Shown piece by piece: positions 1 through 64,000 of a stretch of 64,000 nt of DNA. The DNA comes from a bacterium. Lineage in GTDB: Bacteria; Zhuqueibacterota; Zhuqueibacteria; Residuimicrobiales; Oceaniaggregativiventaceae. The notes below the pieces were generated by a model. The model was not told the origin of the DNA. It saw only the letters and a list, made by a program, of their open reading frames with translations, and made no database searches. Position 1 is the first letter of the stretch. Every line of letters starts with the position of its first letter. The stretch lies in the NCBI GenBank assembly GCA_029565675.1, contig JAKQNP010000002.1, positions 62,001 through 126,000 of the forward strand, in the 5' to 3' direction. A program made the position numbers and the translations under genes.

Positions 1-1041
1 GAATGGCAGTACTATCTGCAAACCAGCGATCTCGACCGGTTGCGGCAAATATTGCCGGTGCTGGACCGCTTTTATGGTGCTGTCAAGAGACTGCACGGCA
101 CGCAAGCGGGACCCTATACCAGCGGCTATGCAGGCAACGGCATGAGCAATCGACCGCTCGGCACGCGGCTGATCGATCTGACCGCACAGCAAGCTCTGAA
201 CGCCTACCTGCTGAACAAGATGGCCGTGCAATGCGGCGAGCCGAAATTGGCACAAAAATATGAACGCGAACACGTTTTTCTGTCCCGGGCCATCAACTCG
301 ATGATGTGGAACGACGATGATCGATTCTATGGCGATCTGATCCGCGATATTTTGCCGATCAACCACTGGAGCATCGCCGGCTATTGGCCGCTCTTGGCCC
401 GGGTTGCCGAAAAAAAACATGTCGCCGGCTTGCTCGCCGCTCTACAGGATCCGACCAATTTCAACACGCCGCACCGCATCCCAACCCTGGGCAAACATTC
501 CATCGACTATTCCCCGCACGGCGATTTCTGGCGCGGCTCGGTTTATCCGCCGATGAATTATATGGTCATCAAAGGATTGGATGCCAATGGCCTCACGCAA
601 CAAGCCACAGAGATTGCTGAAAACCATTTGTTGGCGATCTATCTCACCACTATCTCATATGGAATGCTGTATGAGAGCTACCATCAGGCCACCCTCTACT
701 ATCCCAGCAATCGCAGCCGGGTCGATTTCGTCGGATGGACGGGCCTGAGCACCATCGCCTTGCTGATCGAAAATGTGATCGGCGTCCAGGTCAACGCTCC
801 AGAGCAGTTGATTCGCTGGGTTCTGCACCGCAATGACCAACACGGGATCAAGAATCTCCGCTGGGGACCGGATTGCGCTTTTCGCGCCGATCTGTTGGCA
901 CAAGCGCGGCAAGCGGGTGATCCTTCCTATCGAATCTTCGCAAAAGGAAATACCGACTTTACTCTGGAATTGATTTGCGACAATCAAAGCAAGCGCTATA
1001 AAATATCTGCAGAAAAAGAGCGGGAAATCCATTTTCCCTAG
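1..1041 (+). CDS. GH63/MGH1-like glycoside hydrolase, 3' part
   Basis: The reading frame is open from base 1, so the gene starts upstream of the window; a TTG at 40 is internal. About 346 residues remain. The sequence looks like the C-terminal half of an (alpha/alpha)6-barrel glycosidase of the GH63 / mannosylglycerate-hydrolase-like / trehalase-like group. It has the helix-rich repeats and a GDFWRGSVYPPMNYM block matching the family's YWRGxxWxxxNY signature. A later YESYHQ...DFVGW segment corresponds to the region around the catalytic base. The substrate cannot be told; alpha-glucosides or mannosylglycerate-type solutes are typical. No downstream gene is close enough to share its transcript: the next start is 436 bp away behind its own promoter. 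Family assignment is fairly sure, specificity is not. Confidence 0.7.
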   Translation, partial: EWQYYLQTSDLDRLRQILPVLDRFYGAVKRLHGTQAGPYTSGYAGNGMSNRPLGTRLIDLTAQQALNAYLLNKMAVQCGEPKLAQKYEREHVFLSRAINSMMWNDDDRFYGDLIRDILPINHWSIAGYWPLLARVAEKKHVAGLLAALQDPTNFNTPHRIPTLGKHSIDYSPHGDFWRGSVYPPMNYMVIKGLDANGLTQQATEIAENHLLAIYLTTISYGMLYESYHQATLYYPSNRSRVDFVGWTGLSTIALLIENVIGVQVNAPEQLIRWVLHRNDQHGIKNLRWGPDCAFRADLLAQARQAGDPSYRIFAKGNTDFTLELICDNQSKRYKISAEKEREIHFP

Positions 1042-1130
1042 TTGAAGATTATGGCCGAATCTGGAGAAAGATAAAAAGCCATAAACCACTATAAATAAAC
1101 TAAATAAGAAGGATGTTGCTAAAATAAATC

Positions 1131-1159
1131 TTGACTTTTTGCAGCAAATAGGCTAAGCT
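1131..1159 (+). promoter_or_regulatory. Sigma70-type promoter ahead of module A
   Basis: TTGACT at 1131-1136, a 17-bp spacer and TAAGCT at 1154-1159. It would give a leader of about 310 nt before the PorV-like gene at 1478. That leader carries the palindrome at 1316-1340. Other than these two sites I see nothing in the 436-bp gap 1042-1477. Confidence 0.5.
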
Positions 1160-1315
1160 TAATAAGGATGCACCCTGTTGCTGGATTTCATTTAATAAAT
1201 CAAATCAAAAAAGGCTCTGTTTGCACAAAAACATGGATTATCGATTCAACAGGCAAGCAATGCTGTTCGGGGAGTATCGGGTTGCTGTGCTTTTTAAGCG
1301 GAACTATTCATCCCT

Positions 1316-1340
1316 GGATTCGGTCTGAAGCACCGAATCC
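1316..1340 (+). repeat. Intergenic palindrome, copy 1
   Basis: GGATTCGGT (1316-1324) and ACCGAATCC (1332-1340) form a perfect 9-bp stem with a 7-nt loop. It belongs to the GGATTCGGTGC/GCACCGAATCC family seen at 2502, 2611, 11193, 22250, 40060 and 50030. It lies in the predicted leader of the PorV-like gene. Confidence 0.7.
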
Positions 1341-1477
1341 CCAATAAACACAGCAAGGTATTTGCACCAGGCGAATGGAAACGGTTCTTGCTGCAAATGC
1401 AATAAAGACAACATAATAGATATCGATGGATTCTGTTGGCACAGAACCCGGATCATCAAAGAAAGAATGGTAGGCCG

Positions 1478-2476
1478 ATGAAAAAGCTGATACTATTTGT
1501 TGCGATAATCCTGTCGATTTCATGTGGTTTGTCTTTGGCACAGGACAAGTGGGCTCAGACCGGCTTTCAGTTCCTGAGCGTCAAAACTAACGCCAGGGCA
1601 ACGGCAATGGCAGAGGCTTTTTCTACCATTGAATCGACCAGTGAGGCTTTATTTTACAATCCAGCAGGTCTGGCCCGCATGAATACGACGTATGATGTTT
1701 CCATCAGCCAAATGCAGTGGATTGCTGATATCGATTACTTTTCCATAACCGCAGCTTTTAGATCCTGGAAGAGCCAGAATGGTGTAATCGGTTTTTCTCT
1801 GCAGGCTGTTGACTATGGTGATTTTTATTTTACTCAGGTTGCAAACAATGAGCAAGGTTTTGAAGATATTGAAGGCTGGAAAGGCCCCAGTGCCCTGATG
1901 TTCGGCTTGGCTTATGCCCGGGAATTATCGGACAAGTTTGCTGTCGGTGGACAGGTGAAATGTGCGAATCAGAATCTGGGCAACAGCATTGTCCCGGTTT
2001 ACAGCAAAAACGATACTGTGGTGGTGGAAAAATATTACGGTCTTAATGTACTGGCATTCGATTTTGGCACACTGTATAGAACCGGCTACAAGAGTTTAAA
2101 ATTTGGTATGTCGGTAAGAAATTTTTCTCAAGAGGTTCGATACGAAAAAGAGGATTTTCAACTGCCGTTGACCTTTCATATCGGCCTTTCCATGGATGTT
2201 CTGGACTTTTTGCCCGGCGTGCAAGGGCGGCATGCTTTATTGCTTTCCTTTGATGCTGCCCATCCCCGCTCACATCCGGAGTATGTCTCTTTTGGTGCTG
2301 AATACTGCTTGATGGATAGGCTTGCCTTGCGAACCGGTTACATGAGCAATCACTATGAAACTGATTTTTCCTTTGGAATTGGAGTTAAAAAACATGGTTT
2401 GCAGGTGGACTATTCCTATGTTCCGTTTCATGTTTTTGAAAACATCAATCGCTTCACTGCCAGATTTTCGTTTTAA
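1478..2476 (+). CDS. PorV/PorQ-family outer-membrane protein (module A)
   Basis: A 332-residue protein. The ATG at 1478 is chosen because it directly precedes a signal peptide (MKKLILFVAIILS...LSLAQ, residues 1-21); an in-frame start 42 bp upstream would add a hydrophilic tail before it. It has the family's N-terminal hallmark NARATAMAEAF followed by LFYNPAGLA, then alternating beta strands ending in an aromatic residue (RFTARFSF), as expected for an outer-membrane barrel. PorV-family proteins shuttle T9SS cargo to the PorU sortase or occur as PorQ/FadL-like barrels. This one is first in a three-gene run with a TonB receptor and a secreted protein. It is a paralogue of the genes at 33651 and 27227: all three share the NPAGLA/NPAL block. 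Whether it serves T9SS or solute uptake is open. Confidence 0.75.
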   Translation: MKKLILFVAIILSISCGLSLAQDKWAQTGFQFLSVKTNARATAMAEAFSTIESTSEALFYNPAGLARMNTTYDVSISQMQWIADIDYFSITAAFRSWKSQNGVIGFSLQAVDYGDFYFTQVANNEQGFEDIEGWKGPSALMFGLAYARELSDKFAVGGQVKCANQNLGNSIVPVYSKNDTVVVEKYYGLNVLAFDFGTLYRTGYKSLKFGMSVRNFSQEVRYEKEDFQLPLTFHIGLSMDVLDFLPGVQGRHALLLSFDAAHPRSHPEYVSFGAEYCLMDRLALRTGYMSNHYETDFSFGIGVKKHGLQVDYSYVPFHVFENINRFTARFSF

Positions 2477-2501
2477 TCTTTCTACCCGCTTGTAGGATCC
2501 A

Positions 2502-2521
2502 GATTCGGTGCTAACCGAATC
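2502..2521 (+). repeat. Intergenic palindrome, copy 2
   Basis: GATTCGGT (2502-2509), loop GCTA, ACCGAATC (2514-2521): a perfect 8-bp stem 26 bp after the PorV-like stop codon. It is the first of several hairpins in the 175-bp gap before the TonB receptor. Confidence 0.7.
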
Positions 2522-2559
2522 AAAAAACCATTCAATCGCTTATTCTTTATGCGGTTGCG

Positions 2560-2580
2560 AAAGGGTGATTTTCACCCTTT
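2560..2580 (+). promoter_or_regulatory. Intercistronic hairpin
   Basis: AAAGGGTGA (2560-2568), loop TTT, TCACCCTTT (2572-2580): a perfect 9-bp stem. It is preceded by a weaker stem (2532-2538 with 2551-2557). There is no run of T after it beyond TTT, so it is more likely an RNA-processing or attenuation element than a full terminator. Confidence 0.5.
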
Positions 2581-2610
2581 GTGTATTGCTCTCAGATAGA
2601 TTTTCTGTGA

Positions 2611-2633
2611 GATCCGGTGCTGTGCATCGAATC
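2611..2633 (+). repeat. Intergenic palindrome, copy 3 (degenerate)
   Basis: GATCCGGTGC (2611-2620), loop TGT, GCATCGAATC (2624-2633). Nine of ten positions can pair in RNA, one of them as G-U, with one C-A mismatch. It ends just before the strong ribosome-binding site TAGGAGGT of the TonB receptor gene. Confidence 0.55.
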
Positions 2634-2651
2634 CAGGTAGGAGGTAGGTTC

Positions 2652-5600
2652 ATGAGAGGAACTTTTGATAAGCTGCTGATATTTGTTCTCGTGTTGCTGC
2701 CTTGTGTTGTTTTTGCCGCCACCACAGGCAAGATTAGCGGCCGGGTGCTGGATGCCGAGACCGGTGAAGCGTTGCCCGGCGTTAATGTGATGATACAAGG
2801 AACACCATGGGGGGCTTCAACCAACTTGGATGGACACTATACAATTCTCAATGTGCCTCCTGGTACCTATACCCTTAAATTTTCCATGATTGGCTATGCA
2901 AATTATATCGTCAAAAATGTCAAGGTCGTCATCGATCTGACCACCACACAAAATGCCCAACTGGTGATCGAGACGATTGCCACACAAGAAGTTGTGGTTG
3001 TGGCGGAAAGACCCGTCGTGACCAAAGACATTTCCAACAGCCAGATGAATATCGAATCAGAAATAATCAAAAGTATGCCGGTACAGACAGTGAACCAGGT
3101 GCTCACTTTGCAGGCCGGAATTGAAAGCGGCAGTGAAGGCATTCTGGTTCGAGGGGGCGGGGCTCATCAGACGGTATTCATGCTCGACGGCCTCTCCCTG
3201 AATGACGAGCGTTCCAATATTCCCTATACCGCGATCAGTCTTGCTTCTGTTGAGGAGATTCAGGTGCAAACCGGCGGGTTCAATGCTGAATATGGGAATG
3301 CGCGTTCCGGTTTGGTCAATGTGGTTACCAGGGAAGGCAGTGCGGAGCGCTATACGGCCTCGATTTCGGTGCAGTACAGTCCGGCCGCAGCGAAACATTT
3401 TGGCAAGTCAGTTTATGATCCGTTTTCCTATTTCAACCGTCCTTATCTGGATCCCGATGTCTGCCTTACCGGAACTAAAAATGGGTTGTGGAATTCTTTT
3501 ATGCAAAAACAATATCCCAATTTTCAGGGATGGAATGCGGTTGCCATTGAAACGTTAAGAGATAAGGATCCGAACAACGATTTATCGCCCGAAGGGGCCA
3601 AACGATTGTATGAATGGCAGCATCGGCGTCAGGGTGACATCAAAGAACCGGATTATTTTGTCGATGCCGGATTCGGCGGGCTTGTACCATTTATCGGCAC
3701 CAGACTGGGTGATTTGCGTTTTTATGCCACCCACTATCGTGAACAGGACCTGTTTATCTTTCCGCTTTCTCGCGATTCCTATGATGAAAACCATACCCAG
3801 CTCAAATTGAGTTCAAATCTTACCCGTTCTGTCAAATTCACTTTAACCAGCCTGTACGGTGAAACCCATTCGGTTTCACCCTATGACTGGAAAACAACGC
3901 CCACAGGTCGGGTGCTCAACAGCACCGAAGAGATCGCTGATCTGGTCAACAGCAGCAGTGGGTCCAGTATTCTCTATATGCCGGGCTATTACAGCCCGAG
4001 CTCAATTTATCGGACCATTTTGGGGATGAGGCTGACCCATATTCTCAGCCCTGCAACCTTTTATGAAATCAATCTGCAGCACAACAGCAATCGCTACAAC
4101 ACTTATCAACTCGCTGACCGGGATACCACGAAAAAGTATGAACCGGTACCGGGATATTTTGTCGATGAGGCACCTTATGGCTATTATGGTTACAGTGTTT
4201 CCGGTATCGAGGGAATGAGCATGGGCGGGTGGATGAATCTCGGCAGAGACAAGAGCGTCAACTCGACAACCTCTTTTCGGGTTGATATAACGAGCCAGGT
4301 CAACACCCGAAATCAGATCAAAGCAGGCATTCATGCCACCTATAATGACTTTGATATCAAGTCGGCAACCGAAAGCCCATCGATGAGCACATGGACCCGG
4401 GATATGAGCTACAATGTGTTTCCCTATCGTGTGGGTGTTTATCTCCAGGACAAGCTTGAATACGAAGGTTTCATAGCTAACCTTGGCGTCCGGATGGATT
4501 ATTCGGATCCGAACAGCGATTGGTTTGAACTATCCGATTACGACAAGAATTTGTCTGCCGGGTATGGTAAAGATTTTGAAAATAAGGTTGAGACTGGCAG
4601 CACTCAAGCACAACTGACTACCAGTCCGCGACTCGGCATTTCCCATCCTATCACGGAGAATAGCAAGCTCTACTTCAATTATGGTCATTTTCGCCAGGAG
4701 CCGTTCTCCTCTTACCGTTTTCGCATCCAGAGAGAGTCAAATGGTCTGGTCACCTATCTCGGCAACCCAAATATGGAGTTGGAAAAAACAGTCGCCTATG
4801 AATTGGGATATGCGCAGAGTCTGTTCAATTCATTCTTGCTCAATATTGCTGCCTATTACAAGGATGTATCCAATCAACCGGGCTGGATTTATTATACCAA
4901 CATCAACGGCTCTGTGCAATATTATCAAGCGGCCAATAACAATTATGCGGACATTCGGGGGTTCGAGCTTAGCTTGACCAAAATGATGGGACAATACCTA
5001 ACCGGTTTTATCAATTATACCTACGATGTCACCACATCCGGATATTTCGGTCTGCAATACTATTATGAAGATCCCAATAAACAACGCGATTATCTGCGCT
5101 TGAATCCCTATCAATCCAGGCCGCATCCGCAACCTTATGCTCGGGCGAATCTCGATCTACATACGCCGGCGAATTTCGGGATTCGGATCGCTGGTTTTCA
5201 CCCATTGTCATTGCTCAACTTGAATATTATTGCGAACTGGCGGGCGGGCAGCTATTCGACTTATAATCCCAACAGTATACCCGGTGTTGTGGATAACGTC
5301 CAATGGAAGGATTACCACAATCTCAATCTTCGTCTGAGCAAAACCCTGCAGTTTTCCCGAACATCGGTGCAATTTTATGTCGATGTAAACAATGCTTTAA
5401 ATACCAAACGTCTCAGTTCTGCCGGATTTTCTGATAACTATGATTATGAAGATTACATGGCATCTCTTAATTTTAGCTGGGAAGAGGGAGTCGAGAAAGG
5501 CGATGATCGGATCGGAGACTATCGACCAGAAGGAGTCGCCTATGATCCTCTTGAACAAAATCCGCATAACGATCCGGAAATTCAGGCTCGCAATGATCGA

Positions 5601-5699
5601 CGCAAGGAAGATAAATCCTATATCGATATGCCAAATATCAACTCCTTTACCTTTTTGAATCCCCGTGACATCTTTTTTGGCGTCAAGATCAATTTTTAA
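2652..5699 (+). CDS. TonB-dependent receptor with N-terminal carboxypeptidase-regulatory-like domain (module A)
   Basis: A 1015-residue outer-membrane receptor. The ATG at 2652 has a strong TAGGAGGT site and begins a signal peptide (residues 1-23); earlier in-frame codons lie in the structured leader. Residues about 25-110 form a carboxypeptidase-regulatory-like beta-sandwich (GKISGRVLDAETGEALPGVN ... MIGYANY). Residues about 140-250 form the plug, with ILVRGGG, VFMLDGLSLND and FNAEYGNARSGLVNVVT. The rest is a 22-strand-type barrel ending in FFGVKINF. The architecture resembles SusC and other large FCB receptors, but no SusD follows. The next gene starts 24 bp later and encodes a secreted protein of unknown family. 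The substrate is unknown. There is no visible frameshift. Confidence 0.85.
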   Translation: MRGTFDKLLIFVLVLLPCVVFAATTGKISGRVLDAETGEALPGVNVMIQGTPWGASTNLDGHYTILNVPPGTYTLKFSMIGYANYIVKNVKVVIDLTTTQNAQLVIETIATQEVVVVAERPVVTKDISNSQMNIESEIIKSMPVQTVNQVLTLQAGIESGSEGILVRGGGAHQTVFMLDGLSLNDERSNIPYTAISLASVEEIQVQTGGFNAEYGNARSGLVNVVTREGSAERYTASISVQYSPAAAKHFGKSVYDPFSYFNRPYLDPDVCLTGTKNGLWNSFMQKQYPNFQGWNAVAIETLRDKDPNNDLSPEGAKRLYEWQHRRQGDIKEPDYFVDAGFGGLVPFIGTRLGDLRFYATHYREQDLFIFPLSRDSYDENHTQLKLSSNLTRSVKFTLTSLYGETHSVSPYDWKTTPTGRVLNSTEEIADLVNSSSGSSILYMPGYYSPSSIYRTILGMRLTHILSPATFYEINLQHNSNRYNTYQLADRDTTKKYEPVPGYFVDEAPYGYYGYSVSGIEGMSMGGWMNLGRDKSVNSTTSFRVDITSQVNTRNQIKAGIHATYNDFDIKSATESPSMSTWTRDMSYNVFPYRVGVYLQDKLEYEGFIANLGVRMDYSDPNSDWFELSDYDKNLSAGYGKDFENKVETGSTQAQLTTSPRLGISHPITENSKLYFNYGHFRQEPFSSYRFRIQRESNGLVTYLGNPNMELEKTVAYELGYAQSLFNSFLLNIAAYYKDVSNQPGWIYYTNINGSVQYYQAANNNYADIRGFELSLTKMMGQYLTGFINYTYDVTTSGYFGLQYYYEDPNKQRDYLRLNPYQSRPHPQPYARANLDLHTPANFGIRIAGFHPLSLLNLNIIANWRAGSYSTYNPNSIPGVVDNVQWKDYHNLNLRLSKTLQFSRTSVQFYVDVNNALNTKRLSSAGFSDNYDYEDYMASLNFSWEEGVEKGDDRIGDYRPEGVAYDPLEQNPHNDPEIQARNDRRKEDKSYIDMPNINSFTFLNPRDIFFGVKINF

Positions 5700-5723
5700 A
5701 TGCCGAATCGGATAGGAGTGGTC

Positions 5724-7865
5724 ATGAACAGACTGTTTCTATACAGCTTGATTTTTTTGCACACGATTGTTTTACTGCCCGGCGGCCGACTCTTTGCTCA
5801 GGTGGAGGGCATCGAAAAAAGATATGTTCGCATCGGTCAATTGCAGAGCCATTTTACCGCCTATGGGTCGGAACGCGCCTGGAATAACGTGTACTATGAA
5901 GGCATGCGATGGCCTGCAGATTATTCTTATACGGACAATGCGGTTATCAAGCGTGCCTGGATAACGTGCAAGGATTTTATCGATGCAAAGAACACGGTGT
6001 GGAATTATTACGGCATTCCATTGATTGCAGATCTGGTGGATGATGGGATTTTCCCAATGGAACTTTACCAAACAGCCAAATTTGAACCGCCGTTGGTTTT
6101 TGTCGATGGCACGGATATTACCGCCCCTTATGCCGAGGATATCGATGCAATCAATCCCGATCAAATTCCCGATCGCATCGTCACGAATATTGTCAATACC
6201 AGCATGGGCCTGACGATGAATCGCACCATCTACGCCTTCAGTCAGCAGTATCATGACAGTTATTTTATAAAAATATTCACTTTTACCAATACCGGCAATA
6301 CCGACTATGATGCCGAGATTGAACGAACCGGCCCCCTGAATGGGGTGCGAATCGGTTGGTCTTTTCGTTATAGCGTTTGCTATGAGGGATCTTTTGAAAT
6401 TGGTGGCCCCCAATCCTATGGCAAATACTCGTGGTGCACCAAACGCGGCGAAAATTATCAGGAGCATTTTGGTGAATCGATTACAGAAGCCAACCCGATC
6501 GTCGATTGGTTGCGCTGTGGATTTCAGTGGGCGGGCCAATCCGATGTGAACTCATTCGATAATATCGGTGGTCCGCAACGCACGGGCCCCGGCCGATTGA
6601 CTGCACCCCAGCATGCCGGCGTGGCAATCATTCATGTAGATAAAAGTGCGACCGATAAAACCGACGATCCCAATCAGCCGGCTGTCTTGGGTTGGCATGC
6701 CGGTGACACCTATCCCAAAATTGGCTCGATCTCTCCATTGCTAATGCCCACCCTCACCTACCTTTACGGTATGATGAGTGGTATTCCCTACGCCGGCCTG
6801 GGTGGAACCGATCGGTTCGATGAAACCTATATGCAAAGCCATTCTTCACCCTATACGGTGCATAATGATGGCGGCGGAACAAATGTCTGGATTTGCTATG
6901 GCCCCTTTGATTTACAGCCCGGTGAAAGTGTGACCATTGTCGAAGCCGAGGGCGTGAACGGATTGGACAGAGCCATGTGTGAGAAGATCGGACAGCGCTG
7001 GAGGAAGGCTTATGCCGATCCCAACGACAAAGGTCCGTTCGAGTTGCCGAATGGCACGACAACCACTGATAAAGATGAATATAAAAACAGCTGGGTCTAT
7101 ACCGGAAAAGACTCTATCATGATGATTTTTGGCAGAGCGAAACGGAATTTTGATGCCGGATACAACATTCCGCAACCACCGTTGCCACCCCCCCTGTTTG
7201 ACATCAAGTCTGGCGGCGATCGCATCAGCCTCTCCTGGTCGCCAAGTCCTTCGACCACAGAGAGCGGTGTCAGCGGTTATAAAATTTATCGCGCGGTCGG
7301 CAGAAAAGACACCACCTATACGGAAATCCATGATGGCCCCGCTTCTGTCACCAATTTTGATGACCTGACCGCGATACGCGGATTCTCCTATTATTACTAT
7401 CTGCTGGCTTATAATGACGGGAGCAACAACACCTCTGGAGCGACGAATCCGACAGGGCCCCTTTATAGCGGGCGATTTTATACACAAACCAGTGAACCCG
7501 CTTTCTTGCGGCGAAAAGCCGGAGACAATCTCGATGCCATTCGCATCGTTCCCAATCCGTTCAATATCAAAGCCAAGGATCTGCAGTATACGGGTGAACC
7601 GGACAAGATCATGTTTCTCAATATACCCGCTTATTGTACCATCAGAATCTATACTGAACGGGGTGACCTGATCAAGACAATCGAGCATACGGATGGAAGC
7701 GGAGATGAAGCGTGGAACTCGGTTACCTCATCACGGCAGGTGATCGTGAGCGGTATCTATATTGTGCATTTCGAAGTAACGGAGGATTATCGAAATCCTG
7801 AAACCGGAGAAATTCTTTATAAAAAAGGCGAAACCACTTTTCGAAAACTGATCGTCATTCGATAA
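5724..7865 (+). CDS. Secreted about 713-aa protein with fibronectin-like region and probable T9SS C-terminal domain (module A)
   Basis: The ATG at 5724 follows ATAGGAGTGGTC and starts a signal peptide (MNRLFLYSLIFLHTIV...LFAQ). The frame also has an ATG at 5700 directly on the upstream stop codon. Residues 25-450 are mixed beta sequence of no family I recognise. Around residue 490 a fibronectin-type-III-like segment begins (RISLSWSPSPST ... GYKIYRAVGRKD). The C terminus reads AIRIVPNPFN ... IRIYTERGDLIKTI ... FRKLIVIR, which resembles a type IX sorting domain lacking the usual NPTT. The same order of regions is found in the protein at 34699, also paired with a TonB receptor and a PorV-like barrel. 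I infer a surface-exposed partner of the receptor; the role is unproven. Confidence 0.65.
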   Translation: MNRLFLYSLIFLHTIVLLPGGRLFAQVEGIEKRYVRIGQLQSHFTAYGSERAWNNVYYEGMRWPADYSYTDNAVIKRAWITCKDFIDAKNTVWNYYGIPLIADLVDDGIFPMELYQTAKFEPPLVFVDGTDITAPYAEDIDAINPDQIPDRIVTNIVNTSMGLTMNRTIYAFSQQYHDSYFIKIFTFTNTGNTDYDAEIERTGPLNGVRIGWSFRYSVCYEGSFEIGGPQSYGKYSWCTKRGENYQEHFGESITEANPIVDWLRCGFQWAGQSDVNSFDNIGGPQRTGPGRLTAPQHAGVAIIHVDKSATDKTDDPNQPAVLGWHAGDTYPKIGSISPLLMPTLTYLYGMMSGIPYAGLGGTDRFDETYMQSHSSPYTVHNDGGGTNVWICYGPFDLQPGESVTIVEAEGVNGLDRAMCEKIGQRWRKAYADPNDKGPFELPNGTTTTDKDEYKNSWVYTGKDSIMMIFGRAKRNFDAGYNIPQPPLPPPLFDIKSGGDRISLSWSPSPSTTESGVSGYKIYRAVGRKDTTYTEIHDGPASVTNFDDLTAIRGFSYYYYLLAYNDGSNNTSGATNPTGPLYSGRFYTQTSEPAFLRRKAGDNLDAIRIVPNPFNIKAKDLQYTGEPDKIMFLNIPAYCTIRIYTERGDLIKTIEHTDGSGDEAWNSVTSSRQVIVSGIYIVHFEVTEDYRNPETGEILYKKGETTFRKLIVIR

Positions 7866-7904
7866 CCAACGATTTGATTGTCCTGAATACGGATGCCCTT
7901 GTTC

Positions 7905-7943
7905 CTGACAAGCTGGATCGGATGGAATGCTTCGGCTTGTCAG
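7905..7943. terminator. Hairpin between convergent genes
   Basis: CTGACAAGC (7905-7913) and GCTTGTCAG (7935-7943) form a perfect 9-bp stem with a 21-nt loop. A second small stem, CTTGCG/CGCAAG, lies at 7953-7976. Neither has a clear T-tract, so terminator function for module A or for lptG is only suggested by position. Nothing else is seen in the 270-bp gap. Confidence 0.3.
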
Positions 7944-8135
7944 CTGCAATGACTCTTGCGCTCTTTGCGCCGCAAGGCCCACCTGAGTAGAGTCTCCTGC
8001 GGTCCGGGTGATCGCGTGGGAGGCTCTTTCTGCTGCAAATCCTCTGCAAACAAACCGCAGTGAGTTGTCCGAATCTTGTCCTTCTGCTGCCCAATGAGAT
8101 TGCGTCAGTAAACCTTGGACTGCCACATGGGGAAA

Positions 8136-9212
8136 TTATTTGGCGGTTTTGACCAAAACGGCCAAGCCTGCTGCAGCAAAACTTATATTGGCAAGCCAGG
8201 CGGCGACCAAAGGCGGCAAAACGCCGTTTTGTCCCATCGCTTGTGAGGTTTTGACCATCCCGAAATAGATAAAGACAACAATCAAGCTGAGGCCGAACCC
8301 GGCTGTGGCGCTGCCGCGGCTTTTTTTTGACGCCAGCGGCGCGCCGAACAAGATGATGATCAAATTGGCAAGCGGAATGGCATATTTGAGATGGAGATCC
8401 ACCAACCAGCGGTTGGGATCCGCGCCGTTGCGTTTGACTTCCTGGATGAATTGACGCAATTCGGTCGACGACATTTCTTCAGGTTGATTGAAAAAACGGG
8501 AGATATCTTGCGGCAGCAGGCTGGTCGAATCGATGACCATCCTGGTGAAAGGGACCGCTTGTTCGCTGCTGTCACGGAAAACGCGCTGGTAACCATTGTA
8601 AAGCACCCAATTTGAGTCTTCCCACGCGATCTCCTTGGCATCGAAGCGGCTGAGCAGGTTTTGATCCTCATAGTGGCGGACGCTGACCATGTTGCCGGTG
8701 TTGGTGGCGGCATTAAAATCGCGCATGCTGAACAACCAGCCCTGCTCATCGCGCAGAAACGGATTTCTGATCAGTTTGCGCCAGCGGTTTTGCAGGCGAT
8801 CGATGTATTCGTCTTTGAGCATGGCGTAGCGTTCGCTGGCCCGCGGTTGCACATGTTCGGAAAACAAAAACGCGGTGACCGCCAGGAGCGCTCCAAGGAC
8901 AAACAGAGGGGCCAGAATGCGATAGAGCGACAATCCGGAAGCTTTCATGGCGGTGATTTCATTCTGGCGGGCGAGGGTGCCGATGCTGAACAAAGACGAG
9001 AGGAGCAAGGCGACAGGCAGGGTCAGAGTGATGATGTAGGGCAGTTGATAGAAGTAGAGCTGCACCACGACCCATTTGGGCACATCGTGTTTGATAAACG
9101 AGTCAAGGCGTTCGATCAGGTTGACCACCACAAACATCATGACAAACGCAAAGAGCGAAAAGGCCAGGATGAGCAAAAAGCGCCGGACTATATATCTATC
9201 CAAGATTTTCAT
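8136..9212 (-). CDS. lptG: LPS export permease LptG
   Basis: A 358-residue inner-membrane protein of the YjgP/YjgQ family. With LptF and two LptB ATPases it extracts lipopolysaccharide from the inner membrane and pushes it along the Lpt bridge. It has an N-terminal membrane helix starting ILDRYIVRRFLLILAFSLFAF, the coupling region RQNEITAMKASGLSLYRIL facing LptB, a periplasmic beta domain (about 130-255) and a C-terminal membrane block (AIPLANLIIILFGAPLA). Six membrane helices in total and normal length. Its start overlaps the end of lptF by 17 bp, so the two are translationally coupled. It is assigned as LptG from second position and ordinary size; the two paralogues are easily confused. Confidence 0.85.
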   Translation of the reverse strand: MKILDRYIVRRFLLILAFSLFAFVMMFVVVNLIERLDSFIKHDVPKWVVVQLYFYQLPYIITLTLPVALLLSSLFSIGTLARQNEITAMKASGLSLYRILAPLFVLGALLAVTAFLFSEHVQPRASERYAMLKDEYIDRLQNRWRKLIRNPFLRDEQGWLFSMRDFNAATNTGNMVSVRHYEDQNLLSRFDAKEIAWEDSNWVLYNGYQRVFRDSSEQAVPFTRMVIDSTSLLPQDISRFFNQPEEMSSTELRQFIQEVKRNGADPNRWLVDLHLKYAIPLANLIIILFGAPLASKKSRGSATAGFGLSLIVVFIYFGMVKTSQAMGQNGVLPPLVAAWLANISFAAAGLAVLVKTAK

Positions 9213-10608
9213 GGTTTTTCCGATTTTTCTTGCGGCTCAAAAAGCGGGTCAGGGCTCCCCAATCGATAACGGTGGCTTCTCGAATCGAATGGACGAGGAG
9301 ATAGACCCCTCCGATTCCGACCACGATATTGGCCCCCCACATAGCAAGGGCGGGACTGATGTATTGATTGTCGGCCAACTCTTCACCGCCGATCAAGGTC
9401 ACCCAATAGAGGAGGAAAAAACCCAGGCTTATGCCTGCCGCCATGGTGACATTGCCCTTACGTCCCATAATACCCAGCGGGGCACCAATAAAAACAAATA
9501 TGATGCTGGTAAACGGAATCGAATATTTTTTGTGGACTTCAACCATCAAACTGGAATTCAGCTTTTTTAAACTGCGGATGAGAGTGCGGGTTCCGACAAG
9601 ATCTTGTTTGAGTCTAGCGTGATCGGCCTTGACCCGGTTCCTGGTCGGTGGAACAAGGCGATATTCAGCGTTTTCGGGTATGGAATCCGTTTGCGGGCGA
9701 AATGCCGGCGGCAAATAGCGCAGGATATAGGACAAGGCAAATTGCCGCGCCCGGTTCTCTTCGCGTTCGATTTCCTGCTCGTTGGCCCGGACTTCGGCTC
9801 GCATGGTTTGTGCGCTTTTTTCCCGATCGCCGCGGTGTTCTGATTCGTGCCGCTCGATTTTCCAATCCGGAACCTGGATCGACAAGACTTGTCGTGGAAA
9901 GGAGAGAATGCGGTATTCTTCCATTTTGATCAAATCCAGCTCGTGCATTTGGCCGTGAAAAAGGATAAAGAATAAAAAGCCGCGGTTTTTATCGAAATAG
10001 ATCTTGCCGCTGTCGGCCACAATCGTGGTCACGCGATTGGCCTTGCTGTTGTCCTCGATAAAAATCGATTTGACATAAGAGGTGTCGGGAGTTTCATGAA
10101 TTTCCTCAACCAAAAGGCTGTAGTCTTTGATCCCGTGAAAAAAGACACCAGCTTCTATGCTGATCGTTGGCCGTTTTCTGGCAATGTCGGTGGCCAACAG
10201 ACGAGCGCGATGGTTGAAATCGGGCAAAATACGATTGTTGAACACAATCAGACCTGCCGCCAGCACAGTTGCGCCGATCACAATCGGTGCCAGCATCTGC
10301 AGAGTGCTCACGCCGCTCGCTTTGAGTGCGGTGATCTCGTTATCGCCGGAAAGGCGCCCGAAAGCCATCAATGTCGCCACCAGCACCGACATCGGCACTG
10401 AAAGGGCAAAAATCCAGGCGATATTGAGAAAAAAGAACTCGAGCATCACGTCGAATCCAAGTCCGCGGCTGAGAAACCGCCCGAGCTCGCGAAACACCAT
10501 GTTGAGCAGAAAAACCAGGGTGATAATAGAGATGGAAAAAACAAACGGTCCGACATGCTCGCCGAGAATGTAGCGGTAGAGGATTAACGGTTTGGGTTGC
10601 TTTCTCAT
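9196..10608 (-). CDS. lptF: LPS export permease LptF with extended periplasmic region
   Basis: A 470-residue paralogue of the next gene, first in the lptF-lptG pair. The N terminus has membrane helices and the LptB-contacting stretch SGDNEITALKASGVSTLQML. The C terminus has the matching block YSIPFTSIIFVFIGAPLGIM and further helices. Compared with the 366 residues of E. coli LptF it carries about 100 extra residues, roughly 255-350: a highly charged, coiled-coil-like stretch (EREENRARQ) and a Pro-rich loop between the periplasmic beta domain and the second membrane block. The ATG at 10608 has only a weak ribosome-binding site. The gene points away from sprA, with 776 bp between them. Confidence 0.85.
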   Translation of the reverse strand: MRKQPKPLILYRYILGEHVGPFVFSISIITLVFLLNMVFRELGRFLSRGLGFDVMLEFFFLNIAWIFALSVPMSVLVATLMAFGRLSGDNEITALKASGVSTLQMLAPIVIGATVLAAGLIVFNNRILPDFNHRARLLATDIARKRPTISIEAGVFFHGIKDYSLLVEEIHETPDTSYVKSIFIEDNSKANRVTTIVADSGKIYFDKNRGFLFFILFHGQMHELDLIKMEEYRILSFPRQVLSIQVPDWKIERHESEHRGDREKSAQTMRAEVRANEQEIEREENRARQFALSYILRYLPPAFRPQTDSIPENAEYRLVPPTRNRVKADHARLKQDLVGTRTLIRSLKKLNSSLMVEVHKKYSIPFTSIIFVFIGAPLGIMGRKGNVTMAAGISLGFFLLYWVTLIGGEELADNQYISPALAMWGANIVVGIGGVYLLVHSIREATVIDWGALTRFLSRKKNRKNHENLG

Positions 10609-11192
10609 TGCTTAAATTCCGCTTTGGGCTGCGAATCTGCCAGAAAACGGCTGTTATTTGCCGGTTTGTTGCCAGGAGCCTCAATCGCCGGCCCGCGCTT
10701 GGATCTGTCATTCAACCAGAAAGATGGGAACTTTTGTTTGCCGGATTCTGTGTAAAGAGAACAACGCGATGAATAAGATGCATCTTTTTGCATTTTATAA
10801 GTTTGGCAAATTTTCGCTCTGTGAGCAAGGTTGGTCGACGATCCGATGGTTTACCCTGAATTCAGGCGGCGGAACGGCTTGCTTGCGGAACCAGAGTATC
10901 GATTCGTTGGCCGGGCAAAACCAAATTAATGAATCTCATTTACATGTGCAAAGGCTTTTTCTTGCAACCTGCGAGTGTTTGAGCAATCTGAAAAACAAGG
11001 GTTTGTCTGCCGAAGGGTGCCCGCGGCTGATAACCATATGGCCACAAGCTGGGAGGGGTGCAATGCTGAGTGCGGTGAAGCACAAAAGTCCTGCACCGCC
11101 GCATCGCCGGGGGAATGGGCGTAAAATGTTGGAGTCGGCTGATTTTACTGTTGTATTTCGAGAATTGATTCTTTAAATTTCGTTATTTATTG
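10609..11192. other. Gene-free stretch between lptF and the sprA leader
   Basis: A 584-bp divergent intergenic region. An open frame at 10658-11176 (+) has no ribosome-binding site and no recognisable protein character, so I do not call it. The only regulatory hint is a weak TTGATT at 11165-11170 followed by AT-rich sequence, which might be the sprA promoter. Confidence 0.4.
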
Positions 11193-11234
11193 GATTCGGC
11201 GCTTTGCCTCGAGCAAGGGGCAAAGCGCGAAATC
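11193..11234 (+). repeat. Intergenic palindrome, copy 4 (variant)
   Basis: The inner arms GCGCTTTGCC (11199-11208) and GGCAAAGCGC (11219-11228) are a perfect 10-bp stem. The outer bases extend pairing to 11193-11234 with two single bulges. The left arm begins GGATTCGG like the other copies, but the inner stem has its own sequence. It lies about 150 bp before the sprA start codon. Confidence 0.55.
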
Positions 11235-11297
11235 ACAACAAAAAGGAGATGCCTATAAGGGATTTCGCTACGGAACCCAGATGGATGGCCTTTTCTG

Positions 11298-11332
11298 CCC
11301 GCGCTCTCAGCCGCCAAATAATGGCGGGCGGG
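11298..11332 (+). promoter_or_regulatory. Second hairpin in the sprA leader
   Basis: CCGCCA (11311-11316), loop AATAA, TGGCGG (11322-11327), extended on the outside by CCCGC (11298-11302) with GCGGG (11328-11332) across an 8-nt bulge. It lies 50 nt before the sprA ATG. Together with the palindrome at 11193 it makes this leader strongly structured. Confidence 0.45.
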
Positions 11333-11384
11333 AACCATTCATTGCATTTGGAAATTTAGCAAGCACGAGGCACTCCTACTCCTC

Positions 11385-14300
11385 ATGGAATATCGGTTTT
11401 ATCAGAGGTTGATGCCGCTACTGGCGGTCATGCTGCTGAGCTGGGCCACAGGGATACGTTTGTCCTGGGCTCAGGAGTTTGACATTCAGCGCGATTATAT
11501 CGGCCTCACCTTCCAATCATCCGGCGATCCGCGGGCACCGATTGTGGAAAGCGCGCTGTTTCTCGGTCTGCACCTGCAGGGAAGCCGTTCACCGTATTTC
11601 CCCCAACGCATCAGCGGTTTTAAACGCGCTGTGGAACTGGATTCTACCGGAAGATTTATCCAGTTGACCGAAACCATCGACGGTATCCCCTTTCGTTTGC
11701 CGGCCGTTTTGACGCGTGAAGATTATTTGCAGGAACGCGCGGATCTGGAATTGACCAGGTTGTGGAGAAACACTGCTGCCAAGAATGTCAGCGAGAGCGG
11801 CTACAGCCAACGGGGAGGAAGTCAGGGAATCCGCATCGACATACCGGTGGAAATCAAAAGCAAAACATTTCAAAAAATCTTCGGCAGCGGTACGGTCGGT
11901 CTCGACGTCTCCGGAGACATCAGTATCAGCGGTGGATTTCGCCATGAGAAACACAGCGAAGTCAAGACCGCCTTTAACCGCGGCTCCGATTACAATTTCA
12001 AGATGGAACAAACGCAGCGCTTTCGCGTGCAGGGACGCATCGGCGACAAGGTGACCATCGGCATCGATCAGGATTCAGAACGAGCTTTTGATTTCGAGAA
12101 CAACATCGAACTCAAATACGAGGGCTACGAAGACGAAATCATTCAATCGATCGAGGCGGGCAATATTTCGCTGAATCTGCCTGGTACGCAGTTTGTCACT
12201 TTTGGCGGCAAGAGCAGCGGCTTGTTCGGCATCAAGACCGAAGCGCGGATCGGCAATCTTTCCCTTACCGCCATCACCAGCCAGGAAAAAGGTGAAAAGA
12301 AACGGTTGTCGTTGACGGGCGGGGCTTCCGAGGCAGGCGAGCGGCGCGAAGACTATCAATATCGCAAAAACACCTATTATTTTGTCGATCAATTTTATCG
12401 CAATCAATATTTACAGCGCGACCAAAGCGGCAACTTTCTGATCGATCCCAATCGTATCATCAAAAAGCTCGAAGTCTATGTCTCTCGCCCAGGATTGACC
12501 AATGAAGCGGATGTCGTGCGCGGCTGGGCGATCGTGCCTCCCAACCCCGATGCCCTGCAATGGCAGATTGCCGCCGGCGACACAGCCAAAGCCGATCGCA
12601 ACCATTATGTCGGCTATTTCAAAAGGCTGGAAAAAAGCGATTATTATATCGACAACGAGTTGGGTTTTATCCGCCTGCGTTCGCCGCTGCAGCAGGAGGT
12701 GCTGGCCATCGCCTATCGCGACAGCACCGGCAGGACTCGCGGCGATATCAATTATGACAATACCACTGCCAGGACGATCACTCTGCGCCTGCTCAAGACC
12801 GAGACCCCGCTCGATACCGATCAGACCTGGGATCTTGAGTGGAAAAACGTCTACTATCTGGGTTCCCGCGATATTCCGGAAGACGGATTCGATCTTCGCA
12901 TCTATTACAAACCGCCTTCAGGCGATCCGCAGGAAACCACCACGATCGATGGCAAAGCTTATACCTTCCTGCAGATATTTGGACTGGACCGGGTCAACGA
13001 AAGCGGCGAGCCGATTCCGGACAACAAAATCGATATGAACCCGAATATCCTCAATCTGGCCAATGGCGAGCTCTTTTTCCCGGACATTCAACCGTTTGAT
13101 CCGCTCAGTGCAGAGTATCAAAAACTCCTGGCACCGGAATATCGCGTGCCAGCCATCTACGATACGACAGCGACCAATGTGATCACCGGTCAGAGCAATT
13201 TTTACATCGAGATCAAATCGCGCAACCGCAGCTCAGAATATCGCCTGGGCATGAACATTATCGAAAATTCGGAAGATGTGCGTTTGAATGGCAGGCAACT
13301 GACCCGTGGAGTCGATTACACAATCGATTATTTCACCGGCACCTTGCGCCTGTTGAACGAGCAAGCGACTCTCCCTTCGGCCAATTTGGATGTCACCTAT
13401 GAGAGCAATCAACTGTTTCAAATCGATAAAAAGACGGTGATCGGTGCCCGGGCGGAATACGATCTTTGGGATGAAAGCTTTCTCGGCGCTACCTTTATGT
13501 ATTTGAACGAAACGACCCTTGACCAAAAAGTGAGGGTAGGGCGTGGACCAATGCGCAACATGGTCTGGGATGTAAATACCAGTTTGAGCGTCAAGCCTTT
13601 TTTCCTCACACGCGTGGCCAATTGGCTGCCGTTTGTCGACACGCGGGAAGAATCGTCCATCAAGTTTGAAGGTGAAGTCGCGCAGGTCTTGCCCAATCCT
13701 AATACCAAGAACAATCCGCTGACCAACGACAATGACGGTGTAGCCTACATCGATGACTTTGAGGCTTCAAAACAGTTCACTCCGTTCAGCATCGTGCAAC
13801 AGAGTTGGGAGTATTGTGCGCCGCCGATGAAGGCGAACCTGTTCAATCCGGATTCGCCGACTCTGGAGAAGAGGGCGCGGTTGGTCTATTACAACCCCTA
13901 CGAGCAATATTTGATCAAACAGATCAAGCCCAACCAGGATGTCAACGCCAATGTCGCCCAGACCACCAACATCCTGGTTTTTAAGATCACGCCTCCCGAT
14001 TCTATCCCCGATGTCACAGAAGGTTGGAACGGTATCCAGATGGCCTTGTCATCCGGCTACTGGAATCAATCGGAAGCCAAGTTTCTTGAAATTTGGGTCA
14101 AGGGTGATTCGGGTGTTATACATATCAATCTCGGCGAAATCACCGAAGACATCATTCCAAACAAGAAACTCGACTCTGAAGATCGGATGAAAAACGGCAT
14201 CCGCAACGGCATTCTCGATGTTGAGGAGGGCGAGGATACCGGTATGGACGGCATGAGCGGCAAGGATCCATTTGATTTTTGGGATTTAAACGGCGACGGC

Positions 14301-17300
14301 ATTCGCAATTGGGGAGAGCCGATCAGCTGGGATGACTGGAGTTACAATTCAAACGTACGGCCCATCAACTATGATCGCGTCAATGGCACCGAAGGCAATG
14401 CCAACGATTATGGCGGACTTCGCTATCCGGACACCGAGGATCTGAACAGCAACGGCCAGCTTGACCAGAACAACGATTATTTCGAGTATTCCTTTTCACT
14501 TGATAAGAACTCTGCAGACGCCGATCGCTACCTGGTGGGCGGACTCGGCTTGCCGCCCGATCAGGACTTTGGCTGGCGGCAGTATCGCATTCCTCTCGAC
14601 GAATTTACCGACAAGGTCGGCAATCCGACCCTGTCGCTGATCAAATATGTGCGTATCTGGATGAGCGGTTTTACCTCCGCTCAAGAGCATACCATCCAGA
14701 TCGCTTATATCGATCTGGTCAGCAGTGAATGGAAGGAGATCGGTGTTGCCGGGGAGGCGGCGCCCGAACAGTACGAGTTGACCGAAGAACCGCCGGTGAC
14801 TGTGACGGTAATCAATACGCACGACAATCCGGAATACATTCCGCCGCCGGGAGTTATTGGCGAAGAGGACCGCATCACCGGGGTGATCGCCAAAGAACAG
14901 TCTCTGGTCATGCAAGTTGAAAATTTGTTGCCGGGTGAAAATGGGGCGATCCAAAAAACTTTTTATGAGGCACAGGACTATATTCATTATGAAAATTTAA
15001 AGATGTATGTTTATGGCGCGGATCTCTTTGGCAGCCACATTCACACCGATTCAAGCCGGATCGAGGTGTTTCTGCGTTTCGGTTCGGATGAAAGAAATTA
15101 CTATGAAGTGCGGCGCCCGGTTTATCCCGGCTGGCTCAACAATGACATCGACGTCGATCTGGTCGAGCTGGCCGCGCTCAAGCTCAAAGCCGATCCCGAC
15201 TCCACCATCGATGGCCGCTACGGATGGTCACAGGTTCTGCAAGACGGGCAAATACTCTTTATCAAAGGTCAACCTGCGCTGACCAATATTCGGACCTTGA
15301 TCGTGGGCGTCAAAAACCTCAGCGCCGAGGATTTGGGCGTGCCATTGAATGAAGTTTCGCCATTTAAAGGTCAAATTTGGATCAACGAGTTGCGTCTGTC
15401 CAATATCAAAAAAGATACAGGCATGGCGATGCGTGCGCGCCTCGATTTTCAATGGGCGGATCTGATCCGCTTCAATGGCGAAGTGGACAAGCGCGATGCG
15501 GATTTTCACAATGTGGCAGAGCGGTTCGGCGACGGGGACAACCAGCTCAGCGGCAATTTCAGCACAACGCTCTATCTCGACAAATTTTTCCCGCGCAAGC
15601 TCGGTATCTCGCTGCCAATCAATTACAATTATGCCGTGAGCGAAGCGACGCCGAAATACAAACCCGGAACCGACGTCGAAACCGAAGCTTTGCCCGATTC
15701 CATCATCGATGTTGTGCAAAAATACAATGAAAAAAAAGGCGTCAGTGTTTCCCTGTCGGTTACGTCGCGCTCGCAAAAATTTGTCGTTAAGAATCTCTTG
15801 TCCCAACTCAAGATGAGCTATAGCCGCAGCGAGTCCTACAGCCACAACTCCACCACCCAATACGCCAATGGTTTGCAGGAAAACGCCAAAGTAGATTGGG
15901 GGATCAACTTTTCCCGCGACAACTATTTCAAGCCGTTCAAATGGCTGGGCGACTCCGGGCGGTTGCGAAAATTGACAGATCTCAAACTCTATTACACGCC
16001 GCAGTCGATCACCACCAGTCATAATGGGATACGCAACAATCAGGAATCTCTGACCCGCACAGAGGTGTTCAGCGCCAACAGCACTTTTTCGGTTAACCGC
16101 AATTATTCCACCCGTATCAAGATTTTCGAAAATTTATCGCTCGATATGAGCCGCAACTACATCCACGATCTGCGTGGATTGCCGAGCGATACCCTCTGGG
16201 CGCAGATCAAGCAAGGGCAACTCGGCCTTTTAACCGGAATCGATCAAAACAGTTCGCTCAAATATTCGCCACAGATCTTTAGCTGGTTGACCAACAATTT
16301 CAATTATTCGGCTGGATTTAAGTACGGCTTTAATCGGCAACAGACTTTGGCGGCGGCAAATGCGTCGCAAAACCGAACCTTGAGTTTTAATGGTTCCTTG
16401 AATCTCAAGAATCTGGTTCGCTCGATCTACGATCCTGACAAAAACAAACCAGGTGCCAGAGGCGGCCGCCCCGGCGGACGTCCGCGTCCGGGCCAACCAC
16501 AGGCCTCCACGAGTGATGAAAAAAAACCGGAAGAGAAAGGCGGACCCAATCTCGCCTTGCAGGGTTTGGGTTATTTTGTCAAGTTTTTCAGCATTTTTGA
16601 TCCATTTACCCTCAACTGGTCCGACCGCAACAACATCACCGCCTATGGCGTTATGGGGATTCCGGCATGGGGGTTCCAGTTTGGTCTGACCGACAGCCTG
16701 GGCGTTCCCCTCGAACTGAGCAGCGGCAGCGGCAGTCTGAACCGGGGGTCGAGCAGCAAGAATCGCTCTTTCAACACCTCGTCGGGCTTTAACATCGGTC
16801 GCGATATCGATGTGGATATCAAATATGATCAATCCTATTCGCTCAATACCAGCACACAAACTACCGGTTCTCGTTCGCAGGCCTGGCTGACTTTTGGCGA
16901 TGACATCGATATGCTTTTTCCAAACTGGTCGGTGCGCATCGGCGGCGGCGAAAGGTTGCCGTTGCTGAAAAACTGGTTTAGCCGGGTGTCATTGGATCAC
17001 GCCTATAACGGACAAAATTCCGAAACCTTTGATATGGAAGACGGCCAGGAGACCCCGACCAAGACAAACAGCAAATCGGGTTTTCGTCCGCTGATCGGTG
17101 TGACCATGCAGATGAAGAACGGACTGTCCCTGCAGGCGCGTTACAACAAACAAGAAGACGAATCCGTCAGTCTGGGTTCGAATTTTGGCGCAACCCGGTC
17201 CGAGGATGATGATCTCTCTCTGACGGCAAATTGGTCCAAACAGAGCGATTTTCGCATTCCGATTTGGCCTTTCAACACGATGAGGTTGAAAAACAGCATC

Positions 17301-17543
17301 AATTTTTCCTTTACTTTCGCCATGACCGGCCAACAACAATTCAAGAGCCGGGCCGGCGGCGATTATGAGCCAACCTCGGAGACCAGCAAGTGGTCTCTCA
17401 AACCTGCCGTGCAGTACAGCTTTAGCGACAAAGTGCGCGGCGGAGCGAGTTTTGAAATGGGGAAAACCCACAATGCCCTCGTCGGCGATTCGTCCTTCAA
17501 AGAGTTTTCCGTTGACGTCAAGATCGCCATACATGGCAACTGA
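11385..17543 (+). CDS. sprA: SprA-family T9SS outer-membrane translocon
   Basis: A 2052-residue protein, close in size to Flavobacterium SprA (about 2400), the giant single-chain barrel that forms the type IX secretion pore. A signal peptide covers residues 1-29 (ATGIRLSWAQ). The rest is almost wholly beta, with SprA-typical blocks such as AYIDDFEASK (about 787-796) and FFSIFDPFTLNWSDRNN (about 1732-1748). Asp-rich, EF-hand-like loops (DLNGDGIRNWGEP, about 967-979) occur mid-protein. A Gly/Arg/Pro-rich linker (about 1692-1722) looks flexible. No good ribosome-binding site precedes the ATG at 11385; an ATG at 11412 after AGAGG is an alternative. prmA follows after 9 bp. SprA needs PorV and a plug protein in Flavobacterium; porV lies at 27227. 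Confidence 0.85.
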   Translation: MEYRFYQRLMPLLAVMLLSWATGIRLSWAQEFDIQRDYIGLTFQSSGDPRAPIVESALFLGLHLQGSRSPYFPQRISGFKRAVELDSTGRFIQLTETIDGIPFRLPAVLTREDYLQERADLELTRLWRNTAAKNVSESGYSQRGGSQGIRIDIPVEIKSKTFQKIFGSGTVGLDVSGDISISGGFRHEKHSEVKTAFNRGSDYNFKMEQTQRFRVQGRIGDKVTIGIDQDSERAFDFENNIELKYEGYEDEIIQSIEAGNISLNLPGTQFVTFGGKSSGLFGIKTEARIGNLSLTAITSQEKGEKKRLSLTGGASEAGERREDYQYRKNTYYFVDQFYRNQYLQRDQSGNFLIDPNRIIKKLEVYVSRPGLTNEADVVRGWAIVPPNPDALQWQIAAGDTAKADRNHYVGYFKRLEKSDYYIDNELGFIRLRSPLQQEVLAIAYRDSTGRTRGDINYDNTTARTITLRLLKTETPLDTDQTWDLEWKNVYYLGSRDIPEDGFDLRIYYKPPSGDPQETTTIDGKAYTFLQIFGLDRVNESGEPIPDNKIDMNPNILNLANGELFFPDIQPFDPLSAEYQKLLAPEYRVPAIYDTTATNVITGQSNFYIEIKSRNRSSEYRLGMNIIENSEDVRLNGRQLTRGVDYTIDYFTGTLRLLNEQATLPSANLDVTYESNQLFQIDKKTVIGARAEYDLWDESFLGATFMYLNETTLDQKVRVGRGPMRNMVWDVNTSLSVKPFFLTRVANWLPFVDTREESSIKFEGEVAQVLPNPNTKNNPLTNDNDGVAYIDDFEASKQFTPFSIVQQSWEYCAPPMKANLFNPDSPTLEKRARLVYYNPYEQYLIKQIKPNQDVNANVAQTTNILVFKITPPDSIPDVTEGWNGIQMALSSGYWNQSEAKFLEIWVKGDSGVIHINLGEITEDIIPNKKLDSEDRMKNGIRNGILDVEEGEDTGMDGMSGKDPFDFWDLNGDGIRNWGEPISWDDWSYNSNVRPINYDRVNGTEGNANDYGGLRYPDTEDLNSNGQLDQNNDYFEYSFSLDKNSADADRYLVGGLGLPPDQDFGWRQYRIPLDEFTDKVGNPTLSLIKYVRIWMSGFTSAQEHTIQIAYIDLVSSEWKEIGVAGEAAPEQYELTEEPPVTVTVINTHDNPEYIPPPGVIGEEDRITGVIAKEQSLVMQVENLLPGENGAIQKTFYEAQDYIHYENLKMYVYGADLFGSHIHTDSSRIEVFLRFGSDERNYYEVRRPVYPGWLNNDIDVDLVELAALKLKADPDSTIDGRYGWSQVLQDGQILFIKGQPALTNIRTLIVGVKNLSAEDLGVPLNEVSPFKGQIWINELRLSNIKKDTGMAMRARLDFQWADLIRFNGEVDKRDADFHNVAERFGDGDNQLSGNFSTTLYLDKFFPRKLGISLPINYNYAVSEATPKYKPGTDVETEALPDSIIDVVQKYNEKKGVSVSLSVTSRSQKFVVKNLLSQLKMSYSRSESYSHNSTTQYANGLQENAKVDWGINFSRDNYFKPFKWLGDSGRLRKLTDLKLYYTPQSITTSHNGIRNNQESLTRTEVFSANSTFSVNRNYSTRIKIFENLSLDMSRNYIHDLRGLPSDTLWAQIKQGQLGLLTGIDQNSSLKYSPQIFSWLTNNFNYSAGFKYGFNRQQTLAAANASQNRTLSFNGSLNLKNLVRSIYDPDKNKPGARGGRPGGRPRPGQPQASTSDEKKPEEKGGPNLALQGLGYFVKFFSIFDPFTLNWSDRNNITAYGVMGIPAWGFQFGLTDSLGVPLELSSGSGSLNRGSSSKNRSFNTSSGFNIGRDIDVDIKYDQSYSLNTSTQTTGSRSQAWLTFGDDIDMLFPNWSVRIGGGERLPLLKNWFSRVSLDHAYNGQNSETFDMEDGQETPTKTNSKSGFRPLIGVTMQMKNGLSLQARYNKQEDESVSLGSNFGATRSEDDDLSLTANWSKQSDFRIPIWPFNTMRLKNSINFSFTFAMTGQQQFKSRAGGDYEPTSETSKWSLKPAVQYSFSDKVRGGASFEMGKTHNALVGDSSFKEFSVDVKIAIHGN

Positions 17544-17552
17544 GCAGGAAAG

Positions 17553-18446
17553 ATGAGCGCAAAACAACCATCGCCGAGATCCTGGAGCCGTTGGTTCTTT
17601 TATGCACCGCCGGCGCTGCGGGACGTGATCAGCTGCTTGTGTTTCGACCATGGTGCCAACGGATTGATCGAACACCCTGAGGGGATGGAAGCCTTTTTCC
17701 AGCCGTCAAAATCGATCCATGAAATCGAGGCCGCCTATACTGATCTCATGGCGAGTTTGCGCAGTCGCGGATTCGATGTTCAGCTGCCCAAACCGGAGAT
17801 TTCCGCGGTTCATGAGCAGGACTGGAACCGCGAATGGAAAAAGGAATGGCGAACCATTTCGGTCACCGAACGCATATGGATCAGACCGAGCTGGTTGCCT
17901 GCTCCTTTGCCAACACCCGATTGCCTGCTCGAGATCGATCCAGAAATGGCTTTCGGAACCGGTACCCATGCCACAACCCGCTTGACCCTGATGCGACTGG
18001 AGGAGTCGATCGCCGGCGGCGAGAGCGTTCTCGATGTCGGCACGGGTACAGGTATCCTGGCGATCGCGGCGATCAAACTCGGCGCCGCGTATTGCATCGC
18101 CCTTGATGTCGATCCGATTGCCGTTGAGACTGCACAGCGCAATGCCTACAAGAATGACGTTGCAGATCATATCGCCTTTTATACCGGAACAGTCGATGCG
18201 CTTTTGCCCCGGTGTTTTGATCGCATCGTTGCCAATATTCAGCGATCGGTTCTTCTGCCCATGCTTGTTGAGCTGGAAAACCGCCTCTCCTGTGGCGGTC
18301 AATTGATCCTCTCCGGTTTGTTGGTTGAAGAAGAAAACGAGATTCACCGGGAACTGGAAAAACTGCACTTGCTGGATTGGCTGACCGTTGCCGAAGGTGA
18401 ATGGATCGCGATACACTGCAGAAAAGCGGATTCTGTGGTTTCATGA
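17553..18446 (+). CDS. prmA: Ribosomal protein L11 methyltransferase PrmA
   Basis: A 297-residue cytoplasmic class I SAM-dependent methyltransferase that trimethylates ribosomal protein L11; length matches E. coli PrmA (293). The diagnostic MAFGTGTHATTRLTLMRLE motif is present around residues 130-148. It is followed by SAM-binding motif I (VLDVGTGTGILAIAAIKLGA, about 161-180) and a VANIQRSVLLP motif in the place of the usual NIxxxxL substrate loop. The ATG at 17553 follows CAGGAAAG. It is almost certainly cotranscribed with sprA (9-bp gap), an odd pairing with no obvious functional link. Confidence 0.93.
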   Translation: MSAKQPSPRSWSRWFFYAPPALRDVISCLCFDHGANGLIEHPEGMEAFFQPSKSIHEIEAAYTDLMASLRSRGFDVQLPKPEISAVHEQDWNREWKKEWRTISVTERIWIRPSWLPAPLPTPDCLLEIDPEMAFGTGTHATTRLTLMRLEESIAGGESVLDVGTGTGILAIAAIKLGAAYCIALDVDPIAVETAQRNAYKNDVADHIAFYTGTVDALLPRCFDRIVANIQRSVLLPMLVELENRLSCGGQLILSGLLVEEENEIHRELEKLHLLDWLTVAEGEWIAIHCRKADSVVS

Positions 18447-18751
18447 CCGGCGAAATTTGCAGCCACCGCATCCATTCGTTGCCGCATTGGGGAAATAAGT
18501 CGATGACAAGAGCTGTTGTACAAAAAGTAATGCCTAAAAATTAAAATGGAATGTGTTGCAGCTCACGCATTTGAAAGGCAAAAATGGATAAACTGCTTTA
18601 AATGAACACGGCAAACAAAAACGATCATTTCAAGCCTTTGTGCAAGGGTGTCGTGATCAGTGGATCAAGGCTCCGGTTGTAGACGCTGACGGATTCTTGC
18701 GCAAGGAGCTTGCGGGCAAGTTTCTTTATATAGGAACAGAAAGGATACGCA
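18447..18751. other. Gene-free stretch upstream of the 1090-aa secreted protein
   Basis: A 305-bp gap. It holds a possible TTGAAA at 18571 with no convincing -10 element, and an AAAGGA ribosome-binding site just before 18752. No hairpin of the palindrome family is seen here. Confidence 0.4.
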
Positions 18752-21700
18752 ATGAAAAGAAAAAAATTTAGCATATGCCTGTTTGGCATGGCATTGGCCC
18801 TGGTGTCAGCCACCGTTGGCTCTGCCATGGTGATCCCGGTAAAAGATGCTTCTCAGGAGCTGGCGACGCAATTGACTGCCGCTGCTGATGAATCCGATCT
18901 GCGCGATGCAGTGCAAGGTTTCCGGTCCATGGAACGAAAAATCGAAATTTCTATTACAGAGGCCGTCCGCGAGCGTGCGGTCATGCAAAAAATCGAACGG
19001 CAAATCGATAGTCAGTTGCGGCCTGAAATGCTGGTGCCCTCGTTTTTGGAGTCCTTGCACCGCATGCAAGTCGACGAAGATGGCCACGATCGTTTGCAGC
19101 CTCTGCAAAAATGGCGTCAACAGTCGACTGCTTCGAACGGGGCGCTTTCCGGTACCGTCAAAGTCGACGGAAGTGCACCCAATCCTGCCGCGCTGATTTT
19201 GGCCTTTGATACACATGGCTATTTTGTTGGCTCCGGCGAGACCGATCTCAACGGCGATTATGCCATTGGCAATCTTCCTGTTGGCAGCTATTACGTGCTG
19301 GCAACAGGCGAAAGCTTTGTCAATGCCATCTATCCGGATGTGATCTCTCCTCTGGGTTCGCGCGCAACCTGGCGTCAAGCGTCTCTCGTCGCTGTCAGCG
19401 AAGGGACGACAACTTTTGGGATCAATTTTTCGCTGCAAAGCGGATATCCGGTCAAGGTCATTGTCTATTATCCGGATGGCTTGCGCCGATTTGAAGACCA
19501 AAATGTCTGGTTCACCATTACCCCGGCCGATGATCCGACGATGGAAATTTCCCAGTTGCACAACGAGTCAAATGGTTTGTTCAATTTGCGCATCCCGACT
19601 TTGGGCGCCGTCAAGATTGCTGCTCAGGTTTCAGGCTACCTGAACACCTGGTATCCCGGTGTCGATCGCTGGGATTTGGCTGGAACCATCACTGCCGATC
19701 CCTCCGGTCAGACTCCGCTTATTTCGTTCAATCTTTTGCCAATCCCTGATCAGCCGGCGACCGGCGGCATCCAGGGTCAAGTAAAATCCGTAGATTATCC
19801 GATCAGTGTTCTGGCGCTTGTTTTTGTTTTCGACGCTGAAGACACATCATTTGTGGCCATGAACAACGTGCTGGAACTGAACGGCATATTTGGCTCCTAT
19901 TCGATCGGCAATCTTTTGCCTGGTTCCTACTATGTTTATGCCAACGATTATTTGGGCAGTCTGTTGGGTGCCGGTGATTATCTCGGCGAATTTTACAGCG
20001 GTGCTCGAACACCGTCTGAGGCCACCCTGGTACAAGTTGTGGCCGATGAAGTGATCGAAGATATCAATTTTGAGCTGTCGCCAGGCGGGTCGATCAGTGG
20101 ACAGATTAAAAATGCGTCCGGAGAGCCGGTGGATTCATTGATCATTTTTGCCGTGCACGCGGATCTCGGCGGGCCCGGCAAAGATCCCTTTCTCAGTCGC
20201 GTGCAGCTCGGACTGGCAGTGACCAATTGGGACGGCCGTTATGAAATAGCCGGATTGCCGGATGGCGATTACGTTCTGCGCACTTTTTCCAACTACCAGA
20301 TCAATGTGGATGATCTTACCGATTTCAGCAACCTCATCGTCACCGGAAAACACGCGGATAAAATCTGCGACGAGTATTACGGCGGCGCCTATAATCTCTT
20401 TGATTTCAAGAAAGCTGCACGAGTACCGGTTGTCGTTGGCCAGAAAACCGAAAATATCGATTTTAACCTGGCACCGGTGGGCACCATCCACGGATCGATC
20501 CACTCTGCTCAGGGTGGCGAGCCAATCTCCGATGCGGTGATCCTCGCGTTGGATGCCGAAAGCGGATATCCTCATCTGCTGCAATTGAGCAGCGGATATG
20601 AAAGTCTGCCGGGCAAAAAAATCGATGACCAAGGCCGTTTTCGCCTGATGCCGTTGCCGCCGGGCAATTACCGGTTGCTCGCGCTCAGCGGTCTGGAGAA
20701 CGATGACCGATTTTTAAGCGAGTTTTATGACGGAGTGCACGATTTCAACCAGTCTCCGGTGATCTCTCTAAACGGCAATGTGGTGGAAAATATCGATTTT
20801 ACTCTGGTACCCGGCGCAACGGTGCAGGGATTTGTCCATCTGTCTGAAGGCTTCGCGGCAGGGGCGGACACGGTCAACGGCTTTCCGGTGATCGCTTTCG
20901 ATTCATCAACAGGTAGGGCAGTGGGCTACGATTATGTGCAGTTCACCGGTGGTTATCGCATCGACCGCCTGCCTGCAGGGGATTACAAGATCATGGCTCT
21001 GCCAATGGTCGAGCCCTACGGCGTCACCTATGTCGGCGGCGGCGATCATTTCAGCGATCCACAGGCACAAACGGTTTCCGTTGCTGTCGGCCAACTGATC
21101 GATGGCCTTGATATTGTCCTGGAACCTGCGCATGGCTCGATCAGCGGCACTATCCGCGATGCCGAAAACGGAGAACCGCTGGCCAACATCGGCGTCATCG
21201 CTTATGACGCGACCGGCCACATTGTCGGTTTTGCAATGAGCGGCCTCGATTTGGCGTCCGGCACTTTTCTGCCAGATGAGGGCGTATTTGAGTTGGCCGG
21301 ATTGCGCTCTGGCTCTTATTATTTGCGCACATTTTCCTTTACCCAGGCTGTCTCTTTGTTGGCGACCCTTGAGCAATTTACCGGCGGGGCCATGGGTGGG
21401 GGGGATGACATTATTGGACAGGTTGGCGGACTGTTCTCGACGGTCTTCAATCTGGATATCGACCTCAGCATTTATCAGGACAACTGGTATTCGGGAATCG
21501 ATGCCAATTTGGAATTCAATCTGACCGAATTCATTTTTGACCTCACACGCTATGGATTTGTCAACGAGTACGACACTGCTTTGCTGCCTTTGCACGTACC
21601 GCTGCCGTTTGCCATGAACATCCCGGCCGGCGTGAGTCCGGTGCAGGTGAATGAATCGACGCCGACAACCGGTATCAATTTTGATCTGGTGCGCGGCGAC

Positions 21701-22024
21701 ATCGATGATCAGGTGACCGACGTCGCTGACCAACCAGCGGTGCCGACAGAGTTCATGGTCAGTGCAAATTATCCGAATCCATTCAATCCGACGACCCAGT
21801 TGCGGTTCAGCTTGCCACAAGCGGCTGACATGCGCATCGAAATTTTTGACAACCTTGGGCGACGGGTTAGCACGCTGGTCGATCGCACCCTGGCCGCCGG
21901 AAGTCATCAGGTGACCTGGAATGGTGCGGATGAAACCGGTCAGTCCTGTGCAGCAGGTGTCTATTTTGCCCGCTTTGCTGCCCTGCAGCAACAGAAGATC
22001 GTGAAAATGCTGTTGCTCAAATAA
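18752..22024 (+). CDS. Secreted multi-domain protein with carboxypeptidase-regulatory-like repeats and T9SS sorting domain
   Basis: A 1090-residue protein. A signal peptide covers residues 1-25. A helical stretch follows (about 30-120). Then come six beta-sandwich units starting near residues 129, 338, 445, 576, 688 and 795. Each opens with a G-x-I/V-x-G-x-V/I pattern (for example GSISGTIRDAENGEPLANIG) and closes with a GDY/GSYY-type turn. These match carboxypeptidase-regulatory-like (prealbumin-like) domains. The last roughly 80 residues are a textbook type IX sorting domain: NYPNPFNPTTQLRFSLP, IEIFDNLGRRVSTL, GVYFARF, KMLLLK. It is likely a surface-anchored structural or adhesive protein; no enzyme motif is seen. 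It stands alone, followed by two terminator-like hairpins. Confidence 0.8.
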   Translation: MKRKKFSICLFGMALALVSATVGSAMVIPVKDASQELATQLTAAADESDLRDAVQGFRSMERKIEISITEAVRERAVMQKIERQIDSQLRPEMLVPSFLESLHRMQVDEDGHDRLQPLQKWRQQSTASNGALSGTVKVDGSAPNPAALILAFDTHGYFVGSGETDLNGDYAIGNLPVGSYYVLATGESFVNAIYPDVISPLGSRATWRQASLVAVSEGTTTFGINFSLQSGYPVKVIVYYPDGLRRFEDQNVWFTITPADDPTMEISQLHNESNGLFNLRIPTLGAVKIAAQVSGYLNTWYPGVDRWDLAGTITADPSGQTPLISFNLLPIPDQPATGGIQGQVKSVDYPISVLALVFVFDAEDTSFVAMNNVLELNGIFGSYSIGNLLPGSYYVYANDYLGSLLGAGDYLGEFYSGARTPSEATLVQVVADEVIEDINFELSPGGSISGQIKNASGEPVDSLIIFAVHADLGGPGKDPFLSRVQLGLAVTNWDGRYEIAGLPDGDYVLRTFSNYQINVDDLTDFSNLIVTGKHADKICDEYYGGAYNLFDFKKAARVPVVVGQKTENIDFNLAPVGTIHGSIHSAQGGEPISDAVILALDAESGYPHLLQLSSGYESLPGKKIDDQGRFRLMPLPPGNYRLLALSGLENDDRFLSEFYDGVHDFNQSPVISLNGNVVENIDFTLVPGATVQGFVHLSEGFAAGADTVNGFPVIAFDSSTGRAVGYDYVQFTGGYRIDRLPAGDYKIMALPMVEPYGVTYVGGGDHFSDPQAQTVSVAVGQLIDGLDIVLEPAHGSISGTIRDAENGEPLANIGVIAYDATGHIVGFAMSGLDLASGTFLPDEGVFELAGLRSGSYYLRTFSFTQAVSLLATLEQFTGGAMGGGDDIIGQVGGLFSTVFNLDIDLSIYQDNWYSGIDANLEFNLTEFIFDLTRYGFVNEYDTALLPLHVPLPFAMNIPAGVSPVQVNESTPTTGINFDLVRGDIDDQVTDVADQPAVPTEFMVSANYPNPFNPTTQLRFSLPQAADMRIEIFDNLGRRVSTLVDRTLAAGSHQVTWNGADETGQSCAAGVYFARFAALQQQKIVKMLLLK

Positions 22025-22054
22025 GGAAAATCGATTCAGTCTTTGCCATTTGCG

Positions 22055-22082
22055 CCTGTCGGGTTGGACAGGTATTGTTTTT
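22055..22082 (+). terminator. Short terminator hairpin
   Basis: CCTGTC (22055-22060), loop GGGTTG, GACAGG (22067-22072), followed by TATTGTTTTTC. It lies 30 nt after the stop codon of the 1090-aa gene. The T-run is slightly displaced, so termination may be partial. Confidence 0.5.
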
Positions 22083-22089
22083 CTCTATG

Positions 22090-22171
22090 GGCTGCGGCGA
22101 ATGTTTCACCCAGATGATTGCACTGCTGGTGCAACTGACGGTGAGGCGCGACATTTGCCGCAGCCTTTTTT
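22090..22171 (+). terminator. Long structured terminator
   Basis: The arms 22090-22104 and 22151-22165 pair over 15 bp with one G-U wobble and are followed by six T (22166-22171). The 46-nt loop folds further: TCACC 22106-22110 with GGTGA 22140-22144, and TTGCAC 22118-22123 with GTGCAA 22129-22134. It is far larger than an ordinary rho-independent terminator and could also be the 3' end of a small RNA. Confidence 0.7.
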
Positions 22172-22186
22172 ATCGCAAAAAGTCAT

Positions 22187-22214
22187 TTGACTCTCGAAAT
22201 GAAAATCCTATATT
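22187..22214 (+). promoter_or_regulatory. Promoter of the porU-porV operon
   Basis: TTGACT at 22187-22192, a 16-bp spacer, TATATT at 22209-22214 (an overlapping TATTAT gives an 18-bp spacer). It sits right after the terminator of the upstream gene. The predicted transcript would start near 22221 and run through the palindrome at 22250. Confidence 0.65.
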
Positions 22215-22249
22215 ATTTACATAAGCCACCATTCCCACCCGATTGGTGA

Positions 22250-22284
22250 AACCCGGATTCGGTGCGCAGCACCGAATCCGGGTT
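22250..22284 (+). repeat. Intergenic palindrome, copy 5 (best copy)
   Basis: AACCCGGATTCGGTGC (22250-22265), loop GCA, GCACCGAATCCGGGTT (22269-22284): a perfect 16-bp inverted repeat with a 3-nt loop. It lies about 30 nt after the predicted transcription start and 46 nt before the porU start codon. There is no T-tract, so it is not a simple terminator. Confidence 0.85.
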
Positions 22285-22330
22285 CAATAGGTTCTCGTGG
22301 AATCTGTCTTGAGATCAACGAATCCTGTCG

Positions 22331-25300
22331 ATGAAATCATACTCTGCAATTAGAAAAGAATGTTGCGCTGCGGTTGTGTGCAACCATCAGCGCTGGATGC
22401 TCCTGCGCCGATGGCTGGCTCTGCTCTTGCTGCTCGGAGCGCCTGCCTATGGAAAAATGCAGTTGACACAACAATCCAACCGACAATTGATAGTTTCTTG
22501 TGGTCTGGACAGCACTCAGGTGCGTTCGCTGTTGACGAAAGACCGACCTCAAATCCAACAGCAGATTTCCCAAGAAGCGTGGAAACCATCCGGCCCTTTT
22601 GGTTTGCCGATGCAGGTTCTGCCGCTGCATATTCCTGCCGCCGATGTTGAGCTGCGGGTCGATTCGATCGAAAGCGAGCAGATGGTTGTCGAAGATGGGT
22701 TGCCGCGGGTTTGGGAGATGAGTTTATCCGAGGCAAAAAAATGGGAAATCGACGGCCGTGTAAATGGCGATGAACCCGTCTCTATTCAGCGTTTGGGGCG
22801 GATGCAAGGACTCGATATTTGGCAATTGTCGTTCCGGCCGCTGCATTACGATTCAGTCAGTCGAAAATTGACCGTTTTTCGATCCTTGCGGGCGACTGTC
22901 CGATGGAGCGATAATTCAGAAAGCGACACGGGCCGGCGACAACTCGACAGCGAGCGGATCGGCATGGCCAAGGATTTGGGTATCGTGTTGGGCGAGGCGC
23001 GGATGGCCACTCCGCCTGATCGGCAAAATCTCGCAGCGGTGAGTGCAAGTCCGGCGCGGTGGAAGATCTACATCGAGGAAGATGGTTGGTATCGAGTAAC
23101 GGGAAGCGATTTACACCAGGCTGGGATTGACTTGCTGTCCATCGATGTTCAGGCGCTGCGTCTGACCGATGGATCGAGCGATGTGCCGATCTATGTCAGC
23201 GGATGGCAAGATGGCCAATTTCACGAGACCGATAGTTTTGAATTTTGGGGCGAAACTGCGCGCAACAGCGATCGTCAGACGTCACCGGACTTGTATCAGG
23301 ATCCTTACAGCCGAACAAAAATTTATTTTTTGAGCTGGAGCGGCCAGCCTGGTCTATGGATGGTCGATGAATCCGCAGCGCCGACTGGCAGCCCTGCGAC
23401 CAATGTCCGGCGTCCGTATTCGTTTATGCAAACCATGCATGTCGAGCGCGATGTCAGTTTTAACCATCTTGTTGAAGTCCCGGAAGGATTGCGCCGGGAT
23501 CACTTTTTCTTCGACGGCGGTATCGCTGCAGCCGAAAAACGGGATTATGAGTTCGATCTTTGGCATCCGGACAAGCGCTCGGCTCAGCCGCTGCAAGTGC
23601 AGGTCATGATGCGAGGGAAAACCGTACCCTCGTCCACCATCGATCTTTTTTTGCATCGGGTTTCTGCTTATCTGAACAACCGCTATGTGATGCAAGGCGA
23701 ATGGTACGGTCAGGACTATCTCGATATGCGCACTCAAGGGCAGTCCGGTTTGACAGGTGCCGATCTCAATTCCGGCAAGAACCGTTTGACGGTCATCAAT
23801 CTTTTGGATCCCAACAAGATCGACTATGTTCTGCTGAATTGGTTCGAAGTGACTTATCCGCGGCTTTACCGGGCGCAGGAAGGATGGCTGCGTTTTACGA
23901 TTCCATCTGAGGAAGAATTGGGCCTCTACCAGTTTCGCATCGATGGTTTTTTGCATGAAAATATCGATGTCTTCAAGATGGGGATCAGCCGTATGGTGGG
24001 CGGCGTGGCCAAAGAGACGGTGGATTATGACAATTTTGCTTCTGTCCAGATCACCTTTCAGGATGAAATTGCCTCTCGTGCGGTCGAGTATGTCGCCATC
24101 GCCCGCGACCGCAAAAAAACACCTCACCGCATCAGCCCTGATCACCCCAGCCAGCTGAGGTCTCCAGATTTGGCCGCCGACTATGTGGTCATTGCCCACC
24201 AGAACTTTTACAACAGCCAAGGATTGGATGAGCTGATCAACAGACGGCAGAGTCAAGGCTTGCGGGTGCTTAAAGTGGATGTCGAAGATATCTTCGACGA
24301 ATTCGGCGACGGCCGTCCGACTCCGGAAGCGATCAAGGCCTTTTTAAACCACGCCTATCACCATTGGGAAAATCCGCGGTTGCGCTATGTCCTTTTGGTC
24401 GGCAACGGCAGCCGCATTCGGCGAACGGCGGCCGGCGACACGCTGGATTTTATCCCGGTTTATCTCCGGCAAACCTGGAAATGGGGGGCAACGGCCAGCG
24501 ACTACTGGTACACATTATTGGACGGCGATGATGAGTTGTCCGATATCGCCATCGGTCGATTGCCGGCACGCACCGAGGAAGAGTGCGATATTTTGGCGCG
24601 CAAGATTGTCGGCTACGAAACCACCGCCTCTCCGGGGCATTGGCGAAATCGGCTTTTGTTTATCGGCGGAAATTTCAGCACGCAGGCGCCGTTCGATCAA
24701 CAGGCACTCGAACTGGTATCGACTCTTTCGCCGGCCTTAAACAAGAATATATTGTTGAGCATAAGACGTCGCGGCCTGGTCGATGATCCGTTTTATGGCA
24801 GCACCACCGATTTGCTCGACTATTTCGACCAGGGATGTGCGATCATCAACTTTCATGGCCACGGTGGCGGTGGAATCTGGGCGGATAATGGTCTGCTGCG
24901 CACTGAAGATGTCGCGCGTATTACCAACCGCGGCAAGCTGCCTTTCATTATGAGCATGACCTGTTTTTCCGGTGCGTTCGAATCTTCGAGCTATCGCGGT
25001 TTGGCGGATGCACTTCTTTTCAACACGGAAAACGGCGCCGTCGCTTTTATGGGCGCCAGCGGTGAAGGATGGGTGTTGAATGATTATTTGCTGCAACGCG
25101 CCATCCTGCAACTTTTCGATCAAAATCCTTCTTTGCCTTTAGGTGAACTGATACGCCTCGGCAAAAATCTCTACCAAATCGCCAACGGCCCCAATTTGTA
25201 TGTGTTCGCGGAAACCAATCAATACCATTTGTTGGGTGATCCTGCAATGCGGCTGGGGGTACCGCAGAAACGGCTCCCTCTACAGGTGGATCGGCACTTG

Positions 25301-27205
25301 CTCGAACGGGGGGCCAATCTGACGGCTGCCGCACATCTGCCGTTCAGCCGCGGCAAGGGTTATGCTGCTATCGTCGACAGCGCGCTGGCGCTCAGCGATT
25401 GGCGGGAAGCACCGATTCAGGCCGGGACTGCCTCAGTTCAGGTCGAAGTGCCTGCTGATTTTGCCGGGTCAGAAGGACATCTTGTGTTTTACGCCGAAGA
25501 CGAATTGGGAATTGACCGCGTTCATGCCGCTGCTTCTCTTTCTCTGGCAGCAGCTCTTTTTGATTCCATCCGGATTGAGTTGGTCGACCGCGACAGCAGC
25601 CGCCTGGCAGTGCGTATCATTGCCGAATCAACAGTCGAAGCGGCGTGGTGCCGTGTTCAGCAAGATTCGGTTCCGCTTTTTCCAATCATCGGAACAACCT
25701 ATCGGTCATATCCTTTTTACTATCCATACGGATTCACCTATCAGCTCTTTGCCCGCCTGGCTGATGGCAGAGTCATCTCTGGTCTTCCAACCAATTATAC
25801 ATCAGCCGGCCACATCGATCTGGCGCTGAACAGCGAGTCGATCCGTCTGACCGGTGTGCGCGAAACCCAACTGACCGCGCAAGTCAGCAACAACAGCAAC
25901 ACAGATCTCAGCGATGTGGTGGTGCAGTTCGAGTATTTCGATCCACAAAGCAGCCAATGGCGCTTGTTGGGTCGGGATAAAGCCGAACTGCCGGCGCTGG
26001 GGAAGGCCGAGGTGAACCTCGCTTTCGCGCCGCTGCCAGGTCGTGCCCAGGTGCGCGTCGAGATCGATCCGGATAGTCTCTGCGATCGGCTCTATCGCTA
26101 TGACAACCGCACCATCACCAGTTTTGTGGTTGATCGATACACCGTCATCCCGGAACGAGGAGTGGTCGCCGGCGATAGTGTGTTGACAAATCTGGCAGTG
26201 GATTCGACTTTTACCTTGTTTGTTGGCGCCGGTTCGGTATCCCTGCCGACTGTTTTGACCGTGCAGGTCGGCGAATCTCCTGAAATCGTCGAGCAGCCCG
26301 ATTTTGCGGCGCTGGCCGGCATGCCCGTTTACCGGTTTTTTCTTGCTGACACGCTGGCCTATTTTAGCAAATCCATTGAGCTTCAATTTTATCTGTCGCC
26401 GGTTCTTCAAACCCAGTTGGCTGCGGTCGGCAAGCCGGCCAATGTATTTTATCGGCAGGCAGCGACCGGCAAGTGGGTGCGGCAAAACAGCCAGCCCCAG
26501 GGTGACCACTTGCTGATTTCGGTGCAGCAACCCGGAGAGTATACGGTTTTGGTGGGCGAAGATCATCTGGCGCCGACCGTCGAAATGACAATCGACGGGC
26601 AACCGCCGATTGAGCAAGCCTATGTGCAGCGTCGGCCGCGTATCGGCGCCATATTGCAGGATTTGAATGGCATCGATTTATCTGCAGCCGGTTTGCAGTT
26701 TCAGCTCGATGGCCGGTTGCTGCCGCCAGCAGAATGGATTTTACCGACGGTCATCACCAACGGCAACCATTGTCTGGTCGAGATCAGGCCGGAACTTGAC
26801 CCCGGTCAACATCACCTGCAGCTGACCGTGTCTGATTGCTTCGGCAATCGATCGCTGCAGAACGAATTTTCCTTTCAGGTGGCAGATCGCTTTGAATTGC
26901 GCCTTTTGGGCACTTATCCCAATCCTTTCGAGCGGGAGACAATTTTTGCCTATGAATTGACCCAGCCGTGCGAACAGCTGGAAATCAAGATCTATACCGC
27001 TTCCGGGCAGTTGATCCGAGCCCTGGATGCACGCTCCAACACTGCCGACGCCAATCCTTTGGGTGCCGACTATCACGAGTTGCTGTGGGATGGTCGGGAT
27101 GAGATGGGTGATTCTGTGGCAAATGGAGTTTATTTTTATCGAATCTCGGTTCGTGGAGCCGGTCAAACAAAGGAAATGACCGGCAAACTCATGCGACTGC
27201 AATAA
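22331..27205 (+). CDS. porU: PorU-like T9SS sortase (C25 gingipain-fold peptidase)
   Basis: A 1624-residue secreted protein. The N terminus has a hydrophobic signal (RRWLALLLLLGAPAYG, residues 26-41). The C25 caspase-like domain covers about 615-985. It contains LLVGNGSRI, SDYWYTLLDGDDELSDIAIG, the catalytic His in NFHGHGGGG (His844) and the catalytic Cys in MSMTCFSGAF (Cys878). The 34-residue spacing is as in gingipains. Beta-sandwich domains follow. The end is a sorting-domain/FlgD-like module (YPNPFERETIFAYEL ... GVYFYRISV). PorU cleaves sorting domains from cargo and joins the product to the surface anchor. At 1624 residues it is longer than Bacteroidota PorU (about 1100-1200) because of added beta domains. 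The porV gene follows after 21 bp, which supports PorU over an ordinary secreted C25 protease. No clear ribosome-binding site is visible. Confidence 0.82.
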   Translation: MKSYSAIRKECCAAVVCNHQRWMLLRRWLALLLLLGAPAYGKMQLTQQSNRQLIVSCGLDSTQVRSLLTKDRPQIQQQISQEAWKPSGPFGLPMQVLPLHIPAADVELRVDSIESEQMVVEDGLPRVWEMSLSEAKKWEIDGRVNGDEPVSIQRLGRMQGLDIWQLSFRPLHYDSVSRKLTVFRSLRATVRWSDNSESDTGRRQLDSERIGMAKDLGIVLGEARMATPPDRQNLAAVSASPARWKIYIEEDGWYRVTGSDLHQAGIDLLSIDVQALRLTDGSSDVPIYVSGWQDGQFHETDSFEFWGETARNSDRQTSPDLYQDPYSRTKIYFLSWSGQPGLWMVDESAAPTGSPATNVRRPYSFMQTMHVERDVSFNHLVEVPEGLRRDHFFFDGGIAAAEKRDYEFDLWHPDKRSAQPLQVQVMMRGKTVPSSTIDLFLHRVSAYLNNRYVMQGEWYGQDYLDMRTQGQSGLTGADLNSGKNRLTVINLLDPNKIDYVLLNWFEVTYPRLYRAQEGWLRFTIPSEEELGLYQFRIDGFLHENIDVFKMGISRMVGGVAKETVDYDNFASVQITFQDEIASRAVEYVAIARDRKKTPHRISPDHPSQLRSPDLAADYVVIAHQNFYNSQGLDELINRRQSQGLRVLKVDVEDIFDEFGDGRPTPEAIKAFLNHAYHHWENPRLRYVLLVGNGSRIRRTAAGDTLDFIPVYLRQTWKWGATASDYWYTLLDGDDELSDIAIGRLPARTEEECDILARKIVGYETTASPGHWRNRLLFIGGNFSTQAPFDQQALELVSTLSPALNKNILLSIRRRGLVDDPFYGSTTDLLDYFDQGCAIINFHGHGGGGIWADNGLLRTEDVARITNRGKLPFIMSMTCFSGAFESSSYRGLADALLFNTENGAVAFMGASGEGWVLNDYLLQRAILQLFDQNPSLPLGELIRLGKNLYQIANGPNLYVFAETNQYHLLGDPAMRLGVPQKRLPLQVDRHLLERGANLTAAAHLPFSRGKGYAAIVDSALALSDWREAPIQAGTASVQVEVPADFAGSEGHLVFYAEDELGIDRVHAAASLSLAAALFDSIRIELVDRDSSRLAVRIIAESTVEAAWCRVQQDSVPLFPIIGTTYRSYPFYYPYGFTYQLFARLADGRVISGLPTNYTSAGHIDLALNSESIRLTGVRETQLTAQVSNNSNTDLSDVVVQFEYFDPQSSQWRLLGRDKAELPALGKAEVNLAFAPLPGRAQVRVEIDPDSLCDRLYRYDNRTITSFVVDRYTVIPERGVVAGDSVLTNLAVDSTFTLFVGAGSVSLPTVLTVQVGESPEIVEQPDFAALAGMPVYRFFLADTLAYFSKSIELQFYLSPVLQTQLAAVGKPANVFYRQAATGKWVRQNSQPQGDHLLISVQQPGEYTVLVGEDHLAPTVEMTIDGQPPIEQAYVQRRPRIGAILQDLNGIDLSAAGLQFQLDGRLLPPAEWILPTVITNGNHCLVEIRPELDPGQHHLQLTVSDCFGNRSLQNEFSFQVADRFELRLLGTYPNPFERETIFAYELTQPCEQLEIKIYTASGQLIRALDARSNTADANPLGADYHELLWDGRDEMGDSVANGVYFYRISVRGAGQTKEMTGKLMRLQ

Positions 27206-27226
27206 CTTTATCAAAAGCCGATACCC

Positions 27227-28249
27227 ATGGTTTTTTACCGCAAAATAACAGTGATGGTGGTGCTGCTGCTGTCTTTCGGCGTTTCAGCGCGGGGTGAGGA
27301 TGGCAAGTATGCAGGTGCTGCACTGGAATTGGGTCTTGGTGCGCGCCCCCTGGCCATGGGGGAGGCGGTGGTGGCGGTGAGCGGTGACGGTCCGCTTTTC
27401 TACTACAATCCGGCCTTGTCGGCTCTGCTGCAGCGGCCACAACTGCAGTTGATGTATGCACCAACTTTTGGCGGTGTTGCAGACCCAATGGCGCACTACC
27501 ACCACGCCGGAGCAGTGTTCTCTCTGCCCGGGCAAGCCAGTCTCGGTGTCAGCTGGACGCGCTTCAGCGTGGATGAAATTCCGATCTATCCAAAACTCAA
27601 CAGCGCAATGACTGCGGATCGCCTGCACCAGAAAAACCTGCGGCCTTCTGGCGAACCGCTCGGCACATTCACCGACACAGAAGATGTCTATTATTTCACT
27701 TTCAGCAAACTCTGGCAGCCGACTCTGCCGTTAGGATGGCTTTTTATCGATCTGCCGCTGCAAATTCCCATGGGTTTCAATCTCAAGGTCTTGCGGCAAT
27801 CTGCATTCGGCCATTCTGCTTCAGGACTGGGAGTGGACTGGGGAACATTGCTCAAATTCAACCTTGCCACTCTTTTTGATCGGCGTGCACTTGGCGATCT
27901 CGGTATTGGTGTCTCGGTCACGGACATCAGCCGGACAGCGATTCTTTGGGATACCAAACATGAAGATCGCATTCGAACCGCCGTGCGCAGCGGCATCTCC
28001 TATCAACAACCTCTGCGCCGAATCAACGGCGAATTGACTCTCTGTTGGACCCGTTATGAAAAATATCAAACCCTCAATTTGTGGGGTCTGGAAGTGCAGT
28101 CGCATGGCCTGGCGCTGCGCGCCGGCAAGAATCGCGATGGATTCACTGCCGGGGCCGGCGTGCGGCTCTGGCGGATGCAGGTCGATTATGCCTTTGTTAC
28201 CCTGGAAATGGACGGAGTTCACCGCTTGAGCTGCAATCTGACCTTTTAA
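27227..28249 (+). CDS. porV: PorV-like T9SS outer-membrane shuttle protein
   Basis: A 340-residue barrel of the PorV/PorQ family, coded 21 bp after porU. A signal peptide covers about residues 1-24. The family block LGARPLAMGEAVVAV...GPLFYYNPAL follows (about 35-66), then beta strands to a C-terminal aromatic end (LSCNLTF). In known systems PorV takes folded cargo from SprA and delivers it to PorU. The tight linkage to porU makes this the most likely functional PorV of the three family members in the window. The start at 27227 has a poor ribosome-binding site; translation may be coupled to porU. Confidence 0.78.
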   Translation: MVFYRKITVMVVLLLSFGVSARGEDGKYAGAALELGLGARPLAMGEAVVAVSGDGPLFYYNPALSALLQRPQLQLMYAPTFGGVADPMAHYHHAGAVFSLPGQASLGVSWTRFSVDEIPIYPKLNSAMTADRLHQKNLRPSGEPLGTFTDTEDVYYFTFSKLWQPTLPLGWLFIDLPLQIPMGFNLKVLRQSAFGHSASGLGVDWGTLLKFNLATLFDRRALGDLGIGVSVTDISRTAILWDTKHEDRIRTAVRSGISYQQPLRRINGELTLCWTRYEKYQTLNLWGLEVQSHGLALRAGKNRDGFTAGAGVRLWRMQVDYAFVTLEMDGVHRLSCNLTF

Positions 28250-28265
28250 CGGCTGGGAGATCGCC

Positions 28266-28964
28266 ATGCAGATCAACAAGAGCGTTTTTGCCGCTTTGGT
28301 GATCGCGGTGCTGCTGGGCTGTGAAGAACAGAGCACTGAACCGCGCCGCGAATTGCCTGCGCCGTTTCTCATCGCCAGCCCTGACGATATGTCGCCTGCT
28401 GAACGGGGCATCGATGCCGTTGCAGAAAACAATGGAATACAACTGCAATGGGTGCAGGACGACCGGTTCGTGCAAATTTTGTTCTATCGCCGCGCCATGG
28501 ATGAGAAGGATTTTATCGGTCTGGCCTCAGCTGCGGTAGAGGATACGATCTATATCGATACGAACGTGGAACTGAACAAGCGCTATTTTTATTTCGCCAC
28601 TGGTTTGGATGCGCAAAACCACATCGGGCCGCCTTCCGATACCCTCGATTACCAGTTGGTCGCCAAAGCGACCAATCTGCGCTACTTGGAGGAGCCGAAT
28701 CTGTTCTATTGGCAATTGACCGATTATTTGCCCGACCGATACATTCTTAAGCTTTATGATGATGAAACAAATCAACCTGTCTGGTTTTCGCAGGTTCAAT
28801 CGTCCTATTCCGGCCTGGAAGAACAGGTCAAATACAACTGGGATGGCCAAAGCGCCTTAGCGCAACTGCAACGGCAACGCCGCTATCGATGGCGGATTGA
28901 CATTGTCGGCCCGTCGATTCGTTCAGGAAGTGAATCCGATTGGCAGCGCTTCACTTTGCCCTGA
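28266..28964 (+). CDS. Small lipoprotein of the porU-porV operon
   Basis: A 232-residue protein. The N terminus carries a signal with a lipobox VLLGC (Cys19), so it should be a lipoprotein anchored after processing. The body contains one or two fibronectin-type-III-like segments (GIQLQWVQDDRFVQILFYRR; RYFYFATGLDAQNHIGPPSD) and no catalytic motif. It starts 16 bp after the porV stop, with GGGAGA as ribosome-binding site, and is the last gene of the operon. No T9SS lipoprotein I know (for example PorK, PorE) matches it. A role with PorU/PorV is inferred from position only. Confidence 0.65.
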   Translation: MQINKSVFAALVIAVLLGCEEQSTEPRRELPAPFLIASPDDMSPAERGIDAVAENNGIQLQWVQDDRFVQILFYRRAMDEKDFIGLASAAVEDTIYIDTNVELNKRYFYFATGLDAQNHIGPPSDTLDYQLVAKATNLRYLEEPNLFYWQLTDYLPDRYILKLYDDETNQPVWFSQVQSSYSGLEEQVKYNWDGQSALAQLQRQRRYRWRIDIVGPSIRSGSESDWQRFTLP

Positions 28965-29015
28965 GCTGAGCGGGTCAATCCCATTTTCGCGAAAGCTCAC
29001 AAGTGTAGATTTATC

Positions 29016-29043
29016 TTGACTCTTAAATAAAAAATAGTAGATT
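29016..29043 (+). promoter_or_regulatory. Sigma70-type promoter
   Basis: TTGACT at 29016-29021, a 16-bp spacer, TAGATT at 29038-29043. It is about 70 bp ahead of the barrel-protein gene at 29113. Between promoter and gene lies GGTGACACC (29074-29082), which shares TGGTGTCAC (read on the other strand) with the dyad at 39634. Confidence 0.6.
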
Positions 29044-29112
29044 TTAAGTAAAGTTGTATTCTATTTAGTCCTGGGTGACACCATTTTTTTGACTTGTCCC
29101 GGAGGAAAGGCC

Positions 29113-30297
29113 ATGAAAACCGTAAGGCCCGCATTGCTGCTTGTATTTTTGCTGCTCTTTGCTACTGCTGCGCAGGCGACACTGATCAATGGCGGAAGAG
29201 GTTTACCGCATACAAAAGCGGCATGGGTTCAGGAACGGACCCATCTTTCACTGTTGGCTCATTCTCGTTTTTGGGGCAAAGTCAGCCAATATGTGAACAA
29301 GGATACAGGCTTGGATGATGCAACGACGATCTGGGATGTGCAGGGTTTGGTGAGTTTGAACTACGGTTTGGGAAAACATTTCGATCTGACTCTCACTCCC
29401 ATCGCCTACCAGGATGTCCATCAGGGTGCCACCGAAGAGTATCCCTGGGACACTTTTTTGGCGCTCAAACTCGGCTCTCTTGGTCCAAAGGCGAGTTCCT
29501 TGAATTATGGTTTCGAACTCGGAGCCCGTTTCCCGACCGGAGAACGGCACAACGTCATTTATGAAGACTATACCGCCGGTACCATCGAGGTCGGCTTGAA
29601 CAGTTTGCTCAGCTACGCTTACGACCCGCTCTATCCCGAGGATGCTCTCAATGTGCATGCCAATCTCGGCTATTGGCATCACAACGATGCAGGGGAAAAA
29701 TTGATACCCTCGATTCTGCACCCGGAGAACAACGTCATCCATCCCAGCCAGCACGTGAAATATGGCCTTGGGTTTGTCATTCCGACTGCAGATTTTAATT
29801 ATGGTTTGGAGATGTATGGAAAGTGGTGGATCCAAAAACCGCCGCGCGCTGCGGCCAGCCGGGAAAATTATGCCTATATCAACGCCAGTGTGGCCTATAA
29901 AGCCGCCCGTTGGTTCTCCTTCATTGTTTCCGGCGACTATCGCCTGACCGCGGACCGCAACGAAACCACCCTGGAGCAACGCCTCCCGGAAGTGGGCACG
30001 CCGAATTACAACACCTGGCGGGTCAATGTGGGCGGCAAATTCGTTCTTTTGCCCACCTCGGTCTATCGCACCAATGAACGCGATATCTTGATGCAAAAAG
30101 CCGAAAGCCGCCGCGAGCTGTTCGAACAAATCATTCGCGAACGACGCGAAACCGAGTCGGCTGAAGAGGAATTGGAGCGCATCCGCGAAGAACGGCGCAA
30201 AGCGGAACGCGAACTCGAACGTCTGCGCAAGATTTTGGAAGGCAAGGAACCCGAGGGAAGTCTGGAAAGTTTGCGCCAAAGCCTTGAGCCCAAATGA
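29113..30297 (+). CDS. Predicted outer-membrane barrel protein with coiled-coil C terminus
   Basis: A 394-residue protein. The ATG at 29113 follows GGAGGAAAGGCC and starts a signal peptide ending near residue 22 (ATAAQA). Residues 25-325 are beta-rich, with repeated aromatic/Gly strands (GLGKHFDLTLTPIAYQD, YGFELGARFPTGE, RWFSFIVSGDYRLTAD), as in a porin-like or transporter-like barrel. Residues about 330-394 are a highly charged heptad-like helix (RERRETESAEEELERIREE), a rare ending for a barrel. It is monocistronic, with its own promoter and terminator. The family is not recognised. The tail could be a periplasmic coiled coil contacting peptidoglycan or partners. Confidence 0.65.
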   Translation: MKTVRPALLLVFLLLFATAAQATLINGGRGLPHTKAAWVQERTHLSLLAHSRFWGKVSQYVNKDTGLDDATTIWDVQGLVSLNYGLGKHFDLTLTPIAYQDVHQGATEEYPWDTFLALKLGSLGPKASSLNYGFELGARFPTGERHNVIYEDYTAGTIEVGLNSLLSYAYDPLYPEDALNVHANLGYWHHNDAGEKLIPSILHPENNVIHPSQHVKYGLGFVIPTADFNYGLEMYGKWWIQKPPRAAASRENYAYINASVAYKAARWFSFIVSGDYRLTADRNETTLEQRLPEVGTPNYNTWRVNVGGKFVLLPTSVYRTNERDILMQKAESRRELFEQIIRERRETESAEEELERIREERRKAERELERLRKILEGKEPEGSLESLRQSLEPK

Positions 30298-30318
30298 TCC
30301 GGCAAAATATTTTTATTT

Positions 30319-30345
30319 AGCCGCGCCGATGCGCGGCTTTTTTTT
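30319..30345 (+). terminator. Rho-independent terminator of the barrel gene
   Basis: AGCCGCGC (30319-30326), loop CGAT, GCGCGGCT (30331-30338), then a run of eight T. It starts 22 nt after the stop codon at 30297. Confidence 0.92.
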
Positions 30346-30652
30346 GCCCTCTCGGCAAGCTTTGTTCGAGCTAGAAACGCTTTGTCTTTTGAATCGATCG
30401 ATAAGGTCACAGCCCGGCCGAGCGGAACTCGTTCTCAAAATTGCAGCATGGCCCCAAGAACCTGATTCGGCAACCAGGAAGCGCTGTGACCTCACGGTCC
30501 CAACTTGAGCAAATCAGCCTCCTCAACCAATCCGTAAAGCAATGGCGCAACAGGAGCGCGCTGCGGTGCTGGAGCGCTTTTGTGCAGGATGGCGCTTTGC
30601 GGCAGGAGGGTATTCCTGTGGCGAGAAAAAGTTAAATGAATCTGGTTTTGCA
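30346..30652. other. Gene-free stretch between convergent genes
   Basis: About 307 bp between two terminators. Short open frames here have no ribosome-binding sites and no protein-like composition. I see no repeat or RNA gene. Confidence 0.4.
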
Positions 30653-30693
30653 TAAAAAAAGCCCTGATCGAATTCAATCGATCAGGGCTTTTT
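30653..30693 (-). terminator. Bidirectional terminator of module B
   Basis: AGCCCTGATCGA (30659-30670), loop ATTCAA, TCGATCAGGGCT (30677-30688): a perfect 12-bp stem flanked by A7 on the left and T6 on the right. It serves the minus-strand gene ending at 30713 and could stop readthrough from the other side too. Confidence 0.93.
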
Positions 30694-30712
30694 TGTCTTT
30701 CTGTTGACGAGG

Positions 30713-33403
30713 TTATTTTACCAGCAGCATCCGTTTGGCGATCAGCTGGGTTTTAACCTGCAGTGCATAGATATACAAGCCACTGGGGACTTTCTGCCCT
30801 GCATGATCTGTACCATCCCAGTTGACAGCATAGCTTCCGGCAGCCGCCATGCCATCGACCAATGTCTTGATCTCCTGTCCTTGCAGATTGTAAATCTTCA
30901 GGGAGACCTTTTCGGTCGAATTCAAGGTGTAGGCGATGGTGGTCGTCGGGTTGAATGGGTTGGGATAGTTCTGGCTAAGCTGAAAATCGACCGGCAGCGA
31001 TTCGCGGTTCGGTTTGGCGACATCGGTCAATTGATTTTCAAAACGCAGAACCAATCCGTTGTCGGTGAACACATAGCCAAAGTCGGGACTGCCGAAGACG
31101 CCGGATAACATATAATCGTTATCCTGAACTTCGGTTGGGATTGTCACTTTGGTCCAGGTTGTGCCCAAATCGGAGGTAAAATAGACGCCGAGATCATCCA
31201 GGCCCATGATGATATTGCTGTTGGGGATGGCAACGACGCCGTTGCACCAGCTGGATGAGGAAGTGTCGGGTTTGTTGGTGACCGTCCAGGTTGCGCCGCC
31301 GTCTGTGGAGGCAACCACATTGCCGCGGCGGTCTGCGATCAGGCCGTTGTTTTCATCGCTGAAGGCGATGGCGCGTGGGTAGGTGGGAATCACTTCGGTT
31401 GAGATGGTGTAGCTATCCCAGGTTGCGCCCGAATCTTTTGAACGAAAAACGAATGAAGCATTATAGTCCGTGTTGGTGGCTGCTACCCAAATGTTTTGCC
31501 CGACTGTGCAACTGGCTAGGCCCCAGGTATAGTAGGCATAGGCCGCGCCCAAAAAGTCGATTCCTTCGATGAGTGTCCAGGAAGAGCCCTGATCGATGGA
31601 ACGCACAAAGTGCATGTTGCCGTTGGGCTCAAAGTCGCCGACCGCTACAGCCGCATCACCGACCACGCGCAGAGCATCAAACCAGCCGGGTGCTCCCAAC
31701 GCGGGATTGATCATGTAGGAATAGACTTCGCTAAAGGTTGCACCGCCGTCTTCGCTTTTCCAGATCTGTCCCTCGGCGGTGGCGACGATGGCGATATCGG
31801 CGTTGAACGCGTCCATCTGCGCAGCGCGGCCGGGAATGGGAGTGGCGTTGTGGGTAAAGGTCTTGCCGCCATCGACAGAACGGAAAATCCAGGTTTCCTT
31901 GGTGGTGGTATTGGTGCCCAAAAACCAGACGGTCTGGTTGTTGTCGAGGATTCTGCCTTGTTTGAAGGCAAGACCGGTTGGCGCCTCGCCGTTGAGCAAA
32001 ACCTCAGACGCGACCACCATGTTGCCGATCTGCGGGGTCGATGGAATGAAATCGAGGACGACGATCGGCTTGGTGCCCAGGTTGGGGAAGGCGCCGGCAT
32101 CGGTGCTGGAGGTGTAGAGCACTTCCAGCTGCGGATCGTTGTCGATGTTGGCCAGGTTGACGACAGACCAGATGCCTGCTTCGGCATATTCGGAATCGAT
32201 AACTTCAAAGGCATAGTTGGCCGGATCGGTAATGTCGCCGCCCTTGTAGGCGAGATGAAAGATGCTGGCATTGGGCGTCGAGGCGCGGGAACCATAGATG
32301 AAATCGAGGAGGCCATCGCCGTCGATGTCGCCCGATGCGCCGCCCCAGGGACCGCGGGTGCCGCTGGGCCACCAGGCGCTGACGTTGATGAGCTCGGTGT
32401 GTTTCAGACTGTCACCCTCTTCCTGGAGGAGATAGATGCTCTTGTGGGCATCAACGCCCCAATCATAAACGGGGGCGATGATCTCCATCACGCCGTCTTT
32501 ATCGAGATCGACAACCTGGGCAGACTGGACCGAGGCGCCTCCGGCCATCGGTTGCAGCTTTTTGTATTCCCACATCGATCCCGTCCAGGTGTATTTGGAG
32601 ACTTCGACTTCGCAAAAGCTGTAGATATTGGGCCCGATCGCCACCACGTCCCACTTGTTCTCAGTGGTTCCAGCCTGCAGGTCGAAATCGAGACCGCTGA
32701 CTTCCAGCGTCCACTCTTCCGATCCGTCGCCGGTGTCCGGAATATCGCTGACCGATACAACGCCGCAATAGTAGCCGCCGTTGTTGCCGGCGCGGTCGGC
32801 AAAAATGAATTCATCGACGCCGTCGTCATCTGGATCGGCGATGATCGCCTGGATCGGCCGAATGTTGACATTGTCTTCACCGGCTATTGTCCACTTGGCA
32901 TTGGGCAGATAAGCTCCTGCACCATCATCGACACCCAGCACATCGCTGCCGTCCCCTGCGACTTCATAGACCAGGATGCGGGCTGGATTGAGGCTCGTGG
33001 TTCCAGAGGTGTTGTTGACGATGCCCCAGATGATTTCGTGTTTGCCGTCCTTGTCCAGATCGGCCACATTCAGAGTCGGCCAGGTGTTCTGTTTTTCGAC
33101 CGGGGCAACTGCTTTCCATACCACAACCCACTCGTCGCCTTGTTTTTCCAGTTTGTAGATACGCGGGATCATTTCATCCGGTTTGTCATTCCAGTTGTCG
33201 TTGATCAGATAGATTTCGGTTTGGCCGTCGCCATCGAGATCGACACCAGAGACCATGTTGCCGGTACCACCGATGTTCAGGTCTGTCTCCGGTACTGGAA
33301 TTTCACCGCTGCGGACAAATTGGCCCTGAGCGAGACCTGCGAATGCGACGAAAGAGAGCGCGACCAGAACCGTAAAAAACGCAGTAGCTTTGTTGACTTT
33401 CAT
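30713..33403 (-). CDS. Secreted FG-GAP/BNR-repeat protein with T9SS sorting domain (module B)
   Basis: An 896-residue protein. The ATG at 33403 has a strong AAGGAGGT site and begins a signal peptide (KVNKATAFFTVLVALSF...LAQ). The first half has FG-GAP/VCBS-like calcium loops (GVDLDGDGQTEIYL, VADLDKDGKHEIIW, SGDIDGDGLLDFIYG), typical of a beta-propeller. The second half has BNR/sialidase-type Asp boxes (SVDGGKTF, SEDGGATF, SKDSGATW, STDGGATW), a second propeller. The C terminus is a classic type IX sorting domain (NYPNPFNPTTTIAYTL ... GLYIYALQV ... KRMLLVK). No sialidase active-site set is evident, so it is more likely a binding or structural protein. It is last in module B, after a 247-bp structured gap. 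Confidence 0.83.
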   Translation of the reverse strand: MKVNKATAFFTVLVALSFVAFAGLAQGQFVRSGEIPVPETDLNIGGTGNMVSGVDLDGDGQTEIYLINDNWNDKPDEMIPRIYKLEKQGDEWVVVWKAVAPVEKQNTWPTLNVADLDKDGKHEIIWGIVNNTSGTTSLNPARILVYEVAGDGSDVLGVDDGAGAYLPNAKWTIAGEDNVNIRPIQAIIADPDDDGVDEFIFADRAGNNGGYYCGVVSVSDIPDTGDGSEEWTLEVSGLDFDLQAGTTENKWDVVAIGPNIYSFCEVEVSKYTWTGSMWEYKKLQPMAGGASVQSAQVVDLDKDGVMEIIAPVYDWGVDAHKSIYLLQEEGDSLKHTELINVSAWWPSGTRGPWGGASGDIDGDGLLDFIYGSRASTPNASIFHLAYKGGDITDPANYAFEVIDSEYAEAGIWSVVNLANIDNDPQLEVLYTSSTDAGAFPNLGTKPIVVLDFIPSTPQIGNMVVASEVLLNGEAPTGLAFKQGRILDNNQTVWFLGTNTTTKETWIFRSVDGGKTFTHNATPIPGRAAQMDAFNADIAIVATAEGQIWKSEDGGATFSEVYSYMINPALGAPGWFDALRVVGDAAVAVGDFEPNGNMHFVRSIDQGSSWTLIEGIDFLGAAYAYYTWGLASCTVGQNIWVAATNTDYNASFVFRSKDSGATWDSYTISTEVIPTYPRAIAFSDENNGLIADRRGNVVASTDGGATWTVTNKPDTSSSSWCNGVVAIPNSNIIMGLDDLGVYFTSDLGTTWTKVTIPTEVQDNDYMLSGVFGSPDFGYVFTDNGLVLRFENQLTDVAKPNRESLPVDFQLSQNYPNPFNPTTTIAYTLNSTEKVSLKIYNLQGQEIKTLVDGMAAAGSYAVNWDGTDHAGQKVPSGLYIYALQVKTQLIAKRMLLVK

Positions 33404-33650
33404 AGTGATAACCTCCTTGCGTTTGGCTTGGATAGTTGGGAGGGCAATCTGATCATCGGGCTTGTGGTGCAACTCATCAGTGCCAGCCTCTGGCGCTCAA
33501 GAGTGCCGACAAAAACCGCGCTGCTGGTGATGGTCGAAACGATCGATACAATCCCTACCCTTTGTGTTTAAGCAAGTGGATTGCCCGAAATAGGAGCGCT
33601 TGGTCACCTCCTTCCCGCTGGTTGCTTGATCCTATTGCGTCTTTGTCGGA
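33404..33650 (-). promoter_or_regulatory. Structured leader ahead of the FG-GAP/BNR gene
   Basis: On the minus strand it holds AAGGAGGTGACC (plus-strand 33602-33613), nearly the full complement of the 16S rRNA 3' end, but no start codon follows at a usable distance. It is framed by AATAGGA/TCCTATT arms (33589-33595 and 33630-33636) that could enclose it in a stem. A small GCCAG/CTGGC hairpin lies at 33482-33494. The true ribosome-binding site of the gene is at about 33411-33418. Confidence 0.4.
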
Positions 33651-34640
33651 TTAGAAATTTAACGATAAAGAAAATCGATGAATATCCTGCAAAACTCCCA
33701 GATCGGCATAGGCATAGTCGATTGCGGCGCGCGCACCGCCGACCAGCGGTGTGCAGATGCCGGCGCCGAAACACAAGCCGCCCTCGTCGGATTCAATTTG
33801 ATAGCCGCTGCGCAGGAAAAAAGAGTCTTTAAAGCTGTACTCGGCACCGAGGTTGTACTGTTCCAGATTGTTGTTCGGATGGATCATGTCTACCGCAGTG
33901 GTCAGCTTGCTGTTGTCGCGGTTGAGGATATCCAGCGAGATGCCGAAGCGAAAATTGATCGGCATGGAATGCGATTCAAAGCTTTTGGGTTTGTTGACAT
34001 CGACCGAGCGGGGGTCGCTGTAATCGATAAAGTCACCCGAATAGGTGATATCCGGGCCGAAATGAAGAATGGACATGCCCAGTTTCATCCCATGGAAACC
34101 GGTTTCATAGAGAGTGCCGATATCCACTGCAAAAGAAGTATAGCCGTTTTCCCAATATTTTTCATGCACCACTTTCCCGCTGACACCGATCGATACCCGA
34201 TCGGTGAGCAGTCGGGCATAGGCAAGCCCGACGCTGTAATTGGAGATTGCGAAAGAGGATCCGGTGCCGTTGGGCTGATCGATGGTGGTGATTTCCATGT
34301 CTTCGGTCATCAGATTGACAGCGTGCAGAGCAAAGACGCCGATATTTTTGATGTTCATGGCATAGGAGAGGCCAACCATGGAGATTTCCGCCGGCCACTG
34401 ATTGTAGGCGGTGAACAGATTGCGGTTTTCGACATGCGCCAGCCCGGCGGGATTCCAGAATACCGCTCCGGCATCGTCGGCCAGCGATGTAAAGGCTGAT
34501 CCCATACCGGTCGCCCGTGCGCCCATGCCGATTTCGAGAAACTGTGCCGCCGCTGTTCCCACCGGCGCGAATCCCTGGGCAAAGACCAGTCCTGTCGCGC
34601 AGAGCGCCAGAAGCAGAGTCGCCATAACTTTTTTCATCAT
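33651..34640 (-). CDS. PorV/PorQ-family outer-membrane protein (module B)
   Basis: A 329-residue paralogue of the genes at 1478 and 27227. The signal peptide ends near residue 22 (TGLVFAQ). The family block GARATGMGSAFTSLADDAG followed by VFWNPAGLAHV comes next. Later strands match the module A copy: DIGTLYETGFHGMKLGMSI here against DFGTLYRTGYKSLKFGMSV there. Both end in a DYAY/DYSY ... RF strand pair. The start at 34640 follows GAGGATAGACGA. It lies 58 bp after the secreted-protein gene in the same operon. Its presence in both receptor modules suggests a module-specific job, not the housekeeping PorV role. Confidence 0.78.
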   Translation of the reverse strand: MMKKVMATLLLALCATGLVFAQGFAPVGTAAAQFLEIGMGARATGMGSAFTSLADDAGAVFWNPAGLAHVENRNLFTAYNQWPAEISMVGLSYAMNIKNIGVFALHAVNLMTEDMEITTIDQPNGTGSSFAISNYSVGLAYARLLTDRVSIGVSGKVVHEKYWENGYTSFAVDIGTLYETGFHGMKLGMSILHFGPDITYSGDFIDYSDPRSVDVNKPKSFESHSMPINFRFGISLDILNRDNSKLTTAVDMIHPNNNLEQYNLGAEYSFKDSFFLRSGYQIESDEGGLCFGAGICTPLVGGARAAIDYAYADLGVLQDIHRFSLSLNF

Positions 34641-34698
34641 TCGTCTATCCTCAATTTTATCATGATCGGCCTGATGCTTTTGCCTGGATCATCAGGCA

Positions 34699-36699
34699 TT
34701 ATCGGATGATGACAAATTTTCCGGTGGTTTGTCCCAGCGAGGGTGAGTCGACCACAAAGAGATAGAGGCCCGGAGCGGCTTCCTGGTCGTTGCGGGTAAT
34801 CAGGTCCCACTCCGCCACGCTGGTATTGCCCTCGACGCTTTGCGTGCCTCGGCGCACCGACTCCCCGGCATGAATTTCATCGACAAAATCGCCGTCCAGG
34901 GTAAAAATCTTGATCGTTGCATCAGCCGGCAGATTGATGAATTGCAGGCGATGCTGCCAGGGATTGGCGTCGCTGGGCAGCGCATTGTTCCACCTGGCGC
35001 TGCCGATATAGGGATTGGGCACAGCTTTGACGTTATCGAGAGTTTTGGCCACCGGATTGGCCGGCGAAATGTATTTCAGGCTGTTGAGGACATTGGTCTC
35101 GACGACGCCCAGCGGGATCGGTTGTTCGATGGAAACCGTATAAGCCTGTACGGAATAGTAGTAATCGAGGCCGTTGATCACATCGCGGTCGATGAGCTGA
35201 AAGGTATTGGGCTCGTCCCCGGCCGGCGGCGGCCAGCTGCCAGCGTCGTCTACCGCATAGACACCCAGGCCCAGCGGTTGCCAGGCGTATTCGCCTGTGG
35301 CAGTGGTGCCGGTGCTTTTCCAGACCTTATAGCCGGCAAAATATTCGTGATCGACCGAGGCATTGTCCCAGATCAATTTGACGCCATCGGCAATCCCGTT
35401 TTCCAGATAAGGCTCAACCCGTACCGCCGGAGTGGCCGGCGACATGGCCGCGGTGGACATGGTATAGTCCGTGTCGACGATGAATTGCGCCACGCCCATG
35501 ATCTCGACCAGTTTTTGCAGACTGTAGACGCCGCCGCTGTCCGGATCACACCCCACCCCCAGGGCGGCGGTGAGCACCACGGAATCGCCGTAAGCCAGAG
35601 TCGGCAGCGGTCCAAAGGTCATGATGCCGCGATAGTCGTAGGGAAAGGGTTTGCCGCCGCTTATCACCACCCCTTCGAATGCTTTTTTCCCGATCATGCG
35701 GGTAAAGGCTTCGAGATCGGTGCCGGGATCGTTGTAGATGTTGCACTGCTGGAAGGATGAGGGCTTCAAATAGGGAACCGACTTGAGCACCTTGATGGCG
35801 AGAAACCCGGGGGTTTGCAGTTTGCCGTCCGGGCCCGGGTTAGCAAAATCGTCTGCCTGGCCGTTGTCGGCCGGATAACTCGGGTTGTCACCGTCCCACA
35901 TGAAGACCATGGTGCTGTCGCATTGTTCTGGTGTGAGATGATGGTCACGACCAGCCATTTGCGGGAAAAGGGGCAGCCATTCGTCCCATGGCGTGGCATT
36001 GCTCAACACATGGTCATCCTGGTTGCTGAAGCGGTACTCCGCATCCCAGTTTGGCAGCTTGGAAACATCGCCGTCGAGACGGAAGGTGAAATAGAAATCC
36101 TGCAGATCGCGCGGCGTGTCCGGATAGCCGTCGCCGTCGCTGTCGATGCCAACGTTTTTGACCGTCCATTCATAGATGATAAAATCGTCGGCATAGCTGG
36201 CGCTCCAGGCAAAGGAGCGCTCGGTGACCTCCAGGCCAAGGGGAAAGTGGTTGGTGGCCAGAGGTGCGGAAACATCATAGAAGCGCGTCCAGGTATCCTG
36301 CTCGGAACGGGCTTCCGGTCCGGTGATGACATGGACAGAGTCGATCGGCGCAAATTCGTGGTCATCGCCCTGGGTAGAGTGAAAGACGCCGTCGACGGTC
36401 GCGGAGAGCCAGAGGGTGCCGCGATAGAGGTAAGAATTGCCCGAACCGCCCGGCCAGTCGCCGGAAGGCGTGCGGCCTTCGTAAGCGTCATCGCCCATAT
36501 AGCTAAAGTTGGTCACCCGGGTCCACATGGTGCCGATGTTTTGGAATTTCCAATCGTCTTCGACTATCGGGCCGCTGTTATCCGGCAGGGCCGATTTGGC
36601 GAGCGCGGCTTTTTCCGGGGTGAGATCTGCGGTCAGCGCCCCGCCTGCAGTCAGCAGCCAGATGACGATCGAGAGAGCGAGCAAAAGATGATATCGCAT
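34699..36699 (-). CDS. Secreted about 666-aa protein with probable T9SS C-terminal domain (module B)
   Basis: The ATG at 36699 follows GGAGGATTTTG; a TTG one codon earlier is not needed. A signal peptide covers residues 1-24. The body (about 40-430) has no family I recognise but includes Asp-rich loops (DSDGDGYPDTP, NPGPDGK). A fibronectin-like segment follows (GVKLIWDNASVDHEYFAGYK), then a C-terminal domain with VKAVPNPYIG, TIKIFTLDGDFVDEI, GLYLFVVDSP and KFVIIR. Order, size and ending match the protein at 5724. It starts 18 bp after the TonB receptor stop codon. I infer a T9SS-exported partner of that receptor. Confidence 0.65.
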   Translation of the reverse strand: MRYHLLLALSIVIWLLTAGGALTADLTPEKAALAKSALPDNSGPIVEDDWKFQNIGTMWTRVTNFSYMGDDAYEGRTPSGDWPGGSGNSYLYRGTLWLSATVDGVFHSTQGDDHEFAPIDSVHVITGPEARSEQDTWTRFYDVSAPLATNHFPLGLEVTERSFAWSASYADDFIIYEWTVKNVGIDSDGDGYPDTPRDLQDFYFTFRLDGDVSKLPNWDAEYRFSNQDDHVLSNATPWDEWLPLFPQMAGRDHHLTPEQCDSTMVFMWDGDNPSYPADNGQADDFANPGPDGKLQTPGFLAIKVLKSVPYLKPSSFQQCNIYNDPGTDLEAFTRMIGKKAFEGVVISGGKPFPYDYRGIMTFGPLPTLAYGDSVVLTAALGVGCDPDSGGVYSLQKLVEIMGVAQFIVDTDYTMSTAAMSPATPAVRVEPYLENGIADGVKLIWDNASVDHEYFAGYKVWKSTGTTATGEYAWQPLGLGVYAVDDAGSWPPPAGDEPNTFQLIDRDVINGLDYYYSVQAYTVSIEQPIPLGVVETNVLNSLKYISPANPVAKTLDNVKAVPNPYIGSARWNNALPSDANPWQHRLQFINLPADATIKIFTLDGDFVDEIHAGESVRRGTQSVEGNTSVAEWDLITRNDQEAAPGLYLFVVDSPSLGQTTGKFVIIR

Positions 36700-36717
36700 C
36701 AAAATCCTCCATTGTGC

Positions 36718-39489
36718 TTAGAATTGCAGAGCAAAACCGATTCGAGCCTGTCTGCCGGCGCTGTAGACCTGTGAATTGATCAGATAGTCGCCGGTGATGT
36801 TGTCGATACCGACGATGCGCGGATCGCCGGCAATCTCGTAATATTGGCTGCTGCCAATCCAATTCACGTTTCGCTTGTTGAATAAATTGAACACATCGAT
36901 AAAAAAGTCGAGATTGAGCCCAACAAGGTTCATCCTGCGCATCAGTTTGATATCTGTGGTGCTCGTCCACGGCAGGCGTTGGTCATTGACCATTCCCGAG
37001 CCGTAGGAAGAATAGGGCAGACCGCTGCCATAGGAAAATTGGGCATTGGCGACCCAATTGGCCAGCGGGTGCAGGGCGCCAAGGGTAAACCCAAAGTTTT
37101 TCGGTGTCTGCAGGGTCAGGTTGGCATTGACCGTATGGGTCTGGTCATAGTTCAGCAGATTCATTCTTTTGGCATCGGTAAAACCGCCGAATCCGGTGTC
37201 CGAACTGGAGCTGCGGCCTTTGGCGATGGAATAGGTGTAATTGACTGTGCCGCCCCAATAGCGGCCGACGCGCTTGATCATCGACAATTCCATGCCGCGG
37301 ATATTGCCGTAATCGGCATTTTGATAGACATTGAGCTCAATATTCTGGATGGTCCGGCCGACGAACTTGCGCCAGTCCATCAGATTGGAGATGTCTTTGT
37401 AATAGCCGGTCACCGCGAGTTTGACATCGTCGGTAAATTGATGTTCGACACCCACTTCGTAGGCGACGGTTTTTTCCGGCTCCAGATTTGGATTGCCGAT
37501 ATAGTTGCCGACTTTGGTCAGATCTTGATAGGTGTGGTTGCGGTAAAGGTAATAGCCATCCGGTCGCTGGAAATAGTGGCCATAGGTGTAGTGGATGATG
37601 TCCCGGTCGGTGATCGGGTGGGATATGCCGATGCGCGGGCTGATCTGGTGTTTGACGGTTGGTGATTGCGATTCGATCAGCAGGGGCTGGCCAACCTCGT
37701 CCAGACTGGAGTAGGGACGATTAAAATCTGCCGGATAGAGGATATCGCCGTCCAGACCATTGGGATTGAAGCGATCATAGCGCAAACCGACCAGCGCGAT
37801 GATGCCCTGGAATTCGAGCTTGTCCTGCAAATAGACGCCCAGATCATAGGTGTCTTCATCCCAAATGTCTTTGCGCACGGCGTCGAGGTTGAGGGTCCAG
37901 CTGACATTCTCGACCTGAGTGCGATGGAGGTAGAATTCGATGCCGCCTTTGAGCATGTGATTGGCAGTCGCCTGACTGATCAAGTCGGCTTTGATGCTGC
38001 GGGTCCACGAAGATTGGTCGCGGAACCCGGGATCGTCGCCCCGCACCCACCAGTAATTCGCTTCCCTTTCGCGATAGATCGGCCGGGGACCGGGTTTGCT
38101 GAGATCCCAGACCAAATCTTCTTCCGTATCGCCGTCGCCGTCGCGGTCTTCGACATCCGGAGTGGCGTAATGATAATTGGAGTGAAAATTTTGCAGCCGG
38201 ATTTCATAATAGGTTTTCGGGCTCAGGGTATGGGTCCAGATCGTATAGGCCATATCGCTGTTCTTGGCATAATTCCACAGATGATTCTGCATGCCGGCGA
38301 CATAATAGGTTTCAGTCCGATCGTAGGCTTCGCCGTTGAATTCTCCTGGAGTGTTGTCGATAACGCCTTGTTCGAAAATCGTCGGATCGTAGACATAGCG
38401 GTAGTGGTAGCGCACGGCATTGTCAACAACTTGGTATTCATTTTCTTGATAGTCATCGCCCGGACCGTATTTGGAAGCGGCGAAATAATACTCATCCCAT
38501 TTGCTGTCGGATAAAAGTCCGCCTACAATCAGCTTGTGGTTGGGGCTGATTTTATAGGTCAATTTTCCCTGATAGGATTGGTCGACGGATTGCTGGTTGG
38601 GATAATAGCCGCGATCCTTATCGGTCAATTCGCCGGAAAGGGAGAACGAGAGCTCTCCAGGCAGAGACGAACCGCGCTGGGCACTAAAGACCGGGCCTGT
38701 TAAATTGAGCTCGTAAATGGTGTTGAGCAGACGGGTACTGAGATTTTCCGAACCGAAATGGGTGGTGGTCAACCGCAGGCGCCCGCCAAGCGCATGCGCG
38801 CCCTCTTTCATCGCCAGGTTCAGAATACCGGATTGCACGTTGCCGTATTCGGCGCTGAAGCCGCCGAGCGAGACCTCCAATTCCTGGATGCCGTATTCCG
38901 GTACATCGCTGGTGAACCCGCCCAGGTTGCCTGAATAGGTGCCAGCCGGATCGCGCACCGGTATGCCGTCGATCAACACCAAAACCTCGTTGGTCCGACC
39001 ACCGCGAAAATGATCGCCGACCACACCGGCCTGGTTCTTGGCGATTTCCTGGAAACTGTCCACTGGCTGCAAGGCGATCTCTTCGGAAGAGACGAAATGG
39101 CGGGTGGAAACCTCGTCCTTTTGAATCATCGGACGGGTGGCCACCACGGTGATGTCCTGGGTGATATCCAGCACTTCTTCTGAAAGGCTAAAGTCAATAC
39201 GGGTGGTGAGGTCGATGGAAACCTGCACATTTTCCACCCGCATGGCGGTATAACCGATCATGCTGGCTCTGACCACATACCTGCCAGGAGGTATGTTGAG
39301 GATGGTAAAGTCACCATTGACCGAGCTGGCCGCACCCATGGTGGTGCCTTCGATGATCACATTAACACCGGGCAGCGTCTGACCCGTGCTTTTGTCGACC
39401 ACGCGACCGGCAATTTTGCCTGTGATCCCGGCAAACGCGCTGCCGGTAAACAACAAGAGCAGAAAAGCGAGCAATCGTTTCTGAGTCAT
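36718..39489 (-). CDS. TonB-dependent receptor with N-terminal carboxypeptidase-regulatory-like domain (module B)
   Basis: A 923-residue outer-membrane receptor. The signal peptide ends near residue 20 (TGSAFA). Residues about 22-105 form the regulatory-like beta-sandwich (GKIAGRVVDKSTGQTLPGVN ... MIGYTAMRV). The plug covers about 125-240 (VLVLIDGIPVRDPAGTY, FSAEYGNVQSGILNLAM), then the barrel to residue 923 (ARIGFALQF). The ATG at 39489 follows GGAGGCAACGG. It is the first gene of a minus-strand operon and a homologue of the receptor at 2652: the N-domain and the FxAEYGNxxSG plug motif are shared. The likely control site is the dyad overlapping its promoter at 39615-39658. The substrate is unknown. 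Confidence 0.85.
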   Translation of the reverse strand: MTQKRLLAFLLLLFTGSAFAGITGKIAGRVVDKSTGQTLPGVNVIIEGTTMGAASSVNGDFTILNIPPGRYVVRASMIGYTAMRVENVQVSIDLTTRIDFSLSEEVLDITQDITVVATRPMIQKDEVSTRHFVSSEEIALQPVDSFQEIAKNQAGVVGDHFRGGRTNEVLVLIDGIPVRDPAGTYSGNLGGFTSDVPEYGIQELEVSLGGFSAEYGNVQSGILNLAMKEGAHALGGRLRLTTTHFGSENLSTRLLNTIYELNLTGPVFSAQRGSSLPGELSFSLSGELTDKDRGYYPNQQSVDQSYQGKLTYKISPNHKLIVGGLLSDSKWDEYYFAASKYGPGDDYQENEYQVVDNAVRYHYRYVYDPTIFEQGVIDNTPGEFNGEAYDRTETYYVAGMQNHLWNYAKNSDMAYTIWTHTLSPKTYYEIRLQNFHSNYHYATPDVEDRDGDGDTEEDLVWDLSKPGPRPIYREREANYWWVRGDDPGFRDQSSWTRSIKADLISQATANHMLKGGIEFYLHRTQVENVSWTLNLDAVRKDIWDEDTYDLGVYLQDKLEFQGIIALVGLRYDRFNPNGLDGDILYPADFNRPYSSLDEVGQPLLIESQSPTVKHQISPRIGISHPITDRDIIHYTYGHYFQRPDGYYLYRNHTYQDLTKVGNYIGNPNLEPEKTVAYEVGVEHQFTDDVKLAVTGYYKDISNLMDWRKFVGRTIQNIELNVYQNADYGNIRGMELSMIKRVGRYWGGTVNYTYSIAKGRSSSSDTGFGGFTDAKRMNLLNYDQTHTVNANLTLQTPKNFGFTLGALHPLANWVANAQFSYGSGLPYSSYGSGMVNDQRLPWTSTTDIKLMRRMNLVGLNLDFFIDVFNLFNKRNVNWIGSSQYYEIAGDPRIVGIDNITGDYLINSQVYSAGRQARIGFALQF

Positions 39490-39614
39490 CCGTTGCCTCC
39501 ATGCTATCGTGCGAAAAGATGTGAGTTCAGTCGTGTCCCGTCGTCAGACGGGGCACCGGTAACTTTTTATGTAAAATAACGATTGGAAATAATCCCGGTT
39601 AAGTTTGCATTGTA

Positions 39615-39643
39615 ATTATAACAGTTGCGTTGGGTGGTGTCAC
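39615..39643 (-). promoter_or_regulatory. Promoter of module B
   Basis: On the minus strand: GTGACA (39643-39638), a 17-bp spacer, TATAAT (39620-39615), about 125 bp ahead of the TonB receptor start. The -35 box lies inside the dyad at 39634-39658. Confidence 0.6.
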
Positions 39644-39658
39644 TTGTAGGGACACCAC
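39634..39658. promoter_or_regulatory. Candidate operator dyad overlapping the module B promoter
   Basis: GTGGTGTC (39634-39641), 9-bp spacer, GACACCAC (39651-39658): a perfect 8-bp inverted repeat with a spacing suited to a dimeric repressor. GTGGTGTC occurs once more at 39838-39845 in the same divergent region. No regulator gene is nearby. Confidence 0.5.
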
Positions 39659-40059
39659 TGATGTGTGTTTAAAACTGTTGAATTGACCTCGTGCCGGGGT
39701 GTTAAATATAAAAACCGTTCGATTATCCCTGAAAAGATGTCAGACTATGGTTAAAAGAGATTGCCTCTTTGACGGGGAGCGCACTCAAAGCGCTGGTTTA
39801 CAGCCATTGCAGGCAAATAAATTGCTAAAGCCTTTTTGTGGTGTCCCACCTTGACGACGGAACACTCTGACAGCCTTTTACAATATGTCTTTTTCTGCTA
39901 TAAAAGTCAAGTGAATTTCAATAAATAAGGTAAACCGGCAGCAATGTTTAATAAATTAATACAAAAAACATTTTTAATAATAATAATAACGATAGTCAAC
40001 GGAATATTATTAGAAAATTTGGAAAATCAAAGAATATTTTAAGTAAATTAGATCTATCT
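39659..40059. other. Gene-free divergent region
   Basis: About 400 bp, strongly AT-rich near 39900-40050 (TTTTTAATAATAATAATAACG). It contains the second GTGGTGTC half-site at 39838 followed by CCCACC. No open frame with a ribosome-binding site is present. Confidence 0.4.
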
Positions 40060-40069
40060 GGATTCGGTG
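40060..40069 (+). repeat. Intergenic palindrome, copy 6 (left arm only)
   Basis: GGATTCGGTG is exact. The expected right arm is largely lost (GCAGCGGATT instead of GCACCGAATCC). It lies 70 bp ahead of the APC permease start, the usual position for this family. Confidence 0.45.
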
Positions 40070-40139
40070 GGAAGCAGCGGATTTTACAGAAAATAATTCG
40101 ATATTTGCATTTTAGTTCCTGATTCACTATTTTTCCTCG

Positions 40140-41510
40140 ATGAGCAATCAGGAGGGCAAAGCGATCGAACACTTGGAAAGAAAACTCGGATTGGGTCATG
40201 CGTTGGCGCTTGTCGTCGGCACCGTCATCGGTTCCGGCGTTTTCATCAACCTGCCCATTGTTGCCCGCATAACCGGCTCGCCTCTGATGGCCGCTCTGGC
40301 TTGGCTGTTGGGTGGAGTGGTGTGGATCCCGCAAATCCTCATCATCACCGAGATGGCCACCGCCTATCCGGAGCAGGGCTTTGGTTATCTCTACCTGCAG
40401 AAAGCGGGAAGCCCGGCTCTGTCGTTTCTCTATGTGTGGACCGCCTTTTTGACCAGCGACACGCCATCGATAACGATCATTTCGATTTCAGCAGCATCCG
40501 CGCTGTCGGTTTTCTGGCCGCCTTTGGGTGGCCCAATTCTGAGCCGCGCTTTTGCCATTTTGCTGATCCTGGTTCTAACCATTCCCCACTATCGCGATGT
40601 CAAACAAGGCGGCAATTTGCAGGTCATTTTCACCATCGTCAAAGTAGCGCCGCTGGCATTGCTCATCTTGATCGGAGCTTTTTATCTCGATTCCGGCCAT
40701 CTGACTTCGACGGCGGTTGCGTCAACGCCTGCGCGCTCGATGGCTGCAATGCTGCTGGCGGGCATGGCCGCCACGGTGTGGTCGTATGCGGGATTTCCCA
40801 ATCTGCTCTATATGGCCGGCGAGATCAAAAATCCGTCCCGTACCTTGCCTCGCGCTCTTATCGGCTCGGTGTTTGGCGTCATGATCGCCTATGTGCTCAT
40901 ATCGCTTTCCACTTCGACAATCATGCCACATGCTGCGCTGGTCGATGCCGTTGGATCATTTGCCAATCCCTTTAGCTATCTGCCGGCTTTTTCGGGGATT
41001 GCCGCCGGTTTTCTCGGCCTGGCTGCTTTCATCTCCATGGTCGGCGCCACCAATGCCTGCATCATGGTGCAACCGCGCATCGAATATGCCATTGCCCGGG
41101 ATGGCGGATTTTTTCCCATCTTTGCACGCATCCATCCGCGCTATCGCACTCCGCATGCCTCGATCGTCATTCAGTCCGGATTGGCCATCGTTTTGACCCT
41201 GATCGGCGGAATCGAATCTTTGCTCGGCTATTTTACCCTTTCCTATGTGCTGCAAAACGCTCTCGTCTTTGGCGCCATTTTCTGGCTGCGCAGGCGCAGA
41301 GATTATCACCCGACTTATCGCGCTCCGCTTTGGCCGGTAATGGCGGTCATCTCCATCTTGATTCAGCTCGTTCTCGCCTACGGCACCTTCAAAGCGTATT
41401 CAGTCAAGGGAGTGTTGGCTGCCGCTCTGCTGATGGCCAGCGGATTGCCGTTTTATTTTTACTTCCGTTATTTACAGAGAAAAGGCAGGATTGCCGTGCG
41501 GCAGGAATAA
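40140..41510 (+). CDS. APC-superfamily amino-acid permease
   Basis: A 456-residue inner-membrane protein with about 12 membrane helices. The APC signature ALALVVGTVIGSGVFINLP is at about residues 21-39 (broken helix 1, substrate site). A conserved IVKVAPLALLILIG helix and the NPSRTLPRALIGSVFGVMIA stretch follow. It is closest in style to the LAT/SteT amino-acid exchanger and permease branch. It imports or exchanges amino acids; specificity cannot be read. The start at 40140 lacks a good ribosome-binding site. It is monocistronic and followed at once by a long inverted repeat. Confidence 0.85.
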   Translation: MSNQEGKAIEHLERKLGLGHALALVVGTVIGSGVFINLPIVARITGSPLMAALAWLLGGVVWIPQILIITEMATAYPEQGFGYLYLQKAGSPALSFLYVWTAFLTSDTPSITIISISAASALSVFWPPLGGPILSRAFAILLILVLTIPHYRDVKQGGNLQVIFTIVKVAPLALLILIGAFYLDSGHLTSTAVASTPARSMAAMLLAGMAATVWSYAGFPNLLYMAGEIKNPSRTLPRALIGSVFGVMIAYVLISLSTSTIMPHAALVDAVGSFANPFSYLPAFSGIAAGFLGLAAFISMVGATNACIMVQPRIEYAIARDGGFFPIFARIHPRYRTPHASIVIQSGLAIVLTLIGGIESLLGYFTLSYVLQNALVFGAIFWLRRRRDYHPTYRAPLWPVMAVISILIQLVLAYGTFKAYSVKGVLAAALLMASGLPFYFYFRYLQRKGRIAVRQE

Positions 41511-41512
41511 AA

Positions 41513-41597
41513 AAATCCAGAGTTCACGAATGCTATGCCTCAAGTTGCCTTGCCAGGATGCGATCTGCATGATGTATGGCGGGTGAACTCTGGATTT
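41513..41597 (+). repeat. 85-bp element with perfect 15-bp terminal inverted repeats
   Basis: AAATCCAGAGTTCAC (41513-41527) and GTGAACTCTGGATTT (41583-41597) are perfect inverted repeats around a 55-nt centre with small stems (CAAG/CTTG, ATGC/GCAT). It begins 3 nt after the permease stop codon. It may be an unusually long transcript-end hairpin or a small inserted palindromic element. No target duplication is evident. Confidence 0.7.
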
Positions 41598-41897
41598 AAT
41601 ATCCGCCACTGGAACTGCAATTCGCATGCCGAAATCGCCCACTTGCCGCAGCGGCCGGCTCTCTGGTCAAATTGCGGTCAGGCACAGCTGTCGATAGTCA
41701 CAATATTGCAGAAAGAGATACTTTAAAAGTAATAAAATCAGATTATTGCAAAGATAGGGGGTACAGGGGATTGCTGTTTTGCCCGCTTCAGATCGGCGAG
41801 GTTTTTTCCCGGCGCTAAAGCTTTCCGGCTCGACTCGCACCGCCGAGGCGACACAGTTTTGTGACGGTTGTCCGATTGCGATGACGCGCTGCAGCGT
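41598..41897. other. Gene-free stretch between convergent genes
   Basis: A 300-bp stretch between the permease element and the DUF1893 gene. I see no open frame with a ribosome-binding site, no repeat and no T-tract terminator. Confidence 0.4.
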
Positions 41898-42317
41898 TCA
41901 AGCTTTTCGCTGTGTCAGCAGGTGGCGATAAAATGATTGCGGCGAGCGGAATTGCCGGGCAAGCTTTTCCATGGGGCAGATGTCGGAGCCGTCACGATTT
42001 TTGATCAGGGGTATGGTCTTTTCCGCCACGACCGCGATCTTGTGGCGCTCCAGGATTGCCATCGCTGTTTCGCTGGCCAAAGGAGTGATGACCTGATTGA
42101 CCTTGGCCAGGGCCAGGAGGAAAGCCGCGGCGCTGCCGACAATTTTGTCGATCGCCAAGGCACCGGCCATCTCGGTGCGGTGTTGCTGCAAACAACGAAG
42201 CAACGGATCGAGCATCGGATCGCTGGAAGCGAACATCTCCTGTCCATCTTTCAGGATCAACAGGGACAACCCTCGCTTTTTAAACTCGTGCAATTTTTCC
42301 ATAGAGTTGGTGATCAT
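41898..42317 (-). CDS. DUF1893-family protein
   Basis: A 139-residue cytoplasmic protein. The ATG at 42317 is chosen because TTGAGGAGC lies just upstream; the longer frame starts inside the end of the MATE gene. It has the DUF1893 pattern: LLILKDGQEMF near the start, GALAIDKIVGSAAAFLLALAK in the middle (about 56-76), and a late LIKNRDGSDICPMEKLAR block with the conserved Asp-Gly and Cys-Pro-Met-Glu. The family's function is unknown; structural relatives belong to the cytidine-deaminase-like fold group. It follows the MATE gene by 34 bp. Confidence 0.78.
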   Translation of the reverse strand: MITNSMEKLHEFKKRGLSLLILKDGQEMFASSDPMLDPLLRCLQQHRTEMAGALAIDKIVGSAAAFLLALAKVNQVITPLASETAMAILERHKIAVVAEKTIPLIKNRDGSDICPMEKLARQFRSPQSFYRHLLTQRKA

Positions 42318-42351
42318 GAAATATTGCTCCTCAAGTCTGGACAGACGCCGC

Positions 42352-43788
42352 CTAGACGGCATGGTTTTTCCATCGTCCCAGTCTAAACCAAAAGGCCAAA
42401 AGAATACCTTTTACAGCAGTTGTGCTGGAGATAGCCCACCAAATGCCGGCGCTGCCCATTCCGCAATTTTTGGATAGAAAAATTCCCAATGGAATTCGCG
42501 CCCAGGTGAGGGGCACGACCACCAGCATTGCCGGCAGAGAATTGCCTGAGCCGCTGAAAGCACCTTCCAGAACGATCTCGAATCCGAGAAACAATTCAAA
42601 GACGGCAATGGTTTTGAGATAGCGCACCCCTTCCTGCAGAACCGATTCGTCGGTGGTAAAGAAACGAAAGATGGGTTCAGCAAACAAGTAAAAGCACAAT
42701 GAGATCACCGCCAGGAATGCGCTGACAAACAGGACGGTCAGCCAAACCGAATTCTCGGCGCGGTCAGGTTTTTTGGCGCCGAGGTTTTGCCCTATCAGGG
42801 TTTGCGCGGCGACTGCAAAGCCCATGCTGGCCAAATAGGGGATGCCCTCGATACGGTGTCCCAGGCCGAGAGCGGCAAGGGCGCCGGGACCGAAATCGAC
42901 AATCATGCCGGTCAAGGCCATGTAGCTGAAGCTGAACATCAGGCCATTGAGCGAGATCGGAATGCCCACGCGGCAGATTCGCCACATGAGAGACGGTGAT
43001 AACAGGGGGGATTGCATCGGATGCAGACTTATCGGACGATGCGCCAGCAACCGCCAGCCGAGGATGGATACAAAGACGTGCGCGAGAACGGTGGCCAGCC
43101 CTGCCCCCCCGGCTTCGAGAGCAGGAAAAAAACCCCAGCCGAAAATCAACAGCGGATCGAGTGCCGCATTGAGCAGCAGTGCCATTGACATGATTTTCAG
43201 CGGCGTGCGCGTATCTCCTGAACCGCGGAAGACCGATTCGATCATATAGCTGAGAAAGATGGCCGGCAATCCGGGGATGATCCAGTTCATATAGTCGACG
43301 GCTGCATCATACACCCTTCCCTGCAATCCGATCAGGCGAAATGTCTGAGCGCTGAACAGGATTCCGCCGACGGCAAAGAGGGCACCGATCGCGAGGGAGA
43401 GCCAGAATCCCTGACGGGCGATCTGGTTTCCTTTTTGCAGATTGGTTTCGCCCACCGAGCGGGCCACCAGGGCAGTGACTCCGGTGCTGATCAAGGCGCC
43501 GATCGCGTCGAGCGCCCAGAGGATAAAAGCTGCCGCGCTGACACCCGCCAGATAATCGGAGCCCAGTTTGCCGACCCACCAGATGTCCACCAGATTGAAA
43601 ATCATCAAAAACAGCATGGAGAGGGAAGCCGGGAGGGCAAGAGTGAAAATTGCGCGGACCAATGGCATGCGGGTCAACGCCGCGGTATCGATATCCAGCG
43701 GTATAGAAGGCAGCAGTTCGGGTTTTGCCTGCCACTCAAAAAACGCCGGCTCACCTGGCCGGCTCTGGTTTTTATCGTCGTGCTTCAC
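42352..43788 (-). CDS. MATE-family multidrug/sodium antiporter
   Basis: A 478-residue inner-membrane exporter with 12 predicted helices in two MatE repeats. Repeat 1 starts at RAIFTLALPASLSMLFLMIF (about 45-64) with VDIWWVGKLGS. Repeat 2 starts at RICRVGIPISLNGLMFSFSY (about 269-288). FRGSGDTRTPL and FSGSGNSLPAML are the characteristic repeat motifs after helices 5 and 11. It exports cationic drugs or metabolites using Na+ or H+. The start is a GTG at 43788 with a weak ribosome-binding site, giving a roughly 40-residue hydrophilic N-terminal extension; an ATG at 43668 would remove it. Confidence 0.88.
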   Translation of the reverse strand: MKHDDKNQSRPGEPAFFEWQAKPELLPSIPLDIDTAALTRMPLVRAIFTLALPASLSMLFLMIFNLVDIWWVGKLGSDYLAGVSAAAFILWALDAIGALISTGVTALVARSVGETNLQKGNQIARQGFWLSLAIGALFAVGGILFSAQTFRLIGLQGRVYDAAVDYMNWIIPGLPAIFLSYMIESVFRGSGDTRTPLKIMSMALLLNAALDPLLIFGWGFFPALEAGGAGLATVLAHVFVSILGWRLLAHRPISLHPMQSPLLSPSLMWRICRVGIPISLNGLMFSFSYMALTGMIVDFGPGALAALGLGHRIEGIPYLASMGFAVAAQTLIGQNLGAKKPDRAENSVWLTVLFVSAFLAVISLCFYLFAEPIFRFFTTDESVLQEGVRYLKTIAVFELFLGFEIVLEGAFSGSGNSLPAMLVVVPLTWARIPLGIFLSKNCGMGSAGIWWAISSTTAVKGILLAFWFRLGRWKNHAV

Positions 43789-44045
43789 GGATTTTTGTCT
43801 CTCTTGCGCTGCCGATTTCGGTTGAACTATACGATATTTTTTGCATAATTACCAACAGAATTGTGTCTCTTGCCAGGCGTGCGACGGTTCACCTATCCGT
43901 CATGGCGGTGAATCCGAATTCATTGCCGTTCGCGCAGGGCAAGGGATCGGGCTTGGCGGTACGCGATGAATCGCGTTGCCATGCTCTTACTTTTCTAGAC
44001 ATGCGAACATCCGTTGCTTGTTCAATTCAATGAGGCTATCTGGTT

Positions 44046-44792
44046 ATGAAGCCGATTTTTCTCACGCCGCCACAAATCATCGATTTGACCCATCCGATCC
44101 ATTTTGGCATGCCGCATTGGCCGGGCGATCCGCAGACCCGTCTGACCCTGGTCAGCACGCGGGAGGCGGAAGGATATCTTCTCCATCGGCTTGAAATTGG
44201 TGAACACAGCGGCACCCATCTGGGGGCGCCTATCCACATGGCGTCAGACGGCGCCAGCGTCGAGCAGATTGCTCCCGATCGGTTATTTTGCCAGGCATTT
44301 TGTTTGGACTGTCGCCCCTTTTGCCAGGATAACAGCGATTTTCTTCTCTCTGCAGAACAGATCATAGCGTGGGAAGCGCAAAACAGCAAAATTGACCATG
44401 GCGCTTTGGTGTTGATTTTGACCGGCTGGTCGGCGTTCTGGCATCTACCTGAACGCTACCTGGGACATCTCTCTGCCGGGCAAGGTGCGTTTCCGGGGAT
44501 TGGGGTTGGCGCTGCCGAATACCTCGTGCAGGAGCGCCGGGTCTCGGGTTTGGGGATAGACAGCGCCGGGATCGATGGCGGCAAAGACCAGGCTTTTTCT
44601 GTCAACCGCTATTTGGCAGAGCACGACGTCTTTCATTTGGAGAATTTGGCAGCCTTGCATCGGTTGCCGGCATGCGGCGCGTGGATTTTTATCGGTGCCT
44701 TGCCGCTTTGCCAGGGCAGCGGTTCACCCTGTCGTGTGTTGGCGTTGCTGCCTTCCCCTGAACAAGACAGGATTCATCATCCGCTGACCTGA
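44046..44792 (+). CDS. Cyclase-family / kynurenine-formamidase-like metal hydrolase
   Basis: A 248-residue protein of the putative cyclase family (PF04199), which includes bacterial kynurenine formamidase and isatin hydrolase. The metal-binding signature is clear: LTHPIHFGMPHWPGDP near the N terminus and HSGTHLGAPIHM (about 56-67), the family's HxGTHxxxPxH. A late GLGIDSAGIDGG segment (about 159-170) corresponds to the usual G-x-D-x-x-S-x-D block. It probably hydrolyses a cyclic amide or arylformamide; the substrate is open. No tryptophan-degradation genes are nearby. It is divergent from the MATE gene. Confidence 0.82.
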   Translation: MKPIFLTPPQIIDLTHPIHFGMPHWPGDPQTRLTLVSTREAEGYLLHRLEIGEHSGTHLGAPIHMASDGASVEQIAPDRLFCQAFCLDCRPFCQDNSDFLLSAEQIIAWEAQNSKIDHGALVLILTGWSAFWHLPERYLGHLSAGQGAFPGIGVGAAEYLVQERRVSGLGIDSAGIDGGKDQAFSVNRYLAEHDVFHLENLAALHRLPACGAWIFIGALPLCQGSGSPCRVLALLPSPEQDRIHHPLT

Positions 44793-44874
44793 TCGAATTG
44801 AGCGGTGGCGCAACTTCTCCCTGGGGGGGGAATGTTCGCAGCCGTCCAGATCTGCTGTGCCGCTGTCGAAGCGT

Positions 44875-47157
44875 TTACAAGGCGATGCTGATACCTACCG
44901 AGGGCAGAATGCCGATACTGCCGGTGGATACCAGTTTGCCTTCGAATGCATCGTAGCGCGGCACCGTGTTGGGCAGGCTGTTGTAGATATTCTGGATATC
45001 GATATAAGCGATCAGGTTCCAGCCTGTGAAAAAACATCGGCGGTCGACGCGCACGTCCAGAAAGTGATTGGCAGCCACGCGGGCGGTGTTGTAGAGATCG
45101 GCCGACTGGCTCAAATCCGGTTCGTACGGTGTGTAAGGCCGACCCGTGGCATAGCGGAATCGGGCGCTGAATTCCCACTTTTCATTCAGCACATATCCGC
45201 CTCCGACATTGAGGATCCAGCGTTGGTCAAAGGTGCCAGGACGGCTGATCCCGTCAAGCGCTGTAAATTCTGTGCGGTTGTAGGTGAGGCTGAAAGTGCC
45301 ATACAGAGGTATGGATGAAAGTTTTTTCTGCACGAACAATTCTGCTCCACGGGACCGTCCGCTGCCGCCGCTGACCAGCGGATCGATACCGAAAGAGGCA
45401 AATCCTTCTTCCTGCCCGCCGTAACCGGCGCCGGTGTTGGCCATCACCAGATAAGGCCGCAACAAGCTGACCGGATAATTGAAATAATTTTTGCCATAGG
45501 CTTCAATGCTGATTTTCGTATCTTCGCGCAGCAGGCGTTCGATGCCAAAAATAAAGTGGTTGGCGCCGAGGAAATCGAGTTTGCGGTTCTGTTCGTTGGC
45601 GGCAAGCCAGACATAGGCCGGAGCCTGATCATAGCGGCCGATCGAGCTGGTCATTGCAGTCAGTTCGGTCAATTGGTATCTGGCTGAAAATCTCGGCGAC
45701 AGCACCGCTTTTTGTTTGATCTGGTCAAAGGTGTCGAGGCGGCCGCCGATACTCAACCGCAGGCGGTTCCATTGTTGAACCCATTGCCCCCAGGCCGCGG
45801 ATTTTCGTCCCCAGTCATCATAGTTGGTATCGATGGCCAACTCTTGGCCGAACGATGTGGTGATGGGGTCGAGTTCGAGTTCTGTGCGAAAGCGGATCGC
45901 CTTGAACTGCAGTCCGGCTGTCCATTCGGTTCCTGAGAAAGGATAATAAACCAGGCTGAAATCCAGAGTGGTCTCGGCTTCGTGTGAGCGATTGGAGAAC
46001 AGCTTGACCGTCGAAGTGTCGCGCTGCTGGTAGTAGAACGAATAGTTGTTGTGGCCAAGGGAAAGAGTGGTGAATCCGCCGCGGAAGATGGTTTTCCAGG
46101 CCACGCCGCCGATTGCCTGATCCTGTTCACTGGTCAAGATGCGGGCAGTGTCGAGTCTTTTTTCCCGGGTATCGTTGAAGAGCTTCACATCGTTGAGCGC
46201 TGCAATACCGAGCAGAGTCACTTTGTTGTTTTGATTCAAATCGAAAGTGGCCTTGGCGAAAAAGTCCCAGTATTCCGGTACAAAACTGAATCCGGCGGCT
46301 TTAAAGATAAAATCCAGATAGCTGCGTCGGGCGGACAGGAGAAAGGCGCCTTTGTTCCTGACCGGGCCTTCGACATCCAGGCCGAACTGGGTAGCTGATA
46401 CAGTGGTTTTGCTGCCCAGCCGATCGCGTCTGCCGTCGCGCAATTTCAACGTGAGCACCGAGGAGAGTCGATCCCCATAGCGGGCGCCAAAGCCGCCGGT
46501 TGAAAATGCGGTGCTTTCAATGAAATCCAGGTTGATGAAACTCTGCGGTCCGCCGCTGGCTCCCTGGGTGCCAAAATGGTTGATATTGGGAACCTGAAAG
46601 CCGTCAACCACATAAAGGTTTTCCGAAGGCGCACCGCCGCGCACGATCAAGTCGTTGCGCCCGGCATCGACCTGGGCCACGCCCGGCAGGATGGATACCG
46701 CGCGGATGACATCCTCAAGACCGCCGGGAAGTCGGCGGATCTCTTCGTTGCTCTGGATTTGGGTGCTGATCGGTTTCTCGCTTGGCGCTTCGAAATAATC
46801 GGGTCGCACCGTCAGCTCAGCAAAGTTGATGACCGTTTGCTGCAGGCGAAAATCCAGGATTGCGTCTCGAATCGGCGTCACCACCACATCGGTTTTGGTG
46901 ACTGTCTCATAGCCGATGACAAGAGCGCGCACGGCATAGTTGCCGGCCGGGACTCGTTCGATGCGAAAACGCCCCTGTGCATCGGTGGCGCCTCCCAACT
47001 GGGTGTCGAGCACCACCACGTTTGCGCCAATGAGCGGTTCGTTGGTCTGTTTGTCGATCACTTGCCCGATGATCGTACCGGTGATTTGTCCATAACTGTG
47101 GATGGCAAGAAACATCATGAACAGCAAAACAAACCGTGCGGCACGTGCTGTGTGCAT
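44875..47157 (-). CDS. TonB-dependent receptor downstream of miaB
   Basis: A 760-residue outer-membrane receptor. The ATG at 47157 (ribosome-binding site GAGGAG) begins a signal peptide ending near residue 23 (AIHSYGQ). The regulatory-like domain follows (TIIGQVIDKQTNEPLIGANV ... VIGYETVTK, about 25-105). The plug (about 125-235) has DLIVRGGAPSENLYVVDGF and FSTGGFGARYGDRLSSVLTL. The barrel ends ILPSVGISIAL. It is shorter than the module A and B receptors and differs at the plug, so it is a separate subfamily. It starts 13 bp after the miaB stop, in an operon with two tRNA-modifying enzymes. It has no PorV-like or secreted partner next to it. Confidence 0.85.
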   Translation of the reverse strand: MHTARAARFVLLFMMFLAIHSYGQITGTIIGQVIDKQTNEPLIGANVVVLDTQLGGATDAQGRFRIERVPAGNYAVRALVIGYETVTKTDVVVTPIRDAILDFRLQQTVINFAELTVRPDYFEAPSEKPISTQIQSNEEIRRLPGGLEDVIRAVSILPGVAQVDAGRNDLIVRGGAPSENLYVVDGFQVPNINHFGTQGASGGPQSFINLDFIESTAFSTGGFGARYGDRLSSVLTLKLRDGRRDRLGSKTTVSATQFGLDVEGPVRNKGAFLLSARRSYLDFIFKAAGFSFVPEYWDFFAKATFDLNQNNKVTLLGIAALNDVKLFNDTREKRLDTARILTSEQDQAIGGVAWKTIFRGGFTTLSLGHNNYSFYYQQRDTSTVKLFSNRSHEAETTLDFSLVYYPFSGTEWTAGLQFKAIRFRTELELDPITTSFGQELAIDTNYDDWGRKSAAWGQWVQQWNRLRLSIGGRLDTFDQIKQKAVLSPRFSARYQLTELTAMTSSIGRYDQAPAYVWLAANEQNRKLDFLGANHFIFGIERLLREDTKISIEAYGKNYFNYPVSLLRPYLVMANTGAGYGGQEEGFASFGIDPLVSGGSGRSRGAELFVQKKLSSIPLYGTFSLTYNRTEFTALDGISRPGTFDQRWILNVGGGYVLNEKWEFSARFRYATGRPYTPYEPDLSQSADLYNTARVAANHFLDVRVDRRCFFTGWNLIAYIDIQNIYNSLPNTVPRYDAFEGKLVSTGSIGILPSVGISIAL

Positions 47158-47170
47158 CGATTTTTTCTCC

Positions 47171-48466
47171 TCATACCAGTTCGCCGCGCAGGCTGTGGGC
47201 GCTGGCGCGGAGAATGCGCGCATCGATGAATTCGCCGACTTGCAAGGGAGCCGGTGGCAAGACCACGATCTTGTTGCCGTCGTTGCGCGCCTGCCAGTCG
47301 CGCGGATTTTTCCGTGTCCCCGCTTTTTCGATCAGCACCCGGTGAATTTGGCCGATATGAGCCTGGTTTTTGCGCAGAGAGACGGCCTTTTGCAGGGCAT
47401 TAAGGCGAACGATGCGGTCGGTTTTCTCCTGTTCGCTGACATCGTCTGCATATTTTTTTGCTGCCAGAGTACCTTGGCGCGGCGAGTATTTGAAAATAAA
47501 AGCCGAATCGAACTCGACCTCCTGCAAAACACGATAGGTTTGCTGAAATTCAGCTTCGGTTTCGGTCGGAAAACCGACGATCGCATCGGTGGTCAATACG
47601 ATCTGTGGAATTTGCTTTCGAATTTTGTCGACCAGCTGCAGATATTCGGATTGGTTGTAGGTCCTGCGCATCAGGTGGAGGATTCGGTCGTCACCCGCTT
47701 GCAAAGGCAGATGAATGTGTTTGCAAATGCGAGGATTTTCAGCCACAACGCGGATCAGCTCTTCAGGAAAATCTTTAGGATGTGGCGAGGTAAAACGGAT
47801 GCGTTCGATGCCCGGCACCTGGGCGACCGCAACCAACAGATCGGCGAAATTTTGCTTGTTAGTGCGGTAAGAGTTGACGTTTTGGCCGAGCAGGGTGATC
47901 TGGACAAATTTTTCTTCAGCCAGACGCCGGCATTCTTGCACAACGCTGTCAATCGGCCGGCTGCGCTCGCGGCCGCGCGCATAGGGCACGATGCAGAAAG
48001 AACAAAAATTATCGCAGCCGCGCATGACAGCGATCCAGGCATTGACTCCGTGGGTATGGACGGGATAGATGTCGTCATAAGTCTCGGTCCTGGAGAGCAG
48101 AGTGTCGAGCGGTTGGCGCTTTTGATGCGCTTTTTGCAGCAACATTGGCAACAGGCGGTAGCTGTCCGGACCAGCTAAAAGATCGAGAGGCAGGTCGAGC
48201 AACTTTTCCTTCAGGCTGGTGACCATACAACCGAGCAGTCCGATCAGCGGCGGATCTTCACGCCGCTGGTGGCGCAGTTCATGAATTCGCGCTCGAACTT
48301 TGCGCACCGCGTTTTCACGCACCGAACAGGTGTTGAGCAAAATAATGTCCGCATCCGCCGGAGAATCGGAAAAGCAAAATTCGGCTTGACCGAGAATGGC
48401 TTTGACGATCTCGCTGTCGTATTCATTCATTTGACAGCCGTAAGTCTCGATATAGATCTTTTCCAT
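47171..48466 (-). CDS. miaB: tRNA-2-methylthio-N6-dimethylallyladenosine synthase MiaB
   Basis: A 431-residue radical-SAM methylthiotransferase acting on i6A37 of tRNAs. It has an N-terminal UPF0004 domain with three cluster cysteines (YGCQMNEYDSE; LLNTCSVRENA; LLGCM), the radical-SAM motif GCDNFCSFCIVPYARGRE (CxxxCxxC, about 150-167) and a C-terminal TRAM domain. The ATG at 48466 overlaps the mtaB stop codon (TGATG), indicating translational coupling; the longer open frame is an artefact inside mtaB. TYGCQMN plus SVRENA favour MiaB over RimO. Confidence 0.92.
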   Translation of the reverse strand: MEKIYIETYGCQMNEYDSEIVKAILGQAEFCFSDSPADADIILLNTCSVRENAVRKVRARIHELRHQRREDPPLIGLLGCMVTSLKEKLLDLPLDLLAGPDSYRLLPMLLQKAHQKRQPLDTLLSRTETYDDIYPVHTHGVNAWIAVMRGCDNFCSFCIVPYARGRERSRPIDSVVQECRRLAEEKFVQITLLGQNVNSYRTNKQNFADLLVAVAQVPGIERIRFTSPHPKDFPEELIRVVAENPRICKHIHLPLQAGDDRILHLMRRTYNQSEYLQLVDKIRKQIPQIVLTTDAIVGFPTETEAEFQQTYRVLQEVEFDSAFIFKYSPRQGTLAAKKYADDVSEQEKTDRIVRLNALQKAVSLRKNQAHIGQIHRVLIEKAGTRKNPRDWQARNDGNKIVVLPPAPLQVGEFIDARILRASAHSLRGELV

Positions 48467-49746
48467 CAAATTTTTCCGATGACCGTCAAGCCCCGGCGCT
48501 TGTCCAACTCGACCGGCAGCAGACAATTTTTTAATGAATCCTGCGAACGGACATGGACCCGAACAAAATTGTCGGTGAGTCCCGACCACCAATCTTCTTT
48601 GCTCTGCTCGAACAGCACCGATTCTGTTTTTCCGCACATGCGATTGAGATAGGCCATGCGCTTTTGGTTGCTGAGATCGCGCAGGACCTTGCTGCGCTTC
48701 TGAATTTCGTTTTTGGCAACTTTTTGTGAAAAGAGCCGGCTCTGATTGCGCGAGCGGTCTGAGTAGCTGAAGACATGAAAATAAGCCAACGGCAGCTCTT
48801 CGAGTATCCGCACGCTCGCTTCAAAATGGGCCTGCGTTTCGCCGGGAAAACCGACCATCACATCTGCGCCGATGCAGATGTCCGGAACGCGTTGGACGGT
48901 TTGCTGGACAAATGCGCAATAGTCGGCGATGCGGTAGCGGCGGTTCATCGCTTCGAGGATCTGGTCATGACCGTGTTGCATCGGCAGGTGCAGATGTCGG
49001 CAAAATTTCCCCTTTTCTGCCATTCGGTCGATCAGGCTGTCCGGGATGGTTGTCGGTTCAATCGATGAGATCCGAAGGCGCTGCAAGTCCGGGAGAGCCT
49101 CCAGTGCCGCCAACACATCGGCGATGGTTTTGTCTTGATAGGAATAGGTACCGACATTGATGCCGGTCAACACGATTTCCCGATAACCCGCCTGCAAAAG
49201 ATCCCGAGCGCCGCGCATCAGATCATCGAATTCGCGGCTTCTGGCTCGTCCACGGGCATAGGGTATTTCACAATAGGAACAAAAAAAATCGCAGCCATCT
49301 TGAATCTTGAGATTGGCGCGTGTGTGTCGAGGGTCTACTTCGGCGGCAGCAACGGAAAAAGGTTCTCTTGTGATTTTGGGCAGCAACAGCGCCGGTGTTT
49401 TTTCTCCTTGTTTGCGCAGCAACTGCGGAAAGCTCATTTTGGCGCCATTGCCGACAACAAAATTGACCGCCAAATCGCGCAAAAGCGTTTCGCCCTGGAT
49501 TTCAGCCTGGCAACCGATTAAGGCGATTTGCGATTGCGGGGTGTGCCGGCGAATGCGATTGACGATCCGTCGGGTATCTGCATCGCCGTTCTCGGTCACT
49601 GTACACGTGTTGATGACCACCAAATCGGCAGGCTGATCAAAATCGACTATGGTAAATCCAGAATTGGCAAAGGCATGCGACAACGCGGCGGTCTCGGCTT
49701 GATTTAAACGGCAGCCCAGGGTATATAACGATACAGTTTGAAACAT
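48466..49746 (-). CDS. mtaB: tRNA t6A37 methylthiotransferase MtaB
   Basis: A 426-residue paralogue of MiaB. MtaB adds a methylthio group to t6A37 of ANN-decoding tRNAs. It has LGCRLNQAET at the N terminus (the MtaB hallmark, in place of YGCQMN), NTCTVTENGDADTRR, IGCQAE, the radical-SAM motif GCDFFCSYCEIPYARGRARS (about 150-169) and a TRAM-like end. It is the first gene of the minus-strand operon mtaB-miaB-TonB receptor. The facing region holds the promoter of ddl on the other strand. Confidence 0.9.
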   Translation of the reverse strand: MFQTVSLYTLGCRLNQAETAALSHAFANSGFTIVDFDQPADLVVINTCTVTENGDADTRRIVNRIRRHTPQSQIALIGCQAEIQGETLLRDLAVNFVVGNGAKMSFPQLLRKQGEKTPALLLPKITREPFSVAAAEVDPRHTRANLKIQDGCDFFCSYCEIPYARGRARSREFDDLMRGARDLLQAGYREIVLTGINVGTYSYQDKTIADVLAALEALPDLQRLRISSIEPTTIPDSLIDRMAEKGKFCRHLHLPMQHGHDQILEAMNRRYRIADYCAFVQQTVQRVPDICIGADVMVGFPGETQAHFEASVRILEELPLAYFHVFSYSDRSRNQSRLFSQKVAKNEIQKRSKVLRDLSNQKRMAYLNRMCGKTESVLFEQSKEDWWSGLTDNFVRVHVRSQDSLKNCLLPVELDKRRGLTVIGKI

Positions 49747-49950
49747 CGATCCTCGGTATTGATACGATCGGGGAAAATTTCTTTTGCTCGGTAAACTGAA
49801 AATCTTGCGAAAAAACAGACAATCACTGGTGTCCGGTCTCTCGACCAGACGTCAGTGACAATAAATATAAAAAAATCATTATTGAATCGCAATACAAATG
49901 ATGCTGCGTCCGGCAACCTTTTCGCCTTTCACGGCAGGTGCAAGTGTAAC
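49747..49950. other. Divergent region between mtaB and ddl
   Basis: The mtaB promoter must lie here but I cannot identify a convincing pair of boxes on the minus strand. AT-rich sequence occurs at 49860-49890. Confidence 0.35.
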
Positions 49951-49979
49951 TTGACTTTTGCTTGCGCAGGTATTACCTT
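49951..49979 (+). promoter_or_regulatory. Probable promoter of the ddl operon
   Basis: TTGACT at 49951-49956, a 17-bp spacer, TACCTT at 49974-49979. The -10 element is weak, but the -35 box matches the other promoters in this window, including the following T-run. The transcript would pass through the hairpin at 50030. Confidence 0.45.
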
Positions 49980-50029
49980 GTAAAGATAAATTGCTCCAGA
50001 GGTTGTCTTGTCATAGAGAAACAATACAC

Positions 50030-50058
50030 CCGGATTCGGTGTGCAGCGCTGGATCCGG
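50030..50058 (+). repeat. Intergenic palindrome, copy 7 (wobble-paired)
   Basis: The left arm 50030-50042 and right arm 50046-50058 pair over 13 bp around the loop GCA, the same loop as at 22266. Nine pairs are Watson-Crick and four are U-G or G-U, valid only in RNA of the + strand. It ends 15 nt before the ddl start codon and next to its ribosome-binding site. Confidence 0.75.
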
Positions 50059-50073
50059 AACAAACAGGAGGCT

Positions 50074-51261
50074 ATGCCTGTGCATCAGAGATTGACTGTC
50101 GGGATCATTTTCGGCGGGCGTTCAAGTGAACATGAAGTTTCAATTGTTTCCGCCGCATCGGTGATCAAGGCGTTAAATCCCGACAAGTATCGCATCGTTC
50201 CGATAGGCATCGCCAAAAGCGGGCGCTGGTACGTCGGTGAACAAGCGCTGACATGGCTCAAGCAGGGTCAGGAGGAACCGGAATCGGCGGTGGCTTTACC
50301 GGCCGATCCGACAATGCAAAAGCTTGTGCCATTGGGCAGCCGCAGCAACGAGTGGTTTGAAAAGCTGGATGTCCTTTTCCCGTTGATTCATGGACCGCTC
50401 GGTGAAGATGGAACTCTGCAAGGTTTGCTCGAGCTTACCGATCTGCCCTATGTCGGCGCCGGTGTTTTGGGGTCGGCACTGTCCATGGACAAGATCATGC
50501 AGAAGCAGGTCTGCAATCAGTTGGGGCTGCCGGCGGTTGATTTTTTATGGATTCGCGATATAGATTGGCGTTCGAACAGTGACAGCGATGATCAACCTTT
50601 GTTGCTCGACCAGTTGGCCAATATGAATCAGGAACAGATGTTGCAGGTTTGTCAAGACCGACTTGGCTATCCTCTGTTTGTCAAACCGGCGAATCTGGGA
50701 TCCAGCATCGGCATAAGCAAAGCCCGAAACCGGCAAGAACTGCGTGCGAGCCTCGAGGAAGCCTTTCTTTATGACAAAAAGGTCATCATTGAACAGGCGG
50801 TCCAAAACGTGCGCGAATTAGAAGTCAGCATTTTGGGTAACGACAAACCCAGGGCATCGGTTATCGGCGAGATTGTGCCATCCAATGAGTTTTACGACTA
50901 TAACGCCAAGTACATCGATGGTACCAGTACGCTGATCATTCCGGCTGAATTGGAAGACGGACTTGTGCAATCGATCCAATTGGCTGCGATCAAGGCCTTT
51001 TTGGCGGTTGGCGCCGAAGGCATGGCGCGAGTGGATTTTCTGCTGGACAATCGCCTCGGCCGCTTCTTTTTGAGCGAGGTCAATACCATACCGGGCTTCA
51101 CGTCGATCAGCATGTATCCCAAGCTTTGGCAAGCGTCGGGATTGTCTTACAGTCAATTGTTGGATGAGCTGATCCGGCTGGCGCTCGAAAGGCAGACGCA
51201 GAAGAATAGACTGCAAAAGAGCTATTGTCCAAAATCGCGATGGTATACTGAAAATGGCTGA
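50074..51261 (+). CDS. ddl: D-alanine--D-alanine ligase
   Basis: A 395-residue ATP-grasp enzyme joining two D-Ala for peptidoglycan precursors. It has [17 protein letters not shown] at the N terminus, [19 protein letters not shown] (about 105-123), [16 protein letters not shown] (ATP site) and [17 protein letters not shown] (metal and dipeptide site). The length and the extra loop before the ATP site fit the longer VanA/Ddl form. The start is ATG 50074 (AGGAG, short spacing); the GTG at 50080 would have better spacing. A frame opening at 50041 runs through the hairpin and is not used. It overlaps dapF by 8 bp. Confidence 0.93.
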
Positions 51262-52057
51262 GAAATCGATCACTTTTGTCAAGATTTCCGCAACCGGCAA
51301 CGATTTCATCACCATCGATAATCGCCGAAGCCGCATCGACGCCGAAAGAGATCGCCCTTGGCTGCAGAGCATCTGCCAGCGGCGGATATCGGTGGGAGCG
51401 GACGGCGTTATCCTGGTGCAGCCGAGTCAGCGCGCCGATTTTGAATATGTTCATATCAATTCCGACGGCAGCCTGGCGGAGATGTGCGGCAATGGATCGC
51501 GGGCGGTGGCGTATTTTGCGCAACAGATCGGCGCTGCCGGACCCGCGCTCAGTTTCGAGATTCTTGGTTCAATCTATCGCGCCAGGGTTGACGGTCGCAG
51601 GGTGACCACCGATTTTTTGCCTCCCCGCCATCTCGACTTTGAACCGGCTGTCACCGGATTGCCTGGATTGGTGGTCGCCGGCAGCATCGACACCGGTGTG
51701 CCGCATCTGGTCGTTTTTGCTGACAATTTGACCGATCTCGATGTGCAGACAGCCGGATCGTTTTATCGCCATCATCCGGCTTTCCCGCGCGGCACCAACG
51801 TTGATTTTATTTTGCCTGTTGATCAGCACCATCTGTGTGTGCGCACTTTTGAGCGCGGGGTGGAACAGGAAACCCTGGCCTGTGGAACCGGCGCCGTGGC
51901 CTCTAGCATTATCGCACAACGACACAACAAGGTCTCCCCGCCGGTGATCTGTCATTTCGCGGGCGGCGATTTGACCATTGATTTCACCACCGATTTTTCC
52001 CACCTGACCCTTACCGGTTCGGTGGCGCCGATCTATTCCGGCTCGTTTATCGATTGA
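51254..52057 (+). CDS. dapF: Diaminopimelate epimerase
   Basis: A 267-residue cofactor-free epimerase converting LL- to meso-diaminopimelate for lysine and peptidoglycan. Both catalytic cysteines are in their motifs: NSDGSLAEMCGNGSRAVAYF (about 72-91) and ETLACGTGAVASS (about 206-218). The N-terminal KISATGNDFITID is also typical. It starts within the end of ddl (8-bp overlap), so the two cell-wall genes are coupled. Confidence 0.95.
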   Translation: MAEKSITFVKISATGNDFITIDNRRSRIDAERDRPWLQSICQRRISVGADGVILVQPSQRADFEYVHINSDGSLAEMCGNGSRAVAYFAQQIGAAGPALSFEILGSIYRARVDGRRVTTDFLPPRHLDFEPAVTGLPGLVVAGSIDTGVPHLVVFADNLTDLDVQTAGSFYRHHPAFPRGTNVDFILPVDQHHLCVRTFERGVEQETLACGTGAVASSIIAQRHNKVSPPVICHFAGGDLTIDFTTDFSHLTLTGSVAPIYSGSFID

Positions 52058-52133
52058 CCCTCTTGTTGCAGCCGTCATTTGGCGACCTCTCGACCGGCTG
52101 CAGATTGGAGGTTGGAGGAAGAGGAGTGCGCTG

Positions 52134-52871
52134 ATGTCGAACTGGATCTATGGCCGCAATGCAGTTCTCGAATGGTTACAAGCGGGATTGCCGGCAACGG
52201 AAATTTGGGTCGCACATGGGGAAAAACAGATCTTGCAGCAGATTCTGCGAATGGCCGCGGAGCACCGTCTGGAGATACGCCAGGTGGATCGCCAGAATCT
52301 AAACCGCCGGGTCGGTCATGACCATCATCAAGGGGTTTTGTTGTTCGCCGACAGCGAAGCTCTCTATGTATCGCCGCAAGATCTCCTGCAAAAAGCCGCC
52401 GAGCGGCAAGAACCGCCTTTTATCGCTTTGCTGGACGGTGTGCAAGATCCGCATAACCTCGGCGCGATCATGCGTTCAGCTGAGGGAGCGGGATTGCATG
52501 GCATTGTCCTGCCCAAAGATCAGGCGGTCGGGCTGACACCAGCGGTTTTCAAGGCTTCGGCCGGGGCAGCGGCACATCTTCCCGTCGCTCAGGTGACCAA
52601 TCTGGCCAGAACGATGGATGAATTGAAAAAAGAGGGTTTGTGGTTGGTCGGCAGTGAAGGGGATGGCGAGCGCCGCTATACCGAGATGGATTGGCAGGGG
52701 CCGATCGGCATTGTTCTCGGCAGCGAAGGACAGGGGTTACGGCGACTGGTCAGAAGCAAATGCGATTTTATCGTTTCTATCCCACTCTGCGGCCGGGTTA
52801 CATCGCTCAATGTATCGGTTGCCGCAGCTTTGCTTTTTTTTGAGGCCCGGCGGCAGAAGAATGGCTGGTAA
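52134..52871 (+). CDS. rlmB: 23S rRNA 2'-O-methyltransferase RlmB (SpoU/TrmH family)
   Basis: A 245-residue protein that methylates the 2'-O of G2251 in 23S rRNA. A short N-terminal substrate-binding domain starts YGRNAVLEWL. The SPOUT knot carries the three motifs LLDGVQDPHNLGAIMRSAEG (about 102-121), IVLGSEGQGLRRLV (about 195-208) and SIPLCGRVTSLNVSVAAAL (about 218-236). Length is normal. It starts 76 bp after dapF with a GAGGAG site and is followed 6 bp later by the Omp85 gene. Confidence 0.9.
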   Translation: MSNWIYGRNAVLEWLQAGLPATEIWVAHGEKQILQQILRMAAEHRLEIRQVDRQNLNRRVGHDHHQGVLLFADSEALYVSPQDLLQKAAERQEPPFIALLDGVQDPHNLGAIMRSAEGAGLHGIVLPKDQAVGLTPAVFKASAGAAAHLPVAQVTNLARTMDELKKEGLWLVGSEGDGERRYTEMDWQGPIGIVLGSEGQGLRRLVRSKCDFIVSIPLCGRVTSLNVSVAAALLFFEARRQKNGW

Positions 52872-52877
52872 GGTGGA

Positions 52878-54749
52878 ATGATCGCTGCGATTTGGCCAAT
52901 CAATGCCCGTATCTTGGGCGGAAAGCGGATCCCCGACTTTTTTCGCCTTTTCGCACTTTTTTGTCTCTGTCAGACCTTGCCGGTTTTGGCGCAGGAAAAT
53001 CTACCCATCCGACAGGTGCGTTTCCTCGGCAACGAATCGATCCCAGAGTCTGAACTGCGGGAACAACTCGGGCAAAAAGATGTGCGAGGATTTTCCCGCT
53101 TGCTGTTCTGGCAACCCGGCGATGACTTCAGCGGCACGGTCCTCAAACAAGACCTGCAGCGATTGCAAAACACCTATCAACGGCAAGGTTTTTTACAAGC
53201 GCGCATCGAAAGCGAAAAAATAATTTCTTCGGATGGTGAGTCGGTCGACCTGCTCTTTCGAATCGATGAAGGGCAGCCCGTTCTGGTCGATTCGGTCGCT
53301 TTTGTCATTTCGCCGGCGGATTCGCATGCCACAGTTCTGCTGATGGCTTTTGATCGAAAAAAGATGCGGCTCCATCCACCGATGCGTTTTCGCGATGATG
53401 AATTCGAAACCGATCACATCAGTCTGGCCCGCTATTTTTCTGCAGCCGGCTACCCCTTTGTAAAAATTCACCCCCTTTTCAGCGTCGATTCCACCCGCCA
53501 GCACGTAAGGATTGTCTATCGAATTGACACCGGCGTGCAATGCCGCTTCGGCCCGGTGCGGGTCATCGATAACCGTTACGTTGCAACGTCGTCGATTTTG
53601 AAGCAGATTGCCTTCCAGAGCGGCGAACTCGTCAGTGACGAAAAACTGCACAAGTCGCAAAAACAGATTTACCAGTTGGGTTTGTTCAATTTTGTTGTAC
53701 TGCGCTTGCTGCAGGAAGAGCTGAATGGCACCACTTTACCGGTGGAGGTGCGGGTCAGGGAAGCACAGCGCCTGACTGTCAAATGGGGCGTCGGTTATGG
53801 CAGGGAAGAACAATTCCGTACTTTTATCGACATCACACGGCTGGCTGTTCTGGGAAGGGATAGGCGGATCCGTTTGATCTTGCGCCATTCGAGCCTGGAA
53901 CCCTATCATGCCAATCTATCGTGGATCAAGCCCGCCGTGATTCTTCCCAGCATCAGCCTGGTCATCAATCCTTTTGTGCGGAGGGAGAAAGAGCCTGGTT
54001 TTACCATCGATCGATTGGGTTCTGCCTTTACTTTGCAAAGCCGCATTGCGGAGCAAACGGATGCTTCCATCAAATATTCTTTTGAACAGGATCGATTAAG
54101 CCTTTCCTCATTGATGCGCCGCGAAGCGCTTGACGACATCGAAGCCAAACTCTACAACAAATCGACAATAGAATTTGGTTTTTTTAGCGATCGCTCGTCT
54201 CCTGTTTTTAATCCATCCCGGGGTTATTCTTTGGGCTGTACAGCTGCCCTGTCTGGTGTAGGCTTGGACAGCGATTTTCATTATCTGCGTTCACTAGTCG
54301 ATTTTCGCCGCTATCGATCTTTTGCAGACCGCTGGATTTGGGCAATGCGCTTAAAAATCGGGGCGATCCAGCCGATTTGGGGAGATTCCATCACTCCAAT
54401 CGAAGAACGATTTTATGCAGGCGGCAGCACTTCGATCCGCGGCTGGTCACGTTCTCGGTTGGGACCTTCAGGGCAAAACAATGAGCCGTTGGGCGGCAAC
54501 AGCGTTGCCGAAATGAGTCAGGAATGCCGTTTTCCAATCTGGGGTCAGTTGTCCGGTGTGGCCTTTATTGAGGGTGGGAATGTCTGGACGCTCTCTTTTG
54601 CTTTTCCGCTGGACGAACTGCAGTATGCTGCTGGATGCGGATTGCGTTTGAATACACCAATCGGCCCAATCCGTCTGGATTTTGGCACCCCTGTCTTTAC
54701 CGGACGGCGTCCCTGGCAAGTTTTTCTCAGCTTTGGCCAGGCTTTTTAA
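52878..54749 (+). CDS. tamA: Omp85-family outer-membrane protein, TamA-like
   Basis: A 623-residue protein. A signal peptide covers about residues 1-38 (ending LPVLAQ) after a longish N-region. POTRA-like repeats cover about 42-300, the first being IRQVRFLGNESIPESELREQ. A 16-strand barrel follows, with the Omp85 signature FYAGGSTSIRGWSRSRLGP (about 513-531; RGW instead of RGY) and a terminal strand FLSFGQAF. Size fits TamA (577 in E. coli) rather than BamA (about 810), and a TamB homologue follows 11 bp later. The pair helps insert outer-membrane proteins or move lipid between membranes. Confidence 0.82.
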   Translation: MIAAIWPINARILGGKRIPDFFRLFALFCLCQTLPVLAQENLPIRQVRFLGNESIPESELREQLGQKDVRGFSRLLFWQPGDDFSGTVLKQDLQRLQNTYQRQGFLQARIESEKIISSDGESVDLLFRIDEGQPVLVDSVAFVISPADSHATVLLMAFDRKKMRLHPPMRFRDDEFETDHISLARYFSAAGYPFVKIHPLFSVDSTRQHVRIVYRIDTGVQCRFGPVRVIDNRYVATSSILKQIAFQSGELVSDEKLHKSQKQIYQLGLFNFVVLRLLQEELNGTTLPVEVRVREAQRLTVKWGVGYGREEQFRTFIDITRLAVLGRDRRIRLILRHSSLEPYHANLSWIKPAVILPSISLVINPFVRREKEPGFTIDRLGSAFTLQSRIAEQTDASIKYSFEQDRLSLSSLMRREALDDIEAKLYNKSTIEFGFFSDRSSPVFNPSRGYSLGCTAALSGVGLDSDFHYLRSLVDFRRYRSFADRWIWAMRLKIGAIQPIWGDSITPIEERFYAGGSTSIRGWSRSRLGPSGQNNEPLGGNSVAEMSQECRFPIWGQLSGVAFIEGGNVWTLSFAFPLDELQYAAGCGLRLNTPIGPIRLDFGTPVFTGRRPWQVFLSFGQAF

Positions 54750-54760
54750 CTGGAATATCG

Positions 54761-57700
54761 ATGAACAAAGCGCTGAAAATTCTTTTGCTCTTGTTGCTCT
54801 GGACAGCAGTGGTGTTGGCTCTCATCGCTGCATTGATTCAGACTCGACCGGCCAAAGAGCTGCTTAAAAAGCAAGCGGTTGCTCAAATTGCGCCGATTTT
54901 TGCTCAAAAGGTTTCGATCGGCCGGCTGCGTGGTAATTTTTTTACCCACCTGATCATCGAAGAGGTGACGGTGACCGATCAAACCGATACGGTTATCGCC
55001 ATTCCTCGTCTGGACATCTCTTACTACTTGCCGGCTTTGCTGCATAAAACGGCAGTGGTTCGCAGCTTAAGCGTTGACGATATTGTTCTTCGCCTGGTCC
55101 AAAGGGCTGATTCAACCTGGAATGTGCAAAACCTTTTGGTGCCGACAGAAACCGAAAGCCCATCGGACAGTTCGCCTTCGCAATCGGCGTGGCGATTCCA
55201 GGTACAGCAGGTAACACTCAATCGCGCAAGAATCGACATCCTGCCTTTGCAGCCTCTTCCCAGAGGAGTACCATCTCGGATCGACTTGAATGCGCGAGTG
55301 CAGGCTGCCGGCGGGCCTGGTTCTTTGGCGGTCGACCTCCATCGACTTCATATCGAACCTCTTAGCGCCGAGTCGGTTTTCGATTCTCTGACGACCAATC
55401 TGGCGTTGCAACGAGATACGCTCGTAGTGCATGCGCTTGATCTCTACAGCGGCCGCAGCCATGTCGAGGCACGCGGTTGGCTCGATCTGCGCCGCCTTTC
55501 AGCTTTTTCCCTGCAGGTCGACGGCTCGGCGCTGGATCTGAACGATCCGATTTGGCAATCGCCCTTTGCGCAGACCGGCGCGATCGATATCCATTTGCAG
55601 TTGATGTCCGACGGTGAAGACGGCCAGGGCGAACTGCAGCTGCGACACCAAAAGGAAGTCTTGCAGTTGCGTGGCGATTTTGCTCATTTAAACGAACGCC
55701 AACGTTTTGGCATCGCCGGACATTTTCGGCAAATCGATCTCGCAGTTTGGCTGAACAACGAGCAATGGCGGAGTGACATCGATGGAACATTTTCACTTAA
55801 AGCCTCCAGATCGCCATCCAATAGCTGGGATCTTCAGACGATCATCGATCTCGATTCATCGCAGGTGGCCTCGTTGAAGGTGTCGGATACAAAGGCCCAG
55901 GCGAGCGCTCGTCTGGGAACGCGGTTGCAGCACCTTAAAGCAAACGCCACTATCGAGAGCAAGGCCTTTTCCGCATCGCTGGCCGGCAGCCTCACAGGCG
56001 AAAAATATGAGGCAGCGATCAGGTTTGCTGACCTCAACTTGGCCGTTTTAACCGGAGACAGCAGTTGGCAGAGCGATCTGCAGGGGAGAGGAAAAATTCA
56101 CGGGCAAGGAATGCCCAATCACTCGCCTCTTTTCGATGCCGATTTGCGTTTGGCTCCGGGTTCGATTGCCGGCGTTCAGATGGATACTCTGGTATGTCGG
56201 GCAATTGCAGACCGCATCAGCCTGCAATTGCCGGAATTCCTTTTGCAGAGTGAAATGTTGAGCGCTAATGCCTCGGGGTGGATTGGCCTGGATAAAGAGG
56301 GCGAGATCGATTTTGAGGTGAGGCCTGGTGATCTCAGCAAACTGACTTTTTTGCCCGAGAATGCCGATTTTGACCTGGAAGGGCAAGTGGGTGGCACGGT
56401 ATCGGGTCGACTCGATTCTCTGTACCTGCAGGCGCAGGTGGAGTTGTTCGACTACTCCTGGCAGCAATGGAAGGGCGAGTCCTTGCGCGGTCCGATAACC
56501 GCTTCCTGGATAGCAGGTGAACCTAAAGCAGAAATAGATTGGTTTGCCAGCGGCTTGCACCAAGGCGCGACCAAGCTTCCGCAGGTTCGTATGGCAATAA
56601 CCGCCGAGATGGACTCTGCCGCTTATGAACTTCACCTGGAACACAATGACACTTTGCAGTTGTCCATGCAAGGTGGAGTCCGCTGGACACCGCATCAGTC
56701 CTTGACGATTGCTGCTCTGCAAGCCGATCTTTTGGGATCGAAATGGCATTCTGTTGAACCGATTTACCTGACTCATATCGATTCACTTTGGACACTGCAA
56801 GGGCTCTATTTTCTCTCGGAATCGCAATCCATCCTTGTCGAAGGTTCTTTTTTACCTGATCGTCATCTGGACCTGAGTTTGCATCTGTTGGATCTGTCCC
56901 TGCAACCGGTGCAGCAGTTATTTCCCGAGTGGCCATTGTTGGCGGGCCGAGCCAAACTGCACGGGCGAATTGTGGGACCTTTAATCGCCCCGCGCGTACA
57001 GATCGATTTTGCGTTCGACAACCTCACTTTGCAGCAGACCGAGCTTGGGCTGATTGCCGGACAGGCGACCGCAGATTCGGGAAGATTGGCTGCGGAGGTG
57101 AATTGGAAAGCCCCCGATTATTTCCTGAATTTAACCGGACAATTGCCGGCGACTTTTGATCTGACCAGCGAGCCGGTCATCGATTGGCGTCGGGATCGTC
57201 CCCTGCAAGCCACTTTGGTGGCAGAAAATGTCGATCTTTCGGTTCTTCGCCATCTTTCCGAGGATTTGACTCAGGTGCGCGGCCGCCTGAACAGCGGTTT
57301 ACAGATCAGCGGCAACTGGAATGAGGCCAAAATGGCCGGTGATCTTTTTCTCCAGAACGGTGCGGTGAAAGTTCCGATCGCCGGGCTCGACTATCGCGAT
57401 ATCTTGCTGAAGATGACTGCTACCGATCGCGCCGTGATCCTCGATACCGCTTATATTGCCAGCAATGACGGCAGGATGCGATTAAAGGGAAATCTGGCCT
57501 ATGCGGCTTCGTTTGACACGTTGTTGTTCAAGGAAATCGGCTTGCAGGCCTTTGCGGAAAATTTTCTTGCGGTGCAAAACCGGATGATGACTCTGCGCGT
57601 GGACGGCGAGGTGGGGGTGAGTGGTACACTGCAAAAACCGCTTTTGCAGGGCAATCTTTCCATTCCCAAATCGCAATTCAATCTCCAACCAACAGCCAAC

Positions 57701-58570
57701 GGGCCGGAAACCAAGCAGCCGGCGCTGTTGGCAAATTATAACCGACCTGACTCTGCCTACGAAAAGCCCTCTCGTTCTGGCGATTGGCTGCAAGAATTGC
57801 GCGGCTCAGTGCAGGTGAAAATCCCCCGCAACACCTGGATCCGCAGTTCGGATCTCAATATGGAGATATCAGGTGACGTGGCTGTTGTTAAGAGCGCCAC
57901 AGGATTCGAATTGTTCGGAACCATTGAGACATTGCGCGGCGCTTACGAATTGTATGGCAAGCGATTTGTCCTGCAAAAGGGAAAACTGGAATTTCTCGGA
58001 GGTCAGGAGATCAATCCTCAGGTCGATATCGAGGCGCTCTATTCATTTCGCGATAGCGACCGTGCAAAGCGACAGATGGCTCTTCAGCTCAGCGGCTCCC
58101 TTGATAAACCCGATTTTTCTTTTTTGTTGGATGGCATTGCAGTCGAGGAAAAGGACGCTTTTGCCTATTTGCTGTTCGGCCGTGGATTTGAAGCCTTGAC
58201 GATGGGCCAACGATCTGAATTGACAGAAGCACAGCCGGGATTGTTGAGCACCACCACCATGACAAACGTATTGGCTGGACAATTGGCCAATCAATTAACC
58301 GAGAGATTGCGCGGTGAGTTGGAACTCGATGTCATCGAATTTTCGGGGCAGGATGATTGGCGACAGGCAACGCTGCTGGTGGGCAAATACCTCACCAACA
58401 ATCTTTACCTCAGTTATGAACGGACCTTTGCGCTGGGCTACAGCACAGAGGTGGTGCCGGAGAAAATCAATCTCGAGTATGAAATCGGCCGCAACTGGTA
58501 TCTGCAGGCATCAAAAGGGGATGAGAAAACCACGGGTTTTGATCTGATCTGGAAAATAACTCGCCCATAA
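54761..58570 (+). CDS. tamB: Translocation/assembly module protein TamB
   Basis: A 1269-residue protein anchored by one N-terminal helix (ILLLLLLWTAVVLALIAALI) with a long periplasmic beta-taco body. The N-terminal part reads like an AsmA-type chorein domain (VSIGRLRGNFFTHLIIEEV). The C-terminal DUF490 domain is clear: RGAYELYGKRFVLQKGKLEF (about 1060), AYLLFGRGFEAL, LLVGKYLTNNLYLSYER and EYEIGRNWYLQASKG near the end. TamB-type proteins bridge the membranes for phospholipid transport and barrel assembly. The ATG at 54761 is chosen because it directly precedes the anchor; the longer frame lies inside tamA. Codon spacing to tamA is 11 bp. Confidence 0.9.
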   Translation: MNKALKILLLLLLWTAVVLALIAALIQTRPAKELLKKQAVAQIAPIFAQKVSIGRLRGNFFTHLIIEEVTVTDQTDTVIAIPRLDISYYLPALLHKTAVVRSLSVDDIVLRLVQRADSTWNVQNLLVPTETESPSDSSPSQSAWRFQVQQVTLNRARIDILPLQPLPRGVPSRIDLNARVQAAGGPGSLAVDLHRLHIEPLSAESVFDSLTTNLALQRDTLVVHALDLYSGRSHVEARGWLDLRRLSAFSLQVDGSALDLNDPIWQSPFAQTGAIDIHLQLMSDGEDGQGELQLRHQKEVLQLRGDFAHLNERQRFGIAGHFRQIDLAVWLNNEQWRSDIDGTFSLKASRSPSNSWDLQTIIDLDSSQVASLKVSDTKAQASARLGTRLQHLKANATIESKAFSASLAGSLTGEKYEAAIRFADLNLAVLTGDSSWQSDLQGRGKIHGQGMPNHSPLFDADLRLAPGSIAGVQMDTLVCRAIADRISLQLPEFLLQSEMLSANASGWIGLDKEGEIDFEVRPGDLSKLTFLPENADFDLEGQVGGTVSGRLDSLYLQAQVELFDYSWQQWKGESLRGPITASWIAGEPKAEIDWFASGLHQGATKLPQVRMAITAEMDSAAYELHLEHNDTLQLSMQGGVRWTPHQSLTIAALQADLLGSKWHSVEPIYLTHIDSLWTLQGLYFLSESQSILVEGSFLPDRHLDLSLHLLDLSLQPVQQLFPEWPLLAGRAKLHGRIVGPLIAPRVQIDFAFDNLTLQQTELGLIAGQATADSGRLAAEVNWKAPDYFLNLTGQLPATFDLTSEPVIDWRRDRPLQATLVAENVDLSVLRHLSEDLTQVRGRLNSGLQISGNWNEAKMAGDLFLQNGAVKVPIAGLDYRDILLKMTATDRAVILDTAYIASNDGRMRLKGNLAYAASFDTLLFKEIGLQAFAENFLAVQNRMMTLRVDGEVGVSGTLQKPLLQGNLSIPKSQFNLQPTANGPETKQPALLANYNRPDSAYEKPSRSGDWLQELRGSVQVKIPRNTWIRSSDLNMEISGDVAVVKSATGFELFGTIETLRGAYELYGKRFVLQKGKLEFLGGQEINPQVDIEALYSFRDSDRAKRQMALQLSGSLDKPDFSFLLDGIAVEEKDAFAYLLFGRGFEALTMGQRSELTEAQPGLLSTTTMTNVLAGQLANQLTERLRGELELDVIEFSGQDDWRQATLLVGKYLTNNLYLSYERTFALGYSTEVVPEKINLEYEIGRNWYLQASKGDEKTTGFDLIWKITRP

Positions 58571-58605
58571 AACCGCTTCAGGGTCGGCTTGGGCTGGAGG
58601 CCTGG

Positions 58606-59670
58606 ATGTTGAAACTGATCAAAAAAAGCGGCGAAAAAACCGGTTTGTCTCCTGGCAGTCTGGTGTTGACAGACAAAAAGCCCAACATCCCGGTTATCGT
58701 CCGGCAGACTGTCTACCATGCAGCTCATCTGCAGACTCAGGTGCTGGCGCCGGATTATGACTGGTCTGGAGTCAGAGGCAACTCCCACATCATCTGGCTG
58801 CAGTTGTCGGGCATTCACGATTTTGACTGGCTGGAAAAGCTTGGCGCGGCTTTTCAATTGGACCGACTGGTGTTGGAGGATATCGCCAACACTGCGCATC
58901 GACCCAAAAGCGAAAATTTTGGCGAATACCTCTATTTTGTGGGCAAGTTGATCGACTGGGATAGGGGCGAGAAAGAAATCAGTTCGGAGCAGATCAGCCT
59001 GGTTTTGGGCAGGGATTTTGTCCTCAGTTTTACTGAAAGAGAACGCGATATTTTCGACAACATCCATAAGCGCCTGCAAAACGAAGACGGCCGTTTGCGC
59101 AAGTCTGGCGCAGATTATCTCTTCTATACCCTTATCGATCTGCTGGTTGATCGCTATTTCAATGCTTTGGAAAAGTTGGGCGACGACATCGAGCAAGTCG
59201 AAGCAGCAATGATGAGCGATGGCGATCAGGCTTCAGTGCGCCATATCCATCATCTCAAGCGAGATCTGCTTTTTTTTCACAGATCGGTGTGGCCCTTGCG
59301 GGACGCGATCATCTCGCTGCAGCGGCTGGACACTCCGCTAATCGACAAAAAGACGACGCCCTATTTGCGGGATGTCAATGATCATGTTGTGCAGATCATC
59401 GATACGGTCGAAACTTTTCGCGATCTGACCTCCTCGCTGTTTGAAACCTTTCTGTCCCTTTCCGGAAATCGCATGAATGAGGTGATCAAGGTCTTGACTA
59501 TTATTTCGACGATTTTTATCCCCTTGACATTTCTCGTCGGCGTTTACGGTATGAATTTTCATTTTATGCCGGAACTCGGTTGGCAAAGCGGGTATTTTGC
59601 TGTTTGGGGAGTCATGATCCTGCTCGCATCGGCGATGTTGATCTATTTTAAGCGCAAAAAATGGCTTTAG
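58606..59670 (+). CDS. corA: Magnesium/cobalt transporter CorA
   Basis: A 354-residue membrane channel. It has an alpha/beta N-terminal cytoplasmic funnel (VLEDIANTAHRPKSENFGEY), a long stalk helix (about 150-290) and two C-terminal membrane helices. The selectivity motif YGMNFHFMPEL (Gly-Met-Asn, about 322-332) lies between them and the C terminus is basic (YFKRKKWL). The ATG at 58606 has a GGAGG site. It is last in the ddl-tamB run with a 35-bp gap. Its stop codon overlaps that of the facing metallophosphoesterase gene. Confidence 0.95.
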   Translation: MLKLIKKSGEKTGLSPGSLVLTDKKPNIPVIVRQTVYHAAHLQTQVLAPDYDWSGVRGNSHIIWLQLSGIHDFDWLEKLGAAFQLDRLVLEDIANTAHRPKSENFGEYLYFVGKLIDWDRGEKEISSEQISLVLGRDFVLSFTERERDIFDNIHKRLQNEDGRLRKSGADYLFYTLIDLLVDRYFNALEKLGDDIEQVEAAMMSDGDQASVRHIHHLKRDLLFFHRSVWPLRDAIISLQRLDTPLIDKKTTPYLRDVNDHVVQIIDTVETFRDLTSSLFETFLSLSGNRMNEVIKVLTIISTIFIPLTFLVGVYGMNFHFMPELGWQSGYFAVWGVMILLASAMLIYFKRKKWL

Positions 59671-61163
59671 CGGGCAGGACATAACTCGATTAATGCGATT
59701 TCCGGCGGGCTGTTGAATCGCAGCGGCAGATGAACCGTACCGATCCCGCGATTGACCTTCAAGCGGGTATACCCCAGGTCGTGAAAGCCTTCCATATAAC
59801 GCCTGCCCATGCCGATGCGCACCACCGGAGACCCGATAAACGGCAACTGCAGTTGACCGCCGTGTGTATGGCCGCTCAGAACCAGATCGACCTCCAGGCC
59901 GCGGGTGTGAACCGCGAGGTCAGGCGTGTGGCTGAGGAAAAGGCAAAAAGTCTTTTCCTCGCGACCAGCCAAGAGCGCCGGCAGGGCTTGATGGTGGAAG
60001 TTGTACGATACCCAGGTTCCCTGCGGAGAGCTAAAGTCTTCGGTTACTACCGTATTTTGCCCGACTTGCACGACCAGATCATCGAAATCATGTTCCCCGT
60101 CATGGGCGCTCCAGACGCCGATGGTGCCGCCGCGGATGCGGGTGGAAGAGGTGTCGGTCGCTTCAGCTTGCCAGTGCAGCGGTTCTGGCAAATCTTGCGG
60201 CCAAACCTTGGCAGCGATGCGGGTGTACAGCGACTCAGTTTCAGCTATAACAATAAACCGGTACCAGCGATTTTTTTCCGGCACCACGCCAGTGTCGGCG
60301 CTCTTTTCGCTGTCCAACCGGGTACCGTGCGCAGATAGATGCAAGCTCGGATGACCAGCATAGTTGCGCAGGCGATAGAAGCGATCCCATCCTCGATGCA
60401 TCTGCGAGTAAAAGGTCACACCAATCGCCGTGGCTTCGCCGGAAAGGCGGAACCGGCCGCTGAAGCGGTAGTTGTACCATTCTGGTGCCGATTCCGTGCG
60501 ATGCAGATGTGCATATGAATTTCGGTTCGACGGACCGGAACGCAACCAGCTCTCGGCCGAATCGCCTGCAACCGCAAAGCAAGCGCGCGATTGGGGCTTG
60601 TCCTCGGGAAAATCGACGCCCGCCAGCCATAGGGTTGCACCATGAACAACGGCTTGTCGGCTTTGATCGGCCAGGACAGTGACTCCAGTCGATGCCAGCA
60701 TCTCCAATAAAAGATTGCTGGTCTCTTTATCGTTGCTGAAATCGTGATTGCCGCGCACGGCGTAGACGCCATGCGGTGCAGCCAGGGCGTTTGCAAAGAG
60801 CTGAATCGCCTGCGCCTGTCGCTTAAAAGTCGCGGAATTGGGCTCTTCCAGCACCCTGCTGTGTTTAAAAAAATCGCCGGTAATGCAGATCAGATCGGGT
60901 TGCAGCGAATTCACCTTGTCGATGACCAGGCGTTCATAATCGGAAAATCCTGAAAGGTGGAGATCCGAGATATGGACGAGCCTGATCGGTCGTTCTGCAG
61001 TCTCCAACCGCTCGGAAACAATCCTTGTCTCGCTCACTTTTACCAGGTGCGGTTCAAAAAAGCGAGCATAAATAAAGCCTGCGCTTACCAGCGCCGCAAA
61101 AAGTAGCCAAAAAGGTTTTTGCATCTTGCCTAAAGATGGCATGTTGTGCGATTCCTGTTGCAT
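59667..61163 (-). CDS. Membrane-anchored metallophosphoesterase with an inserted beta-sandwich domain
   Basis: A 498-residue protein. An N-terminal membrane helix (about 17-33) is followed by a calcineurin-like phosphoesterase of the YkuE/YaeI type. It has HISDLHL (Asp67, His69), ITGDFF (Asp97), RGNHDF (Asn139, His140), LSHTPD (His412) and SGHTHGGQL (His432, His434). Between the GVD turn (about 185) and LSHTPD lie about 190 extra residues with a jelly-roll, concanavalin-like look (YNYRFSGRFRLSG, NRWYRFIVIAET, GTIGVWSAHDGEHDFDDLVV). Relatives act on UDP-diacylglucosamine-like or other phosphodiesters; here the insert may add binding. Starts at 61142 or 61124 are possible alternatives. The stop codons of this gene and corA share the sequence TTAG. 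Confidence 0.82.
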   Translation of the reverse strand: MQQESHNMPSLGKMQKPFWLLFAALVSAGFIYARFFEPHLVKVSETRIVSERLETAERPIRLVHISDLHLSGFSDYERLVIDKVNSLQPDLICITGDFFKHSRVLEEPNSATFKRQAQAIQLFANALAAPHGVYAVRGNHDFSNDKETSNLLLEMLASTGVTVLADQSRQAVVHGATLWLAGVDFPEDKPQSRACFAVAGDSAESWLRSGPSNRNSYAHLHRTESAPEWYNYRFSGRFRLSGEATAIGVTFYSQMHRGWDRFYRLRNYAGHPSLHLSAHGTRLDSEKSADTGVVPEKNRWYRFIVIAETESLYTRIAAKVWPQDLPEPLHWQAEATDTSSTRIRGGTIGVWSAHDGEHDFDDLVVQVGQNTVVTEDFSSPQGTWVSYNFHHQALPALLAGREEKTFCLFLSHTPDLAVHTRGLEVDLVLSGHTHGGQLQLPFIGSPVVRIGMGRRYMEGFHDLGYTRLKVNRGIGTVHLPLRFNSPPEIALIELCPAR

Positions 61164-61414
61164 GAAGGATCTTTGCTCAGATCATACGGTTTGAATACAC
61201 AATATAGAAAAAATGCAGTTAATATCCCTCGAAAATAATGCAGACCCTGTGAACTGTTGAGGGCAAAAGAAACAGGGATTGTGGTCAACCAAAAAAGGCG
61301 ATCGGTGTCGATGGTTGCATGGCCTATTCTGCAGCGTCGCTGGTTCACAGACTCGCCTCGGGACAACATTGGATTTGCTCTCTCTCGCCAGCATGCGATC
61401 CGGCAGGGTTTGGC
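61164..61414. other. Divergent gene-free stretch
   Basis: About 250 bp upstream of both the phosphoesterase and the DUF4432 gene. Open frames here have no ribosome-binding sites. No repeat-family copy is found. Confidence 0.35.
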
Positions 61415-61443
61415 TTGACTTTCAGAGAAGAAAAAGCTATTTT
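61415..61443 (+). promoter_or_regulatory. Promoter of the DUF4432 gene
   Basis: TTGACT at 61415-61420, a 17-bp spacer, TATTTT at 61438-61443. It predicts a leader of about 220 nt before the ATG at 61669. Confidence 0.6.
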
Positions 61444-61668
61444 CAAAAAAAACTTGATCCTAAACAATCTACAGCCAGTGTGGACGACCTGCAAGCGACG
61501 CCTGTCTCTGGATATTTCCTCAAAGCAGTGTTGTTGCTGCCACTCCTGGCCCAGCACCATCCAGTCGATCTGTTGGCGATTCGACGTGTAACGCCGAGTC
61601 CGGGATTGAGCAGTCTATTGGCAAAGGTAAAATCCAGAACTAACGCGACCTTGTCGAGGTGGTAAAAT

Positions 61669-62769
61669 ATGGCGAATCTCTTTGGCAAGAACTATAGCAA
61701 AGCCGAGCTGTTGCAAAGGGTGGGGGAAATGAGTCAGATCGGCGGAGTGAGGCCGATTGAGCTGGTCAATGGCTCGGAGCGGGGTGTACGCGCGCTGAAA
61801 TTCAATACCGGCAGCGGCCTGGAATTTCTGGTTGTGGCGGATCGCGCTCTGGATATCGCGGCTGCGCGTTATCGCGATATACCCTTGGATTGGCTTTCTC
61901 CGACCGGGCTGGTGGCGCCAGCTTTTTATGACAGCCTGGATTTGGGATGGTTGTGGTCGATGGGTGGCGGCCTGCTGGTCACTTGTGGATTGACACATGC
62001 CGGCCCTCCAGAACTAGACGGCGATGAAGAGCTGGGACTGCACGGCCGCATCGCCAATTCCGCCGGCCGTAATGTCGCCTTCGGAACGGATTGGGATGGA
62101 GACGATTACATGATTTGGGCCAGTGGCGAGGTACGCGAGAGCCGCTTGTTCGGCCCCAATCTGGTTCTCAAACGGATGATCACCTGCCGTCTTGGCGAGT
62201 CCAAGATTTGGCTCAAGGATGTGGTGGAAAACTGCGGTTTCGAGCCTTCTCCTTTGATGGTTCTCTACCATTGCAATATCGGCTTTCCGCTTGTAAACAG
62301 CGGGTCAGAACTTTTAGCGGTGGTCAATGACGTCGAGCCCCGGGACAAAGCAGCGGCCCGCGGGGTGGACGAATTCGATCGCTTTTCAGAACCGCTTCCC
62401 GGCTACGACGAACAGGTTTTTTTCATCGATCATGATACCGATGCGCAAGGCCGTGTGCATGTGGCTTTGGCCAACCGGCAATTTGCCAACAACCAGGGGC
62501 TGGGGATTTACCTGAGCTATCTCAAAGGAGAGCTCGGCCAGTATACCGAATGGAAAATGATGGGGCAGGGGGCTTATGTGGTGGGCATGGAGCCGGGCAA
62601 TTGCCGGCCGGAAGGCCGCACCCAGGCGCGTCGGCGCGGCGTATTGGAAATGTTGCCGCCAGGTGAAAGCCGCACCTTTCACCTGGAAATCGGTGTGATG
62701 GCCGATAACCATGAAATCCATGCTTTCGAAAATCGGTTTCTTGGGCTGGACGGCGAAATGCAAAGCTGA
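61669..62769 (+). CDS. DUF4432 / aldose-1-epimerase-like protein
   Basis: A 366-residue protein of the galactose-mutarotase-like beta-sandwich superfamily. It has FLVVADRALDIAAARYRDIPLDWLSPTG near the start (in parts, about 53-80), GLLVTCGLTHAGPPELDGD (about 105-123), GLHGRIAN with the conserved His, LMVLYHCNIGFPL and WKMMGQGAYVVGMEPGNC late. These match DUF4432 proteins, thought to act on sugars or sugar derivatives; the exact reaction is unproven. The ATG follows GAGGTGG. It stands alone and faces the next gene with a 15-bp gap and no visible terminator. Confidence 0.82.
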   Translation: MANLFGKNYSKAELLQRVGEMSQIGGVRPIELVNGSERGVRALKFNTGSGLEFLVVADRALDIAAARYRDIPLDWLSPTGLVAPAFYDSLDLGWLWSMGGGLLVTCGLTHAGPPELDGDEELGLHGRIANSAGRNVAFGTDWDGDDYMIWASGEVRESRLFGPNLVLKRMITCRLGESKIWLKDVVENCGFEPSPLMVLYHCNIGFPLVNSGSELLAVVNDVEPRDKAAARGVDEFDRFSEPLPGYDEQVFFIDHDTDAQGRVHVALANRQFANNQGLGIYLSYLKGELGQYTEWKMMGQGAYVVGMEPGNCRPEGRTQARRRGVLEMLPPGESRTFHLEIGVMADNHEIHAFENRFLGLDGEMQS

Positions 62770-62784
62770 AAGAAAACCGGCTGT

Positions 62785-63597
62785 TTAGGGCAGTGTTGTT
62801 TCCATTTGTGTATAGTTGAGCTCGGAGCCATACAAGCTGTGGGGGATTAAAAAGACCACCACTGTGATCAGTGCAGCGGCGATGATCCATCCGCGTTGTT
62901 GTGGTTTTTTCCAGATGACCTGCAGGGCGATCAACCAGGTGATAAACGCAATCAAGGTTTTGTTGTCGGTCAAGTCTGTGCCATTGGGAAAACCAGTCCA
63001 ATAGGCGGAAAATGCAAATTTTTGCACAATTGGTCCCATGATCATACCGCCGATGGTCAACATCACAAGTGTCCACAGGGTATAAGACAAGAGGTGCTCG
63101 GAAGGCTGAATCGCCTCCAACCCGCTGCGGATCGCCAGCAGAAAAAAGAGAAAGATGAACAGAATATGCGGGATCAGGATGGCGCTGGGAACGGCACCGC
63201 GGAAGCGGGTGATAACGATGCCCTTGACTGGAAGAATTAGCGTATCTTCGTCTTTGCACAATTCCACCCGATAGGCGATTTTCCCGGCGGCCGGTTGTTT
63301 GGGCAATTCACCAACCAGGGTCTCGGCAAAACGCTGCATTGGCACCGCTGTCCAGTCATCCTGCGAAAGATGACGTCTGTAGAAAAGGGTTCCGGAAATC
63401 GAGGTATCAGTCGATGAGACGTAGACGGGTTGATTGGAATCGGTGGTATGGCTTCGTTCGAATTCGTAGCTCACAGAGGAACCGGAAAAATCGATTTTCT
63501 TCGAAATGGAATGGGTCGGGCCGGTCATGCGTTGAAAAATAATGATGGCGATTGTCAATAACAGCGCCAGAAACCAGAAAAATATTTGTTTGCGCAT
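62785..63597 (-). CDS. Membrane protein of unknown function
   Basis: A 270-residue protein. The ATG at 63597 is chosen because GGAG lies 6 nt upstream; the longer frame to 63801 is non-coding in character. One N-terminal membrane helix (FFWFLALLLTIAIIIF) is followed by an external domain of about 130 residues with a beta-rich look (LFYRRHLSQDDWTAVPM, LPKQPAAGKIAYRVEL). Four or so further helices come after it (ILIPHILFIFLFFLLAI; LWTLVMLTIGGMIM; IAFITWLIALQVIW; GWIIAAALITVVVFLI). I recognise no named family. The soluble part resembles a fibronectin-like fold placed between helices. Confidence 0.7.
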   Translation of the reverse strand: MRKQIFFWFLALLLTIAIIIFQRMTGPTHSISKKIDFSGSSVSYEFERSHTTDSNQPVYVSSTDTSISGTLFYRRHLSQDDWTAVPMQRFAETLVGELPKQPAAGKIAYRVELCKDEDTLILPVKGIVITRFRGAVPSAILIPHILFIFLFFLLAIRSGLEAIQPSEHLLSYTLWTLVMLTIGGMIMGPIVQKFAFSAYWTGFPNGTDLTDNKTLIAFITWLIALQVIWKKPQQRGWIIAAALITVVVFLIPHSLYGSELNYTQMETTLP

Positions 63598-63609
63598 TCT
63601 GTGCTCCAT

Positions 63610-63810
63610 TGGTCTATCCAAAACCCATGCGATTCCCCGGTCCGCTGGATGTGGGTGGATGTGAAGAAAAGACAGTTTTATAAAATAAAAAATTGAACCA
63701 AAAAAGCAAACTAAACTCACGAATTGTGGAGAGGATTCTTGCGGCACTTTTTTTGGCAACGCTGGAACCAAACGCACCTGTAATCGTTGGTGCGTGTGCA
63801 CAAGACTTCT
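63610..63810. other. Gene-free stretch upstream of the membrane-protein gene
   Basis: AT-rich around 63660-63710. The minus-strand promoter of the 63597 gene should lie here (a TATAAA-like box is readable near 63680) but no good -35 box is seen. Confidence 0.3.
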
Positions 63811-63840
63811 TTGACAGGAACCAAGTTAAAAAATTATCGT
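63811..63840 (+). promoter_or_regulatory. Promoter reading out of the right window end
   Basis: TTGACA at 63811-63816, an 18-bp spacer, TATCGT at 63835-63840. A second TTGACA lies at 63845. The window ends at GGTATTCGGTG (63990-64000), one base different from the left arm of the palindrome family, so a further copy is probably cut by the window edge. Confidence 0.45.
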
Positions 63841-64000
63841 AAAATTGACAGTTACCACAGTCACATTTTTTTCATCCTGCAGCAGTGGAATATAACCAGG
63901 TCATTCGCTGTTTTTCAATCATAATCTGTGCCACTAGCGGGAATCGATCGATGGACAGAAATGTCCAATAACAAGACAATTCACCGGCAGGTATTCGGTG

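Follow-up and report, generated by a model that had tools for sequence, protein, structure and literature searches.

Nutrient capture in FCB bacteria has been described mainly through SusCD systems. The locus at 1478-7865 of the window (the whole 64,000-nucleotide stretch of DNA that was analysed) raises the question of whether a TonB-dependent receptor (TBDR) may be served by a surface partner of another kind. It holds three adjacent genes, for an outer-membrane barrel, a TBDR and a secreted protein, hereafter Sec. The first-pass annotation had read them as an uptake system without SusD, in which Sec is exported by the T9SS as the receptor's partner and the barrel is dedicated to Sec. The observation behind this proposal was confirmed and proved broader than stated, and the interpretation was supported in part.

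Genes of module A

The three genes (module A) are arranged in the order PorV-TBDR-Sec, with gaps of 175 bp between barrel and TBDR and 24 bp between TBDR and Sec:

1478..2476, + strand: PorV/PorQ-family outer-membrane barrel (332 aa; NF033709 197.5 bits, cut-off 90)
2652..5699, + strand: TBDR (1015 aa; CarboxypepD_reg N-terminal extension and Plug)
5724..7865, + strand: secreted protein, Sec (713 aa)
5799..7169, + strand: Sec N-domain, residues 26-482 (weakly beta-supersandwich-like)
7191..7421, + strand: Sec FN3-like domain, about residues 490-566 (PDB profile match, E 8e-6; AlphaFold2 model)
7521..7862, + strand: Sec C-terminal T9SS-type tail, residues 600-713

The barrel was placed in the PorV/PorQ family, as had been proposed, by its NF033709 score. 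It fell below the PorV/PorQ equivalog cut-offs (NF033710 / NF033711, 81 bits against 250 and 92 bits against 220) and below that of the PorP/SprF model TIGR03519 (33 bits, cut-off 90.6), passed Pfam PF11751 at 30.9 bits, and had PorV (6h3i_F, E 7e-4) as its nearest solved chain. The receptor had been called SusC-like; it is a TBDR with CarboxypepD_reg and Plug domains, and its assignment as a true SusC was dropped at 70 bits with the SusC/RagA model TIGR04056 (cut-off 368). A PDB sequence search with the receptor returned matches confined to its N-terminal extension, and promoter and terminator scans of 1000-8200 gave signals not, or little, above chance level.

A dispersed repeat of ~140 bases occupies 2497-2640, in the gap that separates the PorV-like gene from the TBDR gene, and is also found at L063:4493-4622 and L099:10105-10242. 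Among the matches listed, at least 42 lie in the genome, most at 82-86% identity (40 of 125 candidates scored); the repeat has five predicted hairpins with a folding z-score of -4.5, and an Rfam search returned no match to it. Convergent with Sec are two minus-strand genes (8136-10608) that by eye resemble LptF/LptG, the lipopolysaccharide export pair.

Module B and the upstream twin triplet

The three types had been reported to recur at 30713-39489. A second set (module B) is present on the minus strand at 33651-39489:

36718..39489, - strand: TBDR
34699..36702, - strand: Sec (667 aa)
33651..34640, - strand: PorV-family barrel (NF033709 218 bits, cut-off 90)

Its order, TBDR-Sec-PorV, is the usual one elsewhere, unlike that of module A. 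The remaining part of the reported interval, 30713-33472, was dropped as a member; it encodes a protein of FG-GAP/BNR type whose tail is an ordinary type A one, lies outside the recurring order and is a neighbour of the set.

A twin of module A (TBDR2, Sec2, PorV2) lies just upstream of the window, followed by a lipoprotein with a TIG domain and an SMP-30-like T9SS protein bearing a type A tail, and then by a glycoside hydrolase that stands between the twins and reaches into the window:

1..1041, + strand: secreted MGH1/GH63-like glycoside hydrolase, 3' part (L100:279-1742)

Members of the TIG-domain lipoprotein family (~410 aa; L063:13907-15148, with relatives at 32 more loci) frequently come after triplets of this subfamily. 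A PDB search with the family gave no match, and it may be a further surface binding protein.

Recurrence of the triplet

A scan of species genomes with Sec located 62 loci in KSB1, Calditrichota, Neomarinimicrobiota and Ignavibacteria MAGs, the closest relative (72%) being in a KSB1 MAG, in line with an own genome of KSB1/Calditrichota type. Counting Sec genes with at least 4 kb of upstream sequence, a same-strand TBDR was directly upstream of 74 of 77: 44/45 species-scan loci, 19/20 loci picked from the phylum's other genomes and 11/12 in the own genome. The single picked locus that missed has a second Sec gene in tandem, and TBDR>Sec>PorV was present in all 20 of the picked loci. Where flanks were sufficient, a PorV-family gene stood beside the TBDR-Sec pair in 54 of 58 loci; three complete loci had the pair with no PorV gene nearby, and the TBDR-Sec pair is thus taken as the core, for which the barrel may in some cases be encoded elsewhere. 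Recurrence of the triplet in related genomes had been named beforehand as a check on the proposal, and its co-occurrence is beyond chance.

The search tables and fetched stretches gave ten sets for the own genome, nine contiguous and one loose; relatives have up to ~20 copies. In two further genomes (G015 and G021), where loci were picked for a PorV gene near a TBDR and so show order and not frequency, nearly every fetched set was ordered TBDR>Sec>PorV. Across five genomes, 73 of 113 PorV-family genes above cut-off had a same-strand TBDR within 10 kb, against ~8 expected from random placement. Random placement ignores operon clustering, and the better control is therefore the contrast between receptors of different size: of the 116 large TBDRs (open frames of 820 aa or more), 77 had a PorV gene nearby, as against none of the 49 smaller receptors.

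Some loci (L012, L014, L028 and L086) carry Sec genes or TBDR-Sec pairs in tandem, with a single PorV gene or none nearby; they lend themselves to the question of whether two cargos can share a barrel. Outside the triplets, PorV-family matches also occur inside open frames of ~640-1090 aa (G000:C63:67631, C56:16570 and similar cases in G015, G021, G022 and G037), representing either PorV-type barrels joined to other domains or simply a long frame.

Domains, leader and tail of Sec

Sec had been described as a signal-peptide protein with a fibronectin-like segment and a sorting-like end, and each of these features was recovered. Pfam and NCBIfam searches with module A Sec gave nothing above cut-off. 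The full-length protein was modelled confidently by AlphaFold2 (pLDDT 88.9, pTM 0.84) as an N-domain, an FN3-like domain and a C-terminal beta domain, and the N-domain modelled alone reached pLDDT 94.1 and pTM 0.93. The best PDB fold matches of the N-domain (TM-score 0.22-0.37) were nearly all enzymes carrying a domain of the type for which we take "supersandwich" to be the fold name: GH94 phosphorylases, cyclic glucan synthase, GH116, GH149 and copper amine oxidases. With TM-scores below 0.4, the modelled N-domain weakly resembles these carbohydrate-enzyme domains in fold type, which is no classification. A fold search with full-length Sec was swamped by tandem FN3 proteins and was uninformative.

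The tail was compared profile-to-profile with four type A tails of the own genome and matched them with probability 95.4 and E 1.7e-8. In family searches at E up to 0.1, module A Sec itself was not listed for the type A C-terminal domain TIGR04183, which 18 of 69 relatives matched, and the PorZ tail was matched by 51/69. CHU_C was matched by 9/69, and the type B tail TIGR04131 was absent among the families listed for the 69 members. At profile level, a sorting-type tail is supported.

The leader of module A Sec ends in FAQ and is of signal-peptidase-I type. A simple lipobox scan was positive for 9 of 113 Sec proteins, near the barrel and receptor background, and for 26 of 40 members of the neighbouring lipoprotein family. 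Judged by its leader, Sec is not a lipoprotein.

SusD and T9SS components

The stated lack of SusD held well beyond the locus: the own genome had no match to either of two Pfam models, SusD_RagB and SusD-like_3, nor did G015 or G021. Among 39 genomes of the phylum, 11 had SusD-like_3 and 16 had SusD_RagB above cut-off, in most cases as 1-3 copies. The Sec profile matched all 39, with 2-35 matches each, part of which cover the FN3 and tail regions only. The T9SS translocon is encoded in the window, together with a protein related to PorU:

11385..17543, + strand: SprA/Sov, T9SS translocon (TIGR04189 919 bits, cut-off 200)
22331..27205, + strand: PorU-related protein (NF033707 334 bits, below the cut-off of 420)

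The best PorV candidate of the own genome lies elsewhere (C62:650943, 224 bits, cut-off 250).

Co-divergence of the three proteins

Distances between triplets were correlated for all protein pairs, also among the paralogues of single genomes (r 0.64-0.86), where shared species ancestry plays no part because paralogues of one genome are compared. With the third protein held constant in three genomes, the barrel followed the Sec tail (0.40, 0.32, 0.38) more closely than Sec's N-terminal part (0.21, 0.15, 0.16); for the receptor, the closer correspondence was with the N-terminal part (0.47, 0.56, 0.49) and the weaker one with the tail (0.24, 0.48, 0.24). The preference has the direction expected under the arrangement proposed below but fell short of 95% bootstrap, ~10% of replicates lying on the wrong side, and the alignments behind it differ slightly between runs. 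Paralogue divergence therefore leans, not significantly, towards pairing of the barrel with the tail and of the receptor with the N-domain, and genes that move together co-diverge in any case.

Comparison with known systems

The triplets share with SusCD/RagAB of Bacteroidota a TonB receptor with a CarboxypepD_reg extension beside an extracytoplasmic protein without a membrane barrel, the presence of many paralogous pairs per genome, and glycan enzymes near some of them. They differ in that the receptor is far under the SusC/RagA cut-off, the partner is neither SusD nor a lipoprotein and bears a T9SS-type tail, and a PorV-family barrel completes the set of three. In SusCD complexes the partner caps the receptor as a lid and delivers the substrate to it.

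Type B cargo of the T9SS is served by cognate PorP/SprF barrels, whose genes usually lie directly downstream, the pairing setting the final location (PMC12618676), and PorP and SprF remain bound to their cargo (PMC9143113). The succession of a cargo gene and a shuttle-related barrel gene, repeated within one genome, is common to those systems and the triplets, but the latter have a type A kind of tail, a PorV/PorQ-family barrel and, in addition, a TonB receptor. Type A cargo uses one general PorV and not dedicated barrels (PMC12618676); the triplets have the same barrel and tail families, but with many PorV-family paralogues placed by individual cargo genes. In BamG/BamH of the BAM complex, a FadL-type barrel holds a surface protein via extracellular loops (PMC12578637), much as the PorV-family barrel would hold Sec, although there the surface protein, BamH, is a lipoprotein, and the complex works in outer-membrane protein assembly.

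The proposed dedication of the barrel to Sec is plausible in the light of these cargo-barrel precedents, which are of another kind (PMC12618676, PMC9143113), but the co-divergence only leans towards it and the three complete loci with no PorV gene nearby speak against it. No description of the triplet system was found in open-access literature on KSB1, Ignavibacteria, Marinimicrobia and PorV-like families.

Proposed arrangement and alternatives

The SprF, PorP/SprF and BamG/BamH precedents, combined with the gene unit, make a T9SS-delivered, barrel-docked partner of the TonB receptor the likeliest reading. We propose, at a probability of about 0.5, that each triplet forms one outer-membrane complex, a functional counterpart of SusCD in which the lipid-anchored SusD is replaced by a T9SS-exported protein docked on a barrel. 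Sec would enter the periplasm by its signal peptide and be exported across the outer membrane by way of its C-terminal domain, which the neighbouring PorV-family barrel would receive from the SprA translocon. The barrel would then either keep Sec docked in the membrane or pass it on, as SprF does with type B cargo. The N-domain would sit over or beside the co-encoded receptor and capture a ligand for energised uptake; this ligand would probably be a glycan fragment.

An arrangement in which only the TBDR and Sec form the uptake unit, Sec being exported by the general PorV and the barrel of the operon being a FadL-like channel or having some other role, is unlikely, though it is to be taken seriously. 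It would account for a barrel that falls short of both the PorV and the PorQ equivalog models, for the tighter TBDR-Sec core and the three complete loci that have no PorV gene nearby, and for the usual carriage of type A cargo by a general PorV (PMC12618676); a PorV candidate is encoded at another place in the genome. It sits less well with the family as a whole, which consists of T9SS barrels, with the lack of any PorV gene beside the small TBDRs, and with PorV distances that track the tail over the N-domain in three genomes, if not significantly. We also think it unlikely that Sec acts at the surface as an enzyme, adhesin or structural component, co-regulated with the receptor and never touching it, so that the operon would be a functional set and not a complex. 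Many neighbours are indeed ordinary T9SS-tailed surface proteins and the best fold matches of the N-domain are enzymes, but direct TBDR-Sec adjacency in 74 of 77 cases across phyla, together with matching paralogue divergence, exceeds what co-regulation usually produces. An assembly or export device, for instance for the surface placement of proteins, with the receptor as a gated channel for another task, is very improbable despite the BamG/BamH example in the BAM complex (PMC12578637), since the receptor has a plug and an N-terminal extension and ~10 to 20 diverged copies per genome are more in keeping with a range of substrates than with a single housekeeping role.

Substrate

Close Sec relatives have 82 neighbours on the same strand, of which 38 bear a type A tail, 12 are GHL10 proteins and two are GH20 hexosaminidases. 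The enzyme family met most often beside these relatives is thus that of the GHL10 glycoside-hydrolase-like proteins (L001:14994-18134, L004:12292-15447, L048:15036-18116 and others), which could be a clue to the substrate; elsewhere, triplets are flanked by different enzymes or by none. The GHL10 and GH20 neighbours and the MGH1-like hydrolase between the twins together point to glycans, and the ligand of this subfamily is perhaps an amino-sugar or peptidoglycan fragment.

Significance

SusD is rare or absent in these phyla, and the three-gene unit, at ~10-20 copies per genome, stands in its place. Tentatively, the triplets may represent a separate class of TonB uptake complex, prevailing in KSB1/Calditrichota-type bacteria and found also in Neomarinimicrobiota and Ignavibacteria. 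Every receptor of this class would be matched with a T9SS-exported surface protein, kept in the membrane by a PorV-family barrel of its own, so that nutrient uptake and the sorting of T9SS cargo would be united in a single system. If so, the T9SS would be tied directly to transport, the abundance of PorV paralogues in these genomes would be explained, and a rule would be at hand for predicting receptor-partner pairs in uncultured lineages. Cognate pairing of cargo and shuttle, known for type B tails, would also become testable on the type A/PorV side.
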